Numbered from the stretch's first letter, positions 1 through 64,000 are shown. The stretch is DNA of 64,000 bases from Gemmatimonadota bacterium (GCA_028287305.1 JAQBPX010000019.1:62001-126000), one strand, 5' to 3'. Numbers and translations: made by a program. Notes: generated from the sequence alone by a model not told the origin.

Positions 1-1985
1 TCGACGACGCGATCGTGGTGCGCGAGAACATCGTGCGGCACCTGGAGATGGGAAAGGATCACTTCGCCGCGGCCCGCGAGGGCACCGACGAGATCGGGCT
101 GGCGGTGATGGCGACGAGCTTCGCGGTGATCGCCGTGTTCTTTCCCGTGGCCTTCATGGGCGGGATGATCGGCAAGATCTTCTTCCAGTTCGGCGTGACC
201 GTCGCCTTCGCGGTACTCGTGTCGCTGTTCGTGTCGTTCACGCTCGACCCGATGCTCTCGAGCATCTGGATGGACCCGGAGGTCGAGCATGCGAGCGGCC
301 CCGAGGGCGAGGCGCGCATCGCGGAGCAGCGCAAGCGCGCGAACCCGGTGCGTCGCGTGGCGTTCGCGTTCAACGACTGGTTCGAGCGCGTCGCGGACCG
401 CTATCCCGGCTGGCTCACGTGGGCCCTCTCGCATCGCCTGGTCATGCTGGCGATGGCCGCGTCCACCGTGGTCGCGAGCTTCATCATCCTCCCGCGGCTC
501 GGGTTCACGTGGATGCCCGACGTGAATGGCGACGAGTTCAACGTGGGCTACAAGACGCCACCGGGCTCGCGCCTGGAGTACACGCTCCAGAAGGGCCGCG
601 ACATCGTGGCGATGCTGCAGAAGCAGCCCGAGACGGACTTCACCTACCTCACGGTGGGCGGCGGGTTTCGCGGCACGCCGAACAACGGCCAGATCTTCGT
701 GCGGCTCAAGCACGACCGGAAGAAGTCGCTGTTCGAGATCCAGGGGGAGCTGCGCGGCAAGCTGCGCGCGATCCCCGGCATCAAGCCGGCCATCACTGGG
801 CAACAGTCCATCTTCGGCGGGCGTGGGCAGCCCATCCGCGTGAACGTGCAGGGGCCGGAGCTCTCGCGACTGAAGATCGCCGCCGCCCGGGTGCTCGAGG
901 TCATGAAGGACGTCCCGGGCATCGCCGAGCCGAACTCCACCGACGAGGGCGACATCCCCGGGCTCGACGTGCAGGTGGACCGTGCCGAGGCGTGGCGCGC
1001 CGGGCTGGGCGTGGGCGCCGTGGCGGCCACGCTGCAGCCATTGTTCGCGGGCCAGCGCGCCACCACGTGGGAGGACGCGCAGGGATTCAACCACGACGTC
1101 GTGGTGGTCTTTCCCGATTCGCTCCGGACCTCGGCGGCCGACGTCGCGCAGCTCCCGGTGGCCAGCACCTCGGTGGGCGCGAACGGCATGACCACCATGG
1201 TGCCGCTCTCGCAGGTGGCCGACGTGCGCGCCGGCGTGGGGCCGCAGCAGATCGAGCGGCGACAGCTCGAGCAGCAGGTGCAGATCTCCGCCGGCGTGCT
1301 GCCGAACTACGCAATGGGCGACGTGGCGGCGAACGTCGAAAAGGCGATCGACGCGATGGGGCTGCCGCCGGGCTATCACGCCGTGTTCGGCGGCGACGTG
1401 CAGAACCTCAACGAGACCAAGGGCTACGTTCTGGAGGCCCTGATGCTCGCCGTGGTGTTCATCTACCTGATCCTGGCGTCGCTCTTCGGCTCCTTCCTGC
1501 AGCCGCTGGCCATCATGCTCGCGCTGCCGCTCAGCTTCATCGGCGTGGCGCTCGCCCTGCTCATCACGAAGGGCAACATGAACGTGATGACGATGATCGG
1601 CATCATCATGCTCATGGGCCTCGTGACCAAGAACGGGATCCTGCTGGTGGACTTCGCCAACCAGCGCCGGGAGCTGGGCGACGATCGCGAGCATGCGCTG
1701 CTCACCGCGGGGCGCATCCGCCTGCGCCCGATCATCATGACCACCGTGGCGATGATCTTCGGCATGATCCCGCTTGCCCTGGCGATCGGCGCCGGCGCCG
1801 AGCAGCGTGCCCCCATGGCGCGCGCCGTGATCGGGGGGCTCATCACCTCCACGCTGTTGACCCTCTTCGTGGTGCCGGTGGTCTACACCATCCTGGACGA
1901 CCTGTCCGCCTGGGTGCTGGGGCGCTGGGGTGCGTCCCATCCGCACGGAACGGCCCCGGAAATCCTGGCGCCAGCCCGCGACTGA
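1..1985 (+). CDS. RND efflux pump inner-membrane permease (HAE1/AcrB-type), 5' end outside window
   Basis: Inner-membrane drug/proton antiporter subunit that would work with a periplasmic adaptor and an outer-membrane channel. The reading frame is open from base 3 and opens with DDAIVVRENI, the TM4 motif containing the two adjacent Asp of the proton relay. About 661 residues are visible of the roughly 1050 usual for the family: the end of the first membrane half, the second periplasmic porter/docking region and TM8-12, ending in the VVPVVYTIL helix. One oddity is Arg after DDAIVV where Val is usual. Adaptor and channel genes are not in the window, so the substrate cannot be assigned. No gene follows closely enough to be clearly co-transcribed. 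Confidence 0.93.
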   Translation, partial: DDAIVVRENIVRHLEMGKDHFAAAREGTDEIGLAVMATSFAVIAVFFPVAFMGGMIGKIFFQFGVTVAFAVLVSLFVSFTLDPMLSSIWMDPEVEHASGPEGEARIAEQRKRANPVRRVAFAFNDWFERVADRYPGWLTWALSHRLVMLAMAASTVVASFIILPRLGFTWMPDVNGDEFNVGYKTPPGSRLEYTLQKGRDIVAMLQKQPETDFTYLTVGGGFRGTPNNGQIFVRLKHDRKKSLFEIQGELRGKLRAIPGIKPAITGQQSIFGGRGQPIRVNVQGPELSRLKIAAARVLEVMKDVPGIAEPNSTDEGDIPGLDVQVDRAEAWRAGLGVGAVAATLQPLFAGQRATTWEDAQGFNHDVVVVFPDSLRTSAADVAQLPVASTSVGANGMTTMVPLSQVADVRAGVGPQQIERRQLEQQVQISAGVLPNYAMGDVAANVEKAIDAMGLPPGYHAVFGGDVQNLNETKGYVLEALMLAVVFIYLILASLFGSFLQPLAIMLALPLSFIGVALALLITKGNMNVMTMIGIIMLMGLVTKNGILLVDFANQRRELGDDREHALLTAGRIRLRPIIMTTVAMIFGMIPLALAIGAGAEQRAPMARAVIGGLITSTLLTLFVVPVVYTILDDLSAWVLGRWGASHPHGTAPEILAPARD

Positions 1986-2070
1986 GCCCCTGGCGCAGGG
2001 GCGCAGGCACGGCTCGAAGGGCCGAGTGCTTGACGAACTGCTCCCGCCGCTTTACTAGGAGGGCATCACG

Positions 2071-2166
2071 ATGCGCACCATCTTGCGCGCGTTGAGCGAG
2101 CCGGTGATGGGGCATGCGTCGTGCAGCACGCCCCCCACCGACCGACACGAGCGTTTCTTCCCATAG
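2071..2166 (+). CDS. possible small protein (31 aa) upstream of and coupled to the histone-like gene
   Basis: A 31-codon frame starting MRTILRALSEP has a strong Shine-Dalgarno sequence (AGGAGGG at 2057-2063, seven bases before the ATG). Its TAG stop (2164-2166) overlaps the AGGAGG ribosome binding site of the next gene. That arrangement is typical of a translated leader or coupled small gene. It carries one Cys and one His and has no recognisable domain. It may encode a real small protein or a regulatory leader peptide. I do not recognise a family, and the case rests only on the two ribosome binding sites and the spacing. Confidence 0.45.
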   Translation: MRTILRALSEPVMGHASCSTPPTDRHERFFP

Positions 2167-2176
2167 GAGGCCGGCA

Positions 2177-2911
2177 ATGCCCCGCGGTGACGAGTTGCAG
2201 GACGAGTTCCGATTCTCCGATCACGACGATGAGTCGGACGATCTCGGCTACGGTGGTGGTGGCGGCGGCGGCGGCGCGTCGTACGACGACGACGACGACG
2301 AGGACGGCGGCTGGGTTTCCCACAAGGACGACAGCAACGACCTCTGGGACAGCACCGACGACTCGGACGACGACGATGACGAGGAGGCGCCCGCGGTAGC
2401 CGCCACGGACGACGATGACGACGATGGCGCCGAGTTCGGGAGCGCCCCCATCGCGCGTCCCCGGGCATCTCGGGCGGCGGGCGCCAGCAAGCCGACGCCC
2501 GTGCCGCAGATGCCGTCCAAGGCGGCTGCGCCGGCCAAGGCTGCGCCGGCCAAGGCGGCTGCTCCGGCCAAGGCGGCTGCGCCGGCGAAGAAGGCCGCGG
2601 CACCTGCAAAGGCAGCCGCGCCCGCGAAGAAGGCCGCTGCTCCAGCTAAGAAGGCCGCCGCTCCGGCGAAGAAGGTGGCTGTCCCGGCGAAGAAGGCCGC
2701 GGCTCCAGCGAAGAAGGCCGCCCCTGCGAAAAAGGCGGCCCCGAAGCAGGCGATGAAGAAGCCCGCGCCCGCGAAGAAGGGTGCGGCGAAGAAGGCCATG
2801 CCTGCGAAGAAGGGCGCGGCCAAGAAGCCCATGCCCATGAAGAAGGGTGCGGCCAGGAAGCCCGTGCCCGCGAAGAAGGCTGCGAAGAAGTCCAGCAAGG
2901 GACGTCGCTAG
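2177..2911 (+). CDS. acidic N-terminus / Lys-Ala-Pro-rich histone H1-like protein
   Basis: This is a 244-residue low-complexity protein with two opposite halves. Residues 1-90 are strongly acidic (runs of Asp, a Gly8 run); residues about 115-244 are repeats of APAKKA/AAPAK type, resembling the C-terminal tail of histone H1 and bacterial HctB-like proteins. The start is set by AGGAGG at 2165-2170, six bases before ATG. The basic tail probably binds nucleic acid without sequence preference, and the acidic head could neutralise it or bind basic partners; both roles are inference from composition. A 13-bp stem-loop after the stop is a likely terminator. A second Lys-rich protein lies at 50661-51134. 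Repeat-rich coding DNA makes the length prone to slippage. Confidence 0.85.
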   Translation: MPRGDELQDEFRFSDHDDESDDLGYGGGGGGGGASYDDDDDEDGGWVSHKDDSNDLWDSTDDSDDDDDEEAPAVAATDDDDDDGAEFGSAPIARPRASRAAGASKPTPVPQMPSKAAAPAKAAPAKAAAPAKAAAPAKKAAAPAKAAAPAKKAAAPAKKAAAPAKKVAVPAKKAAAPAKKAAPAKKAAPKQAMKKPAPAKKGAAKKAMPAKKGAAKKPMPMKKGAARKPVPAKKAAKKSSKGRR

Positions 2912-2948
2912 CAGTTTCGCTGGCACGTCGCCTCGTACGGCATCACCG

Positions 2949-2985
2949 GCGGCGGAGCGCGCACCTCGCGCTCCGCCGCTTCCGT
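2949..2985 (+). terminator. stem-loop terminator of the histone-like gene
   Basis: A perfect 13-bp inverted repeat (2949-2961 and 2967-2979) with a 5-base loop lies 38 bases after the stop codon and is followed by a pyrimidine-rich stretch containing TCTTTC. No long T-run is present, so its efficiency is uncertain. Confidence 0.55.
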
Positions 2986-3014
2986 CTTTCCCGCATCGCA
3001 TCCATGCTTCTGAC

Positions 3015-4514
3015 ATGACGTCGATCGAACGGCTCACGCTCGACGCGCTCCCGGTCACCGTCTGGACGGTGGACGTGGAGGGCCGGATCACCTTCGTCAA
3101 CCGGAGCTGGTCCCGCTTCGCCACGGCCAACGCCGCACCCACCTTCCTCTCCGAGGAGCTGAAGGTGCTCGGCAGCTCCATCTGGGACGTCGTGCGCGGC
3201 GAGGAGCGTGCGCAGATCGAGCACGCCATGGAGTCGCTGCGTTCGGGACGCTCGCAGTCGCTGAGCTGGGAATTCCCCTGCGACTCGCCCGACGAGTCGC
3301 GCGTGTTCCTCATGCAGCTCAGCGCCATGCGCGAGGGCAGCCAGGTGGTGGGCTTCGCCTTTTCCACCGTGGACATCACGCAGAGCCACCGCGTGCGCGA
3401 AGTGCTGATCGACACCGGCATGGCGCTCGCGCGCACGATCTCGGTGGACCGCGTGGCCCAGGAGGTCGCGCAACAGTTGCGACGCTCGCTGGCGTGCGAG
3501 GGCGTGGCGATCGCGCTCGCCGACGACGAGACGTCTGCCCTGCGCCTCGTCTATGCCGCCGGCTACGAGGATGAGGACAGCGCGCTCGAGGTGGAGCTCA
3601 AGCCCACGTGGCTCGAGGCGCTCGCGCGAGGCGAGGTCGTCACGCGCACGCTCGCGCAGGGCATCGAGATCACCGCGCCCATGACGTCGAGCGAGGGCGT
3701 GATCGGCGCCGTGACGCTGCTGTCGCGGCCGATCGAGTCGCCCTATCGCCTGGAGGAGACGCGGCGCATGCTCGCGACGGTGGCGGCGGAAACAGCCGCC
3801 GCCATCGAGCGCGCGTGGCTCGTGCGACGCGTGGAGCACAAGCGGCGCCTCGAGGCCATCGGCGAGGTGAGCGCCGGCGTGGCGCACGAGCTCCGCAATC
3901 CGCTCTTCGGCATCTCGTCCGCCGCGCAGCTCCTCCGCTTTCGCGTGAAGGAAGATCCCGTCGTCGAGAAGAACGTCGGCCGGATCCTGCGCGAAGTGGA
4001 GCGGCTCAACGGCATGGTGACGTCGCTGCTCGAGTACGGACGGCCCGCGCCCATTCGCTTGGTGAACGGCGATCCCGACGCGGTGTGGGACGACGTGCTC
4101 GAGGCCGAGCGCGGTCGCCTCGAGAGCCGGCAGCTGGCCATTCACGTCACGCGGGCCGAGCCACCCGCCACGTGCCGGATAGACAGCGCGCAGCTCGGCC
4201 AGGTGTTCCTCAACGTGCTCGTGAACGCGGTGGATGCGGCGCCCGAGGGATCCGACCTCAGCCTCGTGACCTCGTCGCTGCCACATGGCGGCTGGCGCTG
4301 TCGCCTGCGCAACGGGGGCGCGGCCATTCCCCCGGAAGCGCTGCCGCGGGTGTTCGAGATCTTCTTCTCGGCCAAGGCCGGCGGCACGGGCATTGGCCTG
4401 GCGCTCTGCCAGCGCATCGTGCAGGAGCACGGCGGCACGATCGGCCTGGAGAGCACGCCGGAGCACGGCACCACCGTCACCATCCAGCTGCCCCCCGCGG
4501 CGCGCGAGGGCTGA
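3015..4514 (+). CDS. PAS-GAF sensor histidine kinase
   Basis: Sensor kinase of an NtrB-like two-component pair with the adjacent regulator at 4533. The 499 residues run PAS (about 1-125), GAF (about 135-265), a dimerisation helix with H-box AGVAHELRNPL (phospho-acceptor His291), and an ATPase domain with N-box Asn400/Asn404 and F/G2 region FFSAKAGGTGIGLAL (451-464). The G1 box is degenerate (RNGGAAI, where D-x-G-x-G is usual), which should be checked for ATP binding. There are no transmembrane helices, so it is cytosolic and probably senses a small ligand or redox signal. The ATG at 3015 gives a PAS domain without extra sequence; an upstream extension is open but has no supporting ribosome binding site. 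Confidence 0.92.
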   Translation: MTSIERLTLDALPVTVWTVDVEGRITFVNRSWSRFATANAAPTFLSEELKVLGSSIWDVVRGEERAQIEHAMESLRSGRSQSLSWEFPCDSPDESRVFLMQLSAMREGSQVVGFAFSTVDITQSHRVREVLIDTGMALARTISVDRVAQEVAQQLRRSLACEGVAIALADDETSALRLVYAAGYEDEDSALEVELKPTWLEALARGEVVTRTLAQGIEITAPMTSSEGVIGAVTLLSRPIESPYRLEETRRMLATVAAETAAAIERAWLVRRVEHKRRLEAIGEVSAGVAHELRNPLFGISSAAQLLRFRVKEDPVVEKNVGRILREVERLNGMVTSLLEYGRPAPIRLVNGDPDAVWDDVLEAERGRLESRQLAIHVTRAEPPATCRIDSAQLGQVFLNVLVNAVDAAPEGSDLSLVTSSLPHGGWRCRLRNGGAAIPPEALPRVFEIFFSAKAGGTGIGLALCQRIVQEHGGTIGLESTPEHGTTVTIQLPPAAREG

Positions 4515-4532
4515 GCGCAGCTCAGCGCCAAC

Positions 4533-5825
4533 GTGCCCTCCGTCCTCATCGCCGACGACGACGCCACCATCCGCGAGGTGCTCGCGGAATTCTTCGCCGC
4601 GCTCGGCTGGCACTCGCGAGCCGCTGCCTCGGCCACCGAGGCGCGCGCTGCCGCGGCCGAAGATGCGCCGGACCTCGCGCTGGTGGACCTGCGCCTGCCC
4701 GACGCGAGCGGCCTCACGCTGCTCGAGGCCCTGCGCGCCGACGATCCCGCAGTCTCCGTGATCGTCCTCACCGGGCATGGCGACGTCGCCACCGCCGTGC
4801 GCGCCATGCAGCAGGGCGCGGCCGACTTCCTCGAGAAGCCGGTGAACCTCGACGCGCTGCAGGCAGCGGCGGAGCAGGCGCTCGAGCTCGGGCGCCTCAA
4901 GCGGGAGCTCGGCGTCCTCCGCGCGCGCGAGGCGCCGAGCGCGGAAGGCGCGGCTCCCGATGCGTCGCTCGAGCGGCTGATCGCGCTCGCCGCGCGGAAC
5001 GGCGACGTCCCCGTCCTGATCGTCGGCGAGACGGGCACGGGAAAGGGATGGGTGGCGCGCCGCATCCACCAGGAATCGGCGCAACGCGAGGCACCCTTCG
5101 TGGAGATCAACTGCGCGTCGCTCTCGGCGACGTTCGTGGAGAGTGAACTGTTCGGCCACGAGCGCGGCGCGTTCACCGATGCACGACAGGCGAAGCGCGG
5201 ATTGTTCGAGGTGGCGAGTCGCGGCAGCGTCTTCCTGGATGAAGTGGGCGAGCTCGCGCTCGAGGTGCAGCCGCGATTGCTCAAGGCGCTCGAGGAGCGG
5301 CGCTTTCGCCGGCTGGGCGGCACCGTGGAGCTCACCACGGACGCGCGCATGATCGCGGCGACCAACGTGCCGCTGCGCACGCGAGTGGAGGAGGGGCGCT
5401 TTCGCGCGGACCTCTTCTACCGGCTGCAGGTGCTCACCATCGAGCTGCCCCCGCTTCGTGAGCGCCAGGGGGACCTGCGCGCGCTGACGCAGTCGCTCCT
5501 CCCTGCGGGCGCCCGGCTCGCGACCGACGCGAAGCGCGTGATGGAGCGATACCCGTGGCCGGGGAACGTGCGCGAGCTGAAGAACGTGCTCTGGCGTGCC
5601 GCGCTGCTCGCCGACGGGGCGCCGATTGGCGTACGCGAGCTGGGACTGCCGCCGACGACGGTGGGCACCGCGCCGAGCCTCACGCTCAACGATGCCGAGC
5701 AGCGCGCCATCGAGCTGGCGCTCGCGAACGCGAAGGGCAACAAGACGAGGGCGGCGGAGCTGCTGGGCATCGCGCGCTCGACGCTGAACGAGAAGCTCCG
5801 TCGGAAATCGGACGATCAGGGTTGA
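4533..5825 (+). CDS. sigma-54-dependent response regulator (NtrC family)
   Basis: Partner regulator of the kinase 18 bases upstream. The 430 residues have a receiver domain (Asp52 phospho-acceptor, Thr80, Lys102), an AAA+ domain with Walker A GETGTGKG (164-171), sigma-54 contact loop GAFTDA (211-216; the usual last Gly is Asp, a variant seen in active members) and a C-terminal Fis-type helix-turn-helix ending in a RAAELLGIARSTLNEKL segment. The GTG start at 4533 begins directly with the receiver. Two palindromic sites overlap and follow its 3' end, and a -24/-12 promoter follows, so its nearest target is probably the response regulator gene at 5939. Confidence 0.94.
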   Translation: MPSVLIADDDATIREVLAEFFAALGWHSRAAASATEARAAAAEDAPDLALVDLRLPDASGLTLLEALRADDPAVSVIVLTGHGDVATAVRAMQQGAADFLEKPVNLDALQAAAEQALELGRLKRELGVLRAREAPSAEGAAPDASLERLIALAARNGDVPVLIVGETGTGKGWVARRIHQESAQREAPFVEINCASLSATFVESELFGHERGAFTDARQAKRGLFEVASRGSVFLDEVGELALEVQPRLLKALEERRFRRLGGTVELTTDARMIAATNVPLRTRVEEGRFRADLFYRLQVLTIELPPLRERQGDLRALTQSLLPAGARLATDAKRVMERYPWPGNVRELKNVLWRAALLADGAPIGVRELGLPPTTVGTAPSLTLNDAEQRAIELALANAKGNKTRAAELLGIARSTLNEKLRRKSDDQG

Positions 5826-5844
5826 GGCTGTCCGGAAATCGGAC
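5800..5844 (+). promoter_or_regulatory. paired palindromic sites, candidate enhancer for the sigma-54 activator
   Basis: Two near-identical copies, GTCGGAAATCGGAC (5800-5813) and GTCCGGAAATCGGAC (5830-5844), are about 31 bp apart, close to three helical turns. The second has perfect GTCCG/CGGAC arms. They lie in the last codons of and just after the activator gene, and about 66 and 96 bp upstream of the expected start of a -24/-12 promoter. This geometry fits upstream activating sequences for an enhancer-binding protein. Confidence 0.55.
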
Positions 5845-5876
5845 GCATGATCTGACAAGTTTTGTGATGTAGGCCG

Positions 5877-5892
5877 TGGCTAAGCCGTTGCC
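5877..5892 (+). promoter_or_regulatory. sigma-54 (-24/-12) promoter
   Basis: TGGCTAAGCCGTTGCC matches the -24/-12 consensus: invariant GG (5878-5879) and GC (5890-5891) are separated by exactly ten bases and preceded by T, with TTGC at -12. Transcription would begin near 5903, about 36 bases before the ATG of the single-domain response regulator. Confidence 0.6.
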
Positions 5893-5938
5893 TGGACGCA
5901 GGTTGGGTGGTTGATGCTGGCGTGGTGCAGTCTTCGCG

Positions 5939-6391
5939 ATGCATGCCGTCGTGACCAGCCAAAGCCCAAAGTCCAAAGCCCAAAGCCCTCTACGCGCCGT
6001 CCTGATCATCGAGGACGAGCCCAGCATCCGCGAGGTGCTGGTGGACCTGTTCAGCGTCGCTGACGTCGAGGTCTCCAGCGCCGGCGCACTCGACGCAGGG
6101 CTGGCGCTGCTGCGCGGCCGGAGCTTCGACCTCGTGATCACCGACATCCGGCTGGGTGGCAATCGCGATGGCGGGCTGCAGGTCATGGCGGCAGCGGGGC
6201 TGCTCTGTCCGGATGCAGGCGTGGTGGCGCTCACGGCCTATCCGGACGACGACAACCGTCACGCGTCGGCGAGGCTCGGCGCCGCGCACTTCATCGAGAA
6301 GCCGGCGCCGCTCGAGCGAATCGCGGAGGTGGCCGCGCTCTACGGCGTGCCCACTGCCATCACGATGCGGGTGCGCGGCGCGCCCGCCTGA
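5939..6391 (+). CDS. single-domain response regulator (receiver only)
   Basis: A 150-residue CheY-like receiver: acidic pocket EDEP (25-28), phospho-acceptor Asp69 in DLVITDIRL, Thr in ALTAYPDD and Lys in FIEKPAP. It has no output domain, so it may act as a phosphate sink, relay or protein-binding switch. The first 18 or so residues are extra and are encoded by four copies of a 7-bp repeat (CCAAAGC type, 5959-5986), giving a Ser/Gln/Pro/Lys-rich tail. A later start is possible, but no good ribosome binding site is visible. The upstream -24/-12 promoter suggests control by the sigma-54 activator at 4533. Confidence 0.87.
   Translation: MHAVVTSQSPKSKAQSPLRAVLIIEDEPSIREVLVDLFSVADVEVSSAGALDAGLALLRGRSFDLVITDIRLGGNRDGGLQVMAAAGLLCPDAGVVALTAYPDDDNRHASARLGAAHFIEKPAPLERIAEVAALYGVPTAITMRVRGAPA
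5959..5986 (+). repeat. 7-bp tandem repeat, four copies, inside the response regulator N-terminus
   Basis: Units CCAAAGC, CCAAAGT, CCAAAGC, CCAAAGC run without gaps. A unit length that is not a multiple of three means a gain or loss of a copy would shift the frame, unless translation starts downstream. Confidence 0.7.
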
Positions 6392-6497
6392 GCTGCGCGC
6401 TCGATGGACGGGGTCGTCCGCTGGACCGGTGGGTGGAGGGGTGTGGGGTGAGCAGGACCGGTTCAGCGGGCGACTTGCGTGGGCATTATTCTTCGGG

Positions 6498-7043
6498 ATG
6501 GCTGAATCACCCGTCGCGCTGCTGCGCGCCCACGCCCGGCACGCGCCGTGGAACGCTCGCGGTCTTGCCTCACACGTGACGGCGCTCGTCGACGCGGCGG
6601 GCATGCGCCCGACCAATGCATCGGCCAGGGCGGCGCCGAGCGCGCGCTCGGTGCGCTTCTACGTGGCGAACGGGCTGCTCGACCGCCCCGAGGGTGCGGG
6701 CACAGCCGCCACGTACAACTACCGGCACTTCCTGCAGCTGCTCGCGATCAAGATCCGGCAGCGCGAGGGCGCGACGCTCGAAACGATCAAGGCCGAGATG
6801 TCGGGCCTCACGGGCGATGCGCTGGAGCGCCGCGTGGCCACGTCGCTCGCGCCCGCGCTCGGCGTGGGTGCGGACACGGCCGCGCGCACCACGGATGACT
6901 CGCGCTCGATGGCGTGGCGCCGGGTGATCGTGGCGGACGGCATCGAGGTGCACGTGCGCGAGGACTCGCCAGCCGCGCGCGACGAGTCGCTGATCGCGAT
7001 GCGCGAAGCGGTGCGCGCGGCGCTGGGTCGCGGGAACGACTGA
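6498..7043 (+). CDS. MerR-like helix-turn-helix transcriptional regulator
   Basis: A 181-residue protein whose middle (about residues 48-105) resembles the MerR DNA-binding winged helix: SVRFYVANGLLDRPEG followed by YNYRHFLQLLAIK and a helix with KAEMSGLTGDALERR. The first 45 residues look like an added helical segment. The C-terminal 60 residues have no Cys or His cluster, so metal sensing is not supported. The ATG at 6498 (CGGGATG context) is the first start that gives a compact protein; a longer frame upstream overlaps the preceding gene in another frame. Its target is unknown. Confidence 0.75.
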   Translation: MAESPVALLRAHARHAPWNARGLASHVTALVDAAGMRPTNASARAAPSARSVRFYVANGLLDRPEGAGTAATYNYRHFLQLLAIKIRQREGATLETIKAEMSGLTGDALERRVATSLAPALGVGADTAARTTDDSRSMAWRRVIVADGIEVHVREDSPAARDESLIAMREAVRAALGRGND

Positions 7044-7062
7044 GAAAGTCGCACCTGCTTAT

Positions 7063-7101
7063 GAGCGGTAGAGCGGTAGAGCGGTAGAGCGGTAGAGCGG
7101 T
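7063..7101 (+). repeat. 8-bp tandem repeat (GAGCGGTA), 4.9 copies
   Basis: GAGCGGTA is repeated four times, followed by seven of eight bases of a fifth unit, in the gap between two convergent genes. The copies are perfect, which suggests recent expansion. Confidence 0.9.
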
Positions 7102-7106
7102 CTTGG

Positions 7107-7247
7107 TCGCTCGCTGCGCTCGCTCCCCCGCCGAAAGGGCCCGAAACAGCTGAAAGGCGCCGCTTGCTCAATGCGCCACGCGGAGCGAGCGGCGCCGTTT
7201 CGGCCGTTTCCCGGTCGTTTCAGCGGATGAGCGAGCGCAGCGAGCGA
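7107..7247. repeat. large nested inverted repeat between convergent genes
   Basis: Outer arms are a perfect 19-bp inverted repeat (7107-7125 and 7229-7247). Inner arms (7156-7169 and 7183-7196) pair with one mismatch. Together they can fold the region into a long cruciform or hairpin. No open reading frame of note is present in 7044-7330. It could act as a two-way terminator or be a repeated extragenic element. Confidence 0.8.
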
Positions 7248-7330
7248 GCAAACAAGCTGTGGGACCGACACGCCGCACCGAGTAACCGTGCGCGGTACGA
7301 CGACCGGCAGTTGCGAGAACCGCTTCTCGG

Positions 7331-8638
7331 CTACAGCAACCGCCCCAGCAGCGCGCACACGCGCTCCTTGAATCGCTCCACCTGGCCGCGCTTCCCGAAT
7401 TCCACCAGTGACATCTGCGTCGAATAGCGCAGGTCGTCCATGAAGGTGGAGTCCATCATCTGCCCGAACACCGGGTTGAGCACCACGAGGTTGGACTCGT
7501 TGTTGAACGCCATGGAGCGGTTGTCGAAGTTCATCGACCCCACCGAGCTCCACAGGCCATCGGCGACGATCGTCTTCGAGTGGATCATGGTCGGCTGGTA
7601 CTCGTAGACCTTCACGCCGCCCTTCATCAGCTCCTCGTAGCGGAAGCGCCCGGCGTACCAGGTGGTCTTCACGTCGGTCTTCGCCCCCACCGTCAGCACG
7701 CGGACGTCCACGCCCCGATGCACGGCCTGGATGAGCATGCGGCGGAAGTCATCGTCCGGCACGAAGTACGAGTTCGTGATGTACAGCGACTTCCGCGCGC
7801 CGCTGATCGTCAGCGCAATGAACCGCTCGGCGGGCGTGCTGCCCGTGGTGGGCGAGGTGTAGAGGAGCCCCGCCTCCATGCTGCCGGTCATCGTGCGATG
7901 CACCGCGCGCGGGAAGAACAGGTCCCCGATCACCAGGTTGCCGGTCGCCTCGGCCCACGCGGCCGAGAATGCCGCCTGCAGCTGCAGCACCACCGGGCCG
8001 GTGAAGCGCACGTTCGACTCGCGCCACTGGTCGTCGTGATGCCCGTCGCCCAGCCAGTAGTCGGCCAGGCCGTAGCCGCCCGTGTAGCCGACCTTGCCGT
8101 CGATCACGATCACGCGCACGTGCGAGCGGTCGGTGGCGTTGTGGATCGAGTACCAGTGCAGCTGGCGGAGCAGGCCGATCTCGACGCCGGCCGCGCGCAG
8201 CCGGTCGGCCCAGTCCTTCTTGAGGTTCTGCGAGCCGAATGCGTCGAGCAGGAAGAGCACGCGCACCTTGCGGCGGGCGAGCTCCGTGAGCACGGCGGCC
8301 ATGGTGTCGGCCACGGCGCCCGGCTGCGAGTAGTACATCTGCACCGTCACCGTCTGCTGCGCGGCGCGCAGGTCCGCCCACATGCGCGGATAGGTGCCGT
8401 CGCCGTTGAGCATGGCCTCGGCGTTGTTGCCGGGGTCGAGGTGCGTGCCGGTGAACAGCTCGAAGGTGCGGGCGAAGAGCGAATCGCTCACCGCGGGGGC
8501 ACCGTCGGCGTCGCCCTCGGCGAGGACGTACTTCACCGGCGTGCCGCGCGTCACGGTGAGGACACCGATGGCGCCGAAGGAGAGCAGCACCAGGCTGCCG
8601 AGGACGATGAGAAGGCGCTCGAGGCGGGGTTTAGGCAT
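7331..8638 (-). CDS. phospholipase D-like / cardiolipin synthase-type membrane protein
   Basis: A 435-residue phosphatidyltransferase-superfamily protein with one N-terminal transmembrane anchor (about residues 8-28) and two PLD domains. The second catalytic motif is canonical: His353-x-Lys355-x4-Asp360, followed by GSMNFDNRS. The first reads HVRVIVIDG, with Arg175 where Lys is expected (His173, Asp180). Family members form cardiolipin from two phosphatidylglycerols or hydrolyse phosphodiesters. The Arg substitution makes activity less certain. It is shorter than the two-helix ClsA type. It is alone in its transcription direction, and the neighbouring gene on the other side is divergent. Confidence 0.87.
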   Translation of the reverse strand: MPKPRLERLLIVLGSLVLLSFGAIGVLTVTRGTPVKYVLAEGDADGAPAVSDSLFARTFELFTGTHLDPGNNAEAMLNGDGTYPRMWADLRAAQQTVTVQMYYSQPGAVADTMAAVLTELARRKVRVLFLLDAFGSQNLKKDWADRLRAAGVEIGLLRQLHWYSIHNATDRSHVRVIVIDGKVGYTGGYGLADYWLGDGHHDDQWRESNVRFTGPVVLQLQAAFSAAWAEATGNLVIGDLFFPRAVHRTMTGSMEAGLLYTSPTTGSTPAERFIALTISGARKSLYITNSYFVPDDDFRRMLIQAVHRGVDVRVLTVGAKTDVKTTWYAGRFRYEELMKGGVKVYEYQPTMIHSKTIVADGLWSSVGSMNFDNRSMAFNNESNLVVLNPVFGQMMDSTFMDDLRYSTQMSLVEFGKRGQVERFKERVCALLGRLL

Positions 8639-8756
8639 GGCAAGGTCATCAGGTCACGGTCCGTGCCATGGCGATCCCGGCGCTGGCCATGAGAAGGGAG
8701 GGTGGCCATCCTTCCGGAGGGCTGGAAGCAACGAAACCTTCACCGTCTGGAAACAC

Positions 8757-9464
8757 ATGGCGCAGCAACGCGTGGCGCTCGTGACGGGCGTCGGCAAGGC
8801 GGGACAGGTGGGAGAGGCGGTGGCGCGACGCCTGGCGGCCGATGGGTGGCGCGTCGCGCTGGTGGACCGCGGGCTCGACGACGTATCCGCCCGAGCCACC
8901 GAGCTCACCGCCCTGGGCTACGCCGCGAGCGCGCATGCGTGCGACCTCACCGATCCCGCTGCAGTGGAGGCGCTCGCCCGCGCGGCGGCGGATGAGTCAC
9001 CGGATGGCCTGCAGGCGGTGGTGCACGTGGCGGGCGGGTTCCTGCCGACCGGCGGCGTGGCCGACACCACGCCGGCGCAGTGGGAGCGCCTGTTCGCGAT
9101 CAACCTCACCACTGCGTTCCTGGTGACGCGCGCGCTGCTTCCCGCACTGCGACGCGGGCAGGGCGCGCTCGTGTACTTCGCGAGCGAGGCAGCGCTTCCC
9201 GGGGCGACCGTGAGCGGCATGGGCGCGTATGCCGCATCGAAGGCCGCGGTCGTCGCCCTGATGCGCGCGGTGGCGCAGGAGGAGCGCGAGCACGGTGTTC
9301 GCGCGAACGCGCTGGCGCCGAGTGCGATACGCACGGCGTCGAATGAGCAGGGGATGTCGAGCGGCACGCACTTCGTGGAGCGCGACGCGGTCGCTGATGC
9401 GGTGGCGTGGCTGTGTTCCGGCCAGTCGCGGGCCATTACGGGACAGCTCCTCCACCTCACGTGA
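8757..9464 (+). CDS. short-chain dehydrogenase/reductase
   Basis: A 235-residue Rossmann enzyme using NAD(P)H: TGVGKAGQVG cofactor loop (10-19, a stretched variant of T-G-x3-G-x-G), Asp63 after the third strand, VAGG (91-94), and catalytic Ser143, Tyr158 and Lys162 in YAASK. The substrate is not predictable. The ATG at 8757 starts just before the first beta strand. The stop TGA overlaps the next start (TGATG at 9462-9466), so the initiator-like gene downstream is probably co-translated. Confidence 0.9.
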   Translation: MAQQRVALVTGVGKAGQVGEAVARRLAADGWRVALVDRGLDDVSARATELTALGYAASAHACDLTDPAAVEALARAAADESPDGLQAVVHVAGGFLPTGGVADTTPAQWERLFAINLTTAFLVTRALLPALRRGQGALVYFASEAALPGATVSGMGAYAASKAAVVALMRAVAQEEREHGVRANALAPSAIRTASNEQGMSSGTHFVERDAVADAVAWLCSGQSRAITGQLLHLT

Positions 9465-10318
9465 TGGCGGCTCCCCGTCGCCGCCCGGCGGCACGGCCGC
9501 TCTATCTCGACCGGTCGCTCGAGGCGCTGCCCGTGTTTCGGCTGAGCGACTCGGGAGAGGACGGGGCGATCGAGTACGCGCTGGAAGGCGGGGCGCGCTG
9601 GCGGGTGTTGCCGGCGCCGGGTGACCGGGTGCCCGGGACGTTCGACCAGGACGTCTACGTCGAGCTGCTGCGGCGCTTCCAGGATGCGGGAGAACCGGCC
9701 GACGGGGCGATCCGCTTCACGCTCCACGCGTTCCTGCGCGGCATGGGACGCCGCGTGGACGGGCGCACGTACGAGCAGCTGCGTGGCGCGCTCGTGCGGC
9801 TGGAGCGCACCACGCTCGAGTCCACCGATGCGTACGAGTCGGCGGCGCGCGGGCCGGTGCGCGCGAGCTTCTCGATCCTCAGCGCGGTGTCCATCGAGCG
9901 CCGGCGGGTGGCCGATCGCGACCAGTTCGCGCTCTTCCCCACCGTGTCGGCCAGCGAGCCGGGCGAGGCGCGCGTGGTGATCGCGCTGCCGCTGCGGGAG
10001 AACATCGCGGCCCGCTTCAGCACCACGCTGGTGTCGGCCCGCTACTGGTCGCTGGCGTCGCCCGTCGCGCGGCGGCTGTACCGGCTGCTGGAGGTGGCGC
10101 GGTCGGGCGACACGATGGCCTGGCGGGTGTCGCTCGACCAGCTGCGTGAACAGCTGCCGCTGGCGCAGCGATTCCCCTCGCACCTCCAGCGGGTGCTGCA
10201 ACCGGCGCACGCGATGCTCGTGGACGCCGGCCTGGTGCGCAGCGCGACCTTTCGCCAGGAGCAGAAGGAGTGGCTGGTGGATTATGTGCTGGGAATGCGG
10301 GGCGGGCGCCCGGAATAA
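9464..10318 (+). CDS. RPA-type (replication initiator protein A) domain protein
   Basis: A 284-residue protein resembling plasmid replication initiator protein A: an ALPVFRLSDS opening, then TFDQDVYVELLRRFQ, IRFTLHAFLRGM, a GALVRLERTTLEST helix and a second winged-helix half ending LVDYVLGM. Proteins of this type bind iterons in plasmids. Here there are no iterons, partition genes or AT-rich origin nearby, and the gene is translationally coupled to an SDR. It is therefore more likely a chromosomal relative with a regulatory or unknown role. Family recognition is from pattern memory, not from a search. Confidence 0.65.
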   Translation: MAAPRRRPAARPLYLDRSLEALPVFRLSDSGEDGAIEYALEGGARWRVLPAPGDRVPGTFDQDVYVELLRRFQDAGEPADGAIRFTLHAFLRGMGRRVDGRTYEQLRGALVRLERTTLESTDAYESAARGPVRASFSILSAVSIERRRVADRDQFALFPTVSASEPGEARVVIALPLRENIAARFSTTLVSARYWSLASPVARRLYRLLEVARSGDTMAWRVSLDQLREQLPLAQRFPSHLQRVLQPAHAMLVDAGLVRSATFRQEQKEWLVDYVLGMRGGRPE

Positions 10319-10395
10319 ACAGTTGCGTCCGCACCGATGGCTCGGTTGATGCCCCCTCTACGCAACGTTTTCGGTTTCCGAGAGTATTGTTTGGC

Positions 10396-10581
10396 ATGGC
10401 TACCAAGCTGGTCAAGGAGATCCGGCGCGAGATCGAGATCGACGGTGAGGCCTTCACGGTGACCCTCACGCCGCAGGGCGTGCGCCTCACGCGCAAGCGC
10501 TTCCGGTCGGGCCGCGTGCTGTCGTGGCGCGCACTCTGGGAGCGAGGCACCGAGGAAGAGGGCCGCACCACCTCGCCGTAG
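10396..10581 (+). CDS. small conserved-looking hypothetical protein (61 aa)
   Basis: A 61-residue basic protein starting MATKLVKEIRREIEIDGEAF and containing TLTPQGVRLTRKRFRSG, a short beta-hairpin-like pattern. Codon use and spacing between the initiator-like gene and the S41 protease (43 bases before its start) support a real gene. No domain is recognised. It may be a small nucleic-acid-binding or structural protein; this is a guess from charge only. Confidence 0.6.
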   Translation: MATKLVKEIRREIEIDGEAFTVTLTPQGVRLTRKRFRSGRVLSWRALWERGTEEEGRTTSP

Positions 10582-10624
10582 CAGTCTCCGTTCGAATCAC
10601 ACGTTGAACCCGGGCTTCATTCGC

Positions 10625-12229
10625 ATGCGTCGCATTCGCAAGGCCGCCGTCGTCGGCGGTGTCATGTTGCTGCCGCTGCTCGGCGGCGCATTCCTGCTCA
10701 CGCCCAAGGCGGACCGTGACGGCGGCGTGCTGCTCGACCAGGTGCTCAGCCTGGTCTCGACGCGGTTCGTCGACACGCTCGACGCGGGCCTCCTCTACGA
10801 GAAGGCCGCGCGCGGCCTGGTGAAGGAGCTCAACGATCCGTACAGCGAGCTGTTCTCGCCCAAGGAGATGAAGGAGTTCACCGCGAACACCGGTGGGCAC
10901 TACGGCGGCCTCGGCATGCAGATCGAGGACCAGAAGGGCGCGATCACGATCAGCAAGGTGTTCCCGAACACGCCGGCGGAAGCGGCCGGCATGCGCGAGG
11001 GCGATCGCATCCTGCAGGTGGACACCCTGCTCGTGCGCGGCTGGACCACGGCGCAGGTGGCCGACAAGCTCACCGGCACGCCGGGCACGCAGGTGAAGGT
11101 GCGCTTCGGCCGCCCAGGAGTCGCCACGCCGATCGACCTCAAGTTCACGCGCGCGGTGATCCACGTGCCCGCGGTGCCGTACGCGATCATGCTGGACCAG
11201 AAGATCGGCTACGTGCCGCTGCAGCGCTTCAACGAGACCGCCGCCGCGGAGACGCGCGAGGCCGTGCAGCGCATGGCGAAGGAAGGCGCGAAGGGAATCA
11301 TCCTCGACTTCCGAGGCAATCCCGGCGGCATCCTGGAGCAGAGCCTCCAGATCAGCAACCTGTTCCTGAAGGAAGGCCAGTCCATCCTCGGCGTGCGCTC
11401 GCGCTCGGGCGAGGAGCAGGGCTACAAGGCGGAGAAGGGCGCGCTGCTGCTCGACCTGCCGATCGTGGTGCTCACCGACGAGTACACGGCGAGCGCGTCG
11501 GAGATCGTGGCGGGCGCGCTGCAGGACCACGATCGCGCGCTGATCGTGGGCGAGACCAGCTTCGGCAAGGGACTCGTGCAGTCGGTGTACAACCTCGATG
11601 GCGGGTACGCGCTCAAGCTCACCACCGCGAAGTGGTTCACGCCGAGCGGCCGCTCGATCCAGCGCGAGCGCAAGTTCGTGAACGGACAGTTCGTGGAGGT
11701 GCAGCCCGACACCACCGAGACGGAGGCGACGAAGAAGGCGAAGCCCGCCTACAAGTCGGATGCGGGCCGCGTGGTGTACGGCGGCGGCGGCGTGACGCCG
11801 GACGTCCTGGTGAAGGACGATACGCTGACGTCGGCGGAGCAGCTCGTGAGCAGGGCGCTGGCGCCCAAGTCGCAGGAAGTGTACGTCGCGCTCTACGACT
11901 ATGCGCTCGAGCTGTCGAAGCAGCTGCCCCGCGACTTCCGCGTGTCGGCGGCGTGGCGCGACGAGTTCCGTCGTCGCATTGCCGCGAAGGGCGTCGTGGT
12001 GGATTCCACGCAGTGGACCGCGGCGAGCCGCTACGTGGACCGCCTGCTCGAGCAGCGCGTCGCGCGGTTCGTGGCGGGTGATTCCACGGCGAAGCGTCGC
12101 GACATCGCGTTCGACGCCCCGCTGCGGAAGGCGATCGACCTGCTCGACAAGGGACGCAGCCAGCACGACCTCTTCACCCTGGCCGCGGCGCAGCCGCGCG
12201 ACGTGGCGACGCCGAAGAAGAGTCCCTAG
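10625..12229 (+). CDS. S41 carboxy-terminal processing protease (CtpA/Prc type)
   Basis: A serine protease of the cell envelope with an N-terminal membrane segment (about residues 7-26), a PDZ domain (about 90-178, GLGMQIE opening) and the S41 core. The catalytic region is EYTASASEIVAGALQ, with the Ser near 290 and the Lys in SFGKG (315). The last 130 residues are a helical C-terminal extension. Family members trim or degrade periplasmic and membrane proteins from the C-terminus. The ATG at 10625 gives a clean basic-then-hydrophobic start; a TTG at 10604 in frame would add seven residues. The PD40 lipoprotein follows after nine bases and is probably co-transcribed. Confidence 0.92.
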   Translation: MRRIRKAAVVGGVMLLPLLGGAFLLTPKADRDGGVLLDQVLSLVSTRFVDTLDAGLLYEKAARGLVKELNDPYSELFSPKEMKEFTANTGGHYGGLGMQIEDQKGAITISKVFPNTPAEAAGMREGDRILQVDTLLVRGWTTAQVADKLTGTPGTQVKVRFGRPGVATPIDLKFTRAVIHVPAVPYAIMLDQKIGYVPLQRFNETAAAETREAVQRMAKEGAKGIILDFRGNPGGILEQSLQISNLFLKEGQSILGVRSRSGEEQGYKAEKGALLLDLPIVVLTDEYTASASEIVAGALQDHDRALIVGETSFGKGLVQSVYNLDGGYALKLTTAKWFTPSGRSIQRERKFVNGQFVEVQPDTTETEATKKAKPAYKSDAGRVVYGGGGVTPDVLVKDDTLTSAEQLVSRALAPKSQEVYVALYDYALELSKQLPRDFRVSAAWRDEFRRRIAAKGVVVDSTQWTAASRYVDRLLEQRVARFVAGDSTAKRRDIAFDAPLRKAIDLLDKGRSQHDLFTLAAAQPRDVATPKKSP

Positions 12230-12238
12230 CTTTCGCGC

Positions 12239-13300
12239 ATGCGAACGCTGACCTCGACACTCCGAACCGCCGTCGCGCTCTGCGCGGCGGCGGTTTCCCT
12301 TTCCTGCCGCATTCCTCCCGAGAAGCCGATTCCCGCGGCCGCGGGCGAGCGCCGCCTGGGCAACATCCGCCAGCTCACCTTCGGCGGCGAGAACGCCGAG
12401 GCGTACTTCAGCCGCGACGGGAAGAAGCTGATCTTCCAGTCCACGCGAAATGGTCGCACGTGCGACCAGCAGTTCATCATGGACCTCGCGAACGGGAACT
12501 CCGTGAAGCGCGTCTCCGATGGCACGGGGAAGACGACCTGCGGCTACTTCATCGACTTCGACCGCCGCATCCTCTACGGCTCCACGCATGCGGTGGACAC
12601 CGCGTGCTCACCCAAGCCGGATCCGAGTGCGGGGTACGTGTGGCGGCTGGACCCGTACGACATCTACGTGGCGAACGCCGACGGCAGCGAGCGGAAGGCG
12701 CTCACGTCGTTCCACACGTACACGGCGGAAGGCACGCTCTCGCCCGATGGCCGCACGATCGTGTTCACGTCGCTCAAGGACGGGGACCTGGACATCTACA
12801 CCATGCGGACCGACGGGAGCGAGATGAAGCGCCTCACGTCGCTGCCTGGCTACGACGGCGGCGCGTTCTTCTCGCCGGACGGGAAGCAGATCGTCTATCG
12901 CGCGTACCACCCCACCGACAGCGCGGAGCTCGGCGCGTACCAGCGGCTGCTGAAGCAGGGGCTGGTGCGGCCGAACCGGATGGAGATCTGGGTGATGAAT
13001 GCCGATGGCAGCGGCCAGCGCCAGGTGACGAACCTGGGGGGCGCGAACTTCGCTCCATTCTTCACGCCGAACGGGAAGCAGGTGATCTTCTCGTCGAACT
13101 ACCGGAACCCGCACAGCCGCAACTTCGACCTCTTCCTGGTGAACCTCGACGGGAGCGGGCTGGAGGCCGTGACGACGGATACCGAGTTCGACGGATTCCC
13201 GATGTTCTCGCCGGATGGCCGGCGCCTGGTGTGGGCGAGCAACCGTCACTCCGCGAAGCTGGGGGACACGAACCTGTTCATCGCCGACTGGGTCCCCTGA
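12239..13300 (+). CDS. TolB-like PD40 beta-propeller lipoprotein
   Basis: A 353-residue predicted lipoprotein: basic N-terminus, hydrophobic segment and lipobox VSLSC near residue 23. The rest holds repeated TolB/PD40 blades with the signature FSPDGKQIVY / LSPDGRTIVF / FTPNGKQVIF / FSPDGRRLVW, giving a six-bladed propeller. Such proteins sit in the periplasm or on the outer membrane and mediate protein contacts; some are linked to peptidases. It lies nine bases after the S41 protease, so it could be a partner of that protease. No catalytic residues are seen. Confidence 0.88.
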   Translation: MRTLTSTLRTAVALCAAAVSLSCRIPPEKPIPAAAGERRLGNIRQLTFGGENAEAYFSRDGKKLIFQSTRNGRTCDQQFIMDLANGNSVKRVSDGTGKTTCGYFIDFDRRILYGSTHAVDTACSPKPDPSAGYVWRLDPYDIYVANADGSERKALTSFHTYTAEGTLSPDGRTIVFTSLKDGDLDIYTMRTDGSEMKRLTSLPGYDGGAFFSPDGKQIVYRAYHPTDSAELGAYQRLLKQGLVRPNRMEIWVMNADGSGQRQVTNLGGANFAPFFTPNGKQVIFSSNYRNPHSRNFDLFLVNLDGSGLEAVTTDTEFDGFPMFSPDGRRLVWASNRHSAKLGDTNLFIADWVP

Positions 13301-13342
13301 TCCAGCCGTGACGGTGGCGCCATTCGGGGCGTCATCGGTCAC

Positions 13343-14290
13343 ATGGAACCGACCAGCAGGATCTTCGTCGCCGGACACCGCGGGCTGGTGGGCTCGGGCC
13401 TCGTGCGCGCGCTCACGGCGCAGGGGTATGTGAACCTCATCACTCGCACCCGGGGCGAGCTGGACCTGCTGGACAGCGCCGCCGTCGAGCGCTTCTACGT
13501 GCAGGAGCAGCCCGAGTTCGTACTGGTCGCCGCGGCGAAGGTCGGCGGCATCCTGGCGAACGACAGCTTTCCCGCGGACTTCATCCGCGAGAACCTGCTC
13601 CTCCAGCTCAACATCATCGACGGCGCCTGGCGGCATGGCGTGAACAAGCTGCTCTTCCTCGGCAGCGCCTGCGTCTATCCCAAGGTGGTGGAGCAGCCGA
13701 TTCGCGAGGAGGCGCTGCTCTCCGGGCTGCTCGAGCCCACCAACGAGCCCTATGCGATCGCGAAGATCGCGGGCCTCTCGATGTGCCAATCGTACAACCG
13801 GCAGTTCGGCACGCACTTCATCTCGGTGATGCCGACCAACCTGTACGGCCCGAACGACAACTTCAGCCACACCACCAGCCACGTGCTGCCGGCGCTCATG
13901 CGCCGCTTTCATGAAGCCAAGCTCGCGCAGCTCCCGAGCGTGCGGGTCTGGGGAACCGGAAAGCCCAGGCGGGAGTTCCTGCACGTGGACGACATGGCGT
14001 CGGCGTGCGTCTTCGTGATGCAGCACTACGACCGGTCCGAGATCCTGAACGTGGGGTGTGGCGTGGACGTGGAGATCGGCGAGCTGGCGGCGCTGATCAA
14101 GCGGGTTGTGGGGTACGAAGGGGCAATCGAGTTCGATACGTCGAGGCCCGACGGCACCCCGGCGAGGCGGCTCGACGTGAGCCGGCTGGCGGCCCTGGGG
14201 TGGCAGCCGCAGATCGGGCTGGAGCATGGGCTGAAGGAGACGTATCGGTGGTTCCTGGCGCAGGATGGGGCCTTTCGGGACAATACCTGA
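13343..14290 (+). CDS. fcl: GDP-L-fucose synthase
   Basis: NADPH-dependent epimerase/reductase that converts GDP-4-keto-6-deoxy-D-mannose to GDP-L-fucose. The 315 residues have the extended-SDR loop GHRGLVGS (11-18), the family motif LGSACVYPK (Ser108), catalytic Tyr137 and Lys141 in NEPYAIAK, and PTNLYGPNDNF. The partner GDP-mannose 4,6-dehydratase is not in the window, so its substrate must come from a distant gene. It opens the polysaccharide locus and implies a deoxyhexose in the polymer. A 200-base gap with a putative promoter follows. Confidence 0.93.
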   Translation: MEPTSRIFVAGHRGLVGSGLVRALTAQGYVNLITRTRGELDLLDSAAVERFYVQEQPEFVLVAAAKVGGILANDSFPADFIRENLLLQLNIIDGAWRHGVNKLLFLGSACVYPKVVEQPIREEALLSGLLEPTNEPYAIAKIAGLSMCQSYNRQFGTHFISVMPTNLYGPNDNFSHTTSHVLPALMRRFHEAKLAQLPSVRVWGTGKPRREFLHVDDMASACVFVMQHYDRSEILNVGCGVDVEIGELAALIKRVVGYEGAIEFDTSRPDGTPARRLDVSRLAALGWQPQIGLEHGLKETYRWFLAQDGAFRDNT

Positions 14291-14334
14291 GACGCTTCTT
14301 GACGGTGAGGGGCCAGGTGGTGATTCAAACGGTT

Positions 14335-14375
14335 ACCAGTTAGTCACTTAGGCGTCACATGTACAATAAAGTGAC
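14335..14375 (+). promoter_or_regulatory. putative promoter/operator in front of the glycosyltransferase and lasso operon
   Basis: In an AT-richer gap of about 200 bases there are ACCAGTTA (14335-14342), GCGTCAC (14352-14358), a TACAAT -10-like hexamer (14362-14367) and a 7-bp inverted repeat GTCACTT/AAGTGAC (14343-14349 and 14369-14375). The ACCAGTTA-GCGTCAC pair recurs at 41541-41556 near the other end of the locus. Confidence 0.4.
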
Positions 14376-14500
14376 GTTGCACGATTCCTAGACGAATCGC
14401 AGATTCAACCACATCAAGCAGTGGGCTCTCGAGGGTCGCGCATGACTTGGCCACCTTCGAAGTATTGGCTGGATCTCCGCCCGTACCCGTAATTCCCTTC

Positions 14501-16006
14501 ATGCTCCTCGCCGCGCTCGTCGCCTGCATCGCCTGCCTCGCGCTCACATGGACGCTCGTCCGTGTCGCGCCGCGTGCGCAGCGTCGCAATCGGCGACCCT
14601 CACATCGGCCGGCGCTGGCGCCGGCGGTGCCGAGGCTCGGTGGGCTGGCGGTGTTCGGCGCGGTGGCGGCGGCCGTCTTCGCCTGGGTGATGCTTAATCC
14701 CGGCTCGGACGTGCTGCACGGGCTGAATGGCATCATTGCCGGCGCCACGGTCCTGTTCTTCACGGGCCTCGTGGATGACCTGATCGACCTTTCGCCGGCC
14801 ATCAAGCTCCTCTCGCAGTTCGCGGCGGCAGGGCTCGCAGTGGGCAGCGGCATCCTGGTCAGCACGGCCTCGTTCGGCCAGGCGGGGAGCATATCGCTCG
14901 GCCTCCTCGCGGTCCCGATGACGCTCTTCTGGATCGTGGGCGTCACGAACGGCTTCAACTTCGTGGACGGGCTCGATGGCCTGGCTGGCGGCGTGGGTGC
15001 GGTCACCCTGACGGGTGTCGCGATCGTCGCGTCGCTCCTCGGTCATCCGACGGTCGCGATGCTCGCGCTGGTCACGACCTGCGCCCTCGTCGGCTTCCTC
15101 CGCTTCAACATCGCTCCCGCGCGCATCTACCTCGGCGATTCCGGGAGCCAGTTCGTCGGCTTCCTGCTCGCCACGCTCTCGCTGCTCGGCTCCTCGACGA
15201 ACCGTGGCACGCTGGTGCTCGTGCCGATCGCGGCGGCGGTGCTGCCGCTGTCGGACATGCTGCTCGCCATCGCTCGACGCGTGCTGCGTGGCATTCCCGT
15301 GTGGATCGGCGACCACCGCCACATCCATCATCGCGTGGTGTCGCTCGGGTACACGGAGCGCCAGGGCGCCATGCTGCTGGCCGGAAGCGCCGGCGTGGTG
15401 ATGATGCTCGGGATGTTCGGCGCGCTCGTCGCTGGTGCCGTGGTGCCGTCGACGCTCGCGCTCGGCGTACTGGGCGCACTGGCAGCGAGCGTGTTTGCGC
15501 TGCGCCAGCTGGACTACTATGAGATCACCGCGGTGATCTCCGGCATCGCCAGCGGTCGCAACGACCTGGCCCAGGCCATTCGCGACGAGATCCACGCGCG
15601 CGACCACGCGCTCGAGATCCATCACGCGCGCTGGTTCGACGAGGTGCAGTCGGTGCTCGATCGCATGGCGGAAGCCGTTGGCCTCGAGCGGATCGAGCTC
15701 GAGGAGCCCAGCGCGCGACCCGGCCGCACGCGCTCCCGCAGCGCGCTCATGCGCGCCTCCGTGCAGCTTCCGGTGAGCTCGATGGGTGAGGAGGAGGGCT
15801 GGTCGCTCCGCATCTGGCATGGCGGGCGCGACGTAGCCCGCGCGCTCGCGGCCGCGCAGGTCGCGCGCATCGTGGTCCCCGAGCTGATCGCGTGGTTCGA
15901 CCGCGCCGAGGCGTCCATCGCCTCGGGTGACGCCGTTCCGATCTCGGCCTACTCGCGCCGCTCGCGCCCGATGGCAGTGCCTGCCGTCGCGGCCGCGGAA
16001 GCGTAA
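14501..16006 (+). CDS. WecA/MraY-type polyprenyl-phosphate sugar-1-phosphate transferase with C-terminal extension
   Basis: Membrane enzyme that starts repeat-unit synthesis by moving a (N-acetyl)hexosamine-1-phosphate from UDP-sugar to undecaprenyl phosphate. It has about ten transmembrane helices with the family residues: Asp92-Asp93 in GLVDDLID, VTNGFNFVDGLDGLAGG (148-164), YLGDSGSQFVG (210-220) and the His loop GDHRHIHHR (270-278). About 145 cytosolic residues after the last helix (355-501) are extra compared with WecA; they are helical and may be regulatory. ATG 14501 is chosen because it begins at the first membrane helix; a TTG at 14447 in frame is possible. The lasso B1 gene begins 14 bases after its stop. 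Confidence 0.9.
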   Translation: MLLAALVACIACLALTWTLVRVAPRAQRRNRRPSHRPALAPAVPRLGGLAVFGAVAAAVFAWVMLNPGSDVLHGLNGIIAGATVLFFTGLVDDLIDLSPAIKLLSQFAAAGLAVGSGILVSTASFGQAGSISLGLLAVPMTLFWIVGVTNGFNFVDGLDGLAGGVGAVTLTGVAIVASLLGHPTVAMLALVTTCALVGFLRFNIAPARIYLGDSGSQFVGFLLATLSLLGSSTNRGTLVLVPIAAAVLPLSDMLLAIARRVLRGIPVWIGDHRHIHHRVVSLGYTERQGAMLLAGSAGVVMMLGMFGALVAGAVVPSTLALGVLGALAASVFALRQLDYYEITAVISGIASGRNDLAQAIRDEIHARDHALEIHHARWFDEVQSVLDRMAEAVGLERIELEEPSARPGRTRSRSALMRASVQLPVSSMGEEEGWSLRIWHGGRDVARALAAAQVARIVVPELIAWFDRAEASIASGDAVPISAYSRRSRPMAVPAVAAAEA

Positions 16007-16020
16007 GCCTCGTTCGCGCG

Positions 16021-16323
16021 ATGGCGGTGCCGTCGATCGACGCGGAGACGATCCTGCTCGCGTCCGGCTCCCAGCTGTCGAGCCGCCTCGGCGACGAGAC
16101 CGTGATTCTCGGTCTCGATGACGGCCTCTACTACGGCCTGGATGGCGTGGGCTCCCGTGTCTGGTCGCTGCTTGCCGAGCCGAGGAGCGTGGCTGCGTTG
16201 CGCGACGCGATCGTGGACGAGTACGATGTGGATGCAGCGACGTGCGAGGCCGACCTCGTCACGCTGCTCGAGGACCTGCTGCAGCGGGGGTTGGTGAGCA
16301 TCCATGATGGAACGGCCGACTGA
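16021..16323 (+). CDS. lasso peptide B1 protein: PqqD-like RiPP precursor recognition element
   Basis: A 100-residue PqqD-family winged-helix protein (ETVILGLDDGLYYGLDGVG, then SRVWSLLAEPRSVAALRDAI, then a C-terminal helix ending LLEDLLQRGLV). In lasso peptide clusters this stand-alone element binds the precursor leader and delivers it to the B2 protease. It sits directly ahead of the B2 gene, which it overlaps by 20 bases, and the precursor at 18601 has the leader motif this element reads. It starts 14 bases after the sugar-phosphate transferase gene, so it is probably on the same transcript. Confidence 0.92.
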   Translation: MAVPSIDAETILLASGSQLSSRLGDETVILGLDDGLYYGLDGVGSRVWSLLAEPRSVAALRDAIVDEYDVDAATCEADLVTLLEDLLQRGLVSIHDGTAD

Positions 16324-16759
16324 ACGCGCACGCCGGCTCCTTCGGGAGTCGGACGCAGTGCTGGTGGCACTCTGGTGGCACCTGTGGGTGCAACTCGCAC
16401 TTCGCGTGTTGTCGTATGCGCGGGTTCGCGCCCTGCTGTCGCGCTTCGAGCGCGCGAAGGCGGCTCACGCCGACACCGACACCATGCGACGCATCCTCGT
16501 CGGGAACGATCGCGCGACGCGGCTCATGCCGGGTTCGGCATGCCTGCAGCGGGCGCTCGTGGGCCACGTGCTGCTCGCGCGGCAGGGAATTGCGAGCGAG
16601 GTGCGGATTGGCGCGCGACTGGCGGCCCCTGCGGGGGCGCACTCGCCCGGTGCTCGCGCATTCGACGCGCATGCGTGGCTCGAGCTGCCGAGCGGCGAAC
16701 GATTCAGCGGCGGCGTCGCGCCTTCCGAGTTCGCGGTCCTCACTCCGCATCCGCGGTAG
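16304..16759 (+). CDS. lasso peptide B2 protein: transglutaminase-like leader protease
   Basis: A 151-residue cysteine protease that cuts the leader from the precursor. Catalytic Cys80 lies in MPGSACLQRALVGHVLLARQG and His123 in AFDAHAWLELPSG, the two conserved blocks of the family. An N-terminal amphipathic/hydrophobic stretch (about 18-38) is typical. It starts at an ATGATG 20 bases inside the B1 gene, indicating translational coupling. The cyclase gene starts four bases after its stop. Confidence 0.93.
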   Translation: MMERPTERARRLLRESDAVLVALWWHLWVQLALRVLSYARVRALLSRFERAKAAHADTDTMRRILVGNDRATRLMPGSACLQRALVGHVLLARQGIASEVRIGARLAAPAGAHSPGARAFDAHAWLELPSGERFSGGVAPSEFAVLTPHPR

Positions 16760-16763
16760 GCCG

Positions 16764-18572
16764 ATGCGCTCGTTCTGCGCCATCGTCCAGGGCCCCGGAG
16801 CGTCGCCCATTGATGTCGACGGGGACTTCGAGCGCGCGCTCGTCGCGCCCTTCGATGCGCACGTGACTTTCCGTCGCGATCTCGAAGTGACGCTCGCGCA
16901 GGTGGTGGATGAACACTCCAGCATTCGCGAGCCCCTGACGCTCGACGGGGACGCGTGGCTGGTGGGCATCGTTCGCCTGGATGCGCGCGACGCGCTGCGC
17001 GACGCGCTCGCCGGGAGGGGAGTGCAGACTTCGCACGACGTGCGCGACCATGACCTGGTGCTCCACAGCTGGACGGCATGGGGGGAGCGATGCGTCGAGC
17101 ACCTGCGCGGTGACTTCAGCCTTGCCATCTGGAGCAGCCGCGCGCGCACGCTCTTCGTTGCGCGGGACCAGATGGGCGCGGTGCCGTGCTATGTCGCCGT
17201 GTCCACCGATGGCACGGTGGCTGTCAGCGACAACGTCGCGGCGCTTCGGTGCCTTCCATGGGTGACGCCGAGCCTGCGCGAAACCGCGTGTGCGGACTTC
17301 GTCGTCTTTGGATACGTGCAGGACCTGAGCGCGACCGTGCTTTGCGATGTGGATCGCCTGCCTGCGGCGCACTCGATGACGGTCGAGGGGGGCAAGCTGG
17401 CACGACGGCAATACTGGAGCCTCGAGGCACCGGTCGCCGAGGTTCGCCGCTCGCCGCGCGAGGCCGCGGCGGAGTTTCGCGCGCTACTGGTGCTCGCGTG
17501 CGAGGACCGGCTGCGTGATTGCGCTTCCGCCTCGATCTTCCTCAGTGGAGGAAAGGACTCCACGGCAGTGGCTGCCGCCGCGCGGTTGGCCATGGGGCCG
17601 GGCTATCCACTCCACGCGATCACCGTGGGTTACGCGCGATCGCACACGGGCACGGAAGCTCGCCTCGCGGCGAAGGTCGCCGCGCGCCTGGGCATGTCGC
17701 ATCAGGTGTTGCGCCTCGATGATGATCGACTCTGTGGGGCGCGACGGCCCATCTCTCCCTTGCCCCTGGAGGACTGGGGCGGTTCCTCGGAGGCCGCCTC
17801 GCATGCTGCCGCGGCTGCGCACGGCCCGGTGGTGCTGACCGGATTCGCGGGGGACCCCCTGCTCCGCGAGACGTCTTCACACCTGGCGCGCATGCTCGGC
17901 TCTGGGCGAGTGCTGCAGGCCGTGCGTGAATCGTTCACCTATGCGCGCTGGCACCGGCGGGTTCCCAGGCCTGGCTTCCGCTCGCTCCTCCGACCCCGCT
18001 ACGTGCCGGCGGACGTGCCGCGCTGGCTCCTTCAGGACTTCGTGTCGCGCACCGGCATTCGTGAGCGAGCCGTGGCAATGGGATCGCCGGGCCTGTCCTT
18101 GTATCCGCAGCGCCCCGAAAGCTGTTTCTTGATGCAGCATCCATTCTGGCTTGCGCTTCGCGAGACGCTGCACCCCGCGGTGACCGGCCTCCCACTGGTC
18201 CAGCGGCATCCGTTGTTCGACCTGCGCCTGATGGATTTCGTCCGCAGCATTCCCCCGGAGCAGTGGTACAACGACAAGGGGCTGATCACGATCGGCTTCC
18301 GCCATGACCTCCCGGGCGATGTCGTGCGTCGCGAGAAGTCGTTCGGGTCCTCGAGTGGCATGGCGCTGCTGGCCCGCAATGCACGCGCGACGGGTGTTGT
18401 GCCCCGAGATGCACCATCGGCGGATTGGCTCGACCGCATCGTTCGCTCCGGCGAGTTGCCCGGCGTGCTGGAGGCGGCGGAAGAAGGCGACGTCGCCGCG
18501 CTCAGGCTGCACTGCCTTCGTTGGTGGGTTGATTCCGGGGCGGGCCAAGCAGATGCGCGCAGTTGGCGGTAG
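16764..18572 (+). CDS. lasso peptide cyclase (asparagine synthase-like macrolactam synthetase)
   Basis: A 602-residue ATP-dependent enzyme that adenylates the Asp/Glu side chain of the core and closes the ring with the new N-terminus. It has an N-terminal class II amidotransferase-like fold (1-215) without the nucleophilic Cys2 (it starts MRSFC), so glutaminase activity is lost as in lasso cyclases. The synthetase domain has the pyrophosphate loop FLSGGKDST (259-267; Lys where Leu is common) and VLTGFAGDPLL. ATG 16764 lies four bases after the B2 stop. Context (B1, B2, precursor) rules out primary asparagine synthesis. Confidence 0.93.
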   Translation: MRSFCAIVQGPGASPIDVDGDFERALVAPFDAHVTFRRDLEVTLAQVVDEHSSIREPLTLDGDAWLVGIVRLDARDALRDALAGRGVQTSHDVRDHDLVLHSWTAWGERCVEHLRGDFSLAIWSSRARTLFVARDQMGAVPCYVAVSTDGTVAVSDNVAALRCLPWVTPSLRETACADFVVFGYVQDLSATVLCDVDRLPAAHSMTVEGGKLARRQYWSLEAPVAEVRRSPREAAAEFRALLVLACEDRLRDCASASIFLSGGKDSTAVAAAARLAMGPGYPLHAITVGYARSHTGTEARLAAKVAARLGMSHQVLRLDDDRLCGARRPISPLPLEDWGGSSEAASHAAAAAHGPVVLTGFAGDPLLRETSSHLARMLGSGRVLQAVRESFTYARWHRRVPRPGFRSLLRPRYVPADVPRWLLQDFVSRTGIRERAVAMGSPGLSLYPQRPESCFLMQHPFWLALRETLHPAVTGLPLVQRHPLFDLRLMDFVRSIPPEQWYNDKGLITIGFRHDLPGDVVRREKSFGSSSGMALLARNARATGVVPRDAPSADWLDRIVRSGELPGVLEAAEEGDVAALRLHCLRWWVDSGAGQADARSWR

Positions 18573-18600
18573 CTTTCATCACGCATTCACCAGGGAAATC

Positions 18601-18753
18601 ATGAAGAGCGATTCTCAGGATCCGCGCGAGGCGGCGCCGCGCCGCTACGATGCGCCCACGCTGCGCGTGTATGGCAGCGTCCTCAAGCGCACGTTGAGCA
18701 ACCCGCTTCCCCACAAGCAGGACAAGGACGGCCTTCCCTCCACGAAGACCTGA
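18601..18753 (+). CDS. lasso peptide precursor (50 aa; predicted Ser1-Asp9 ring)
   Basis: The 50-residue peptide has the lasso leader motif Y-x2-P-x-L-x3-G-x5-T exactly: Tyr16, Pro19, Leu21, Gly25, Thr31. Thr at position -2 sets cleavage after Leu32, giving the 18-residue core SNPLPHKQDKDGLPSTKT. Core Asp9 is correctly placed to form a nine-residue macrolactam with the amine of Ser1; loop and tail are residues 10-18, ending in Thr. Ser at position 1 is rare (Gly is usual). AGGGA six bases before ATG supports the start. It lies 28 bases after the cyclase and 25 bases before a kinase that may phosphorylate the C-terminal Thr or Ser. The core has no Arg, Cys or aromatic residues. Confidence 0.88.
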   Translation: MKSDSQDPREAAPRRYDAPTLRVYGSVLKRTLSNPLPHKQDKDGLPSTKT

Positions 18754-18778
18754 AGGCGCTGGCAGTCGTATCCAGGAC

Positions 18779-19762
18779 GTGAGTGCACCAGCGCCAGCGG
18801 GATGCTGGAACTACATGGCGTTCGGCCTGGGCATCTCGAGCAACGTCGAGCTGCCGCTCCTTCCGTGCGCCGCGCCGGGAGGGGACCTCGACATCCGCAT
18901 GGGAGGCGTGCCTCCCAGCTTCGCGCGACTGGTGGATGACAGCCCGGAGCCGTGGGCGCCCGAGGCGCCTGCCGCGGATGAGCGCATCGGGAGCTATCGT
19001 CGACTTCGCGACAGTGGAGCGCTCGCGATCGACTTTCCGGACGGCGTGACCTTCGTGATCGCGGCAGACGGGACATCGATCTGGGCGCGCTGGCCACTGC
19101 GACATTCGCTTGCGTACGCGAGCGACTACATACTCGCGCCGATCCTCGGGCTGGCGCTCCGACTGCGAGGCGTACTCGCGCTTCACGGTAGCGCCGTGCG
19201 CATCGGAGATGGCGCGGTCGCCCTGGTCGGCCCCTCGGGTGCAGGCAAGTCCACGCTGTCTGCGGCACTCGTGGATCGCGGGCACGCACTCTTCGGAGAC
19301 GACGTAGTGGCCATCCAGTTCCTCCACCGGGGGGTCCGGGTGCTTCCTGGCGTACCGGTCATTCGCCTCTGGCCCGACTCGCAGGACGCGAGCCTTCGCG
19401 CACGCGAGCTACCGGCGCTACCGGAGCGGTGGGACAAGTCGCGCCTGTCCGCACTCGGGGTGATGGCTGATTCATGCCCGCTCATGGCCCTCGTGCTGCT
19501 GGACGCGCGCGAAGCCGGTGAGCCACTGCTGATGTCCGATGTCTCGCCTGCCCAGGCGCTCGCCACGCTCTCGCGGGAGTCGTTCGGGGCACGCATCGTG
19601 GACCGCCGCATGCGCGCGGAGGAGTTTCGCTCACTGCAGCTGCTGATTGACCAGGTGCCCGTCTGGCGACTACGGGCGCCGGACGACCTCGCTCGCCTGC
19701 CCGAGCTCTGTGCGCTCATCGAGCGCGGCGCCGACTCGATGCGTGGGGCCGACCTCACATGA
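18779..19762 (+). CDS. HPr kinase-like protein, candidate lasso peptide kinase
   Basis: A 327-residue protein of the HPr kinase C-terminal fold: LRGVLALHGSAVRI, P-loop VALVGPSGAGKSTLS (148-161) and LFGDDVVAI with paired Asp174-Asp175. The N-terminal part (YMAFGLGISSNVELPLLP) matches the usual opening of lasso-cluster relatives. In paeninodin-type clusters such kinases phosphorylate the C-terminal Ser of the precursor. Here the precursor ends S-T-K-T, so the terminal Thr50 or Ser47/Thr48 are candidate targets. The GTG at 18779 keeps the full N-terminal motif; ATG 18815 is an alternative. The stop overlaps the methyltransferase start (ATGA). Confidence 0.85.
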   Translation: MSAPAPAGCWNYMAFGLGISSNVELPLLPCAAPGGDLDIRMGGVPPSFARLVDDSPEPWAPEAPAADERIGSYRRLRDSGALAIDFPDGVTFVIAADGTSIWARWPLRHSLAYASDYILAPILGLALRLRGVLALHGSAVRIGDGAVALVGPSGAGKSTLSAALVDRGHALFGDDVVAIQFLHRGVRVLPGVPVIRLWPDSQDASLRARELPALPERWDKSRLSALGVMADSCPLMALVLLDAREAGEPLLMSDVSPAQALATLSRESFGARIVDRRMRAEEFRSLQLLIDQVPVWRLRAPDDLARLPELCALIERGADSMRGADLT

Positions 19763-20922
19763 CGCCGACGGAAGTGGCGGGAAAGCAGTACTCGCTGGAC
19801 CAGTACCGTTCCATGATCCACGACCGCACCCGCGATCAGTGGATTGCCGCCATCCGGGCTAGCGTGCGACCCGGGGACGTGGTGATCGACCTGGGCGCGG
19901 GACCCGGCTTTTTTGCGGTGCTCGCAGCCCAGCTTGGCGCCTCGCACGTGTATGCGATCGACCCCAATCCCGCCGTCGAGCTCACCCGCGACGTGGCAGA
20001 GGCGAACGGGGTCCTCGACCGGGTCACGATCGTGCGCGGGCTGTCGAGTGAATTTTCGCTGGAGGGTGGTGCCGACGTCATCATCGCCGACGTGCACGGC
20101 CAGCTTCCCTTCTACCATGACTGCATCCGCACGCTCGACGATGCGCGCCGCCGCTTGCTTGCCCCCGGCGGGCGGCTGTTGCCCATGCGCGACCGCGTGC
20201 TCGCGGCGCCGGTGGAGCTGCCCGATGACTATGCGCAGTTCATCGAGTCGTGGGGTATGCACTGGAGCGGGGTGGACCTCGGCGTATTGCGTCCGCGCGC
20301 CGAGCACCTGATGCTGGCCTCCTTTCCCCCGGGAGATGTAGCGCTCGCGCCATCCGCCGAGTGGGCGTCGCTGGACTACGTGGCGGGCGCTGCGCCGAGC
20401 GCGCGCGGCGAGATGACCTTCGACATCGCCCGGGATGGCACCTGTCATGGGGTGCTCACCTGGTTCGAGTGCGAGATTGCGCCGGGCATCTCCTTCACCA
20501 CTGCGCCCTTCGAGTCGCGATCGATCTATACGCCTGCGTTCTGCGCGTGGCCTGCCGCGACGGCACTTCGCCGAGGGGAGCGCCTCACCGTGAAGATGGG
20601 CGCGCATTTGATGCCCGACGGATATGTATTCTCCATGGAGACCGTGCTTCCGGATGGCAGGAGGTTCGCGCAGTCGTCGCTCGATCATGCCATGGCGGCA
20701 CCCGCACTGCTCCGGAGCGAGTCATCCGGCTTCGTTCCCAACCTGTCTCCGGCCGGCTCCGTGGCGCGCGTGGTGCTCGAGGCGATAGACGGGCGGCGCA
20801 CGCATGGTCAGCTCGCGCGACTGGTCGCCGCGACGTTTCCGCAGCGCTTTGCGCGGTGGGAGGATGCGATGGACGTCGTGACTACGCTCACGCGCTCGTA
20901 TGCGCGGAATCAGGATGGCTGA
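19759..20922 (+). CDS. PRMT-fold SAM methyltransferase with C-terminal winged-helix segment (lasso tailoring candidate)
   Basis: A 387-residue protein. Residues 10-140 form a class I SAM domain (VVIDLGAGPGFFAV, 41-54; acidic IDPN, 67-70). Residues 145-300 resemble the beta-barrel of protein arginine methyltransferases. Aligned by eye, the double-E loop reads ADVHGQLPFYHD, so the two catalytic Glu are Asp111 and His120, and the THW loop is replaced (SIYTPAFCAW). It is therefore unlikely to be a normal arginine methyltransferase, in line with an Arg-free core peptide. Residues about 330-381 (SVARVVLEAIDGRRTHGQLA) look like a small PqqD-like winged helix, possibly for leader binding. Both assignments are inference. 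Four-base overlap with the kinase and eight-base overlap with the next gene. Confidence 0.8.
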   Translation: MTPTEVAGKQYSLDQYRSMIHDRTRDQWIAAIRASVRPGDVVIDLGAGPGFFAVLAAQLGASHVYAIDPNPAVELTRDVAEANGVLDRVTIVRGLSSEFSLEGGADVIIADVHGQLPFYHDCIRTLDDARRRLLAPGGRLLPMRDRVLAAPVELPDDYAQFIESWGMHWSGVDLGVLRPRAEHLMLASFPPGDVALAPSAEWASLDYVAGAAPSARGEMTFDIARDGTCHGVLTWFECEIAPGISFTTAPFESRSIYTPAFCAWPAATALRRGERLTVKMGAHLMPDGYVFSMETVLPDGRRFAQSSLDHAMAAPALLRSESSGFVPNLSPAGSVARVVLEAIDGRRTHGQLARLVAATFPQRFARWEDAMDVVTTLTRSYARNQDG

Positions 20923-22024
20923 CGACCGGCCGTTGCCGGTCGCGCTCCTTCGCGCGCTGGCAGCGTGGCTGGAATCGCCTGGCGAGCCAGCTGCCCGGGT
21001 TGCGCTGGCGGAGTTACCTGGCACACCGGGGCTCGCTCGGCAGTTGCACGCTCACCGGCTCACTGCCTTGCATGCGCGAGCGTGCCTCGCCGTCGGGCTT
21101 CCGCTGGACGATGAGGCTGCAGCGTTCGCGCGCGAGGACGCAGCGCGCGCGATGCAGTCCCTCGCGCTGCTGGCCGAGGTTGCCGGCGCACTCCGCGATT
21201 CCGCGGTCGCGTTCCTCGTGCTCAAGGGAGCACCACTCGCCGTGCGCGCCTACGGCGACGCGCTGCTGCGCCGCAGCTCTGACGTGGACCTGCTCGTGCG
21301 TGCATCGGAGATTGCCGCCGCTCGACGCGTGTTGCAGGCGCTGGGGTTCGCGCCCTCTCGCGTGCGGAGTGCGCGGCAGGATCGGCAGCATGTACGCCTC
21401 GATGGCGAGGAGGCGTGGTTCCGGGATGCCGACGAGGCGCTCGTGGAGCTTCACGTTCTTGCCACTCCCCGCCGCTTCGGGATCGTCCTCGAGCCGGCCA
21501 TGTGGAGCGAGCCCACCCTGGTGCGGGCAGGCGCTGTCGAAGTCGCCGTCCCGCGCGACGGTGCGCTGATTCCCTACCTCGCGGCGCATGGCGCCAAGCA
21601 TCGCTGGGCGAGGGCAGAGTGGCTGCTCGCGTTCGGCCGGGTGTGGAGCACGGCACACCCGGACGAGCGCTCGCGTGCGCTCCTCACGGCGAGCGACGCG
21701 GGTATCGTGAACGAAATGACGCTCGCCCTCGAGCTTTGGGAACTGGTATCGCAGGACATGCCGGCGGAGCGCGCTTCACCGAGGACAGCCCGCATCCTGG
21801 ACCACGTGCTGAGCGGCGGGGGCGTAGTGCCTGGAGTTCATGCGCGGCTCGCGCTCTCCCTGCGATTGCGCGAGGGCGTCGCCGCGCGCACCGCGTTCAT
21901 TTTGCGATGGATCTTCGAGCCCGGCACCGAGGACTGGGAGGCGATCCCGCTCCCCGATGCACTGTTCCCGCTCTACTACGTGCTGCGACCCCTTCGCCTC
22001 CTCGCCCGTCAGGTCGCGTTGTAG
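20915..22024 (+). CDS. nucleotidyltransferase-family protein of lasso clusters
   Basis: A 369-residue protein with the minimal nucleotidyltransferase signature in FLVLKGAPLAVRAYGD and RRSSDVDLLVR (D-x-D), as in the uncharacterised nucleotidyltransferase family found with lasso and other RiPP genes. It might add a nucleotide to the peptide or to a protein, but no product is known to me for this family. ATG 20915 is chosen over an in-frame ATG at 20900 because it gives the ATGGCTGA overlap with the methyltransferase stop and a better ribosome binding site. The 3' end overlaps the convergent tyrosine kinase gene by 16 bases, with no terminator between them. Confidence 0.83.
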   Translation: MADDRPLPVALLRALAAWLESPGEPAARVALAELPGTPGLARQLHAHRLTALHARACLAVGLPLDDEAAAFAREDAARAMQSLALLAEVAGALRDSAVAFLVLKGAPLAVRAYGDALLRRSSDVDLLVRASEIAAARRVLQALGFAPSRVRSARQDRQHVRLDGEEAWFRDADEALVELHVLATPRRFGIVLEPAMWSEPTLVRAGAVEVAVPRDGALIPYLAAHGAKHRWARAEWLLAFGRVWSTAHPDERSRALLTASDAGIVNEMTLALELWELVSQDMPAERASPRTARILDHVLSGGGVVPGVHARLALSLRLREGVAARTAFILRWIFEPGTEDWEAIPLPDALFPLYYVLRPLRLLARQVAL

Positions 22025-24489
22025 CCGTACGCGGCGTAGTAGCCGCCGTAGCGATCGTACTTCGGCGTGCGCGCATCCGGATCATTGAGCACGGCGCCGA
22101 GGAATCGCGCGCCCACGGTGCGCAGCTGCTCGGCGGCGAGGCGCGCCGTCTGGCGCTGCGTCTTGCCGGCGTGCGTCACCAGCACCACGCCATCGGCGAA
22201 GGTCGCGAGCACCGACGCATCCGCCGTGGCGAGAATGGGCGGCGTGTCGATGATGACCACGTCGAAGCGCTCGCGCAACAGCACCAGCAGCTCGCGCATG
22301 CGGTCGCCGGCCAGGAACTCCAGCGGATTCGGCGGCAGCTTGCCCGCCGGGATCAGCGAGAGGCCGGCGCTGTCGGTCGCGCGGATGGCGCGCTCGATCG
22401 GCACGTTGCCGATCAGGAAGTCGGTGAGCCCCGGCTCCAGCGGCATGCCGAACACCTCGTGCTGCCGCGCGCGGCGCAGGTCGCCGTCGATGAGGATGAC
22501 GCGCCGCCCCTGCTGCGCGAACGTCACCGCCAGGTTCGCGGCGGTGGTCGTCTTGCCCTCGCCACTCGTCGCGCTCGCGACCACGATCGTGCGCAGCCCG
22601 GGCCGCGCCGACGTGTAGAGCAGGTTCGTCATCAGCTTGCGGTACGCCTCGGCGGCGACCGAGCGGATGTCGTTGATGGCCACGAGCTCGCGCCCCACGG
22701 ATTCTCCGGTGGAGGGCACCATCCCCGAAGGCCGAGCACGGGTGACGATGGTGGCGAGCCTTGCCCGCAATCGCTCCGAGCGGCTCAGTGCCTGACCCGA
22801 GGTCTCGGTGCCGAACTGCGGAATGACAGCGAGTGTCGGCGCGCGCACGATGCTCTCGAGCTCCTCCACGCGCCGCACGGAGCTGTTCAGGCGGTCGAGC
22901 AGGATCGCCGCGACCGCGCCGAATCCGAGCCCGATCACGAAGGCGAGCACCAGCTTCTGGCGGCGGCCCTTGCCGAGCGGGCCGATGCCGGCGCGACTGA
23001 GGTCCACGATCTCGACCTGCCCCGTCTCCACGGCCTCGTTGATCTTCGCGAGCTGCAACTCCTCGTTCAGGCGATCGGCCAGCTTGCGCACGTTGTCCAC
23101 GTTGCGCGTGAGCCGCACCTCGGTCTCCTCCTCGGCCGGCAGCGTCGCGATGCTCGACGTGCCGCGATCGCGCTGCGTGTCCACGCCGGCGAGTTGAGAC
23201 TGGATCGAGGCGATCTGGCTGCGCACGGCCGTGAGCAGCTTGAGTTGCGTGGACTCGATGATGGCGTCCACGCGCCGCACCTCGGGATGTTGCGAGGTGC
23301 GCGGGAAGGGTCCGCTCGTGAGCGAGTCACGCTGGCGATCGAGCCGCTGCAGCTCCTGGTAGAGCGTGGCCACCGAGGTGTTGATTGCGACTTCCGGCGA
23401 GAAGGGCAGCGTGCGGATCGACTCGCGCGAGGCGTCTCGCGCCGTGAGCCCACCCAGCAGCGCCTGGTACGACGCGAGCATCGCCGTGAGGTCGTCATGC
23501 CGCTTCTGCAGGGCGGTGAGGTCCGCCGTCTCGATGGCGTACTTGTCCTTGGCCGAAAACGATCGCGCACCCCGGCGATACGACGACAGCGCCGCCTCGG
23601 CGTCGCGAAGGTCGCGGTCGGTCTGCTGCAGCTGCCGCTGGATGAACTCGCGCCGGCGGCGCGACTGCTGCTGCGCCGACTGCGCGTTGAAGTACTGGAA
23701 GGTGTTCGCCAGCGCGTTCGCCGAGCGCTGCGCGAGCACCGGGTCGGGCGCCGTGACGTTGACGTCGATCACGGTGGTGAGCTCGCGCGGGCGCGCGTCG
23801 ATCCCGCCGAGCAGGCGGTCGATGGCCCCCTCGCGATCGAGGACGCGCAGCGTCACCCTGGGCCAGGGCGGCGGCTCGCGGAGGATGAAGCGGATGCCGC
23901 TGATCGTGAACGGCAGGCCGTAGATGCCCGTTGCGGTGTCCTTGCCGAATCGCGCCGTGAACGAATCACGATGGATGCCGAGGAACAGCGAGTCGTTGGG
24001 CGTGAGGTGCGAAACGGAGACGCTGTCGATGAAGCCGAAGTAGAATCCCTTGGTGCCGCTCTGGAGCCGGAGGCCGGCCGAGTCCACGACCGTCTCCGCG
24101 AGCGCGCGACTGCGGAGCACCTGGATCTGCGTGAGGACGGGGTCGGTCCAGCCACCCGACCCGCCGGCCACCTCGCCCGCGAGGTTTCCGGTGAGCGCCG
24201 GGCGCGGATCGGTGATTCGAATCGAGGCGCTCGCGAGGAAGACCGGCGCGTCGTTCCGCACCTTGCGCCAGGTGAGCGCCATCGAGAGGCCGCCGGCCAC
24301 GAGCACCAGCCACCAGTAGCGGAGCAGCGCCAGGAAGTACGGACGCAGCGGGTTCTCGGAGTTGAAGCTGTCGCCGCCACGCCCGAATGCCGCAGGCCCG
24401 ACACCAGCCGGGCCGAATGCGGGCATCCCCACCGGGACGTTTCCTCCCGCGGCGTGGGTCAGGCGGGTGGGCGGTTGGGATTCAGACAT
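22009..24489 (-). CDS. Wzc-type tyrosine autokinase / polysaccharide co-polymerase
   Basis: An 826-residue inner-membrane protein controlling polymer length and export. It has a Wzz domain with two transmembrane helices (about 55-75 and 512-532) flanking a long periplasmic coiled-coil region, then a BY-kinase domain with Walker A ASATSGEGKTTTA (638-650), Walker A' VILIDGDLR (664-672) and Walker B VVIIDTPP (744-751). The tail carries six Tyr in the last 16 residues (811-823), the autophosphorylation cluster. A GGAGGG ribosome binding site precedes its ATG. It is the last gene of the long minus-strand operon, and its start overlaps the preceding gene by eight bases. Confidence 0.95.
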   Translation of the reverse strand: MSESQPPTRLTHAAGGNVPVGMPAFGPAGVGPAAFGRGGDSFNSENPLRPYFLALLRYWWLVLVAGGLSMALTWRKVRNDAPVFLASASIRITDPRPALTGNLAGEVAGGSGGWTDPVLTQIQVLRSRALAETVVDSAGLRLQSGTKGFYFGFIDSVSVSHLTPNDSLFLGIHRDSFTARFGKDTATGIYGLPFTISGIRFILREPPPWPRVTLRVLDREGAIDRLLGGIDARPRELTTVIDVNVTAPDPVLAQRSANALANTFQYFNAQSAQQQSRRRREFIQRQLQQTDRDLRDAEAALSSYRRGARSFSAKDKYAIETADLTALQKRHDDLTAMLASYQALLGGLTARDASRESIRTLPFSPEVAINTSVATLYQELQRLDRQRDSLTSGPFPRTSQHPEVRRVDAIIESTQLKLLTAVRSQIASIQSQLAGVDTQRDRGTSSIATLPAEEETEVRLTRNVDNVRKLADRLNEELQLAKINEAVETGQVEIVDLSRAGIGPLGKGRRQKLVLAFVIGLGFGAVAAILLDRLNSSVRRVEELESIVRAPTLAVIPQFGTETSGQALSRSERLRARLATIVTRARPSGMVPSTGESVGRELVAINDIRSVAAEAYRKLMTNLLYTSARPGLRTIVVASATSGEGKTTTAANLAVTFAQQGRRVILIDGDLRRARQHEVFGMPLEPGLTDFLIGNVPIERAIRATDSAGLSLIPAGKLPPNPLEFLAGDRMRELLVLLRERFDVVIIDTPPILATADASVLATFADGVVLVTHAGKTQRQTARLAAEQLRTVGARFLGAVLNDPDARTPKYDRYGGYYAAYGYNAT

Positions 24490-25690
24490 GGTCCCTCCGG
24501 CGAACGGCGGGCCGGGTCATCACGTTGGAGTACAGCGCCACGGTTCGGGCGCCCATCAATTCCAGGCTGAACTCATCGGCCACGCGCCGGCGGCCCGCGT
24601 CGCCCATTGCGCGACGCAGCGGCGCGTCGTCGAGCAGGGTGTTGAGCGCAGCGGCCAGCGCATGACTGTCGGCGGGCGGCACGGTAATGCCCGTGACGCC
24701 GTCCAGCGACACGAAGGGCACCCCCGACGCAATGCGTGCATTCACGACGGGAAGGCCGCACGCCATCGCCTCGAGCTGCACCAGGCCGAAGGCCTCACTG
24801 CGGAGGTGCGAGGCGAGCACGAACACGTCGGCGGCATGATAGTACGGCGCGACCTGCGGCACGCGCCCGATGAACGACACGCGATCCGACACGCCGAGCC
24901 TCGCGACCTGCGCCGCGAGCTGCGCGCGCAGCGGACCCTGGCCCACCACGAGCAGCTTCGCGTCGACCGACGGCATGGCATCCAGCAGGAACTCGATCCC
25001 CTTGTAATACACCAGCCGCCCCACGGTGAGCACGATCCGCGGGCCATGCTGGTCGCGGATGCGCTGCACGTCCGCGGGGTCCGGGTCGGCGAGGAACCCG
25101 GTCTCCACGCCGAAGGGAATGACGACCGTGCGGTCAGCGTAGTGCCGGAGCAGCGGCGAGCTCTCGAAGTACTCCCGCGACGAGACGATGATCGCGTCCG
25201 CGCGGTCGAGCACGCGGCGCACCACGGGTTCGTAGATGAGGTTCAGCGTGCGCTGCGCGACGATGTCGCTGTGGTACGTGACCACCAGGGGGCCGCGGTG
25301 CCCGCTCGCCAGGTACGAGAGGAAGGCCGATGGGTTGGGATGATGCAGGTGCACCAGGTCGGGCCTGCCACTGCGCAAGGCGAGGATCATGCGCGGGCAG
25401 AGTGGGGCGCTCGCCACCGTGAGCCAGGTCCCCGCGCGCGTGAGGTGCACCCCGTCCACCACCTCGCGATGCGAGCGCCGGCCGTCGCCCGACACGACGA
25501 CGTCGAGGTCGACCGCGTGCCGGAGGTTGCGGCAGAGCGCCTGCAGGTGCGTCTCCATGCCGCCCTCGTGCGGCGGATAGAACTTGCCGACCTGCATGAC
25601 GCGCAGCGACCGCACCGGCGCCATCGGGCGCGACACGCGCGGCGGCGTCACGCCCGTGGGAGCGCGCGTCGCCGGCGACGGCGTGGTCAT
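24482..25690 (-). CDS. family 4 glycosyltransferase
   Basis: A 402-residue GT-B enzyme transferring a sugar from a nucleotide donor to the lipid-linked repeat unit at the cytosolic membrane face. The opening GKFYPPHEGGMETHLQAL is the acceptor-side loop of GT4. The C-domain has VLTVGRLVYYKGIEFLL and the retaining motif E299-x7-E307 (EAFGLVQLE). ATG 25690 follows the upstream stop by 19 bases; a longer frame runs into the neighbour and is not supported. The donor sugar cannot be told from sequence. Confidence 0.92.
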   Translation of the reverse strand: MTTPSPATRAPTGVTPPRVSRPMAPVRSLRVMQVGKFYPPHEGGMETHLQALCRNLRHAVDLDVVVSGDGRRSHREVVDGVHLTRAGTWLTVASAPLCPRMILALRSGRPDLVHLHHPNPSAFLSYLASGHRGPLVVTYHSDIVAQRTLNLIYEPVVRRVLDRADAIIVSSREYFESSPLLRHYADRTVVIPFGVETGFLADPDPADVQRIRDQHGPRIVLTVGRLVYYKGIEFLLDAMPSVDAKLLVVGQGPLRAQLAAQVARLGVSDRVSFIGRVPQVAPYYHAADVFVLASHLRSEAFGLVQLEAMACGLPVVNARIASGVPFVSLDGVTGITVPPADSHALAAALNTLLDDAPLRRAMGDAGRRRVADEFSLELMGARTVALYSNVMTRPAVRRRDHV

Positions 25691-25709
25691 CGCTGAACCT
25701 GGTGATCGC

Positions 25710-26855
25710 TCATGCAAGCACGTCAAGGTAGACATCGCGCATGCGGGCAGCGCACGCGTCCCACGAATAGCGGCGACTCCACCGGCGTCCCGCCTCGGCG
25801 CGCCCGGCGTGCACCTCCGGCGCGCCGTCACTCTCTTCCAGCAGCGCGCGAGCCCGCGCGGTCCACGCCCCGACATCGGCCACCGGCGCGTACTGCGCCA
25901 CGTCGCCTCCCACCTCTCGCAGCACCGGCAGGTCACTCGCCAGCACCACGGTGCCACACGCCAGCGCCTCCACCACGGGCAGGCCGAACCCCTCGCGCTC
26001 GGAGGGGAGCAGCACGAGCGCGGAACGCCGGTAGAGCGCCGCCAGCACCTGCCGCTCGAGCATGGGCATCTCGACGATGGCGCCAGCGACGCCAGCCTTG
26101 CGTGCCATCTCGCGCTGCGCCGGCGGCAGGGCGCCACCCACGCGCACGAGCCGAAGCGACGGACGCCACGCGAGCAGCGCGCCCATCACCTCGAGCAGCA
26201 CGTCGATTCGCTTGCGGGAAATGGTGCTCCCCACATGCATCACGAACGGTTGCTGCACCCCCTCCAAGAGACGGTCCGCAGCCTGTTCCGCAACGGCGCT
26301 GGGCGGCTCGAGGAAGTCCTGGTGCACCGCCAGCGGTACGGTGACTGTTCGGTGCGCCGGCACCAGCCCATTCTCCACGAGCTCCCGGCGGGTCGCGTCG
26401 CTGTCGCAGGTCACGCGGGCGGCGGCCTGCAGCCCACGCAGCACGCGGCCGGTCACGTGCCGAAACAGCGCCGAGCGAGCCTCCCGGGGCGGCACGAGCA
26501 ACGAGCGGAATGCGTCGATGTCATGGCAGGTGACCACGCAGCGCCCACGCGGCAGCGACGACACCACGTGGGCATAGCTGTGGTCCATCACGTGCCAGAG
26601 CTCCACGCCGCGCCCCGGATGGCGATTGACCCACCCAGGATACCAGGCGTAGCGCGCCCAGCCACGAATCGCCGCATCGAGCGCCGGCACAGGCGCCGAC
26701 CGCAGCGCATGCAGGGGGTGCGGCGACGCCGGACGGATGAGGGTGGTGGCGACGGGTGGATCGAGCCGCGGGAGCGCCTCTGCCAGGGCCTCCGCCACCA
26801 GGTCCATGCTCGGCCAGCCTTCCTCACGCAGGTCGGCCACGATGCCCACGTGCAT
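25710..26855 (-). CDS. family 4 glycosyltransferase
   Basis: A 381-residue GT-B protein with CHDIDAFRSLLVPP, then MHVGSTISRKRIDVLLEVM (the GT4 C-domain opening) and the E-x7-E motif EGFGLPVVE. Best start is ATG 26855 (MHVGIVADLREEG), eight bases after the upstream stop; an in-frame ATG at 26879 would overlap the methyltransferase gene by 16 bases. It resembles mannosyl/rhamnosyl-type transferases in layout, but the donor is unknown. Confidence 0.9.
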   Translation of the reverse strand: MHVGIVADLREEGWPSMDLVAEALAEALPRLDPPVATTLIRPASPHPLHALRSAPVPALDAAIRGWARYAWYPGWVNRHPGRGVELWHVMDHSYAHVVSSLPRGRCVVTCHDIDAFRSLLVPPREARSALFRHVTGRVLRGLQAAARVTCDSDATRRELVENGLVPAHRTVTVPLAVHQDFLEPPSAVAEQAADRLLEGVQQPFVMHVGSTISRKRIDVLLEVMGALLAWRPSLRLVRVGGALPPAQREMARKAGVAGAIVEMPMLERQVLAALYRRSALVLLPSEREGFGLPVVEALACGTVVLASDLPVLREVGGDVAQYAPVADVGAWTARARALLEESDGAPEVHAGRAEAGRRWSRRYSWDACAARMRDVYLDVLA

Positions 26856-26863
26856 GGAATCGC

Positions 26864-27658
26864 TCAGCGCCGGCGGCACACGAACCAGGCCTGGCTGTTG
26901 GCCTGCGCACCGAGTGCGCCGAGTGCCCCGAGCGCGCCAAGGGGGGAAAAGTGCGTGTCCACCATGAAGTCCCGGTCCACGCGATGGCGAAGCACGCGCC
27001 AGTTGAATCCCTTGTGGCCGTGATAGCGGTTCGGCCGGCCGTCCGCGAAGGGTGCGTCATACACCGGTCGCGGAATCGGCGGCGCATCACCCGCCGTGAG
27101 CATGCGCAGCATCTCGCCCGCCGAGTAGCGTTCGCGCTGCGCATAGTGCGCGTGGACGAAACGTGCAGCCAGCGCGCGCGCCGCCTGCTTCACAACCAGC
27201 GGCAACCCCGTCTCAATCGGGACGCTGATCACCACCAACCCCTCGGGCGATACGAGCCGCTTCAGTTCCGCGAGCACGGTGTCCACGGCTTCCGGCAGGC
27301 AGTGTTCCAGCACTTCCGTACAGATCACGGCACCGAAGCTCGCGTCGGGCAGCGTGGAGGCCTCGCTCGCGTGGAGGAAGCGCAGGCGCGAGTCCGCGCC
27401 GAGGCGCGCGCGGCAGTCGGCCACCAGTGCGGCGTCCACCTCGAGCCCGACCGCGAGAGGCACGCGATCGCGCACCAGCGTGAGCAGCGTGCCATCGCCG
27501 CAGCCGTAGTCCAGGAATGGCGAGCCCGCGCGGGGCGCCGTGAGCTCGAGTGCCTTCGCGAACCGCGCGCGATGGCTCCAGGACATGAGCGAGATGCGCG
27601 TGTCCAGCTGCTTGTCTGCGTAGGTGCCGCGCGAAGTGGTGGCGGAATCCTTCGTCAT
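26864..27658 (-). CDS. class I SAM-dependent methyltransferase
   Basis: A 264-residue Methyltransf_11/25-type enzyme: motif I FLDYGCGDGTLL, acidic GLEVD, post-motif ICTEVLEHCLPEAV and LVSPEGLVVISVP. It probably methylates a sugar of the repeat unit or a lipid-linked intermediate, judged by its place among glycosyltransferases. Near the C-terminus is a short internal repeat GALGALGALGA, encoded by a small tandem repeat at about 26909-26944. The start overlaps the upstream stop by four bases. Confidence 0.88.
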   Translation of the reverse strand: MTKDSATTSRGTYADKQLDTRISLMSWSHRARFAKALELTAPRAGSPFLDYGCGDGTLLTLVRDRVPLAVGLEVDAALVADCRARLGADSRLRFLHASEASTLPDASFGAVICTEVLEHCLPEAVDTVLAELKRLVSPEGLVVISVPIETGLPLVVKQAARALAARFVHAHYAQRERYSAGEMLRMLTAGDAPPIPRPVYDAPFADGRPNRYHGHKGFNWRVLRHRVDRDFMVDTHFSPLGALGALGALGAQANSQAWFVCRRR

Positions 27659-28800
27659 GCGCGCCGCGTGGACTCGAGAAAGTCGAGCGTGCGGCGCGCC
27701 AGCACGGGCCAGGCGTATTCCGCTTCGGCCCGGGCGCGACCGCGCGCCGCGAGTGCCGCGCGCCGTTCGGGCTCCACGAGCAGATCACGGATGGCTGCGT
27801 ACCAGGCCTCGACGTCGCCCTCCGGCAGCACCAGCCCCGCTTCCGACACGACGTGGGGAATCTCGCCGCTGCTGCTTCCGAGCACGGGCACGCCACACGC
27901 GAACGCCTCGATCAACATGCGGCCCAGCTGTTCGCGCCAGCGCGGCGTGGTCTCGCTCGGCGCACACAGCATGTCCATGGCGTTCAGGTATCGCGGCACG
28001 TCGTCGTGCGACACCCCCGTGACCACGCGCACGCGGTCGGCGAAGGGTGTGCGCCACCCGCGCAACTCGCCGGCCATGGGCCCGTCGCCGACGAAGAGCG
28101 CGCGCCACGGCGTGTCGAGTCGCTCGAGGACCCGCATCAGCAGGCCGAGGCCCTTCTCGGGAATGAATCGCCCGAGAAAGCCGATCACCGGAACGCCGTC
28201 GTCAGCCCAGCCGAGTCCCTGCCTCACGGCCCGGCCAGCCTCCGGGTCTGGACGGAACGCGTCGACATCCACGCCCGTGGGGATCATCGCATGCGGTCGC
28301 TCGGCGTAGCCGGGCCGGTCGCGCAGTGCATCCTCCACCGTGCGGCCGAATGCAATCCAGCCGCTGGCGCGCCGCATGGAGTAGCGTTCGAGCCAGTTGA
28401 AGGGCGGCGGATAGCGCTTCGGGATGTTCTGGAAGGTCGCGTACACGAGCGAGGCGCTCCTCGGCGTCCAGCACGCCACCTGCGCACCAACGAGGACGTA
28501 CGGCTCCTCCCAGCAGTGCACGAAGTCCCAGCGATCCTGCAGGAGGGACTTCAGCCGCCACGCATATGCGGACAGGTGCGGTGACTGCGCGAAGTGCATG
28601 CGCACCCGCTCGAGCCGCGCGTTCTCGCCGGCCACGGGCGTCGTGACGATCTCGCCGAAGTCGCCGGGGAATCGCGTCGGCGCGACCGATGTCACGTGCC
28701 AGCGGGTGCCGCCTGCGCGTCCTAGCTCGTCGGCCAGGCGGCGATTGCGCGAGACGCTGTACGAGTGCGCGATCGTCAGCAGGCGAAGGGGCGCGGTCAT
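27655..28800 (-). CDS. family 4 glycosyltransferase
   Basis: A 381-residue GT-B protein: IGFLGRFIPEKGLGLLMRVL in the C-domain, ALFVGDGPMAGEL, and an E-x7-E motif EQLGRMLIE inside SETTPRWREQLGRML, followed by ACGVPVLGSSSGEIPHV. The N-domain has AHSYSVSRNRRLADEL and WEEPYVLVGAQ. The start at 28800 forms an ATGA overlap with the gene before it; an upstream in-frame extension has no support. Sugar specificity is unknown. Confidence 0.91.
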   Translation of the reverse strand: MTAPLRLLTIAHSYSVSRNRRLADELGRAGGTRWHVTSVAPTRFPGDFGEIVTTPVAGENARLERVRMHFAQSPHLSAYAWRLKSLLQDRWDFVHCWEEPYVLVGAQVACWTPRSASLVYATFQNIPKRYPPPFNWLERYSMRRASGWIAFGRTVEDALRDRPGYAERPHAMIPTGVDVDAFRPDPEAGRAVRQGLGWADDGVPVIGFLGRFIPEKGLGLLMRVLERLDTPWRALFVGDGPMAGELRGWRTPFADRVRVVTGVSHDDVPRYLNAMDMLCAPSETTPRWREQLGRMLIEAFACGVPVLGSSSGEIPHVVSEAGLVLPEGDVEAWYAAIRDLLVEPERRAALAARGRARAEAEYAWPVLARRTLDFLESTRRA

Positions 28801-29720
28801 CGCGCCTCCGGTGCGACGTACGGTCGCGGCGACCGCACCAGGCGGCGCCACTCGAATATGGTCCCGAGCTTCACCGGCGTGCGGCGCCGCCAGGTGTCGG
28901 GGAGGTTGCTCAGCAGGTTGCCCACCAGGCGCACGAAACCACCCGGGTCGTCGATCTTCCATCCGCGACGCATGCGGAAGTAACCGACCAGTCGCATGGG
29001 CACGCGGATGAGGAGCACCGGCAGGGGATCGTCATAGAGCGACGCGAGCACGTTGTTCCGCGCCGAGAGGAAGAGGTACCGGCGGGAATCGCGGTTGTAC
29101 GGGTCCACGAGGTGTGCCACGCGGGTTCCCGGAAGGTAGAGGACGTGGTATCCCGCGTCGAGCAGCCTGAGGGACAGCTCCGGCTCCTCGTTCATGATAC
29201 TCATCGGCTCGCGAAATCCGCCGAGTGCGAGGAATGTCTCCCGTCGCAGCAGGTGGGCGTAGCCGATGAAGCTCGCGACGATGGAGGGCACCGTGACCGC
29301 TGCCGGCTGCATTCCCGGCCAGGCGACATCGTCCTTGTCGGTCTGGGTGATCGCGACGATCGCGACCTTCGAGTCGCCCTCGATCGCCTGCACCGCACGG
29401 ATGATCCCGTCGGGGTCACGCAGCTCCGTGTCGTCGTCGAGGCTCAGCACGAAGGGGGCGCTGCACTCGAGCACCACGCGGTTGCGGGACGCGGCCAGTC
29501 CGCGATTGACGTCGTGCCTGATCACGCGAAGGCGGGTGGAGAGCGCGTCAGGCAGCCCGTCGCGCAACGCGCGCTCGATGGCAGGCTCCGACCCATCGTC
29601 CACCACCACGATCTCGCGCACCAGCGCACCGAGGCTCGCGAGCGACTCGATGCAGCGCCGAACGGACACTGGCCGTCCCTTGGTGGCGATGCCGATGGAG
29701 AGCAGCGCGTCAGCGGGCAC
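28797..29720 (-). CDS. family 2 glycosyltransferase
   Basis: A 307-residue GT-A enzyme. LLSIGIATKGRP opens the fold, VVVDDGSEP (Asp41-Asp42) binds the nucleotide, SLDDDTEL (95-97) is the DxD metal motif, and NEEPELSLRLLDAG is the acceptor/base region. No transmembrane helix is seen. The GTG at 29720 is preferred: it lies inside an 11-base overlap with the upstream gene and starts the protein just before the first strand. It is unlikely to use an upstream ATG, because that would extend into the neighbouring gene. Confidence 0.9.
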   Translation of the reverse strand: MPADALLSIGIATKGRPVSVRRCIESLASLGALVREIVVVDDGSEPAIERALRDGLPDALSTRLRVIRHDVNRGLAASRNRVVLECSAPFVLSLDDDTELRDPDGIIRAVQAIEGDSKVAIVAITQTDKDDVAWPGMQPAAVTVPSIVASFIGYAHLLRRETFLALGGFREPMSIMNEEPELSLRLLDAGYHVLYLPGTRVAHLVDPYNRDSRRYLFLSARNNVLASLYDDPLPVLLIRVPMRLVGYFRMRRGWKIDDPGGFVRLVGNLLSNLPDTWRRRTPVKLGTIFEWRRLVRSPRPYVAPEAR

Positions 29721-30861
29721 TGGCAGCCTCCCGGGCGGCGCGATACACGTCCACGGTGCGGCGCGCAGTCTCGCGCCAGCCGTGCTGCAGCGCCACCGCA
29801 TACGCCGCCTCGGCGCGCAGCTCCGCAGACGCACGATCGTCGAGCACACCGGCCAGTGCAGTCGACAGCGCCCGCGCATCGCGCGCCGGCACCACCACGC
29901 CCGTGACCGCGTGCTGCACGAGGCTCAACGCGGCACCCTCAGGCGTTGCAACCACCGGAAGGCGTTGGCTCATGGCCTCGAGCATCACCATGCCGAACCC
30001 CTCGTACGTGGAGGGCGACACCAGGACGTCGTGACGCGCGAACTCCGCCATCACCTCGGCTTCCCCTGCGCGAGGAATCACGCGCACGAAGGGGCGCACC
30101 GACGGCGCGAACGAGGCGAGGACGTGAGCCTCGGGGACGCCGGGACCGAGCACGGTGAGGCGCGCCTGCGGGTGCGTCGCCCGCAGGAGGAGGAATGCCT
30201 CCGCCAGGTACGTCACGCCCTTCACCAGGTCCCAGCTGCCACAGAAGACGATCCCCGCGCCGCGCGCCGCGCCCGCCGCCGGGGCGCTGGCAAGGAAGCG
30301 CTCGCTCACGCCGTGCGGCACCACGAGCACCTCGCCGCCCGACTTCCATCCCCGTTGCACGACCTCGTCGCGATCGCGTGCGTTGAGGACGATCATGCGA
30401 TCGCTCGCGCGCGCGGCGAGCGACACGGGCCAGAGCCGCGACAGGGGATACCACCAGCGACGCCACCAGGACTTCGGCTGCAGCCCCGCGCGGGCGTCGT
30501 CCAGCATGCGCGCGTAGTTGCGATGCTCCAGGCCGTGCGAGCGCGACACGATTCCCACGCGAGGGCCATCACGCCGCGCCCGCTCCGCGAGCGCGAGCCA
30601 CGCCCCTTCCGCGCTCGCCACGTCCACCACCTCGTAGTGACCGCGCGTCACGCCAGCGCGACGTGCGGCACGCAGCGCGAGCCAGGGCGCCGCGATCCAG
30701 CGCAACCGCGACGCGTCCGGCCACGCGCCGAGTGCGTCTCCGAGCAGCACGTCGCACTCGTGCCCCAGCTCGCGCAGCGCCTCGGCGAGCTTGAAGTAGA
30801 CCTTGGCCGAGCCGAGGCGCGCGTCGGGCGGATAGTCGCCGATGAGGAGCACGCGCATCAT
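29710..30861 (-). CDS. family 4 glycosyltransferase
   Basis: A 383-residue GT-B enzyme starting MMRVLLIGDYPPDARLGSAK, with SRSHGLEHRNY in the N-domain, VFCGSWDLVKGVTYLAEAFL in the C-domain and the E-x7-E motif in STYEGFGMVMLEAM. The ATGATG start overlaps the preceding TGA by four bases. No membrane anchor is seen. Donor and linkage are not predictable. Confidence 0.91.
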   Translation of the reverse strand: MMRVLLIGDYPPDARLGSAKVYFKLAEALRELGHECDVLLGDALGAWPDASRLRWIAAPWLALRAARRAGVTRGHYEVVDVASAEGAWLALAERARRDGPRVGIVSRSHGLEHRNYARMLDDARAGLQPKSWWRRWWYPLSRLWPVSLAARASDRMIVLNARDRDEVVQRGWKSGGEVLVVPHGVSERFLASAPAAGAARGAGIVFCGSWDLVKGVTYLAEAFLLLRATHPQARLTVLGPGVPEAHVLASFAPSVRPFVRVIPRAGEAEVMAEFARHDVLVSPSTYEGFGMVMLEAMSQRLPVVATPEGAALSLVQHAVTGVVVPARDARALSTALAGVLDDRASAELRAEAAYAVALQHGWRETARRTVDVYRAAREAASAR

Positions 30862-31988
30862 CCCTGCTCCCCGGTGAGGGCGGCGATGGTGTGCCGCAAC
30901 GCGAAGCGCTCGCCGTACAGCTGCCGGCCGGCCATGCTCACGGCGGAGCGACGAACGCTCTCGCGCAGCAGCGCCACCGACGCGGTCGCGAATGCCCCGG
31001 GCGTGCCATCGGTGAGGATCACGGCGCCGTGCGCGGCCCATTCCGGCTCCGTGGTCTCGCCACTGTTGCTCACCACGGCCACGGAGTTGGCGAGTGCGGC
31101 CATGACGGTGGTGCGACGCGCACTCACGCCATCGGCGTAGGGCTGCAGCACCAGGTCGCATGCAGCGATCGCAGCGGCCACATCCTGGGCGGTGGTGGCG
31201 TCGCTGGACTGCACGCGCGATTCGTCCGTGAGGCGAGAGGCGAAGGCGCCAGCGCCGGAGCCGATGAGGAGCACGCGCACGGTGGCGTCACGCGCCAGCA
31301 GCTCCCGAAGCGAACGCTCGAGCAATGGCGCCACGAGTGAACCGTAGGTTCCGAAGTGCCCCACGACCGGCGCGCCGGCATCGCCCTTCAACGCGACGCG
31401 CGCGAGCGCAGCGGCGCCTGGCGCGGCCTCTGGAATCGTGGACGGTATCGGCAGCCAGCCGAAGCGTGCCCCTGGTGGAGCGAGGCTGCGCAGCAGGCGG
31501 CCCCACCGTGGAGTGGACACGTGGAGGTGATCGGCGCCCCGCATGCACGACCAGGCCATCATGCGCGTGGCCACCGCGGCCGCTCGCCGCTTGATGCCCC
31601 CGCCGTAGGGCACCCATGGCTCGTGCAACATGAGGTGCACGACGTCTCCCCTGTCACGGCGACTCGCCAGCCAGTGACCCATGCCGAGGTTCACGGCATT
31701 CTCCCCGAGTGCCTGCGGCACGTATTGCACATAGAGGTGCCGTGGCGCCGGCGTGGCCTCGAGCGCGCTCGAGAGCGCGCTGCGCGTGGCCCGGTCGAAG
31801 CGCCCCGGCAGCTCGTGCACGCAGACGCCGTTGCGAAGCGCGCTGCTCGCACCAGGGGCCCACGCATGCGTATTCCAGCCCAGCTCCGACAGCCCCTCGG
31901 CCACGAGCGCGGAGTAGTCCGCCACCCCGCCGCGAGTCGGTGGATACTCTCCGGTGATCACGTGCCACGATCCACGGCGTTCCTTCAT
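30858..31988 (-). CDS. glycosyltransferase-like GT-B protein without the usual E-x7-E motif
   Basis: A 376-residue protein with a GT4-like N-domain opening WHVITGEYPPTRGGVADYS and a C-domain with VVGHFGTYGSLVAPLLERSL and VLLIGSGAGAFA. Where the retaining E-x7-E motif is expected, the sequence reads GVSARRTTVMAALANSV, so the paired Glu are missing. It may use other residues or have lost activity. The start at 31988 gives an ATGA overlap with the upstream gene. Its place in the operon supports a role in polymer assembly. Confidence 0.82.
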   Translation of the reverse strand: MKERRGSWHVITGEYPPTRGGVADYSALVAEGLSELGWNTHAWAPGASSALRNGVCVHELPGRFDRATRSALSSALEATPAPRHLYVQYVPQALGENAVNLGMGHWLASRRDRGDVVHLMLHEPWVPYGGGIKRRAAAVATRMMAWSCMRGADHLHVSTPRWGRLLRSLAPPGARFGWLPIPSTIPEAAPGAAALARVALKGDAGAPVVGHFGTYGSLVAPLLERSLRELLARDATVRVLLIGSGAGAFASRLTDESRVQSSDATTAQDVAAAIAACDLVLQPYADGVSARRTTVMAALANSVAVVSNSGETTEPEWAAHGAVILTDGTPGAFATASVALLRESVRRSAVSMAGRQLYGERFALRHTIAALTGEQG

Positions 31989-33163
31989 GCGCTCCCCTGC
32001 ACGCGCTCGAGCATCGGCAGCAGGCGATCGACATGTGCGGCAACGCTCGCCCGTCCTGCGTGCTCCCACGCCTCGCGACGCCACTGCTGGAGGCGATCGG
32101 GATGCAGCGCAGCCTCGACGAGTGCCGCCGACAGCCCGGTGGCGCCGCGCGAGGGCGGCACCAGGCGGCCGGTCCGGCCATCTTCCAGCCAGTCGCGGAT
32201 GCCGCCGGTGTCGAAGGCCACTGCGGCGACGCCCTGCCCCGCGGCATCGAGGCCCACGAGGCCGAATGGCTCCGGCCACACGCTCGGCACCGCGACCACC
32301 GAGGCCTCGCGCAACAGCGCCGGGAGCGCGGCCTCGCCCACCCAGCCGCGAAAGTCCGCGCTCACCCCGAGCGCGCGTGCCAGCTCCTCCCACTCGTCGC
32401 GAGCGGGACCCGCTCCAGCGAAGATGAGCCGCGGCGGTGCACCGAGCACGCGCCCCGCCGCCGCCGCGGCGCGCACCAGCACGTCGCCTCCCTTCAGTCG
32501 GGTCATGCGCCCGAGGAACGCCACCGTGAACTCGCGCGGCAGCGCGGCGGGCCGCGTGGCACGCGCCACGGTGGGAAAGAGGGCGTTGGAAAGCACCTTG
32601 CCCGGCTCCACCCCGTTGCGCGCGTACTCGGCGGCCATGTGCGCGCTCGCGACGATCACGCCCGAGTAGCGCGGAAAGAGTTCGCGCTGGCGCTGCGCCC
32701 AGGACGCGTGCCTCACGAACGCGGCCGGCGAGAGCTCCCCGCACCTGCGCGGGCCATACAGTGCGCCGCACGCGAGGCCGTAGCGGCGCGCGCAGGCGAC
32801 CGGCGAGGGAAAGAGGTGCGCCTTCTGTCCACTGATGCAGGTGCCGAAGTATCCATGCATCATCTTGACGAGCGGCCGCACGCGCATGAGCAGCTCCTCG
32901 ACTGCCAGCGCGTGCATGTTGTGCGAGAAGGTCACGTCGGGTGACCACGCGAGCGCAGCCGCTGCCGCCCCTTCAGCGCCGAGCTGCGTCACGCAGAAGT
33001 GAGGAACGCCCTCGATCGGCGACGGCGCGCCCGTGCGTCGCTCGTCCACGTGCAGGAAGGCCAGCGCATGCCCGCGGCGCTGCAGCTCGGCCGACACGAC
33101 CTCCAGGTACGACTGTACGCCGCCGGGGTCGCCGATGCCGTCGTTCGCCATGAGGATGCGCAC
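31985..33163 (-). CDS. family 4 glycosyltransferase
   Basis: A 392-residue GT-B enzyme with GTG start (MRILMANDGIGDPGGVQSYLEVV). It has the cysteine-containing stretch GYFGTCISGQKAHLFPSPVACARRYGLAC typical of one capsule GT4 group, the C-domain TVAFLGRMTRLKGGDVLV and a modified retaining motif EPFGLVGLD (the second Glu is Asp). This is the only junction near here without overlap: one base separates it from the upstream stop. Confidence 0.9.
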   Translation of the reverse strand: MRILMANDGIGDPGGVQSYLEVVSAELQRRGHALAFLHVDERRTGAPSPIEGVPHFCVTQLGAEGAAAAALAWSPDVTFSHNMHALAVEELLMRVRPLVKMMHGYFGTCISGQKAHLFPSPVACARRYGLACGALYGPRRCGELSPAAFVRHASWAQRQRELFPRYSGVIVASAHMAAEYARNGVEPGKVLSNALFPTVARATRPAALPREFTVAFLGRMTRLKGGDVLVRAAAAAGRVLGAPPRLIFAGAGPARDEWEELARALGVSADFRGWVGEAALPALLREASVVAVPSVWPEPFGLVGLDAAGQGVAAVAFDTGGIRDWLEDGRTGRLVPPSRGATGLSAALVEAALHPDRLQQWRREAWEHAGRASVAAHVDRLLPMLERVQGSA

Positions 33164-33164
33164 G

Positions 33165-34061
33165 TCAGCCTCGCGCTCCGGCTATGCGCACGCGGCGGGC
33201 GAGGCCGCCGACGATGCTCGCCGGCAATGCGGCAGCAGCGCGCGGCGTCACGCGTCGCCACCACGTGCGCCAGTCGCGCGGTTGCTCGGCGGCGATCGTC
33301 GACTGCCAGCGGCCGAAGAAGATCTTCGCGTTGCGCAGCGCCTGCGCGGTGCGCCGCTCCCAGCTGTGGCGTCCGAGCGTGCTGCTCACCTGGTGGACGT
33401 ACGCGCCGTCCCGCTCGTAGCCGTGGGTGGCGACCTTCCAGCCCGCAGCCCTGATGCGCATGCTCAGGTCGGACTCGTCCCATTCCGTGGGACGATATTC
33501 CTCGTCGAGCGCTCCCACCTGGTCGATGCACGCCCTGCGCACGGTCCAGGGGCGCATGACGCCGTCCACCTCGCTCAACCGCAGCCAGTTGAGCGGGCCG
33601 CTTCCGATCGTGCTCACGAGACGCCGCCAGTCGATGGAGTCCTCGAAGGTCTCGAGCGGCCCGGCCCAGCCGCCGAATCGCAGGCCGCGACTGAGGGCGA
33701 GCAGCCCGATCTCCGGGTACGCCGAGAACGTTGCCAGCAGCTCCGGCACCATCCAGTCGCACTCGAGGAACATGTCGTCGTGCCAGCTGGTCACCAGCGG
33801 CGCGCGCGCCTCGCGCAGCCCGCGATTGGTGCAGCGCAGCTCGTGCGCGTCGTCCTCGTGCACCCAGCGGAACTGGATGCGCCCCCACTCGGCGTGCTCC
33901 TGCGCGCGGAGGTAGTCGGCCGTGCCATCGCGACAGCCGTCCTCCACCACGAGCAACTCCACCGGCTGGTGCGACGCATGCGTGCGCCAACCCTCCAGGC
34001 ACCGCTGCAGCAGTGCGAGGTTGTCGTGCGTCGCAATCACGATGGTCATCTCGGGCGTCAT
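33165..34061 (-). CDS. family 2 glycosyltransferase
   Basis: A 298-residue GT-A enzyme: MTIVIATHDNLALLQRC, VVEDGCRDGTADYL for nucleotide binding, SWHDDMFLECDW for the metal motif and EWDESDLSMRIRAAG as the ED motif. The start at 34061 overlaps the preceding stop (ATGA). No transmembrane segment is visible, so it is a soluble or peripheral enzyme. Other GT-A subfamilies such as rhamnosyltransferases share this pattern. Confidence 0.9.
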   Translation of the reverse strand: MTPEMTIVIATHDNLALLQRCLEGWRTHASHQPVELLVVEDGCRDGTADYLRAQEHAEWGRIQFRWVHEDDAHELRCTNRGLREARAPLVTSWHDDMFLECDWMVPELLATFSAYPEIGLLALSRGLRFGGWAGPLETFEDSIDWRRLVSTIGSGPLNWLRLSEVDGVMRPWTVRRACIDQVGALDEEYRPTEWDESDLSMRIRAAGWKVATHGYERDGAYVHQVSSTLGRHSWERRTAQALRNAKIFFGRWQSTIAAEQPRDWRTWWRRVTPRAAAALPASIVGGLARRVRIAGARG

Positions 34062-34990
34062 GCGCGCGCGTACGCCTGGAGGTGCAGTGCGAGCGGCGAG
34101 TGCACGCCGCCGGGCAGGAGCGAAGCCGCGCGCCACACGCCCAGTCGCGCCATTCGGTCGATTGCCGCGCGCACCCCAGTTCCGGGAATGATCTCGGGCG
34201 CGGCGACGTCCACTTCCACGCGCTGGTAGCCCGCCTCGCGCAGCGCGCGCGCGAGCGAGCCCGGGCTGAAGTGGTTCACGTGCACCAGGTTGTCCGCGAT
34301 CGTTGCGCGGTACCCGCTCCGCAACCTGGCGCGCAGTGCTTCCTTGTCGCGCTGCCGCTTTCCGTTGGGCACCTTCACCGCCAGGACGCCGCCGGGGGCC
34401 AGCAGGGCGCGCAGGGCGCGCAAGACCGGCACGGGATCGGGGATGTGCTCGAGCACGTCCACCAGCGTGATCGCGTCGTAGCGGGCACCGCGCGCCGCCA
34501 TCACCGCAGCATCCTCGCGGTGCACCACCAGTCCGGTCCGCGCCGCGGCGAACGCCGCCGTCTTCGGGTTGAGCTCGACTCCTTCCGCCTGCCACCCGTG
34601 CTGCGCCGCAAGGTGGATCAGGCGCCCGACATGCGCGCCGACGTCCAGCAGCACCCGGCCCTGCGTGCGGCGCGCGAGGCCAACCAGCACGTCGAGGAAG
34701 ATGCGATCCTTGTAGCCGAGCTCGAACTCGTCCACCACCCATGCATCGCTCCAGCGCTGGTCGTACATGCGCGAGAAGAAGTCGGGGAGCGTGGGCAGTG
34801 CGGCCGGTTGCGCGAATCCGCACACCGCGCACTCGACGATGGGCACCGTGGCGCCGGTGTAGCCGTCGAGCGCGGGATCCTGCTCGCGATAAAGCGAGAA
34901 CTCGAAGATCGCGGTGGTCACCGTCCGCAGCGAACGGCTGCCGCACACCCAGCAGGCATCCACCGCGCGGAACATGGCGGGCGCGCTCAC
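34058..34990 (-). CDS. SAM-dependent methyltransferase with N-terminal zinc-ribbon-like Cys pairs
   Basis: A 310-residue protein with two Cys pairs in the first 65 residues (CWVCGS and CAVCGF) that could bind zinc, then a class I domain: LLDVGAHVGRLIHLA, GVELNP, LVDVLEHIPDP and LLAPGGVLAVKVPNGK. This layout is known from sugar C-methyltransferases and related polysaccharide enzymes, so it may methylate a nucleotide-linked or lipid-linked sugar. The GTG at 34990 gives the four-base overlap seen throughout the operon; ATG 34975 is an alternative five codons later. Confidence 0.87.
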   Translation of the reverse strand: MSAPAMFRAVDACWVCGSRSLRTVTTAIFEFSLYREQDPALDGYTGATVPIVECAVCGFAQPAALPTLPDFFSRMYDQRWSDAWVVDEFELGYKDRIFLDVLVGLARRTQGRVLLDVGAHVGRLIHLAAQHGWQAEGVELNPKTAAFAAARTGLVVHREDAAVMAARGARYDAITLVDVLEHIPDPVPVLRALRALLAPGGVLAVKVPNGKRQRDKEALRARLRSGYRATIADNLVHVNHFSPGSLARALREAGYQRVEVDVAAPEIIPGTGVRAAIDRMARLGVWRAASLLPGGVHSPLALHLQAYARA

Positions 34991-36111
34991 GAGACGTGTG
35001 CCTCGGCCAGCTCCACGATCTGCCGCGACATGGCGTCCCAGCTCCATTGCGCGAGCGTGGCGCCGATCTCTCGCGCGCCTGCCGCGTGCGCCTCGCGCGA
35101 CGAACTCCACTCGAGGATGCGCACCAGCAGCTCGTTGGCGTCCTCCGCCGACTGGAGGCGCAGCATGCCCGCTCCCGCTCCGCGCTCGGCGATTCCCGAC
35201 TGCGCGCTGACGATCGCCGGAATGCCGCAGCAGAGCGCCTCCTGCACGGCGAGGCCGTAGGCCTCGTAGCGGGAAGGGGCGACGATGGCGTCCGACGCCG
35301 CGAGCAGCTCCCGGATGTCCTGCCGGAAGCCGAGGAACTGGATGCTTCGTCCCAGTCCCGCCGCCGCGGCGCGCGCGCGCCACGAGTCCAGCTCGGCTCC
35401 TGCACCCGCCACGAGCAGCGTGCCGCGCCATCCTTCCCGCTGCAGCGACTGCCATGCCGAATACAGCGTGTCGAATCCCTTGCGGCGGTCACCGAGCGCG
35501 CCGATGAAGATCATCACCGGCTCGCTGCCGCTGATGCCAAGCCGCGCGCGCGCCGACGCGCGCTCCGTGGCGGACGGGATCCGGAAGCGGCTCGCATCGG
35601 TTCCGTAGTACACGCGGTGGACGCGCTCGGGCGCGACGCCCAGTCGCTCGATCGCGTCGGCGCGCGTGCGCTCCGAGTTCGCGATCACGAGCGTCGCCGC
35701 GCGCGCCGCGCGCGCCTCGTCGTCGCGATCGCGCTGGTGGAGCATGGCGCCCAGCACCCGGCGGATGCCGCGCGTGCCGAGCGGGGCGTGCACGGCGTGC
35801 ACGTAATGCAGCCAGTTCACCTGGCCCACACAGTTGCCGCCGTTCACCACGCTCACGCCACCGCGGCGGCGCATGACGCCAGCCCAGTAGCGCCCCTCTC
35901 GCGCCAGCAGCGGGGCGCCGAGCATGTGCGATCCAAGCGGGCGATGCACCCGGTGCACGGTGACGCCCCCCGCCAGGCTCGCCGCAATCCGGTGCGCCAC
36001 CACGTGCACCTCCCGCGACTGGCGCCTCAGGAAGTCGGCCAGCGCGTAGTTGGCCGCGTCCATTCCTCCCGTGGTCACGAAATCGCCGGCGACGATGGTG
36101 AATGGCCTCAT
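34987..36111 (-). CDS. family 4 glycosyltransferase
   Basis: A 374-residue GT-B enzyme: TIVAGDFVTTGGMDAANYALA at the acceptor side, NGGNCVGQVNWLHYVHAVH in the middle of the N-domain, MIFIGALGDRRKGFDTLYSA opening the C-domain and the E-x7-E motif in SRYEAYGLAVQEALCCG. The start at 36111 overlaps the polymerase stop by four bases. Its position next to the polymerase-like gene is common in capsule and O-antigen operons. Confidence 0.91.
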   Translation of the reverse strand: MRPFTIVAGDFVTTGGMDAANYALADFLRRQSREVHVVAHRIAASLAGGVTVHRVHRPLGSHMLGAPLLAREGRYWAGVMRRRGGVSVVNGGNCVGQVNWLHYVHAVHAPLGTRGIRRVLGAMLHQRDRDDEARAARAATLVIANSERTRADAIERLGVAPERVHRVYYGTDASRFRIPSATERASARARLGISGSEPVMIFIGALGDRRKGFDTLYSAWQSLQREGWRGTLLVAGAGAELDSWRARAAAAGLGRSIQFLGFRQDIRELLAASDAIVAPSRYEAYGLAVQEALCCGIPAIVSAQSGIAERGAGAGMLRLQSAEDANELLVRILEWSSSREAHAAGAREIGATLAQWSWDAMSRQIVELAEAHVS

Positions 36112-37508
36112 GCGACCGCGCCCCATCGCTCGGCTTCCTCGTACGCCTTGGTGCGCCCCACGGCGAACACCACCGCCTGCAGCAGCCAGAACTCCATCCC
36201 CGGCTGCGAGAGGAACACCGGATACGAGAAGGTGAGCGCGAGCGTGCCGACACCGTTGGCGAAGACCATCGTCGCCCAGTACGACAGCGACGCGTCGGCC
36301 CATCGGAAGCGCGCGATCCGCCACGTGATCAGCAGGGTGTAGCAGACCGTCGCCAGGTACGCGAGCATCAGCGGCAGGCCGCCATCGAGGATCCACGCGA
36401 CCCACTGGATCTCCGCCCAGAGCGGCTGCACGCCGCTCGTGGGATCGCCGAAGTAGGCGTTCATCATTCCCCAGCGACCCAGGCCGGCGCCGAGTGGAAA
36501 TTCCGGCAGGTCGCGCGTGAACGCCTCCTCCAGGAAGAAGCCGCGATTCTGGTAGTAGACCTGCCCCGGGTTCGCGTTGGTGAGCGACGACACGCGCTGC
36601 GTCACGTTGCCGCGCGCCATCGACTGCGCGCCGCGAAACCCCCCGACCAGCGCGATCACGAGCACGATGCTGAACCAGCTGAGCCGCTTGAAGTCGCGGC
36701 GCATCACGAGCGTGGCCGACATGGCCACCATGCTCACCACGGTGATGACGAGCAGCGCGCGGACCTGCGAGAGGTAGATGGCCATCATGCCGACCACGAT
36801 GCTGGCCAGCGCGATGAGCATCACGCGCCGCGTGCGGCCGGTGAGCAGGTAGCCCATGCCGAGCAGCACCGCATAGAAGCCGGACCCGGCGGCGCCGCCG
36901 GGCACGTCGGTCAGCCCCATGGGGCGGAACACGCGCTGCCCGAACGCGTTCGTGATCTTGAGCGTCTCCACGTACGAGCGCCCGAGCCCCGCGATCGTGG
37001 AGGAGAGCGGCGCCTGCCACATGCCCGGCACGTAGACCTGCAGCACGCCGAGCATCGCGCCGGCGCCGTGGAAGATCCAGAGGATCAGCAGCATCACGCG
37101 CAGCGTCCGCTCGCTGAGCCACGTGCGCGGCACCCAGAACAGCGGCGCCATCACCGCCAGGTAGAGCAACGCCTGCGCGACCGCGGCCGGCAGCACGTTC
37201 GCGCTGGGGTGGAGGATCTCCAGGAACACGATGATGATCGTGATGATGCCCAGCCGGCTGGCCGGGTGCGCGCCGCCGCGCGTCCTCACCAGTCCCAGCA
37301 TCAGCAATCCGCTGGAGAAGGTGATGATCCGGAACATGATGCGCAGCCCGCCGATCGGGCTGATCAGCGCGAGCTGCGTGAGCACCAGCAGCATGAGGTA
37401 GCCCACCGCCCATGCGTGGGCCTCGCCCCGGCGGCTGCGCACCTTCTCACGGAATGCCGGCGGCGGATTCTCCTCGGGCGCGCGAATGTCCCACGGAGTG
37501 GCGGTCAC
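36108..37508 (-). CDS. O-antigen ligase/polymerase-like membrane protein (Wzy-type)
   Basis: A 466-residue integral membrane protein with about ten to eleven hydrophobic helices and a large external loop (about residues 300-370: RVSSLTNANPGQVYYQNRGF, then PLGAGLGRWGM). This is the topology of Wzy polymerases and WaaL ligases, which join lipid-linked repeats on the periplasmic side. It is the only such protein in the window, so it is the likely polymerase of this locus. No separate Wzx flippase is seen. The GTG at 37508 gives a four-base overlap; an upstream start adds ten residues without a membrane segment. Confidence 0.82.
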   Translation of the reverse strand: MTATPWDIRAPEENPPPAFREKVRSRRGEAHAWAVGYLMLLVLTQLALISPIGGLRIMFRIITFSSGLLMLGLVRTRGGAHPASRLGIITIIIVFLEILHPSANVLPAAVAQALLYLAVMAPLFWVPRTWLSERTLRVMLLILWIFHGAGAMLGVLQVYVPGMWQAPLSSTIAGLGRSYVETLKITNAFGQRVFRPMGLTDVPGGAAGSGFYAVLLGMGYLLTGRTRRVMLIALASIVVGMMAIYLSQVRALLVITVVSMVAMSATLVMRRDFKRLSWFSIVLVIALVGGFRGAQSMARGNVTQRVSSLTNANPGQVYYQNRGFFLEEAFTRDLPEFPLGAGLGRWGMMNAYFGDPTSGVQPLWAEIQWVAWILDGGLPLMLAYLATVCYTLLITWRIARFRWADASLSYWATMVFANGVGTLALTFSYPVFLSQPGMEFWLLQAVVFAVGRTKAYEEAERWGAVA

Positions 37509-38455
37509 CAGGGAACCTCCACCCCGGGCGCAAGCCACAGGGTGTGCGGCCAGCCGTCATCGCGCAGGTCACTCGTCACGGGATGCATCCACGTGGCGAC
37601 GTGCGCCCGCTGCTGCGCCGCGCCCTGGTACGCCACGGCGCGCGTGACTTCCGGCTCGTGGTCGATGGACCATCCCCGATACCCCGCGCCCAGCAGCATC
37701 GCGACCACGTCGCGCATCGCCTGCCCACGCGACGCGAGCGCCCGCGGATGCAGCTCCAGCAGGATGGCGCGGCAGCGCGCGTCCGCGATCGACGCGCTCA
37801 TGCCGGAGAGCGCGTCCAGTTCGCCACCCTCGACGTCCATCTTCAGCAGCGAGACGCGGCCGACGTCGCGCTCCGCCAGCAACCCTTCCAGCGCGCGACC
37901 CTCGACGCGAAACGAGGGGCCGCCGCCCGCGCTGTCGCCGACCACCGACGTTCCACGATTCGACGCGGACTCATCGTAGCCGGCCAGCGTGAAGGAGTCG
38001 TCGGTGGCCGTCGCGGCCAGCTGCATGGCAGTGACCCACGCCAGCCCGTTCCGCTGCACGTTCTCCGACAGCTCGCGGAACATGCGCGGGTCCGGCTCGA
38101 GCGCGAGCACGCGGCCGCGCACTCCCACCATCGACGCGGCCATCAGGGTGAAGTATCCCCAGTTGGCGCCCACGTCCACGAAGGTGTCCCCTTCATGCAA
38201 CAGCAGCCGGGCGAGCGCCGACTCCTGCGGCTCGTATCCGCCCGTCGCGAACACCTCGCGCGCGATCTGGTCGCGCAGGTCGCAGGCAAAGCTGACGCCG
38301 CCGAGCTCTCGCGCATGCGCGAGGAAGGGCGCGCGTGCCGGCAGGAGGTGCATCGCGCGATAGCGTCCCATGGGGAGCCGGCGAATCAGCGCCGCGCTCC
38401 ATTGCATCCAGCGCGGCGGCGGGTCCAGCGCGCGCACTGGGCTGGAAACGCTCAC
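37505..38455 (-). CDS. FkbM-family methyltransferase
   Basis: A 316-residue SAM enzyme with the FkbM pattern: DTFVDVGANWGYFTLMAA (motif I), VLALEPDPRMFRELSENV, LLKMDVEGGELDALSGM and ILLELHPRAL. FkbM-type enzymes O-methylate hydroxyl groups of sugars and polyketides, here probably a repeat-unit sugar. The GTG at 38455 overlaps the upstream TGA (GTGA). It is one of four methyltransferases in the operon, which suggests a methylated and therefore more hydrophobic polymer. Confidence 0.9.
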   Translation of the reverse strand: MSVSSPVRALDPPPRWMQWSAALIRRLPMGRYRAMHLLPARAPFLAHARELGGVSFACDLRDQIAREVFATGGYEPQESALARLLLHEGDTFVDVGANWGYFTLMAASMVGVRGRVLALEPDPRMFRELSENVQRNGLAWVTAMQLAATATDDSFTLAGYDESASNRGTSVVGDSAGGGPSFRVEGRALEGLLAERDVGRVSLLKMDVEGGELDALSGMSASIADARCRAILLELHPRALASRGQAMRDVVAMLLGAGYRGWSIDHEPEVTRAVAYQGAAQQRAHVATWMHPVTSDLRDDGWPHTLWLAPGVEVPW

Positions 38456-39123
38456 GGCGCGCGCCCCATGATGGCGACGTTGTCCGAGCAGGCGCGCGGC
38501 AGCACTCGGCTCACCACGCCAGGCCAGTGCCCACCGGTGAGGGGCATCCGGCCCTCGAGCGAGTGCGCGAACTGGAGCTCGACCAGCCCCGCCTCGCCCA
38601 TCACGCGCCGCAGGTCGATGGGGAGCAGCGCCGTGCGATGCGCGGGCCACGAGCTGTCCTGGAAGGCGTTGAACGCGCCCTTGGTCACCAGCGTGGCGAG
38701 GCTGAGGACACTCTGCTGGTTGGGGGTCGTCACGATCACCAGCCCGCCGGGGCGCACCAGCCGCGCGAGCTCGCGCGTGAACGACCACGGATTCTCGAGA
38801 TGCTCGATGGTCTCCACCGCCACCACCACGTCGGCGCTCGCGGCGGCGATCGGCACGCCGGGCGCGTCGAGATCGTGCTGCACGAACTCGACCTCACCGG
38901 GCAGCGCGTCGTAGCGCACGGCGTCCACGCCGATGCAGCGCGTGAAGTGCCCCTGCACGAAGGGCCACAGCCGCCCGCCTCCGCATCCGACGTCCACCAG
39001 CACGCCGCCGCGCGTGGGCCGCTGCGCAACGAGTCTCGCCACCATGCGATAGATGGCATCCCCGCTCGACCCGAGCGACAGCCGCGCACGCGCCTCGACG
39101 GTCGTCGCCGGCGAGGCGCTCAT
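38452..39123 (-). CDS. class I SAM-dependent methyltransferase
   Basis: A 223-residue Methyltransf_11-like enzyme: VLVDVGCGGGRLWPFV, GVDAV, VVAVETIEHLENPWSF and LVRPGGLVIVTTPNQQSV. It has no extra domains. The start at 39123 overlaps the upstream stop by four bases. The role is inferred from the operon: sugar or lipid-linked intermediate methylation. Confidence 0.88.
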   Translation of the reverse strand: MSASPATTVEARARLSLGSSGDAIYRMVARLVAQRPTRGGVLVDVGCGGGRLWPFVQGHFTRCIGVDAVRYDALPGEVEFVQHDLDAPGVPIAAASADVVVAVETIEHLENPWSFTRELARLVRPGGLVIVTTPNQQSVLSLATLVTKGAFNAFQDSSWPAHRTALLPIDLRRVMGEAGLVELQFAHSLEGRMPLTGGHWPGVVSRVLPRACSDNVAIMGRAP

Positions 39124-40247
39124 GTGTGCGCCGCCGCGCTCGTGACGTAGCGCTCGAGCAGTGAGGAGAGCAGGTCGAGCTGCCGCGCTGGATCGCTCAC
39201 CTCCACCGCGCGGGCGGGCCCCGCGGCACCCAGCGCGCGACGGCGCGGGCGGTCCGTGAGCAGCGCGGTGAGCGCATCGCGCAACTCCATGAGGATGCCG
39301 GGCGCGAACAGCACGCCCGTCTGCGCGTCGAGGATCTCCTGCACGCCGCCCGCTCGAGCCGCCACCACCGCGCGGCCGGCCGCCAGTGCCTCCACGATCG
39401 CGATCCCGAACGGCTCGGGACGCAGGCTCGGGTGGCACACCACGTCGGCTGCCGCGAGCAGGTCCGGCACGTCGTCACGATCCCCGAGGAAGGCGACGCG
39501 GCGCTCGATGCCCAGGTTGCGCGCCAGCTGCCGCAGCTCGAGCTCGTACACGCGCTCCTCCGCGCGCACCGCGCCGCCGGCCAGCCAGCAGCGCCAGGGC
39601 AGGTGTCGCGGCAGCTGCGCCATGGCCTCGAGCAGCATCGAGTGCCCCTTCCACGATTCCATGCGGCCGAGCTGCAGCACCACGAGCTCCGCCTCGGTCG
39701 CGCCGAGCGACTCTCGCACCGTGGCGCGCGCGTCCTCGCGCGGCGGCGCGAGCGTCACGGGGCAATGCACCACCTCTACCGGCACCGCCCCGAACACCGC
39801 GCTCGCCGAGCGCGCGGTGAACACGCTGTTGGCGATCACGAGCGACGGTAGCGTCCGCGCCGCGAGGCGCTCCGTCCAGTGCGAGCCCGTGACGAAGTCG
39901 TGCAGCCAGAACACCAGCGGCAGGTTCGCCTTGCGCACCACCGGCGCGAACAGCGCGTGTGCCCACGCGGAATGACAGATCACGACGTCGGGCGCATCAC
40001 GCGCCAGCAGCTCCGCCAGCGCGCGGCGCGCGCGCAGCACCGACAGTGGGCGCGAGACTCGCACCTCACCCAGCATCGTGGCGGGCACGCCCGCCTCCTC
40101 CAGCTCACGCGAGAGCCGGCCCTCATGGCAGAGCGCGAACCGGGACTCCAGCGCCGGGCACAGTGCCCGCTCGCGCGCCAGCGTCGCCAGCATGCGCTCG
40201 ACGCCGCCGTACATGTTGCCGCTGTACACATGGAGTGCGCGCATCAT
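39120..40247 (-). CDS. family 4 glycosyltransferase
   Basis: A 375-residue GT-B enzyme: HVYSGNMYGGVERMLATL (acceptor loop), FWLHDFVTGSHWTERLA, QLGRMESWKGHSMLLEAM in the C-domain and E-x7-E in RPEPFGIAIVEALAAG. ATGATG at 40247 overlaps the previous stop. It resembles the next gene upstream in length and motif spacing, suggesting an old duplication, though not close identity. Confidence 0.91.
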   Translation of the reverse strand: MMRALHVYSGNMYGGVERMLATLARERALCPALESRFALCHEGRLSRELEEAGVPATMLGEVRVSRPLSVLRARRALAELLARDAPDVVICHSAWAHALFAPVVRKANLPLVFWLHDFVTGSHWTERLAARTLPSLVIANSVFTARSASAVFGAVPVEVVHCPVTLAPPREDARATVRESLGATEAELVVLQLGRMESWKGHSMLLEAMAQLPRHLPWRCWLAGGAVRAEERVYELELRQLARNLGIERRVAFLGDRDDVPDLLAAADVVCHPSLRPEPFGIAIVEALAAGRAVVAARAGGVQEILDAQTGVLFAPGILMELRDALTALLTDRPRRRALGAAGPARAVEVSDPARQLDLLSSLLERYVTSAAAHT

Positions 40248-41479
40248 GCGGCGCGGGCCCGTCGTGCCATGGCCGCCGCGTAGATCGGTTGCCATTCGTG
40301 CGCCAGTCGCGCGCGGTCGAACCGCTCCGTGGCCGAGCGTCGCGCCTCGGCACCGAGGCGCGCGCGCAATGCGGGCTCGCTCGCCAGCCGCGCCATTTGC
40401 GCCGACAGCGAGGCGGCGTCACCCGCCACGTGTGTCAGCGCATCGCATCCATCGCGCACGAGTTCCGCAGCGCCTCCCACCGCGCTCGTGATCACCGCGC
40501 GGCCGCTCGCCATGCCCTCGGCAATCACGAGCCCGAACGGCTCCGGCGCCGTGCTCGCATGCACCACGACGTCGAGCGCTCGCATCGCCTGCTCCGGCGC
40601 GACCACGAAGCCCGTGAAGCCCACGCGATCGGAGATCCCGAGCGAGCTGGCGAGGGCGCGCAGCTCCTCCAGCGAGACCTCGCTCCCCCTCGGCTGGTAG
40701 ATCGCCCCTCCCACCACGTAGGCGCGCACGGGAAGCCCGGCGGGCAGCATCGCGATCGCGCGGAGGAATGTCTCGTGACCCTTGAACCGTCCCGCAGTGG
40801 CCACGAGCCCCACGCGCACCACGCCTGCTGCAGCGGCCGGCAGTGCGCAGAGCGCATCGAGGTCCAGCCGCGGGCCCTCCGGCGTGAAGCGCTGCAGGTC
40901 CACCGCGTTCAACACGACCGCCATCGCGATGCTCGGGCCGAGCGTGGCGCGCGCGTCATCGGCCACGCTTCTCGATACGCCGACAGCCACGTCGCAGCGC
41001 GACGCGAGCGCATGGAGCAGCCGCGCCATCGCCGGCCGTGGGGAGAGGTAGTCGTGAAGCTGCCACACGAGTGCGCTGCGTGGCGGCCTCGCCCAGGAGG
41101 TGAGCACGTGTGTCTTGAGGCCATTGGAATGCACGACGTCCGGCGACAGCCGCCGGAGCAATGCGCGCAGCTGCGACACGTGACGGGCGGTCCCGGCGCT
41201 CGCGCGCACCGCGCGAGCGGCCACGAGTGCCACCGATGAGGCGCTGCGTCCGGCACCGACCAGCGCGGAATCGCCCAGCCGGGCGAGCGAGGCAGGAAAT
41301 GGGAGCGAGTGCACCTCGACTCCGATGCGCCCCGCTTCGGCCGACAGTGCACCGACCCCAGGCGTGACGAGCGAGAGGCGCCATTCCGGCGAGCGGTCAC
41401 GCACGCTCGCCGCGAGGTCGAGCAGGCTGCGCTCGGCCCCACCCACTTCGGCCGAAGCGCTCAGAAAGGTCAGGTGCAC
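40244..41479 (-). CDS. family 4 glycosyltransferase, first gene of the minus-strand polysaccharide operon
   Basis: A 411-residue GT-B enzyme: FLSASAEVGGAERSLLDLA, VVHSNGLKTHVLTSW, GLVATAGRFKGHETFLRAI and the E-x7-E motif in APEPFGLVIAEGMASG. The GTG start (41479) gives the usual short lead before the first strand. About 175 bases separate it from the divergent gene at 41654, where the promoter for this 17-gene operon must lie. Confidence 0.91.
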   Translation of the reverse strand: MHLTFLSASAEVGGAERSLLDLAASVRDRSPEWRLSLVTPGVGALSAEAGRIGVEVHSLPFPASLARLGDSALVGAGRSASSVALVAARAVRASAGTARHVSQLRALLRRLSPDVVHSNGLKTHVLTSWARPPRSALVWQLHDYLSPRPAMARLLHALASRCDVAVGVSRSVADDARATLGPSIAMAVVLNAVDLQRFTPEGPRLDLDALCALPAAAAGVVRVGLVATAGRFKGHETFLRAIAMLPAGLPVRAYVVGGAIYQPRGSEVSLEELRALASSLGISDRVGFTGFVVAPEQAMRALDVVVHASTAPEPFGLVIAEGMASGRAVITSAVGGAAELVRDGCDALTHVAGDAASLSAQMARLASEPALRARLGAEARRSATERFDRARLAHEWQPIYAAAMARRARAA

Positions 41480-41530
41480 GCGAGGGGCTCGGGAGGCGGC
41501 ATGGAGAGGGGGCTCACACCGGGTAAAGAA

Positions 41531-41556
41531 TGACGTTCCAACCAGTTATGCGTCAC
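41531..41556 (+). promoter_or_regulatory. shared motif block between divergent polysaccharide genes
   Basis: TGACGTT (41531-41537), ACCAGTTA (41541-41548) and GCGTCAC (41550-41556) lie in the gap between the divergent starts at 41479 and 41654. All three short words also occur upstream of the initiating transferase (14335-14377), on the same strand. This looks like a common regulator site, but no factor can be named. Confidence 0.4.
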
Positions 41557-41653
41557 TCTAACACGAGGATTGGAGCCGGTGTCAGCAACCGGGCCGGTGC
41601 GGGGCGATTCGTCCCGAATGGTAATTCTGCCCGCCGGTGTGCCTTTACTACTG

Positions 41654-42826
41654 ATGGACGTGCCCGCTCGCCTGCCCCTATCCTTCGACGTGCCCCTCCC
41701 CATCCGCCGATCCCTCCGCCTTTCCCTCGCCGCAGTCCTGCTCATCGCAGGCGGCGGCGCTCGACAGGCCAGCGCCCAGCAGCCGGTTGCGCCACGCGAC
41801 AGCGTGGCCGACAGCCTCAAGGTAGCGCGACCGGCGAGGCCCGATTCCTCGGGATTTTTTCCGCACGACATTCGCCTGGTGAAGGCCTGGATCTTCGGGC
41901 TCTGGGGGCGCGGCCGCCTGCCACAGGACTCGACCTCCGGGTTCGTCGGCCCTGACTCCGCCGCCCTTCGCCTGCGCCGCCTCGCCTCGAACGACACGTC
42001 ATCGGATAACGCCTCGGTGCGCCGCCGGTCGCTGATCGACGCGCTGCGCGACTCCCTGCGCCTTCCGCGTCCGCCCGTGCGCGAGGTGAACACCTCCTCG
42101 CTCGTCGGCACCCCGGGAAGCTCGTTCGGCTCGCCCTCCGCCTTCGGCGCGGGCGCCTGGGACGTCTTCGGCGGGGTCGGCTACCAGCATCGCTCGCGCT
42201 ACACCAAGGTCCAGGACGGCGCCGTGGTCGGCGGATTCGGGCTGTTCGACCCGGAATCCTGGGCTGGCCTCGAGGTGGCCCTGACCTCATTCGCCACTGC
42301 CCGGCACACCTTCGGGTCGGTGGGCAGCGTGAGCCTCAAGGCGCATCACCGATTCTCGCGCTTCACCGAGGTGGCGCTGGGCACGGAGAACGCCGCGAGC
42401 TGGGGCCGCACGGACGGGGGCCGCAGCACCTACCTGGTGGGGAGCCACGTGGTCACCATCCGGCATGGGGAAGGCGTGCGATTCAACGCGATGAGCATGG
42501 CGCTTGGCGTCGGCAACGGCCGCTTCCGCTTCGAGAAGGACGTCTTCACCAATCGGCAGCGGGTGAACGTGTTCGGGAACCTCGGCCTCCGCCTCGTGTC
42601 CGGACTGGCCCTCGCCACCGACTGGACTGGACAGAACCTGAACTCCGGCTTTTCGATCTCTCCACTCAAGGGCGAGGCCTTCGTGGTCAACGCGGGCTTC
42701 GCCGACCTCCTGCACCACTACGCCGGTGACGGGGCACGATTCGTCATCAGCATCGGCTACGGACACAACACGCGCATCGAACGGCGCGTCTTCTCAAAGG
42801 ATGATCGTCATGCCATCACGAAATAG
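41654..42826 (+). CDS. secreted, probably outer-membrane beta-barrel protein
   Basis: A 390-residue protein with a signal peptide (RRSLRLSLAAVLLIAGGG, cleavage after ASA near residue 45). The rest alternates hydrophobic and polar residues in strand-like stretches (GGVGYQHRSRYTKVQDGAVVGGFG, then repeated LEVALTSF, VSLKAHHRF, FVISIGYGH), ending in an aromatic-poor strand. This fits an outer-membrane barrel. Placed between the glycosyltransferase operon and the Wza-like gene, it may take part in polymer secretion or modification at the outer membrane. ATG 41654 is the best start for the signal peptide. Confidence 0.72.
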   Translation: MDVPARLPLSFDVPLPIRRSLRLSLAAVLLIAGGGARQASAQQPVAPRDSVADSLKVARPARPDSSGFFPHDIRLVKAWIFGLWGRGRLPQDSTSGFVGPDSAALRLRRLASNDTSSDNASVRRRSLIDALRDSLRLPRPPVREVNTSSLVGTPGSSFGSPSAFGAGAWDVFGGVGYQHRSRYTKVQDGAVVGGFGLFDPESWAGLEVALTSFATARHTFGSVGSVSLKAHHRFSRFTEVALGTENAASWGRTDGGRSTYLVGSHVVTIRHGEGVRFNAMSMALGVGNGRFRFEKDVFTNRQRVNVFGNLGLRLVSGLALATDWTGQNLNSGFSISPLKGEAFVVNAGFADLLHHYAGDGARFVISIGYGHNTRIERRVFSKDDRHAITK

Positions 42827-43463
42827 CTTCGTCGCTTGCGCACTGCTGCTCGCGCTTGGCGCGAGCGCCGCCGGTGCCCAGGTGTTCAACCAGTCCGACG
42901 TGTCCGGTGGCATCGTCACCGGAAGCGAGATCTGGAGCGGGGGCTACGCGCCGCCGCTCGGCTCGGTGATCCGGATTCCGACGTTCACCACCGGCTCGGC
43001 CGCGCGAAGCTTCTCGCTCAACACGGGGCTGCTGGCCGTGCAGCTCAACTCGGCGACGCTGCGCAACCAGCTCTCGCTGGGCGCCGGCTTCTCGAACGCG
43101 AGCTCGAGCGAGGCGATGATCGTCGCACAGTCCACGCTCTACGACGTGATGACCACCACGGAGGCGGCCGGGACCACGTTGCTCGCCACCGAGCGGCTCT
43201 ATGCGGCGCTGATGCGCGGCAACGACGCACCGAACGCGGCGACCGAGACCCGGAAGCTGGTCGAGGCGCTGCAGGGGATGATCGAGATCGGCAAGACGGT
43301 GAGCCCGCGCTTCTTCAACGTGACCGCCGCCACGCAGCTGCGCTCCGCGAACGCCGCCTACAACGCCCTCATCGACTCGGCCCCCGACTCCTACATCGCG
43401 TCGCCGCCGCCCGAGCTCGTGTTCATTCGCGCCGCGCTGCTGCAGGTCACGCGCAAGGACTGA
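42810..43463 (+). CDS. secreted hypothetical protein of the polysaccharide locus
   Basis: A 217-residue protein with signal peptide MPSRNSFVACALLLALGASA, cut near AGA-Q. The mature part is Ala/Ser/Thr-rich with a helical region (TLLATERLYAALMRGN, then TRKLVEALQGMIEIGK). No domain is recognised. The start is taken at the ATG that begins the signal peptide; an in-frame ATG lies nine bases upstream. It overlaps the 3' end of the barrel gene by 17 bases, so the two are probably translated together. Confidence 0.72.
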   Translation: MPSRNSFVACALLLALGASAAGAQVFNQSDVSGGIVTGSEIWSGGYAPPLGSVIRIPTFTTGSAARSFSLNTGLLAVQLNSATLRNQLSLGAGFSNASSSEAMIVAQSTLYDVMTTTEAAGTTLLATERLYAALMRGNDAPNAATETRKLVEALQGMIEIGKTVSPRFFNVTAATQLRSANAAYNALIDSAPDSYIASPPPELVFIRAALLQVTRKD

Positions 43464-43480
43464 CGCGGGCGACGCACGCG

Positions 43481-44122
43481 CTAGTGGTTCTTGAAGAGCA
43501 CCAGCGCGAGCGTCACCGTCTGCAGCACCGTCATCACCGTCTGCCAGCTGAAGCGCTGCTTCGGCATCGGCGGCACCACCACGCGATCGCCCGACTGCAG
43601 GAAGACGCCGAGCACCGGCTCGCCGGTGCTCATCTCGCGCCCCGCATCGAGTTCCACTACGCGGTCGCCGCGCAGCAGCCGCACGTGCTTCGCGTCCGCG
43701 TCAGGGGTGAGGCCGCCCGCCTGGCTGATGATGTCGAGCACCGTGCTCGTGGGCTCCGCGACGTAGAGGTTGGGGCGGACGACCGCGCCCACCACGCTCA
43801 CCTTGAACACGAGCGACACGCTCACGATGCCGTTCTGCACCAGCGCGCTGTAGCGGTCCCGCAGCTGCGTGCGCGCCTCGGCCAGTGACTTGCCGCCGAC
43901 GCCCACCTCACCCACGAGCGGGATCACCACCACGCCGTTGCTCTCCACGGGGTAGTCGCCGGACAGGGGCTGGTCGGGCCAGAGCCGCACCCTGATCAGG
44001 TCTCCGGGGTGCACGATCACGCCCGTGGACGAGCGCGGCTCGGCCGAACCCTGCGCCTGGAGCGATACCGGGGCGGCGAGCAACAGGACCAGTGCGGGAA
44101 GCAGTCGGATTGGGTGTCGCAT
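43481..44122 (-). CDS. polysaccharide export protein (Wza/BexD-type, short)
   Basis: A 213-residue periplasmic/outer-membrane export protein: signal peptide (LLPALVLLLAAPVSLQAQ), Poly_export domain opening with VIVHPGDLIRVRLWPDQPLSGDYPV, then VVIPLVGEVGVGGKSLAEA and one SLBB-like domain with VVGAVVRPNLYVAEPTSTVLDIISQAGG. It ends with a hydrophobic segment (TVLQTVTLALVLF). At 213 residues it is much shorter than Wza (about 380), with one SLBB domain instead of two or three; short forms are common outside enterobacteria. It probably pairs with the Wzc-like kinase at 22009. Confidence 0.88.
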   Translation of the reverse strand: MRHPIRLLPALVLLLAAPVSLQAQGSAEPRSSTGVIVHPGDLIRVRLWPDQPLSGDYPVESNGVVVIPLVGEVGVGGKSLAEARTQLRDRYSALVQNGIVSVSLVFKVSVVGAVVRPNLYVAEPTSTVLDIISQAGGLTPDADAKHVRLLRGDRVVELDAGREMSTGEPVLGVFLQSGDRVVVPPMPKQRFSWQTVMTVLQTVTLALVLFKNH

Positions 44123-44249
44123 GAATGGGGTGCGGGTGCGGCAACATAGCACGGTTCGCCGTCGCGGCGGAATGGAACTCGCCGTAAACGCCACGGGGCG
44201 TCGTGCGGCCGGCGCTTAGATTTCGCTCGTCCCTCGCCCGAGCCAGGCC

Positions 44250-44528
44250 ATGCCAGAGATCCAGTGCACGCGATGCGGTGAAACGAAGCCCGCTTTCGAC
44301 CGCCCTCCCTTTCCGGGTCCGATCGGCGCCCGCGTGGTGGCGGAGGTCTGCCAGGATTGCTGGGGACTCTGGGTGAAGCAGCAGACCATGCTCATCAATC
44401 ATTACGGGCTCAACGTCATGGATCCCCAGGCGCGCGGCTTCCTGACCAAGAACATGCAGGCGTTCCTGTTCAAGGCCGGCGGGGAGGAGGACGTGGACAC
44501 CACGAAGAAGGGGACCATCGCGTGGTGA
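44250..44528 (+). CDS. YggX-like Fe(2+)-trafficking / oxidative damage protection protein with added Cys pairs
   Basis: A 92-residue protein matching YggX along its middle: FPGPIGARVVAEV, W-x2-W-x-KQQTMLINHYGLNVMDP and MQAFLF. YggX helps protect or repair Fe-S clusters. The usual protein has one Cys near the N-terminus; this one has C6-x2-C9 and C34-x2-C37, a possible rubredoxin-like or zinc-ribbon site. The stop overlaps the next gene start (GTGA), so it is co-translated with the GH3 gene. Confidence 0.85.
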   Translation: MPEIQCTRCGETKPAFDRPPFPGPIGARVVAEVCQDCWGLWVKQQTMLINHYGLNVMDPQARGFLTKNMQAFLFKAGGEEDVDTTKKGTIAW

Positions 44529-46393
44529 GCCGGTGCGCCGCGGCGCGCGTGGCGATGCTCTGCGCTGCGGTCGCGCTGTCCGCGTGCACGCACACGGCCG
44601 TGATCGCCGCGTCGCCGGCGCCAGTCACCAGCGTGGCGGCATCGACCCAGCTGCTCACCGATGCGCAGTGGGTGGACTCCGCGCTGGCGTCGCTCTCGCC
44701 TCGCGACCGCGCGGCACAGCTGGTGATGCCCTGGATGCTCGCCGACTACGTGCCCACGGGGACGGCGGAATGGGGGAAGCTCTCGAGGCTCGTCACCGAG
44801 CAGAGGGTGGGCGGCATGATCGTCTCGGTGGGCTCGCCCACCGACATGGCGCTCAAGCTCAACGCGCTCCAGCGCCTCAGCACGCTGCCGCTGCTCGTGG
44901 GCGCCGACTTCGAGACGGGCGCGGGCTTTCGCGCGCGGGCCGGCTACTTCGTGCCGAATGCCATCGACCTCGGCGGCGCCACGCTCTTCCCGTACGAGAT
45001 GGGTGTCGGGGCCACGCGCGATACCGCGCTGGCGTACGAGATGGGGCGCGTCACCGCGCTCGAGGGACGCGCGCTGGGCGTGCACCTCGCGTTCTCCCCG
45101 ATCCTCGACGTCAACAACAATCCCGGCAACCCCGTCATTGGCGCGCGGTCGTTCGGCGAGAACCCGCAGCTCGTCGCATCGCTGGGCGCCGCGTTCGTGC
45201 GCGGCATCCAGGAGCACGGCATGCTCGCGACGGCGAAGCACTTTCCGGGGCACGGGGATACCGACGAGAACTCGCACCTGCAGCTGACGCACGTCACGGC
45301 CAGTCGCGCGCGCCTCGACACCGTGGAGCTCGTGCCCTTCCGCGCCGCGATCGCCGCGGGCGTGGGCGGCATCATGACCTTCCACGGCGTGGTGCCCGCG
45401 CTCGATTCCAGCGGCGTGCCCGCCACGCTGTCGCCCAAAGTGATGACCGAGTTGCTGCGGACGCAGCTCGGCTTCAAGGGACTGCTGGTCACCGACGCGA
45501 TGGACATGAACGGAGTGCTCGACCGGGTGCAGGTTGCCACGCCGTCGCCGACCGTGATGGGCACCTACGGCCCGATTCACAGCATCGGCATCGCGGAGGC
45601 GATCAAGCTCGCGGTGGAAGCCGGAGCGGACATCCTGCTGATGCCGTCCGATGTGCCCGCCGCGATCGATGCGGTGGTGGAGGGCGTGCGCGAGGGACGC
45701 TTCACGCAGGCGCGCGTGGATGCATCGGTGCGGCGCATCCTGGAGCTGAAGGCGCGCTTCCGCCTGCGACAGCAGCGCTTCGTGTCGCTCGACAGCGTGC
45801 GCGCGATCGTGGGCGACAGCTCGCACCTGTCGTCCGCGCGAATCGTGGCGCAGCGCGCGATCACGCTCGTGCGCGACTCCCTCGCGACGGTTCCGCTCGC
45901 GCGCGGCACCCCGGCGCGGCGCGTGCTCTCGCTGACGATTGCGAACCGCAGCGACCTGGGCGCGGGGGTGGCGTTCGACGCGGAGCTCCGGCGCGCGCAT
46001 CCCGGCCTGCGCTCGCTGCTCGTGGGACCGGAGAATGCGGGGCCGCTCACCGCGCGCGCGCTGGAGGCGGCGGACTCCGCCGACGTGGTGATCGTGAGCT
46101 CATACCTCGCGCAATCCACGACGGCATCCACGGGCAACGCGCCGGTGGCGGTGGTGCAGCTGCTGCACGCGCTGGCGAAGCGGCGGCCGAACGTGGTGCT
46201 GGTCGCGTTCGGCAATCCGTACTTCCTGCAGCAGCTCCCGGAAGTGCCCGCGTACCTGGTGGCGTGGGGCGGCTGGCCGGTGAACCAGGTGGCGGCCGCG
46301 CGCGCGCTCACGGGGAGCGCGCCGATCACGGGGCTCCTGCCGATCACGATCCCGCCGATGGCGGTGTACGGGCAGGGGTTGGTGCGACGGTAG
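44525..46393 (+). CDS. glycoside hydrolase family 3 lipoprotein (beta-N-acetylhexosaminidase, NagZ-like)
   Basis: A 622-residue predicted lipoprotein with lipobox ALSAC (Cys21). The GH3 domain carries the NagZ signature KHFPGHGDT (238-246), which includes the catalytic His-Asp pair, and the nucleophile Asp324 in LLVTDAMDMNGV. Such enzymes remove GlcNAc from muropeptides during wall recycling. A C-terminal alpha/beta region (about 430-610) is present, as in the longer two-domain members. The lipid anchor points to the periplasm rather than the cytosol. The GTG start overlaps the YggX stop. Confidence 0.92.
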   Translation: MSRCAAARVAMLCAAVALSACTHTAVIAASPAPVTSVAASTQLLTDAQWVDSALASLSPRDRAAQLVMPWMLADYVPTGTAEWGKLSRLVTEQRVGGMIVSVGSPTDMALKLNALQRLSTLPLLVGADFETGAGFRARAGYFVPNAIDLGGATLFPYEMGVGATRDTALAYEMGRVTALEGRALGVHLAFSPILDVNNNPGNPVIGARSFGENPQLVASLGAAFVRGIQEHGMLATAKHFPGHGDTDENSHLQLTHVTASRARLDTVELVPFRAAIAAGVGGIMTFHGVVPALDSSGVPATLSPKVMTELLRTQLGFKGLLVTDAMDMNGVLDRVQVATPSPTVMGTYGPIHSIGIAEAIKLAVEAGADILLMPSDVPAAIDAVVEGVREGRFTQARVDASVRRILELKARFRLRQQRFVSLDSVRAIVGDSSHLSSARIVAQRAITLVRDSLATVPLARGTPARRVLSLTIANRSDLGAGVAFDAELRRAHPGLRSLLVGPENAGPLTARALEAADSADVVIVSSYLAQSTTASTGNAPVAVVQLLHALAKRRPNVVLVAFGNPYFLQQLPEVPAYLVAWGGWPVNQVAAARALTGSAPITGLLPITIPPMAVYGQGLVRR

Positions 46394-46409
46394 CAGCAGG
46401 GGCTCGGGT

Positions 46410-46456
46410 GTGAGGAGGTGGGGACTCGGGACTGCACGTCGTTCCCCATCCCTCAC
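46410..46456 (+). terminator. possible stem-loop terminator after the GH3 gene
   Basis: Arms at 46410-46424 and 46443-46456 pair as GTGAGG/CCTCAC and TGGGGA/TCCCCA, with a small internal bulge and an 18-base loop, starting 17 bases after the stop. No T-run follows. Confidence 0.35.
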
Positions 46457-46483
46457 ATCCCCACTTCCCGAAATCCCGCAGTC

Positions 46484-46512
46484 TTGACTTTATTCGCCCA
46501 TTAGTACTAATT
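46484..46512 (+). promoter_or_regulatory. promoter with overlapping palindromic operator for the NrtR-type gene
   Basis: TTGACT (46484-46489) is a good -35 box. Seventeen bases on is CTAATT (46507-46512), giving a start point at about the ATG (46518), so the message may be leaderless. The perfect 12-bp palindrome ATTAGTACTAAT (46500-46511) covers the -10 box and is well placed for self-repression. Confidence 0.5.
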
Positions 46513-46517
46513 GGCGC

Positions 46518-47204
46518 ATGCCCGCGCGAGCCACCCCTGCGGCGCGGGCCGCCGCCCGCGCGATCACCCTCTCCGTCGACGTGGTCCTCCTCACGCCGCG
46601 CGACGGGCGGCTGTCGGTGCTGCTGGCCGAGGAGCCGCGCGGGCGCGAGAAGTGGGCGCTCCCCTGGGACGGGCTGCGCGCGGGTGAGGAACTGCCCGAC
46701 GCCGCCCTCCGCATCGCGCGCCGTGCCCTCGGTGCGCCCCCCGCGCTGCTCGAGCAGACCGTGACCCTGGGCGACGCGAGGAAGCATCCGGGGGGTGCGG
46801 CCGTCTCCGTCGCGTTCCTGGGGCTCGTGCACGCGGAGACGGCCGGCGATGCGCCCGGCTGGACGCCCGTGGCGGGCGTGCCCGCGCTGGCCCGGCGGCA
46901 GGCGCAGCTGCTGGAGGAGAGCCTCGACGCGCTGCAGCGGCGCATCGACCACGCGCCGCTCGCGTTCCGGCTGCTGCCGCCCACGTTCACGCTCACGGAG
47001 TTGCAGGCCGTGTACGAGGTGCTGCTGGGCCGGGCGCTCCACAAGGCGAGCTTCCGCCGCGCGCTGCAGGCGGCGTTCCTGGTGGAGCCCACCGACGAGT
47101 GGCGGAGCGAGGGGCGGGGGCGGCCGGCGCAGCTGTTCCGCTATGCGCCGCGTCGCCGGCGCGGCGCGCGGCGCGGCGTGCGGTTCGACCTGCTGGCGGA
47201 GTGA
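46518..47204 (+). CDS. NrtR-type regulator (Nudix-like domain plus winged helix)
   Basis: A 228-residue protein. Residues 15-140 form a Nudix fold (LSVDVVLLTPRDGRLSVLLAEE, then GREKWALPWDGLRAGEEL), but the Nudix box GLRAGEELPDAALRIARRAL lacks the paired R-E-x2-E-E residues, so hydrolysis is unlikely. Residues 150-228 form a winged helix (LLPPTFTLTELQAVYEVLLG, then KASFRRALQAAFLVEPT). This is the layout of NrtR, which represses NAD-metabolism genes and senses ADP-ribose. No NAD genes are adjacent; the upstream palindrome suggests autoregulation. Confidence 0.85.
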   Translation: MPARATPAARAAARAITLSVDVVLLTPRDGRLSVLLAEEPRGREKWALPWDGLRAGEELPDAALRIARRALGAPPALLEQTVTLGDARKHPGGAAVSVAFLGLVHAETAGDAPGWTPVAGVPALARRQAQLLEESLDALQRRIDHAPLAFRLLPPTFTLTELQAVYEVLLGRALHKASFRRALQAAFLVEPTDEWRSEGRGRPAQLFRYAPRRRRGARRGVRFDLLAE

Positions 47205-47310
47205 AGCGCGCCCTTGCGCCGGCCGCCATTTAGTATCAACTTAATAATAACGATGTAAGTATATATACGCGCGCCCCATGGACGTTCCGGGCATTCCGGG
47301 TGCCGCGCGA

Positions 47311-47346
47311 CGAACGGGCCCCAGCGACGACGCTGGGGCCCGTTCG
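47311..47346. terminator. strong bidirectional stem-loop between convergent genes
   Basis: A perfect 16-bp inverted repeat with a four-base ACGA loop (47311-47326 and 47331-47346) lies between the NrtR-type gene and the convergent hypothetical gene. The AT-rich stretch 47230-47270 before it holds no gene. No T-run is present on either side. Confidence 0.6.
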
Positions 47347-47371
47347 TTGTCCTGCCTGCCGCGCGCGCGCG

Positions 47372-47716
47372 TCAGTCCCCCCGCGCCACGCTCCGTCGCT
47401 CCCACTGCAGCAGCGCCCGCGCGATCGCCACGTTGTCCGTGGCCAGGCGGAACAGCTCGTTCACCTCGCCGTCGCCGCAGTCCTTCACCACCGCGATCGC
47501 CGGCGGCTGGTGCCCGTCGCGACGCGCCGCGTCGCACCGCCGCTCCACCACCACGCGCCCCACCGGCGCCCGGTCCGCGAACTCCGGCGCAAGCTCGATC
47601 ATCACGTGACCCCCGCCCGGCAGGTCGCGCACGTAGACGCGCGACGGGGAATAGATCGGGACTTCGCGCCGCGCCTCGCGGATCGCGTCCTGTCGCGTCT
47701 CCCTGTTCAGTTCCAT
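47372..47716 (-). CDS. hypothetical protein (114 aa)
   Basis: A soluble 114-residue protein starting MELNRETRQDAIREARREV, with a strand-rich centre (SRVYVRDLPGGGHVMIELAP) and a helical C-terminus (EVNELFRLATDNVAIARALL). GGGGAGG seven bases before ATG is a strong ribosome binding site. No known domain is recognised. It ends near a strong stem-loop, consistent with a single-gene transcript. Confidence 0.7.
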   Translation of the reverse strand: MELNRETRQDAIREARREVPIYSPSRVYVRDLPGGGHVMIELAPEFADRAPVGRVVVERRCDAARRDGHQPPAIAVVKDCGDGEVNELFRLATDNVAIARALLQWERRSVARGD

Positions 47717-47922
47717 CGTGCCTCCCCCGGGTTCCGTGCCCGAGCTGATGGTTCGTGGCGGCGGCGCACGCTCCGCGCTGCCCGTCACCCCTCCACTATG
47801 GCAGCATCGCGAAAATCGTGCGAGCGAGCCCGGCCGTTCCCCTGCCCGCACGCTGGCCGCGACGAAGCGCCCCCGGCCAGGCCGCAGGGCGCTTCGTGAC
47901 CTGCGGGACCGCGCAGTCGTGC

Positions 47923-48129
47923 TCAGGCCTTCGTGACGTCCGCCGCCTGTGGTCCCTTCTGCCCCTGCACGATCTCGAACTCGACGCGGTCGCCTTCCGC
48001 CAGCGACTTGAACCCCGATCCGCCGATCGCACTGAAGTGGACGAACACGTCAGGTCCCCCCTCGCGCGAGATGAACCCGAACCCCTTCGCGTCGTTGAAC
48101 CACTTCACCGTGCCTGTGATGCGTGCCAT
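47923..48129 (-). CDS. cold-shock protein (CspA family)
   Basis: A 68-residue RNA/ssDNA-binding OB-fold protein: RNP1 KGFGFIS and RNP2 DVFVHFSAI are intact, with [15 protein letters not shown] at the N-terminus. It acts as an RNA chaperone in the cytosol. GAGG lies nine bases before ATG. About 200 bases of non-coding sequence precede it before the next terminator, enough for the long structured leader seen in many csp messages, though no specific element is identified. Confidence 0.96.
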
Positions 48130-48337
48130 GAACCGTACCTCGTGCGATTGTACTGGATGCTGATCCCGCATGCCTGGTGCAGGCCCTCGCGGCGCTGCGC
48201 CGTAAAGCGTGATCCATGAAAGCACCCGACCCTTCCATCGTGCGGCAGGAGCAGGAGCGACCCCCTCCCGGGCAAGTTTTGTGCACCGTGCTACGCCTGC
48301 GGTCGCCAGGCCGGCCCCCGCCACTTCGGTGAGCCGC

Positions 48338-48380
48338 AAAAAAACGGGCGCGCCCGCGGATTCCTCCGCTCGGCGCGCCC
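48338..48380 (-). terminator. intrinsic terminator of the zinc-ribbon gene
   Basis: On the minus strand a stem with outer arms pairing 48372-48380 with 48346-48354 (GGGCGCGCC type) and an inner GCGGA/TCCGC stem with a four-base loop is followed, after one more base, by seven T. It is the clearest classical terminator in the window, placed about 70 bases after the stop of the gene at 48453-48662. Confidence 0.85.
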
Positions 48381-48452
48381 CCTTCCACACTTCCCGTGCT
48401 GCCCTCGATTCTCCTTCCCGCTGGCCTGCACCGCTCCCGCGGGAACCACCCG

Positions 48453-48662
48453 CTAGGCGGCACCAGCCACGTACCGCGCCGTGCGCCCGCACTCGATGCA
48501 CTTCAGCGTCACCTGCGATCGCGGCGCCGGGGGAAAGTTGTCTGGGGTGCGCTCGATCCCGCCGGAACACGACGGGCAGCTCAACGGGGAGCCCGTCCGG
48601 TCGTTCGCGATGAGGTGAAGCGCCTGGACGGGATTGAACGTCGCCGGTCTTGGCTTACGCAT
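48453..48662 (-). CDS. small zinc-ribbon protein (69 aa)
   Basis: A 69-residue protein with two Cys pairs, CPSC and CIEC, about 30 residues apart, forming a likely zinc ribbon. The N-terminus is basic ([18 protein letters not shown]). GGAGGAG directly before ATG supports the start, and a good terminator follows. It probably binds nucleic acid or stabilises a protein; the family is not identified. Confidence 0.78.
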
Positions 48663-48767
48663 GACTCCTCCACGAGTGCTGCGCTCTCGGCGCCATCTGG
48701 CGCCGGGGGCCACCACGAATCTGCAAAAGTAACCGCCAAACCCTGCAACGCGCTGGCGCGTCACAGG

Positions 48768-49490
48768 TTGCGGGGTTGGCATTCCTTCGCCGCCGGGCTG
48801 CTCTCGCTCGCCCTGGCTGGCTGCGGACCTCACGCCCACATCCCTCCGCGGCCGCTCGCACTCGCGGGGGCCCTGCCGTCATCCGACTCGGCCGCCTCTC
48901 TCGCGCGCATGCTGGCGCCTGTCTTGTACCTCCAGCGTGACGAATGGTTCCCCCTCGAGCGTGTCGTCGCCGTCGTCCATCCCACCCGCCCCATCATCGC
49001 CTACCACCTGCTGTGGAAGGATGACGTCACGGGCTCGTGGATCCCCTTCACGGTCCCCACCGACGAGGAGGTGGTGTGGGTCGGCTACGACCCCGCCACC
49101 CAGGCGGCGACCGATCTCTGGACCTACTGGCACGGGAAGATCCTGCACTCCCGCGCGAGCGGCCCTCCCGAGTTCAACATCCAGTGGGGAAAGCACGGAT
49201 CCCTTCCCCGCGGCGCGATCGAGAGCGACCTCCCTCCCCTACGTACGCTCAACTCCTTCTGGGCGTTCACGTACCTCGGGATTCCCGATGCGCTCCTCGG
49301 CCGGCTCACCAGGCCTGGCCCCATCTGCTTCTGTCACGGCTACGCGCGATACCGCGACTTCTCGCGTCCCCTCGCCCTGCGCGACCGGCTCGACCTCACG
49401 GTGCGCGCGACCGACGCGCGCGAGTCACTCGCGGCCGTCTTCGGCAGGCCCTACTCGAAGAAGATCCCCTGGCCGCAGGAAGCGCCCTAG
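48768..49490 (+). CDS. putative lipoprotein of unknown function
   Basis: About 240 residues: a short hydrophobic lead with lipobox LALAGC near residue 19, then a soluble domain rich in Trp/Tyr and Pro (APVLYLQRDEWFPLERVVAVV, VGYDPATQAATDLWTYWHG, SFWAFTYLGIPDALLG). No start codon other than TTG 48768 fits the signal peptide well; the frame is open upstream, so the start is uncertain. The protein is probably attached to the outer membrane facing the periplasm. The stop TAG sits in a CTAG shared with the stop of the convergent gene. Confidence 0.68.
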   Translation: MRGWHSFAAGLLSLALAGCGPHAHIPPRPLALAGALPSSDSAASLARMLAPVLYLQRDEWFPLERVVAVVHPTRPIIAYHLLWKDDVTGSWIPFTVPTDEEVVWVGYDPATQAATDLWTYWHGKILHSRASGPPEFNIQWGKHGSLPRGAIESDLPPLRTLNSFWAFTYLGIPDALLGRLTRPGPICFCHGYARYRDFSRPLALRDRLDLTVRATDARESLAAVFGRPYSKKIPWPQEAP

Positions 49491-50467
49491 TCCCACGAGT
49501 GTGGGCGCTTCCACACCCGGCGGTTCACGCGCCAGTTCTTCCGGTCGCTGATCTCGCCCCCCGACGCGAACGCCTCGGGATCCTCCAGCGCCTCCATCAT
49601 GTCGTTCCCCTTCGCACTCGCCTCATCGGCCCAGTGCACCAGCTCCGCCTCGGCCGTCATCGGCTGCACGGGGCTCCCGAACTCCAGGGATCCATGATGC
49701 GAGAGGATCATGTGCTGCAGGTCGAGCAGCTGCCCCGCGCTGCAGACCGGCGCCACGAGCGCAGCCATTCGTCGCTCGAGCATCAGGCAGCCGAGCACCA
49801 CGTGCCCGAGCAGCATCCCGCAGGGCGTGTGCGTGAAGCCGGCCGCGTCCACCGCATACGCCTCGACCTTGCCGACGTCGTGCATCAGCGCGCCCGCCAC
49901 CACCAGGTCGGCATTCACGCGCATGGTCTTCGCCGCGGCCTTGGCGATCCGGGTGACCTCCACGACGTGAAGCAGCAACCCGCCGATCTTCGCGTGATGC
50001 CCCGCCACCGAGCCCGGCGTCCGCTCGAACCGCACCCGGAACTCGTCGTCGCCGAAGAACAGGTCGATCGCGGCGCGCAGCTTCGGTGACGCGATCTCGG
50101 CGCGCGTGCGGTCCACGTAGTCCCAGAGGGGCTGTGCCTCGACCGGGATGCGCGGCAGGAAGTCCTCGAGCTTCGCGTGCCCCACGGGCATGACCCGCAA
50201 CGGCGACGTCAGCGTGAGCTGTCGCTTGCGCTGGTAGGTGGACACCTGGCCGATCGCCTGCACCACGCGCCCGCGCTCCGCACCCTCCGCCAGGTGCAGC
50301 TTGTCCGGCCAGATGGGCGCCGTCGCCAGCTGGCCGGTCGAGTTGCCGAGCGTCAGGACGATGAACGAGTCGCCACTGGGGAGCTTCTTCTCGCTGCGGT
50401 CGAGGACGAGGAGCTCGTGCTGCACCCGGTCACCCTCACCGAGCTTCCGAAAATCGAGGACGGTCAT
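49487..50467 (-). CDS. YhaM-like 3'-5' exoribonuclease (OB fold plus HD domain)
   Basis: A 326-residue cytosolic protein, close to the 314 of Bacillus YhaM. Residues 1-110 look like an OB fold (VQHELLVLDRSEKKLPSGDSF, VQAIGQVSTYQRKRQLTL). Residues 150-300 form an HD phosphohydrolase domain with GSVAGHHAKIGGLLLHVVEV, the signature LMHDVGKVEAY and a later ILSHHGSLEFG. YhaM trims RNA and DNA from the 3' end with manganese. The ATG at 50467 starts the OB fold. A longer frame upstream overlaps the histone-like gene on the other strand and is not used. Confidence 0.86.
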   Translation of the reverse strand: MTVLDFRKLGEGDRVQHELLVLDRSEKKLPSGDSFIVLTLGNSTGQLATAPIWPDKLHLAEGAERGRVVQAIGQVSTYQRKRQLTLTSPLRVMPVGHAKLEDFLPRIPVEAQPLWDYVDRTRAEIASPKLRAAIDLFFGDDEFRVRFERTPGSVAGHHAKIGGLLLHVVEVTRIAKAAAKTMRVNADLVVAGALMHDVGKVEAYAVDAAGFTHTPCGMLLGHVVLGCLMLERRMAALVAPVCSAGQLLDLQHMILSHHGSLEFGSPVQPMTAEAELVHWADEASAKGNDMMEALEDPEAFASGGEISDRKNWRVNRRVWKRPHSWD

Positions 50468-50548
50468 CAGGGGAGGCGGCGCCGACGCGGAACGTGTATC
50501 TTCGCCATGGCGGACGCGCGGTAGCACGAGGGTGCGTCGGCTGTCATG

Positions 50549-50566
50549 GACTGCATGCATGCAGTC
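50549..50566. promoter_or_regulatory. 18-bp perfect palindrome in a divergent promoter region
   Basis: GACTGCATGCATGCAGTC lies between the divergent exoribonuclease (start 50467) and histone-like (start 50661) genes. A short CGGGC/GCCCG hairpin follows at about 50583-50597. The position fits an operator acting on one or both genes. Confidence 0.5.
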
Positions 50567-50660
50567 TAGGAGCAAGTCTGACAGCGGGCAATCGCCCGGT
50601 CGTGCGCGCTTCTTGCGAAGTTGGCACGACGACAACTTTCCCTGCACTGGAGGGCCCCGC

Positions 50661-51134
50661 ATGGCCATGAAAAAGCAGTCGCGCAGCAAGCCCCGTCGCA
50701 CCACGACCACTCGCGGTGCCGCCAAGAAGCGCGGCGCGAAGAAGGGCGCAGCGAAGAAGTCGTCGAAGAAGTCCTCGAAGAAGTCCTCGAAGAAGGCCGC
50801 GAAGAAGTCGGGCGCGAAGAAGTCCGCGACGCGCAAGTCGCCGGCGAAGAAGTCCTCCGCGCGCAAGGCTCCGGCCCGCAAGTCGCCGGCGAAGAAGTCG
50901 GGCGCGAAGAAGTCCAGCGCCCGGAAGTCGGCCCCCAGGAAGTCGGCCCCGAAGAAGTCCGCGCCGAAGAAGGCTCCGGCCCGCAAGGCTCCGGCGCGCA
51001 AGGCGCCCGCCCCGGTCGAGCGCGCAGCGCGCGTGGCCCGCACGGTGGTCGAGCAGGCGTCGGCCGCGATCAGCGAGGGCGTGGATTCGGTGAAGGAGTT
51101 CGGCGAGGACCTGGTCGACCGCTTCCGCAGCTGA
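50661..51134 (+). CDS. histone H1-like Lys/Ala/Ser-rich DNA-binding protein
   Basis: A 157-residue, very basic protein. Residues 1-117 are repeats of KKSSKKSS, KSPAKKS, RKAPARKAPA type, as in histone H1 tails and bacterial Hc1/AlgP-like proteins. Residues 118-157 form an amphipathic helix pair (ERAARVARTVVEQASAAI, then VKEFGEDLVDRF) that may allow self-association. GGAGGG precedes the ATG. It probably coats or compacts DNA. Unlike the protein at 2177, it has no acidic half. A stem-loop terminator follows inside the convergent gene. Confidence 0.87.
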   Translation: MAMKKQSRSKPRRTTTTRGAAKKRGAKKGAAKKSSKKSSKKSSKKAAKKSGAKKSATRKSPAKKSSARKAPARKSPAKKSGAKKSSARKSAPRKSAPKKSAPKKAPARKAPARKAPAPVERAARVARTVVEQASAAISEGVDSVKEFGEDLVDRFRS

Positions 51135-51141
51135 CCGTCGT

Positions 51142-52056
51142 TCAGGCCGTCGTGGCGCCCCGGCTTTCCTCATGGGAAGCCGGGGCGCTTTCGTAGCGCT
51201 CCATCCATTCGCCCAGCCGCGCGAACACCTGCTCGCGACCGCGATCCACCGTGATCACGTGTCCCATCCCGCTGAGCCAGGCAAGCTCCTTCACCGGCGC
51301 GCCGAGGCGCTCGAACGCCGCGGCCGCGCTGGCGGGCGTGATCCGGTTGTCCTCGCGTGACTGCAGCACGAGCGTCGGCGACGTCACCCGTGGCAGCGCC
51401 TCCCAGGCAGCATCCACCGTCTCGGTCAGCGCGCGAAGGAATGCCGGCGTGAAGATGCCATACGCCAGGCTGCCTGCTCGCTGGGACTCGTCCTGGATGG
51501 ACTGTCCGCGCTGCCTGCCCCTCAGGTACGGCACCGCCCACCCCCACAGCGGTGCCGTGCGCGCCAGCCGGCGCACGATCGGCGGCACCACCAGGTACGG
51601 CGCGGCGAGGCCCAGCGCCGGAAGCTCCGGATGCTCCGCCGCGAGGCGCACCGCGAGCGCACCACCCATCGAGAGGCCGATCACCCCCACCCATTCATGC
51701 CGCGCGCGCAGCGCGACGTAGGCGTCGCGCGCACCCTGCAGCAGCTCCCGTGAGTCGGCGCGCGCAAAGTCCCGCACCGTTCGCCCATGCGCGGGGAGCA
51801 GCGGCGCGTGCACCGCGAACCCGCGCGCGTGGAGCGCGCGTGCCAGCTCCTGGAGCGTCTGCGGCGTATCGCCCCCTCCGTGCAGCAGGAGGATCGCGCG
51901 GCCTGCATCACCGGGAAGCTCGATGCTCTCCGCCCCGGGCACGATGCCGCTCGGTGCTCCCGCGAGGCGCGCGCGCGACGCCGCCTCGATGCGCGCGGCG
52001 CGCACGCGCATCACGCCGAGCCACGCGCCCACGAGCAGGAGTGGAAGCAGCAGCAT
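51142..52056 (-). CDS. alpha/beta hydrolase (monoacylglycerol lipase/carboxylesterase-like), membrane-anchored
   Basis: A 304-residue serine hydrolase with an N-terminal hydrophobic anchor (MLLLPLLLVGAWLG). It has the oxyanion stretch LLLHGGGDTP, nucleophile elbow GVIGLSMGG, acid Asp in LVLQSREDNRITP and His in SGMGHVITVD. The likely substrate is an ester or acylglycerol; this is not resolved further. The start is two bases after the stop of the MoeB-like gene, so they form an operon. Its last codons contain the terminator of the convergent histone-like gene. Confidence 0.9.
   Translation of the reverse strand: MLLLPLLLVGAWLGVMRVRAARIEAASRARLAGAPSGIVPGAESIELPGDAGRAILLLHGGGDTPQTLQELARALHARGFAVHAPLLPAHGRTVRDFARADSRELLQGARDAYVALRARHEWVGVIGLSMGGALAVRLAAEHPELPALGLAAPYLVVPPIVRRLARTAPLWGWAVPYLRGRQRGQSIQDESQRAGSLAYGIFTPAFLRALTETVDAAWEALPRVTSPTLVLQSREDNRITPASAAAAFERLGAPVKELAWLSGMGHVITVDRGREQVFARLGEWMERYESAPASHEESRGATTA
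51155..51191 (+). terminator. terminator of the histone-like gene, inside the convergent hydrolase gene
   Basis: A 12-bp perfect stem (51155-51166 and 51177-51188) with a ten-base loop, followed by TTTC, starts 21 bases after the plus-strand stop and lies in the 3' coding end of the minus-strand hydrolase. Confidence 0.6.
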
Positions 52057-52058
52057 GG

Positions 52059-53201
52059 TCAGTAGCGCTCGAGGGACGGATCCACGTCGCGCGACCACCG
52101 GTCGATGCCGCCACTCAGGTTCCGCACGCGCGTGGCGCCCTGCTCGCGCAGGAACTCCGCGGCCATGGCGCTGCGAGTGCCGTGATGACAGTACACCACG
52201 ATGTCGCGCTCCAGCGGGATCGTGCCCAGGCGGTCCTGCAGGCGACCGAGCGGTACGTGCACGGCGTCGGCGAGGCGCACGAGGTCCCACTCCATCGGCT
52301 CGCGCACGTCGAGCAGCAATGGCCGCGCGCCAGCTTGCAGCTCCTCGGCCAGCGCGCGCGGCGTCACGTCCGCCGGTCGCGCCTGCGCGGTGCGGGGTGC
52401 TCGTGCGCGTGCGCGTGCCGCGTCACCGCAGGCCGCGCAGTCGGCGCGGCGCCGGATCGACACCGTCTCGAACCGCGCCGCGAGCGCATCCACCAGCAGC
52501 AGCCGGCCGGTGAGCGCATCGCCTGCGCCGAGCAGGAGCTTGAGCACCTCCGTGGCCTGCAGCGTCCCGATGATGCCGGGCACCACGCCAAGCACGCCGG
52601 CTTCGGCGCAGCTCAGCACCGTGCCGGCCGCCGGTGGCAGGGGAAAGAGGCACCGGTAGCAGGGCGCGCCGGCGGCGATGAGCACCGTCACCTGGCCGGC
52701 GAAGCGCTCCACGCTGCCACTCACGAGTGGGACGCCATGCTGCACGCACGCATCGTTGATCGCGTAGCGCGCGTCGAAGTTGTCGGTCCCGTCCACCACC
52801 ACGTCGTAGGCGCTCACGAGCGCGTCGGCGCTGGCGGCGTCGAAGGTGACGTCGTGCCGCTCCACGCGAACGTGCTCGTTGAGCGCATGAATGCGGCGCG
52901 CCGCGGACTCCGTCTTCAGCATGCCGACCGAGGAAGCGTCGTGGAGCAGCTGCCGGTGGAGGTTGCTCGTGTCCACGGTGTCGAAGTCCACCAGCCCCAG
53001 CGTGCCCACTCCCGCAGCGGCGAGGTACAGCGCGACGGGCGAGCCGAGCCCTCCCGCGCCCACCACCAGCACGCGCGCGTCGCGCAGCGCACGCTGTCCG
53101 GCCGGTCCCACTTCCGGCAGGATCAGCTGCCGCGCGTAGCGCGCGCGCTCGTCGGCGGAGAGCGGGGTCAGCGTGGCGGGGTCAGCGGCAGGGAGTGACA
53201 T
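52059..53201 (-). CDS. MoeB/ThiF-type adenylyltransferase with C-terminal rhodanese domain (MoeZ-like)
   Basis: A 380-residue E1-like enzyme that adenylates the C-terminus of a sulfur carrier (MoaD, ThiS or similar) and, through its rhodanese domain, passes on sulfur. It has nucleotide loop VLVVGAGGLGSPVA (45-58), DTSNLHRQLL, DGTDNFDARYAIND, and zinc Cys pairs CYRC and CAAC. The rhodanese domain (about 275-375) has LLLDVREPMEW and the active-site VVYCHHGTRSA. All residues expected for both activities are present. ATG 53201 is used. No carrier or molybdopterin genes are adjacent, so the partner is unknown. Confidence 0.93.
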   Translation of the reverse strand: MSLPAADPATLTPLSADERARYARQLILPEVGPAGQRALRDARVLVVGAGGLGSPVALYLAAAGVGTLGLVDFDTVDTSNLHRQLLHDASSVGMLKTESAARRIHALNEHVRVERHDVTFDAASADALVSAYDVVVDGTDNFDARYAINDACVQHGVPLVSGSVERFAGQVTVLIAAGAPCYRCLFPLPPAAGTVLSCAEAGVLGVVPGIIGTLQATEVLKLLLGAGDALTGRLLLVDALAARFETVSIRRRADCAACGDAARARARAPRTAQARPADVTPRALAEELQAGARPLLLDVREPMEWDLVRLADAVHVPLGRLQDRLGTIPLERDIVVYCHHGTRSAMAAEFLREQGATRVRNLSGGIDRWSRDVDPSLERY

Positions 53202-53234
53202 GGATGGGTTGACCTGTGCGCCAATATACAGCGA

Positions 53235-53260
53235 CGCCGGTCGCTGGCAGGCGACCGGCG
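53235..53260. terminator. stem-loop between the Crp-family gene and the MoeB-like gene
   Basis: A perfect 10-bp stem CGCCGGTCGC/GCGACCGGCG with a six-base loop lies in the 88-base gap between the two minus-strand genes. It may end the regulator message or attenuate read-through into the MoeB gene; no T-run is present. Confidence 0.4.
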
Positions 53261-53289
53261 CTGGCTGCTGCATGCTGCCCCACGTGCGG

Positions 53290-54018
53290 CTATGCGACCG
53301 GCCGGTCGTCTCCCACCGCGATCGGCACCATCAGGTCGGTGGCGGACTCGCACTCGATGCGCTCCGCCAGCCGCCGTGGCGGCGAGACGATGAGCGTCGA
53401 CCCCTTTCGCTCCACCAGTCCCTCGCCCGTGAGCCGGCTGAGCACCAGCGACACGGACTCGCGCGTGGCGCCCACCAGCTCACAGAGCAGCCGGTAGCGC
53501 GCGGGGTTGAGCACGATGTGCCCGTCCTCGCGCGTGAAGGTGTCGGTGGCGCCCATGCGCACGAGCGTCGCAAGGAGGCGCTGCTCCACGCTGAGTGTCG
53601 TGAGCTCGCGCAGCTTGTCGAGGAGCGCCGAGCGCTCCGTGAGCACCTGCGCCACGAGGGCGATCGCGTGATGCGGCTGTTCGCGCACGAATGCGCGGAA
53701 CCGCGCCCCACTGAGGAAGAGCGTCTCGCTCGGCTCCTCGGCGCGCGCGTCGGTGGAGTACGCGGCCTGCGTCGAGAGGCCCTCTGCGCCGAAGGTCTCG
53801 CCTGGCGTGGCGATCCACGGCACGTAGCCGCGCCCCGCGCGCACCCGGCTGCGCAAGACGATGCGTCCACTCGTCACGAGGAACACGCCGTCTGCTGGCG
53901 CACCGCGCTGGTAGACCACGAAGCCCGAGGGCCAGGTGGCGCGCGCGGCGAATGCCGCGAGCGCGTCATGCGTCGCGGGCGAAAGCCTGGTGGTGCCGTT
54001 CCTGGTAGCGTCCGTCAC
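53290..54018 (-). CDS. Crp/Fnr-family transcriptional regulator
   Basis: A 242-residue regulator with a cyclic-nucleotide-binding-like barrel (FVVYQRGAPADGVFLVTSGRI, then TPGETFGAEGLSTQAA) and a Crp helix-turn-helix (RYRLLCELVGATRESVSLVLSRLTGEG). The barrel lacks a clear cAMP Arg-Ser pair, and there is no N-terminal Cys cluster, so the signal is neither obviously cAMP nor oxygen through an Fe-S cluster. The GTG at 54018 follows GAGG by a few bases. It is divergent from the hydrogenase-like gene across 130 bases and may control it. Confidence 0.89.
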   Translation of the reverse strand: MTDATRNGTTRLSPATHDALAAFAARATWPSGFVVYQRGAPADGVFLVTSGRIVLRSRVRAGRGYVPWIATPGETFGAEGLSTQAAYSTDARAEEPSETLFLSGARFRAFVREQPHHAIALVAQVLTERSALLDKLRELTTLSVEQRLLATLVRMGATDTFTREDGHIVLNPARYRLLCELVGATRESVSLVLSRLTGEGLVERKGSTLIVSPPRRLAERIECESATDLMVPIAVGDDRPVA

Positions 54019-54148
54019 TGCATCCTCACTGCGTTCTGCACGATGCTGGGAAAGCAATGTCCGGGCCGTGCTTGACTTTCCACTTTCGGCTTCCCCTTTT
54101 GCACGAACGTGAAGCGGACGCGACGACGCGGCCGCCGCCGTAACCCGA

Positions 54149-55438
54149 GTGCACCGCGTGGCTGCAGCCTCCGCCCCTTCCCTCGTCATTCTTGGCGCCG
54201 ACGTGGTGCGCGCGGCGCACCCCGCCACGCCCATCCAGCTGGCGCACGCCTGCGTGGCGAGCGGATGGCACTCGGTGGTGCCGCCGAACTGGGGAGACGA
54301 GCTGGTGGCGCGCGCGGCCGCCACCTGGGCGGCGAATGCGCCGAGTCGGGTGGCCATCCAGTGTGCCTGCCCGCTGGTGTCCGAGCGACTGCTCGCCGCG
54401 GGTGGCGAGCTCGGCCCCTGGATGCTCTCGCTGGTGTCACCGCCGGTTGCGGCCGCGCGCTACCTGCGCGCCGCGTGCGCGCCCGCGCAGCCGCGCATCA
54501 CGTATGCAGGCAATTGCCCCGGCGCCCGCAGCATCGAGATCGACGAGCAGCTCACCGTGGACGAGTTCCTCACGCGCCTCGTGGACGAGGGCATCGACGT
54601 GCGCGCACAGCCGACCGTGTTCGACGGCGTGCTGCCGCCGGACCGCCGCCGCTTCTTCTCGCTCCCGGGCGGCCTGCCGTCCATGGAGGGACTGCGAGCG
54701 GAGAACGCGCCGCACGCACTGGTCGAGTTGCAGGGCAGTGCGTTCGAGGTCGAGCTGGCGCAGGTGCTGCTCGCGCAGCGGCCGGCGATCGTGGACCTCG
54801 CCTGCGCGGTGGGGTGCGTGTGCGCCGGCGCGGGACGCGGCATCGGCGCGTCGGATGCGCGCCGCGCGGTGATGCACGACGAGCCGCCGCGCGCCACCAC
54901 GCCGGTGGTCCAGCATGACCTGCCCATCGCGCTCGTGCGGTCGCTGCCCGTGGACGGTGGAGCGCCTTCGCTGCCGCGTCGGGCGCCGGTCGCCGAGCGC
55001 GCGATGGTGATGCCCACCGTGAGGCTCGAGCGCATGGAGAACGAAGGGGGCGTCGAGCACGCGGCGCACGGCGAACCCATGGTGCACGCAGAACGCGCCG
55101 ACCGCGTGGAGGCAGCCGACGAACCCGCTCCCCCACGCCGCCGGAGCTCACCCGGCATCGGCACGCCGCGCGCGGTGCTCGGCGCGATGCCGCTGTCGCG
55201 CTCGGAAGACGGGCGGCAGCTGCCGCGCGCATACGTGGCGCGGCGTCGTTCGTCGCCGCGCGGGATGAGGCTCGTGGAGCCGCGCTCCGGGGAGCCGTTC
55301 ACGTCGCCCCCGCCTGCCGCGAGCGCGGTGGGCAGCGAAGCCCCTGAACGCAGCGAGGCGCCGACAAGCCGGCGCCTCGTGCTGGTGCTGGTCGTGGCGA
55401 TCGTCGTCGTCGCGACGATCGCACTGGCGATGCGCTAG
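54149..55438 (+). CDS. [FeFe]-hydrogenase-like Fe-S protein with C-terminal membrane anchor
   Basis: The 429-residue protein matches the hydrogenase large-subunit C-terminal domain over residues 25-230: QCACPLVSERLL (Cys74 before Pro), LSLVSPPVAAARYL, ITYAGNCPGARSIEI (Cys123), RFFSLPGGLP and LACAVGCVCAGAG (Cys219, Cys223). These four Cys correspond to the ligands of the cubane of the H-cluster. The proton-transfer Cys of TSCCP is Ala73, and the Lys of the MPC-x2-K motif is missing, so H2 catalysis is unlikely; a sensory or electron-transfer role is more probable. There is no ferredoxin domain. Residues 240-405 are disordered, and a single transmembrane helix ends the protein (RLVLVLVVAIVVVATIALAM). 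GTG 54149 is tentative. Confidence 0.75.
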   Translation: MHRVAAASAPSLVILGADVVRAAHPATPIQLAHACVASGWHSVVPPNWGDELVARAAATWAANAPSRVAIQCACPLVSERLLAAGGELGPWMLSLVSPPVAAARYLRAACAPAQPRITYAGNCPGARSIEIDEQLTVDEFLTRLVDEGIDVRAQPTVFDGVLPPDRRRFFSLPGGLPSMEGLRAENAPHALVELQGSAFEVELAQVLLAQRPAIVDLACAVGCVCAGAGRGIGASDARRAVMHDEPPRATTPVVQHDLPIALVRSLPVDGGAPSLPRRAPVAERAMVMPTVRLERMENEGGVEHAAHGEPMVHAERADRVEAADEPAPPRRRSSPGIGTPRAVLGAMPLSRSEDGRQLPRAYVARRRSSPRGMRLVEPRSGEPFTSPPPAASAVGSEAPERSEAPTSRRLVLVLVVAIVVVATIALAMR

Positions 55439-55442
55439 CAGC

Positions 55443-57551
55443 TCATCGACCGCCGATCGCGGCGCGGGCGCGATGGAGCGCCGCCGTGGCCGAGTCGAAG
55501 CGCTGCACGAGGTCCGCCATCTCGCGCTGCGTGAGGGACGCGTCCCCTCCCTTCAGGGCCTCGCTCACGGAGGGAAACACGACGTTCGCGTATCCGTTGT
55601 CCTCGTCGGCGGCGTAGATGAGGTTGCGGAACCAGGGGCGCGACCGAAGTCCCTCGCCGCGCGTGAGCGCACGCTCCACCTCGCGCAGCGCCGAGTTCAC
55701 CCGGGCCAGCGGCACGCCCTGCGCCCCACCGGCGAGCGCGCTGTCGCGCGACGCGTTGAACGCCGCGCCCGCGGCGTGCATCGCGTCGATGGCCGTGTGA
55801 AGCGCGCCGGTGCCCACCCCCGCGCTCCGCCGTGCCAGTACGCGGTCGAGTGCCGGCAGGTACGTGAGCATGGTGGTCGCGTATTCCGCGTAGTCGTAGG
55901 GGATGATGTCGGCGTTCGCGAGGCGGAGCATCATCGCGGCGCCCAGCTGCGCCGCCGCCGCGTGGTAGCGAAAGCCGGGATCGCCGAACTTCGACATCCA
56001 CGCGTAGTCGTCGTACTGCGAGTGATACACGCCGCCGCCGCCGCCGAAGCCCCACTCGGCGATCGGCATGCCCACGTGGTTGTAGAAGCCCGCGTAGTCG
56101 GAGCCGCCACCCGGGTCATCCATGGCCGGCTCGGCGCTGTCGGCCACCGCACTCTCCAGCCGCCACTGCGCGTACACACTCTTCCCGGAGTTCGGGTCGC
56201 GCACAGCCTTCGTGACGTCGCGCAGCACGCCGCGCAGCGAGGGAGAGCCGCCGCCGCCGAAGTGTGACCCCTGTGCCGAGACGTCCTGGTTGAGGTATGC
56301 CACGCCGCCGCGCGCGAGGCGCAGGGAATCCTCCTCGACGTATTCCGTGGATCCCACCAGCCCCCACTCCTCCGCATCCCACGTGGCGAAGACCATCGTG
56401 CGACGCGGCCGCACGCCGCCCTTCACAAGCTCCGCCATGGCGCGCGCCGCCTCGAGCACGCTCACGGTGCCGCTCACGTTGTCCGCGGCGCCCGGTCCCC
56501 ATGCATCGCGATGCCCGCCAACCATCACGATCTCATCGGGGAACTCGCTCCCGCGCACGATGCCGAAGGTGTCGTAGATGGGCTTGAGTCCCTTCGTGGC
56601 GCGATCGTCCCTCACCTGCACGCGCGCCTGCACCGGCCCCGGTCCCACGTGATATCGGAACGGCAGCGCGCCCTGCCACCCCGGCGGCAGGTCGTGCCCG
56701 CGGACGCCCTTCAGCAGCTCGGCTGCATTGCCGTACGACATCGGCACCACCGGGATCTTCGGGACTTCCGACACGGATGGGTCCAGTCGCTTCGCGCCCG
56801 CCGTGGAGGGATAGCCCGGCGTCGTGGGATCCCCGTTGCCGTTGAATACACTTCCGCGCTGCACGCCGCGGTCGTTGCGGTTCGGGCCCTCGGGATACAC
56901 GTCGCCGCTGGCGTAGCCATCGCCGCTGGGGTCGCTGTAGATGATCAGCGCGAGCGCCCCGTGCTTTTCCGCTTCGCGCGCCTTGATGCCGCGGAAGCTG
57001 CGGCCGTAGCGCGCGACCGCGATCTTCCCGCGCACCGACACGTGCAGCGAGTCGAGCAGCGCATAGTCCTCGATGAGCCCGTAGTTCACGTACACCACCT
57101 CGCCGCGCACGTCGCCCGTTCCGCTCGTGCCGTTCACGGTGGGATACTGCGACAGCGCGGAGCTCGGGTCGCCGGGCACGGCCGGCTCGGCCAGCGGAAG
57201 CTCCCTGGGCGAGGGGGAGAGCCGCCACACGTGCACCGCCGTCGGATGCGGCAGGAACACGTCGTAGCTGCGCACCTCGGTCTCCATTCCCCACGACTTC
57301 ATCTGCGCGATCACGTAGTCGCGCGTGCGTGCCTGCGCCGGCGTTCCCGCCACGTGCGCTTCCTTCGACAGCGTGCGCGAATGCGCGGAGGAGCGCTCGG
57401 GCGTGGGGACGGCGATGGCGCGCACCTCGAGGTCCTTCTGGCGCTGCGCGGCGGCCGGGGTGTAGCCGGCCATGACCTGCTGCGCGCCGAGCGTGGTGGC
57501 GGACAGCGTGGCGGCGAGCGGAAGGGAACGGAGCAGGCGCGCGTGTCTCAT
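55443..57551 (-). CDS. M28-family metallopeptidase (glutamate carboxypeptidase II-like)
   Basis: A 702-residue secreted zinc exopeptidase: signal peptide (LLRSLPLAATLSATTLGA), protease-associated domain (about 130-290, GKIAVARYGRSFRGIKA), M28 catalytic core and helical dimerisation domain. Metal ligands are visible: VMVGGHRDAWGPGAADNVSG (His and Asp), WDAEEWGLVGSTEY (Glu-Glu, with the base Glu) and HSQYDDYAWM (His). It probably releases N- or C-terminal residues from peptides in the periplasm or outside the cell. It ends four bases from the convergent hydrogenase-like gene stop. The Smr-like gene lies 19 bases upstream on the same strand. Confidence 0.93.
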   Translation of the reverse strand: MRHARLLRSLPLAATLSATTLGAQQVMAGYTPAAAQRQKDLEVRAIAVPTPERSSAHSRTLSKEAHVAGTPAQARTRDYVIAQMKSWGMETEVRSYDVFLPHPTAVHVWRLSPSPRELPLAEPAVPGDPSSALSQYPTVNGTSGTGDVRGEVVYVNYGLIEDYALLDSLHVSVRGKIAVARYGRSFRGIKAREAEKHGALALIIYSDPSGDGYASGDVYPEGPNRNDRGVQRGSVFNGNGDPTTPGYPSTAGAKRLDPSVSEVPKIPVVPMSYGNAAELLKGVRGHDLPPGWQGALPFRYHVGPGPVQARVQVRDDRATKGLKPIYDTFGIVRGSEFPDEIVMVGGHRDAWGPGAADNVSGTVSVLEAARAMAELVKGGVRPRRTMVFATWDAEEWGLVGSTEYVEEDSLRLARGGVAYLNQDVSAQGSHFGGGGSPSLRGVLRDVTKAVRDPNSGKSVYAQWRLESAVADSAEPAMDDPGGGSDYAGFYNHVGMPIAEWGFGGGGGVYHSQYDDYAWMSKFGDPGFRYHAAAAQLGAAMMLRLANADIIPYDYAEYATTMLTYLPALDRVLARRSAGVGTGALHTAIDAMHAAGAAFNASRDSALAGGAQGVPLARVNSALREVERALTRGEGLRSRPWFRNLIYAADEDNGYANVVFPSVSEALKGGDASLTQREMADLVQRFDSATAALHRARAAIGGR

Positions 57552-57570
57552 GCGTGTCGTGGAGGGAGGA

Positions 57571-58209
57571 TCATTCGTATCCGGAGAGCGCGCCGCGAAT
57601 CGCGGTGCGGAGTGCCTGCTCGCGATCTCCACCCGGGGGAATTGTAGCGGCCAGCCGCCCGAAGTGCGCGAGCATCTCTCCCTCGACGAACGCCTCGTTG
57701 TCATGCACGCCGAGCGCCTCGAGGGAGCGATGGGCGAGGTCCCGCAGGAGAGCGCGCGTTTCCGCGTGCAGCTCCTGGAGCGACACCGGGTCGGCGGGCT
57801 TCGGCGGCGCGGCATCGCGACGCCGCTTGCCCACCTCGAGCACGGCGCGCACCGACGCGAGCGTCACGATGAACGAGCCTGGCGAGTGTTCCTCGTGCCC
57901 CGCGACCACGCCCTTGCGCCGCAGGACGTGCAGGAGCGCGATCGCGGCCTCGCGGATCACCGCCACGCCTCCCTCGCTGTTGTTCCCGCGCCCGGTGACC
58001 ACGAGCACCTCGCCCGCCTGCTCGACCTGCTTCTGGCGCAGCCACGACTCGAGGCGACGCACCGCCTCGTCGCGCGTGGGCAGGTGCGTGCGCAGGTTGA
58101 TCGTGCGGTCGGCGCCGAAGCGGACCTCGTCGAAGGCCTGGCGGAGGGTCGAGATGTCCTTGATGCGCTTTTTCAGAGGTGTGCGGTTTGAGGTGTGTGG
58201 AACTGCCAA
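57571..58209 (-). CDS. Smr-domain-like protein (degenerate LDLHG motif), uncertain start
   Basis: About 212 residues. Residues 35-125 resemble an Smr domain: INLRTHLPTRDEAVRRLESWL in place of the LDLHG-x4-EA opening, VLVVTGRGNNSEGG for the TG-x-G loop, and SFIVTLASVRAVLEVGKR at the end. Smr domains bind or nick nucleic acids; the missing His makes nuclease activity doubtful. A helical C-terminal region of 85 residues has no assignment. The only in-frame start found is TTG 58209, which lies inside a 22-bp inverted repeat, so the 5' end may have been altered by repeat insertion or may start elsewhere. It lies 19 bases before the M28 gene. Confidence 0.65.
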   Translation of the reverse strand: MAVPHTSNRTPLKKRIKDISTLRQAFDEVRFGADRTINLRTHLPTRDEAVRRLESWLRQKQVEQAGEVLVVTGRGNNSEGGVAVIREAAIALLHVLRRKGVVAGHEEHSPGSFIVTLASVRAVLEVGKRRRDAAPPKPADPVSLQELHAETRALLRDLAHRSLEALGVHDNEAFVEGEMLAHFGRLAATIPPGGDREQALRTAIRGALSGYE

Positions 58210-58244
58210 CGCCGCGGCTGTTGCAGTTCCTCACACCTCAAACC
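58185..58244. repeat. 22-bp inverted repeat with one mismatch
   Basis: Arms 58185-58206 and 58223-58244 pair with one mismatch around a 16-base loop that itself holds a small CAAC/GTTG stem. The right arm runs into the first unit of the 28-bp tandem array. The left arm covers the only candidate start codon of the Smr-like gene. Confidence 0.85.
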
Positions 58245-58328
58245 TCATACCTCACACCCGTTTCCTCAAACCTCATACCCCACACCTGCTTCCTCAAACC
58301 TCATACCTCACGCCTGTTTCCTCAAACC
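58236..58328. repeat. 28-bp tandem repeat, 3.3 copies
   Basis: Three units (58236-58263, 58264-58291, 58292-58319) differing at a few positions are followed by nine bases of a fourth. Each begins CCTCAAACCTCATACC. There are no spacers between units, so this is a minisatellite and not a CRISPR. It fills most of the gap between the Smr-like gene and the membrane protein gene at 58333, ending five bases before the latter's stop codon. Confidence 0.9.
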
Positions 58329-58332
58329 CGCC

Positions 58333-59544
58333 CTACGCCACTCTCCGCCGGTTCGCGGCGATCACCCCTCCCGCCAGCGCGAGCGCCGCGGTGACGAGCA
58401 GCGCGAGCAGCGCCCTGCCGCCCAGCGAGGGACCGGTGGATTGCTCCCCGATCAGCTGGTGCGCCCACTCCCGGGTCCAGTCCTCGAGTGGCCGCCCGGC
58501 GGCGGCGGCGAACGCCGATTCCGGAGCCTCGTTCGAGCTCCAGAACTTCCCGAACCGCTCCACGCCGAGCGAGCGCACCATCTGCGACAGCGCCGCGCCC
58601 TGGAAGGGTCCGAAGGCGACCTGCGGGTCGCTCCAGAAATAGTCGTAGCGGCTGAAGACGTTCGACGCCACCGCCTGGGCGGTCCACCCCGGGTCATCCG
58701 ACGTCGCGTGTGACGACATGGCCTCGCGGCAGCTCTCGCCGTGACCGGCCACGCATGCGACCGCTGTTGGCGACGTGACGTACCGTGCATCCTGGTTGAG
58801 CAGCGGCGCGACGAACTGCGACTCGAACAGCCGGAAGCCGGAATCCGGGTCCGTGGCCACATGCAGCCCCTGCGTCCGGCGTGACCACGTCGCCTCGCGA
58901 GCGACATCCCATCCTCGCGTCGCGAGCCACTGGTGTACCTGCGCGCCCGGCATTCCGTAGGTCGAGAAAAAGGGGCACGCCCCGAGCAGCGGGGTCGCGG
59001 GATCGTGACGATTCGCCAGGGTAGGGTTGTACTCCGACAGCTTCGAGAGCTCCTGGGGCTGTACGCGGATGCGCAGGATCGAGATGCACGGCTCGCTCGC
59101 GTTCGCGGGCACGAACACGGTGCTTCGCGAGCGCCATCCGTAGCTTCCGACAGCCGCATACTGCGTGGTGTCCACCACGATCGCCACCACGGCCTGCATG
59201 CGCGAGCCGGCCTTCAGTTCGGACCAGCGCTCGCGCAGCGCCCGCTCGATGTTCGCGCGCACCGTGGGCGCCAGGCGCTGGTCGAGGCGGATCACCAGTG
59301 CGGATTCGGCGACCGCGGGGCGAGGTGCCTGGAGCAGCGAGTCGTGAATGACGCTGAGCCGCAGCTTCGCCTCCACGTTGCGCACCGTGTCCTGCACTGC
59401 TTGCGCGCGCACGACTTCCGGTGCGCGTGAGTCGTTCCAGGCTATCGCCGGGGGCTTCGGCCGCGGGTACAGTCGCACGTAGGTGGCGACCATCACGAGC
59501 AGCACCGCCGTGGCCAGCTTCGGGATCCGCCGCATCAGCTCCAT
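58333..59544 (-). CDS. membrane-anchored hypothetical protein of the ABC operon
   Basis: A 403-residue protein with an N-terminal transmembrane helix (PKLATAVLLVMVATYVRLY) and a second one at the C-terminus (ALLALLVTAALALAGGVIA), so the 330 residues between are probably periplasmic. That region contains paired Cys (ACPFF, ACVAGHGESC) and a helical segment FGPFQGAALSQMVRSLGVERFGKFW resembling the core of a zinc-peptidase-like fold, but no HExxH is present. GGAGG six bases before ATG sets the start. It overlaps the preceding gene by ten bases and is the last gene of the GntR/ABC operon. Confidence 0.75.
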   Translation of the reverse strand: MELMRRIPKLATAVLLVMVATYVRLYPRPKPPAIAWNDSRAPEVVRAQAVQDTVRNVEAKLRLSVIHDSLLQAPRPAVAESALVIRLDQRLAPTVRANIERALRERWSELKAGSRMQAVVAIVVDTTQYAAVGSYGWRSRSTVFVPANASEPCISILRIRVQPQELSKLSEYNPTLANRHDPATPLLGACPFFSTYGMPGAQVHQWLATRGWDVAREATWSRRTQGLHVATDPDSGFRLFESQFVAPLLNQDARYVTSPTAVACVAGHGESCREAMSSHATSDDPGWTAQAVASNVFSRYDYFWSDPQVAFGPFQGAALSQMVRSLGVERFGKFWSSNEAPESAFAAAAGRPLEDWTREWAHQLIGEQSTGPSLGGRALLALLVTAALALAGGVIAANRRRVA

Positions 59545-60680
59545 CGGGACCTCCACAGGGCGAGTGCAAGGCACCCGGCACACCAGAGCAGCGAGGAGCC
59601 GAGCACGACGGGATCGCTGGCCTCCGTGGCATGCTCGGGCTTGAGCACCGCGTCGCGCCACGCGCTCACCAGCGCCGGTTGCGGCATTCCCGCCGCGGCG
59701 GCGAGGCGCGAGCCGATGTCGCCGGTGTCGGTGGCCAGCCGGTCGAAGGCGCCCGGGCCCCCGCGATCGAGCGCAAAGCGCAGCAGCGACATGCGGAGGA
59801 TCGAGGGAATGCCTTCGTCACTCATCTCCGACTCGTGCGCGCGCAGCAGCTCCAGGCACCGTGCATCGTCGGCCCGGTCGACGCAGGCATCGAAGGTGGC
59901 CGCCTGCGACCCTCGCCTCCAGGCCCATCCCCGGCGCATCACGAGCTCGCGACGCTGCGCGGCCGAATACCACTCGGTGATCCGGTCTCGCGTCGGCGCG
60001 AGCGCCAGCCCCTTCTCGCATGCCGTCACGGAGCCGGCGGTGCACTGCATCCCCACGTCGGTGCCCGCGCCCACGAGCTGGGATCGCATGTTGTCGGGGT
60101 TGCCGATGTCGGCAGTGGACCAGGGGATGTCACGCTTCGCCCAGTCGCGAAGCGGCTGGTCGAGCGACGCGGTGATGTCGTGCGCGCCATGGTTGCGCAG
60201 CCGCGTGCTGACCGCCTGCAAGGTGCCGTACTCGCTCGACTCGCGCGTGACGTGTTGCGCCGTGTCCACCGACCACATGGTGAGCACGGGAGAGCCGTAG
60301 TACCGCTCGCGCGCTGAAGTGTCGATGCCCACGGCGAAGCGCGTGTTGCGAAGCACGGCCGTGCGCGCGCCGAAGGCGCGCGTGAGGTCGCTGTCCGCCT
60401 GCTGGGCGGCGCGCCGCACCAGCTCCTGCACCTGTGGATTGACCAGGAGCGTGAGGTGCGGCGTGGACACGCTGTCCGTGGGCAGCACCGCACGCAGCGC
60501 GCGGACGGAGTCGGCGGCATGTCGCGCCGCCGCCAGCCGCGGCCTCAGCGAGTCGAGGCGCGCGCGATACACCGACGCCTGGCCATGCAGCGCCGTGGGC
60601 AGGGACAGCAGCAGCACGGTCGCGCCCGTGAGCGCCGGTCGCACCATGCGCTCCAGTCGCGCGATGGCTTCGTCAGACAT
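59535..60680 (-). CDS. membrane-anchored hypothetical protein of the ABC operon
   Basis: A 381-residue protein with a hydrophobic segment near the N-terminus (ALTGATVLLLSLPTAL) and one at the C-terminus (VVLGSSLLWCAGCLALALW). The large middle part carries four Cys in two places (MQCTAGSVTACEKG; DACVDRADDARCLELL) that could form disulfides if periplasmic. No catalytic motif is recognised. It shares layout with the next protein, both having helices at each end, and both are co-transcribed with an ABC transporter, so they may form an accessory complex. Confidence 0.75.
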   Translation of the reverse strand: MSDEAIARLERMVRPALTGATVLLLSLPTALHGQASVYRARLDSLRPRLAAARHAADSVRALRAVLPTDSVSTPHLTLLVNPQVQELVRRAAQQADSDLTRAFGARTAVLRNTRFAVGIDTSARERYYGSPVLTMWSVDTAQHVTRESSEYGTLQAVSTRLRNHGAHDITASLDQPLRDWAKRDIPWSTADIGNPDNMRSQLVGAGTDVGMQCTAGSVTACEKGLALAPTRDRITEWYSAAQRRELVMRRGWAWRRGSQAATFDACVDRADDARCLELLRAHESEMSDEGIPSILRMSLLRFALDRGGPGAFDRLATDTGDIGSRLAAAAGMPQPALVSAWRDAVLKPEHATEASDPVVLGSSLLWCAGCLALALWRSRWS

Positions 60681-61314
60681 CGAGCAGCATCCAGCGGCCG
60701 GTGAACGCCGCGAGCAGCCCCGGCTTCGCGAACACCACGTCCATGATGTGGCTCGTGAGGCTGTAATCCAGCCCGGCGGAGTTCAGCAGGATGTCCGCGA
60801 CCACGATCGCGACCATCGCGCTCAGCACGTACGCCGCCATGCGCGCCGAGCTGGACGCCACCAGGAAGAACACGGAGAAGCCCACGAGCGAGGCGAGCAT
60901 GAAGCGCAGCGCCAGCGCGCCGATGTACGTGTGCAGCCCCACGGGGACTACGCCATTGCGCGTCGCGAGGAACGCGCTCACGAGCAGCGCGAGCGTGGGC
61001 ACGACCGTCATCATCGCGCCGGCGGCGTAGCGGTTGAGCACGAAGCGCCAGCGCGGCAGCGGAAGCGCCAGGGCATAGACGTGCCGGCCGCGATGGTCCG
61101 AGCTCCACGCGGCGAGGGCCAGGAAGAGTCCCACCAGGCCCGCGAGCGCGGCGTACGCCACGGCCCATTGCTGCATGGTGGCCATCACGTAGCGCGGGTC
61201 GCTCGCCTCGAGCAGGCGCACGGACAGGAGCGGGATCGCGAACGCGAGCACCGTGAGGAGCGCGATCGGCAGGCGGGCCCAGCGCCACTGTGCCCGCAGC
61301 ATGGCGGCGAACAT
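60673..61314 (-). CDS. ABC transporter permease
   Basis: A 213-residue integral membrane protein with about six hydrophobic helices (LPIALLTVLAFAIPLLSV, YAALAGLVGLFLALAAW, MMTVVPTLALLVSAFLA, LRFMLASLVGFSVFFLVA, YVLSAMVAIVVADILL). It is the membrane partner of the ATPase encoded directly before it (adjacent, no gap). It overlaps the next gene by eight bases. The substrate is unknown; YtrA-linked ABC systems often respond to wall-active peptides. Confidence 0.88.
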   Translation of the reverse strand: MFAAMLRAQWRWARLPIALLTVLAFAIPLLSVRLLEASDPRYVMATMQQWAVAYAALAGLVGLFLALAAWSSDHRGRHVYALALPLPRWRFVLNRYAAGAMMTVVPTLALLVSAFLATRNGVVPVGLHTYIGALALRFMLASLVGFSVFFLVASSSARMAAYVLSAMVAIVVADILLNSAGLDYSLTSHIMDVVFAKPGLLAAFTGRWMLLDV

Positions 61315-62241
61315 TTATCGAGCTCCGTTGGAAGGTTCACCTGCCGGCGCGCGGAACGACCGCAGGAGCTCGACGAATCCTTCCTCGAGGTCCAGGTCCA
61401 TCACTTCGCGCACGCTCACCCCCTGCGCCTCGACGGCCGCGGCCATTTCCGGCTTCCACCCGCGCACCAGCCACTGCTCGCCGCGCGCATCGCCCTCGTG
61501 CCGCGCCAGCACCGCGAACGGCGCGGACTTCCATGCGTCGCTCCCCCGCGCGCCCGGCACCACGCGCAGCCGCTTGATCCCGGCGCGAAACTCCTCCATG
61601 GGCAGCTCGGCGATCAGGCGCCCGCGATCCATCACGCCGATCCAGTCGCAGATGCGCTCGAGCTCGTGCACCAGGTGGCTGGAGATGAACACGGTGGCGC
61701 CGCTGCTCGAGACGTAGTCGAGCAGCGCCTCCAGCACGTCGCGACGCACCACGGGGTCGAGCCCGTCGGTCGGCTCGTCGAGCGCGAGCAGGCGCGGCCG
61801 CTGCGCGAGCGCGAGCAGCATCATCAGCTTGCCGGTCTCTCCCTTGGAGAGCGCCGCGACCTTGCGATCGCCTGGCAGCTCGAAGCGGGCCGCGAGGTCA
61901 CGCGCGTGCGCCTCGTCCCACGTCGCGAAGAACGCTGCGTGGTACGCGATCGACTCCCCGATGGTGAAGGTGGGATAGAGGTGCGGGCGCTCGGGCACGT
62001 AGCCCACCTTGGCCAGCGCTTCCACGTAGCCCTGGGGCATCGGGTGGCCGAGCAGCGTGATGTCGCCGGCGTCCTGCCTGAGAAGGCCGAGGAGCAGGCG
62101 CATGGTGGTGGTCTTTCCGGCGCCGTTGGGTCCGAGGAAGCCGTAGACGGCGCCCTCCGGCACGTGCAGGCTCACGTCGCGGATCTCGAAGGACTTCCCC
62201 GCTCGATAGCGCAGCCCGCTGGTCTCGATGGCGTTGCTCAT
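61315..62241 (-). CDS. ABC transporter ATP-binding protein
   Basis: A 308-residue ATPase: Walker A GPNGAGKTT (37-45), Q-loop region GYVPERPHLYPTFT, a divergent signature LSKGETGKLMM in place of LSGGQ, Walker B LLALDEPTDGLDP and switch His in FISSHLVHELE. The last 80 residues are an extra domain as in YtrB/CcmA-like exporters. It overlaps the GntR gene by four bases and lies head-to-tail with the permease. Confidence 0.94.
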   Translation of the reverse strand: MSNAIETSGLRYRAGKSFEIRDVSLHVPEGAVYGFLGPNGAGKTTTMRLLLGLLRQDAGDITLLGHPMPQGYVEALAKVGYVPERPHLYPTFTIGESIAYHAAFFATWDEAHARDLAARFELPGDRKVAALSKGETGKLMMLLALAQRPRLLALDEPTDGLDPVVRRDVLEALLDYVSSSGATVFISSHLVHELERICDWIGVMDRGRLIAELPMEEFRAGIKRLRVVPGARGSDAWKSAPFAVLARHEGDARGEQWLVRGWKPEMAAAVEAQGVSVREVMDLDLEEGFVELLRSFRAPAGEPSNGAR

Positions 62242-62621
62242 CGGCCGCTGCCCCGCGCGATCTCGTCCTGGAGCGCCTCGTGGATCTCGGCGGCCGACAG
62301 TCCCACGCGGGCGCCGTCGGCAAGCATGTCACGCACGAGGCGACGGGCCGCGGCGCGGCGCTCCTGCGCCTTCCGTTCGCCGGCAATTTCCAGCACGGTG
62401 GTGCCCGCTCCCTGTCGCGTCGCCACGAGTCCCTCCCCCTCGAGTTCCCGGTATGCCTGCACGACCGTCGCCGGGTTCACCCGGAGCTGCGCGGCCAGCT
62501 GCCGCACCGACGGGAGCGATGCCCCGCCCGCCAGCTCGCCCGCCGCGATCGCCATGCGAATGCGCGTGGAGATCTGGGCGTAGAGCGGGGTGGGACTTCG
62601 TGGATCGAGCCGATCGAACAT
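62238..62621 (-). CDS. GntR-family regulator (YtrA type)
   Basis: A 127-residue regulator with the GntR winged helix (PLYAQISTRIRMAIAAGEL, then LPSVRQLAAQLRVNPATVVQAYRELEGEG) and a short helical C-terminus without a large effector domain, the hallmark of the YtrA subfamily. Such proteins repress their own ABC transporter operon. It is the first gene of a five-gene unit (regulator, ATPase, permease and two membrane-anchored proteins) down to 58333. Confidence 0.92.
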   Translation of the reverse strand: MFDRLDPRSPTPLYAQISTRIRMAIAAGELAGGASLPSVRQLAAQLRVNPATVVQAYRELEGEGLVATRQGAGTTVLEIAGERKAQERRAAARRLVRDMLADGARVGLSAAEIHEALQDEIARGSGR

Positions 62622-62631
62622 TGGTCTCAGG

Positions 62632-62651
62632 TGTGTTATTGTTGTGATACA
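62632..62651. promoter_or_regulatory. possible GntR operator/promoter region
   Basis: The only AT-rich stretch upstream of the GntR gene contains an imperfect inverted repeat, TGTGTTATTGTTGTGATACA (five of eight arm positions pair), starting 10 bases before the ATG. YtrA-type regulators bind such sites near their own start. Confidence 0.3.
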
Positions 62652-62729
62652 GTAGGACTGTGGGGGCGTCGGTGTCAAGAGGGAGTGTCGGTTGGGGGGG
62701 ACACTCCACTCAACAGTGCCATGGCCTGC

Positions 62730-62958
62730 GGGACCGCGGGACCGCAGGACCGCAGGCCCGCGGGATCGCAGGACCGCAGGCCCGCGCGCCAACAGGCCCG
62801 CAGGCCCGCAGGCCCGCAGGCTCGAGCAGCGAGAAGGAAGCGCTGCGCGCCTCGTCATTCGTTTGTCCGTCCACATGGAACGGATGACGAAGCAGCGGCC
62901 GCAGGCCGCCGCGTACCCTGTCAGTGCTGTAGCCCGCGGGCCTGCGGGCCTGCGGGCC
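62730..62958. repeat. GC-rich 8-bp tandem array and 20-bp inverted repeat
   Basis: Degenerate units of GGACCGCA type (62730-62790) lead into three exact GGCCCGCA units (62795-62818). A 20-bp segment of these (62795-62814) is repeated in exact inverse orientation at 62939-62958. The 400-base gap 62622-63025 holds no gene I can support; open frames in it are repeat-driven. Confidence 0.85.
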
Positions 62959-62996
62959 AGCCGCCGCCGTTCTCCCGCGGAGTAGCGAGGCCCGAA

Positions 62997-63020
62997 GGCC
63001 GGACGGCCGGACGGCCGGAC
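62997..63020. repeat. 8-bp tandem repeat (GGCCGGAC), three copies
   Basis: Three exact GGCCGGAC units lie directly before the stop codon of the GNAT gene. This is the same 8-bp period as the arrays at 7063 and 62795 but with a different unit. Confidence 0.85.
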
Positions 63021-63025
63021 CGCCG

Positions 63026-63547
63026 TTAAGCCGCCGCCCGCAGCCCCGGCACCGGCAGGTTCCGCGCGTAGCAGATCTCATTGCACGCAAACCGCCGCGT
63101 GCACGACAGGCAGTCGCGTCGGATCTTCTCCGGGTAACGCGCGCGATCCACGCGCGAGTAGCCGATCGCCTCGAAGAACTCCGGCTGCAGCGTGAGCGCG
63201 AACACGTCGTAGATCCCGCGCTTGATCGCGAGGCGCTCCACCTGCTCCACGATCTTGCGCCCCAGCCCGAGTCCCTGCGCCTCGCGCGCCACGGCGATCG
63301 CCGCCACCTCCGCCACGCTCGGCGAATACTCCTTGAGCGCGCCGCAGGCCAGGATGTTGTTGCGCTCGTCCACCGCCACCACGTAGTCGTCGATCGCCAT
63401 CCCGATCACCTCGGGCGAGCGCGCGAGCATCAGCTTCTCGCCCGCAAAGGTGTTGTTGAGCGCGGAGATCGCCGCCGCCTCGTGCGCCCTGGCGGAGCGC
63501 AGCACCACGCGCGGTGCCACGAGCCGCGGCGTCATGTTCGGCGTCAT
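63026..63547 (-). CDS. GNAT acetyltransferase, probable short N-acetylglutamate synthase
   Basis: A 173-residue GNAT protein with the acetyl-CoA loop REAQGLGLGRKIVEQVE, preceded by VAEVAAIAVA. The C-terminus holds a Cys cluster, DCLSCTRRFACNEIC, similar to the DC-x2-C end seen in short ArgA-type N-acetylglutamate synthases. It would make N-acetylglutamate from glutamate and acetyl-CoA, the first step of arginine synthesis. The neighbour is an acetylornithine aminotransferase, whose TGA overlaps this gene's ATG by one base (TGATG), which supports the assignment. Confidence 0.82.
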   Translation of the reverse strand: MTPNMTPRLVAPRVVLRSARAHEAAAISALNNTFAGEKLMLARSPEVIGMAIDDYVVAVDERNNILACGALKEYSPSVAEVAAIAVAREAQGLGLGRKIVEQVERLAIKRGIYDVFALTLQPEFFEAIGYSRVDRARYPEKIRRDCLSCTRRFACNEICYARNLPVPGLRAAA

Positions 63548-64000
63548 CAGAGCACTTCCTCCAGGATGGCAATGCCGCGCGCCAGCTCGTCGCGCGTCGC
63601 GACGAGCGGCGGCAGCAGCCGCAGCGTGTACTCGCCGGCGGTGCACGTGAGCAGCCCGTTCGCCAGCGCCTCGCTCACCACGTGCCCGGCCGTGCCCATG
63701 ATGTCGAGCCCCCACATGTACCCCATGCCGCGCACCTGGCGGATGCGTCCCGTGCGGCTCGCGAGCTCGCGCAGCTGCTCGCCGAACCACGCGCCATTCT
63801 CCGTGACCTGCGCGAGCAGCGCCGGATCGGACAGGCGCCCGAACACGTGCTGCGCCACCGAGGCCACGAAGGGGCCACCGCCGAAGGTCGTGCCGTGATC
63901 GCCCGGCTTGATCGTCTGCGCAATCTCCTCGGTGAGGAGGATCGCGCCCATCGGCAGCCCGCCCGCGATCGGCTTCGCCAGCGTCATCATGTCCGGCGTC
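63547..64000 (-). CDS. argD: acetylornithine aminotransferase-like PLP enzyme, 5' end outside window
   Basis: The C-terminal 150 residues of a class III aminotransferase. The PLP Lys lies in TLAKPIAGGLPMGA, followed by HGTTFGGGPFVASVA (phosphate-binding Thr), then RQVRGMGYMWGLDI and LRLLPPLVATRDEL. Together with the adjacent N-acetylglutamate synthase-like gene, this fits ArgD, converting N-acetylglutamate semialdehyde to N-acetylornithine. Other class III enzymes (ornithine, 4-aminobutyrate) share these motifs, so the symbol is probable, not certain. The frame is open through base 64000. Confidence 0.85.
   Translation of the reverse strand, partial: TPDMMTLAKPIAGGLPMGAILLTEEIAQTIKPGDHGTTFGGGPFVASVAQHVFGRLSDPALLAQVTENGAWFGEQLRELASRTGRIRQVRGMGYMWGLDIMGTAGHVVSEALANGLLTCTAGEYTLRLLPPLVATRDELARGIAILEEVL

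Follow-up and report, generated by a model that had tools for sequence, protein, structure and literature searches.

Several characterised lasso-peptide systems bear on the locus described here. In the bsf cluster of Bradymonas sediminis, the kinase BsfK phosphorylates Ser3 with the help of B1, which aids both the kinase and the protease; the published rule for recognition of a leader by B1 is Tyr-17/Pro-14/Leu-12, and lasso rings range in size from 7 to 9 residues (PMC10368454). Kinases of the paeninodin type target a C-terminal hydroxyl residue, a His-Lys-Asp-Asp (H-K-D-D) set is essential in lasso kinases, and in pseudomycoidin the terminal Ser is phosphorylated and then hexosylated by PsmK and PsmN (PMC9266682). 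Reviews describe the lasso methyltransferase StspM as modelled on a mitomycin O-methyltransferase and LihM as a homologue of PIMT. First residues of lasso peptides observed experimentally include Gly, Cys, Ser and Ala, and Asn1 is also known (PMC12670498).

We analysed a 64,000-nucleotide stretch of DNA (the window; GCA_028287305.1 JAQBPX010000019.1:62001-126000) that belongs to a 4.37-Mb Gemmatimonadota genome. Seven co-directional genes occupy its plus strand at 16021-22024 in the order B1-B2-C-A-K-M-N, and most overlap or sit within about 30 bases of a neighbour. A first-pass annotation, made from the sequence alone, had read these as seven tightly packed genes of a complete lasso-peptide cluster. 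All seven lie where it placed them, on the plus strand, and belong to the families it named; for the kinase, the methyltransferase and the nucleotidyltransferase these families were upheld by profile matches. The word complete is apt for the gene set A, B1, B2, C, K, M and N and does not extend to export, as no transporter gene, ABC or other, lies within the cluster. A search for RNA families returned none in the window at gathering score. Judged from its sequence, the locus is a genuine lasso-peptide gene cluster, and the predicted peptide is of a known kind and, as a lasso peptide, a new member.

B1 (16021..16323, plus strand, as are all genes below) is a stand-alone, PqqD-like RRE predicted to bind the leader (Pfam PqqD, E 2e-18). 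It matches the lasso PqqD model NF033536 at E 9e-18, which is below the cut-off, and its nearest solved relative is TbiB1 (5v1u; E 5.5e-15 with phmmer). B2 (16304..16759), the predicted leader peptidase, scores 59 bits against the lasso B2 model NF033537, for which the cut-off is 33. Its Cys80 and His123 are invariant in 15 relatives; a further position, which is Asp in several relatives, is Gly in the window protein and varies among its kin, with Glu, Asn, Ser and Ala also found.

C (16764..18572) is a predicted ATP-dependent, asparagine-synthetase-like lasso cyclase with an intact ATP site, in which SGGKDS occupies residues 261-266; SGG and DS are invariant in 20 relatives. It matches the lasso cyclase model NF033535 at E 1.4e-52 with a score well below the curated cut-off and is therefore a distant member of that family. 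On the XrtA/PEP-CTERM amidotransferase model C gains a score as well, though a poorer one than on the lasso cyclase model. The protein is very divergent, with 36% identity to its nearest kin and a branch of 1.34 changes per site in the cyclase tree, where it groups with loci from a second family of the class (f6) and two loci from another genus of its own family (support 100/99). No cyclase homologues were found in plasmids at E 1e-40. Two contigs of the genome encode three more asparagine-synthetase-like proteins, each sharing 26-32% of its residues with the cyclase along a span of 250-300 positions.

Cyclase matches at E <=1e-40 were present in 24 of 179 genomes of the window's own family, with more in f6. 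In uncultured Gemmatimonadota, related cyclases are again accompanied by B1, B2, A, M, K and N, in varying gene order, and the C-A-K-M-N part of the window's gene order is common only to two f6 loci, L079 and L080. The L080 locus has a single K, M and N together with two cyclases, and a separate precursor follows each of the two. At 14 loci, L079 and L080 among them and some on cut contigs, no B2 was detectable beside B1, A and C. Because most genomes with such clusters carry a Transglut_core3 protein elsewhere, the leader may be cleaved in trans or by another protease in these relatives. In the literature that we searched, which covers a minority of the subscription papers, few papers join lasso peptides with Gemmatimonadetes or Gemmatimonadota, and judged by their titles and abstracts none of these deals with such a cluster.

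Upstream of the window cluster lie genes for a PD40-repeat protein, a GDP-sugar epimerase and a WecA-type glycosyltransferase that ends about 15 bases before B1, and downstream, in convergent orientation, a Wzc-like tyrosine kinase with a series of glycosyltransferases. An exopolysaccharide locus thus surrounds the lasso genes on both sides (13343-16006 and 22009-31161), and transcription from it may read through into them.

The precursor gene A (18601..18753), with AGGG about 6 bases upstream of its ATG, was recognised by the leader rule and by aligned kin and encodes the 50 residues MKSDSQDPREAAPRRYDAPTLRVYGSVLKRTL/SNPLPHKQDKDGLPSTKT. Its leader residues Tyr-17, Pro-14, Leu-12 and Thr-2 all match the lasso rule exactly. 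The strict leader rule, combined with an acid at core positions 7-9 (Thr+9 to Thr+11) and a short ORF, gave a single match in the 64-kb window and none in 7.7 Mb of simulated window sequence, the background of our chance test. The precursor had no match in Pfam and a sub-threshold 'lasso peptide' match in NCBIfam that spans the leader motif. Because the leader fits the positions of the B1 rule, residue 1 would be Ser, giving a predicted core, SNPLPHKQDKDGLPSTKT (18697..18750), with a ring from Ser1 to Asp9, a tail to Thr18 and a predicted lasso mass of 1944.006 Da.

For comparison, we gathered 54 precursors, the window's included, by the leader pattern beside cluster genes, followed by manual curation. 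Leader conservation among them therefore reflects selection; acid position and C-terminal residues were not selected for. These precursors are not independent of one another. The acid follows the leader Thr at +10 in 32, at +11 in 18 and at +12 in 4, and all but one of the 54 carry a [KR][TS] pair among their last five residues (53, against a mean of 7.5 and a maximum of 16 in 2000 core shuffles). The window precursor, one of the 32, has Asp at both Thr+10 and Thr+12 and ends in Lys-Thr. The nearest aligned core, that of L080 (TL/NNTSNNMNDKGNGSFSMT), has Asp9-Lys10 and the terminal Thr in common with it. Because of the acid at Thr+10 in these 32 precursors and the C-terminal basic-Thr/Ser pattern, Ser1-Asp9 is the best reading of the core. 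The leader motif with Thr at -2 and the Ser1-Asp9 ring that the first-pass annotation had proposed are thus both borne out by the predictions, as is its expectation of related precursors with a conserved acid. Ser1, which it had called unusual, is not new, since Ser has already been observed experimentally at this position (PMC12670498); more unusual are M, the stronger novelty, and the divergent cyclase. A pair of Cys residues is present in some related cores (for example TCAKGYNDGTGAGCSMSFKKS and GCLSSATKDGPPGGGCHTKTR), which are possibly disulfide-bearing lasso peptides.

K (18779..19762) is an HPr-kinase-like peptide kinase (Hpr_kinase_C 34.1 bits, cut-off 33.3) that also scores against HprK_rel_A. 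Its H-K-D-D residues (His136, Lys157, Asp174 and Asp175) are invariant in 10 relatives. N (20900..22024, with an alternative in-frame ATG at 20915) is a PF14907 nucleotidyltransferase-like enzyme (E 4.5e-26) whose KG, DxD and ELH motifs are invariant in 9 relatives, and it occurs together with K in nearly all related clusters. The conserved basic-Thr/Ser pair points to a C-terminal phosphorylation site. The C-terminal Ser that is phosphorylated in the paeninodin type is replaced in the window by Thr after Lys; by analogy the cluster may work like paeninodin, yet we do not file it as that type. Because B1 aids both the kinase and the protease in bsf, B1 is likely a common adaptor in the window cluster as well.

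M (19759..20922) consists of a PRMT-fold methyltransferase (residues 1-311) and a helical C-terminal domain (about 312-387). Its profile matched PRMTs among solved structures at E 1e-39 (hmmsearch), and residues 1-311 of an AlphaFold2 model (pLDDT 84.5) aligned with PRMT1, PRMT8 and CARM1 at Z 31-32 (Foldseek E 1.9e-24). The double-Glu loop, SEWMGNCLLFE in PRMT2, reads ADVHGQLPFYH in the window protein, in which the first Glu is replaced by Asp111, invariant in the family, and the second by His120, which is not conserved in its kin; the THW motif of PRMTs is absent from M. Because the double-Glu pair and the THW motif are missing, we interpret the modelled protein as PRMT-like in fold and, by its residues, not an ordinary arginine methyltransferase. 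For the C-terminal domain, the best structural match was PqqD (3g2b; Z 7.4 over 53 residues, rmsd 2.3 A, Foldseek E 0.65). The domain may be an RRE fused to M: the likeness to PqqD is suggestive and not significant by Foldseek or by profile comparison with B1, and the model of the domain is free of beta strands.

M was found in 26 genomes of the family; in 25 it adjoins lasso genes, and the last copy lies on a 5-kb contig. Some clusters (five of those compared) are without M, which is therefore an accessory gene; no core residue was seen to track its presence or absence when cores were compared by eye. A search of plasmids for PRMT-like M proteins retrieved one distant match, in Tropicibacter and outside a lasso context, and viral contigs gave only four weak matches, to the SAM domain. 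No PRMT was found in the lasso-peptide literature that we searched; as this covers a minority of the subscription papers, such reports may nevertheless exist.

Taken together, we read the locus as a class II lasso-peptide cluster that looks functional, from a bacterium that is probably of the Gemmatimonadaceae, with the following pathway, and give this reading a probability of about 0.8; the reactions, their order, the sites and the threading are inferred. B1 would bind the leader through Tyr-17, Pro-14 and Leu-12. K would phosphorylate the precursor on a hydroxyl close to its C-terminus, with Thr18 as the likeliest site, because of the analogy with paeninodin and pseudomycoidin and the conserved basic-Thr/Ser pair, and N would then add a sugar (hexose) or a nucleotidyl group to the phosphate. 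M would methylate the peptide, probably in its C-terminal half, with the C-terminal carboxylate, Lys17 or Asp as candidate sites. B2 would cut after Thr-Leu, and C would link the Ser1 amine with the Asp9 side chain so that the ring closes around the tail, leaving a 9-residue ring and a 9-residue loop and tail. Points against this pathway are the divergence of the cyclase and the core, a family-wide cleavage site that the spacing leaves uncertain, the missing transporter gene and the behaviour of bsf, the closest characterised A, B1, B2, C, K and N set, in which Ser3 and not the C-terminus is phosphorylated.

The bsf precedent suggests that K, like the B1-aided BsfK (PMC10368454), could instead target a residue in the ring or at the N-terminus, with the C-terminal Lys-Thr serving threading or M. 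We consider this unlikely. The only hydroxyl in the window ring belongs to Ser1, whose amine would be used to close the ring; unless an enzyme acts there, the conservation of [KR][TS] at the C-terminus is difficult to account for, and kinases of the paeninodin type do act on such a hydroxyl. The spacing of the acid raises a separate question about the boundary of the core. Where the acid lies at +11 or +12, as it does in 22 precursors, a core that starts at Thr+2 would require a ring of 10 or 11 residues, beyond the published range, and one that starts at Thr+4 gives a ring of 8 or 9; the residue at Thr+4 in these precursors is mostly Gly, Ser, Ala or Thr. A second Thr occurs two residues after the leader Thr in 13 of the 54. 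The boundary between leader and core therefore probably shifts by two residues within the precursor family, and in the window cleavage might fall after Ser (Asn1-Asp8), with Asn1 known experimentally from metanodin (PMC12670498), or after Asn (Pro1-Asp7). For the window precursor itself such a boundary seems quite improbable: its Thr+4 is Pro, presumably a poor N-terminal nucleophile, which argues for Ser1; at Thr+2 it has Ser, which is an established first residue and fits the leader positions; and the L080 core has the same spacing.

The surroundings of the cluster allow a reading that would set lasso biosynthesis aside, namely an exopolysaccharide-type set of PqqD, HPr-kinase-like and nucleotidyltransferase proteins with an exopolysaccharide-associated asparagine-synthetase homologue. 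The flanking epimerase, WecA-type transferase, Wzc-like kinase and glycosyltransferases would suit such a set, as would the scores of C on the XrtA/PEP-CTERM model and of K on HprK_rel_A. However, B2 lies above the curated lasso cut-off, C scores better on the lasso model, the precursor carries the full leader rule, and precursors recur beside cluster genes in many genomes, and we regard this explanation as very improbable indeed. We therefore retain the lasso cluster with the Ser1-Asp9 ring and a C-terminal kinase site.

If this assignment is correct, the locus represents a lasso-peptide subfamily that has many members in Gemmatimonadota, mostly uncultured, and is apparently uncharacterised, with a PRMT-family, predicted peptide-modifying methyltransferase that is devoid of the arginine-binding residues and a conserved C-terminal basic-Thr pair that provides a concrete prediction for the kinase site. 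We are evenly divided on a further proposal: that an enzyme of the PRMT family, its active site remodelled, was recruited as a dedicated lasso methyltransferase of Gemmatimonadota, acting together with the kinase and the nucleotidyltransferase on the C-terminal basic-Thr tail to yield a lasso peptide that bears methyl and phosphate groups and possibly a sugar.

Comparison with known systems places these features in context. Like the window, bsf of B. sediminis (PMC10368454) combines A, split B1 and B2, C, K and N with a YxxPxL leader motif at -17 to -12, but its genes include an ABC transporter, D, and it has Ile at -2, a Gly1-Asp8 ring, a C-terminal Asp and phosphorylation at Ser3, and its published gene list is without a PRMT-fold methyltransferase. 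Pseudomycoidin (psm) and paeninodin have in common with the window an HPr-kinase-like K with H-K-D-D, and psm also N; the known peptides are modified at the C-terminal hydroxyl. Both are Firmicutes systems with a C-terminal Ser in place of Lys-Thr, a D transporter in their organisation as published and no methyltransferase. Metanodin (PMC12670498) is, like the window peptide, metagenome-derived with a less usual first residue; it is gammaproteobacterial, with a classical ABC gene organisation and Asn1. StspM (lassomycin-type) and LihM (lihuanodin) are precedents for SAM-dependent tailoring of lasso peptides as proposed for M, but M, unlike either, is of the PRMT family. With the eukaryotic PRMTs (PRMT1, 6, 8 and CARM1) M shares the whole Rossmann and beta-barrel core (Z about 32), whereas its double-Glu loop is reduced to Asp111, THW is absent and a helical C-terminal domain is added. 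As predicted from sequence, the PRMT-family M and the conserved C-terminal basic-Thr pair would set this cluster apart from known lasso clusters.
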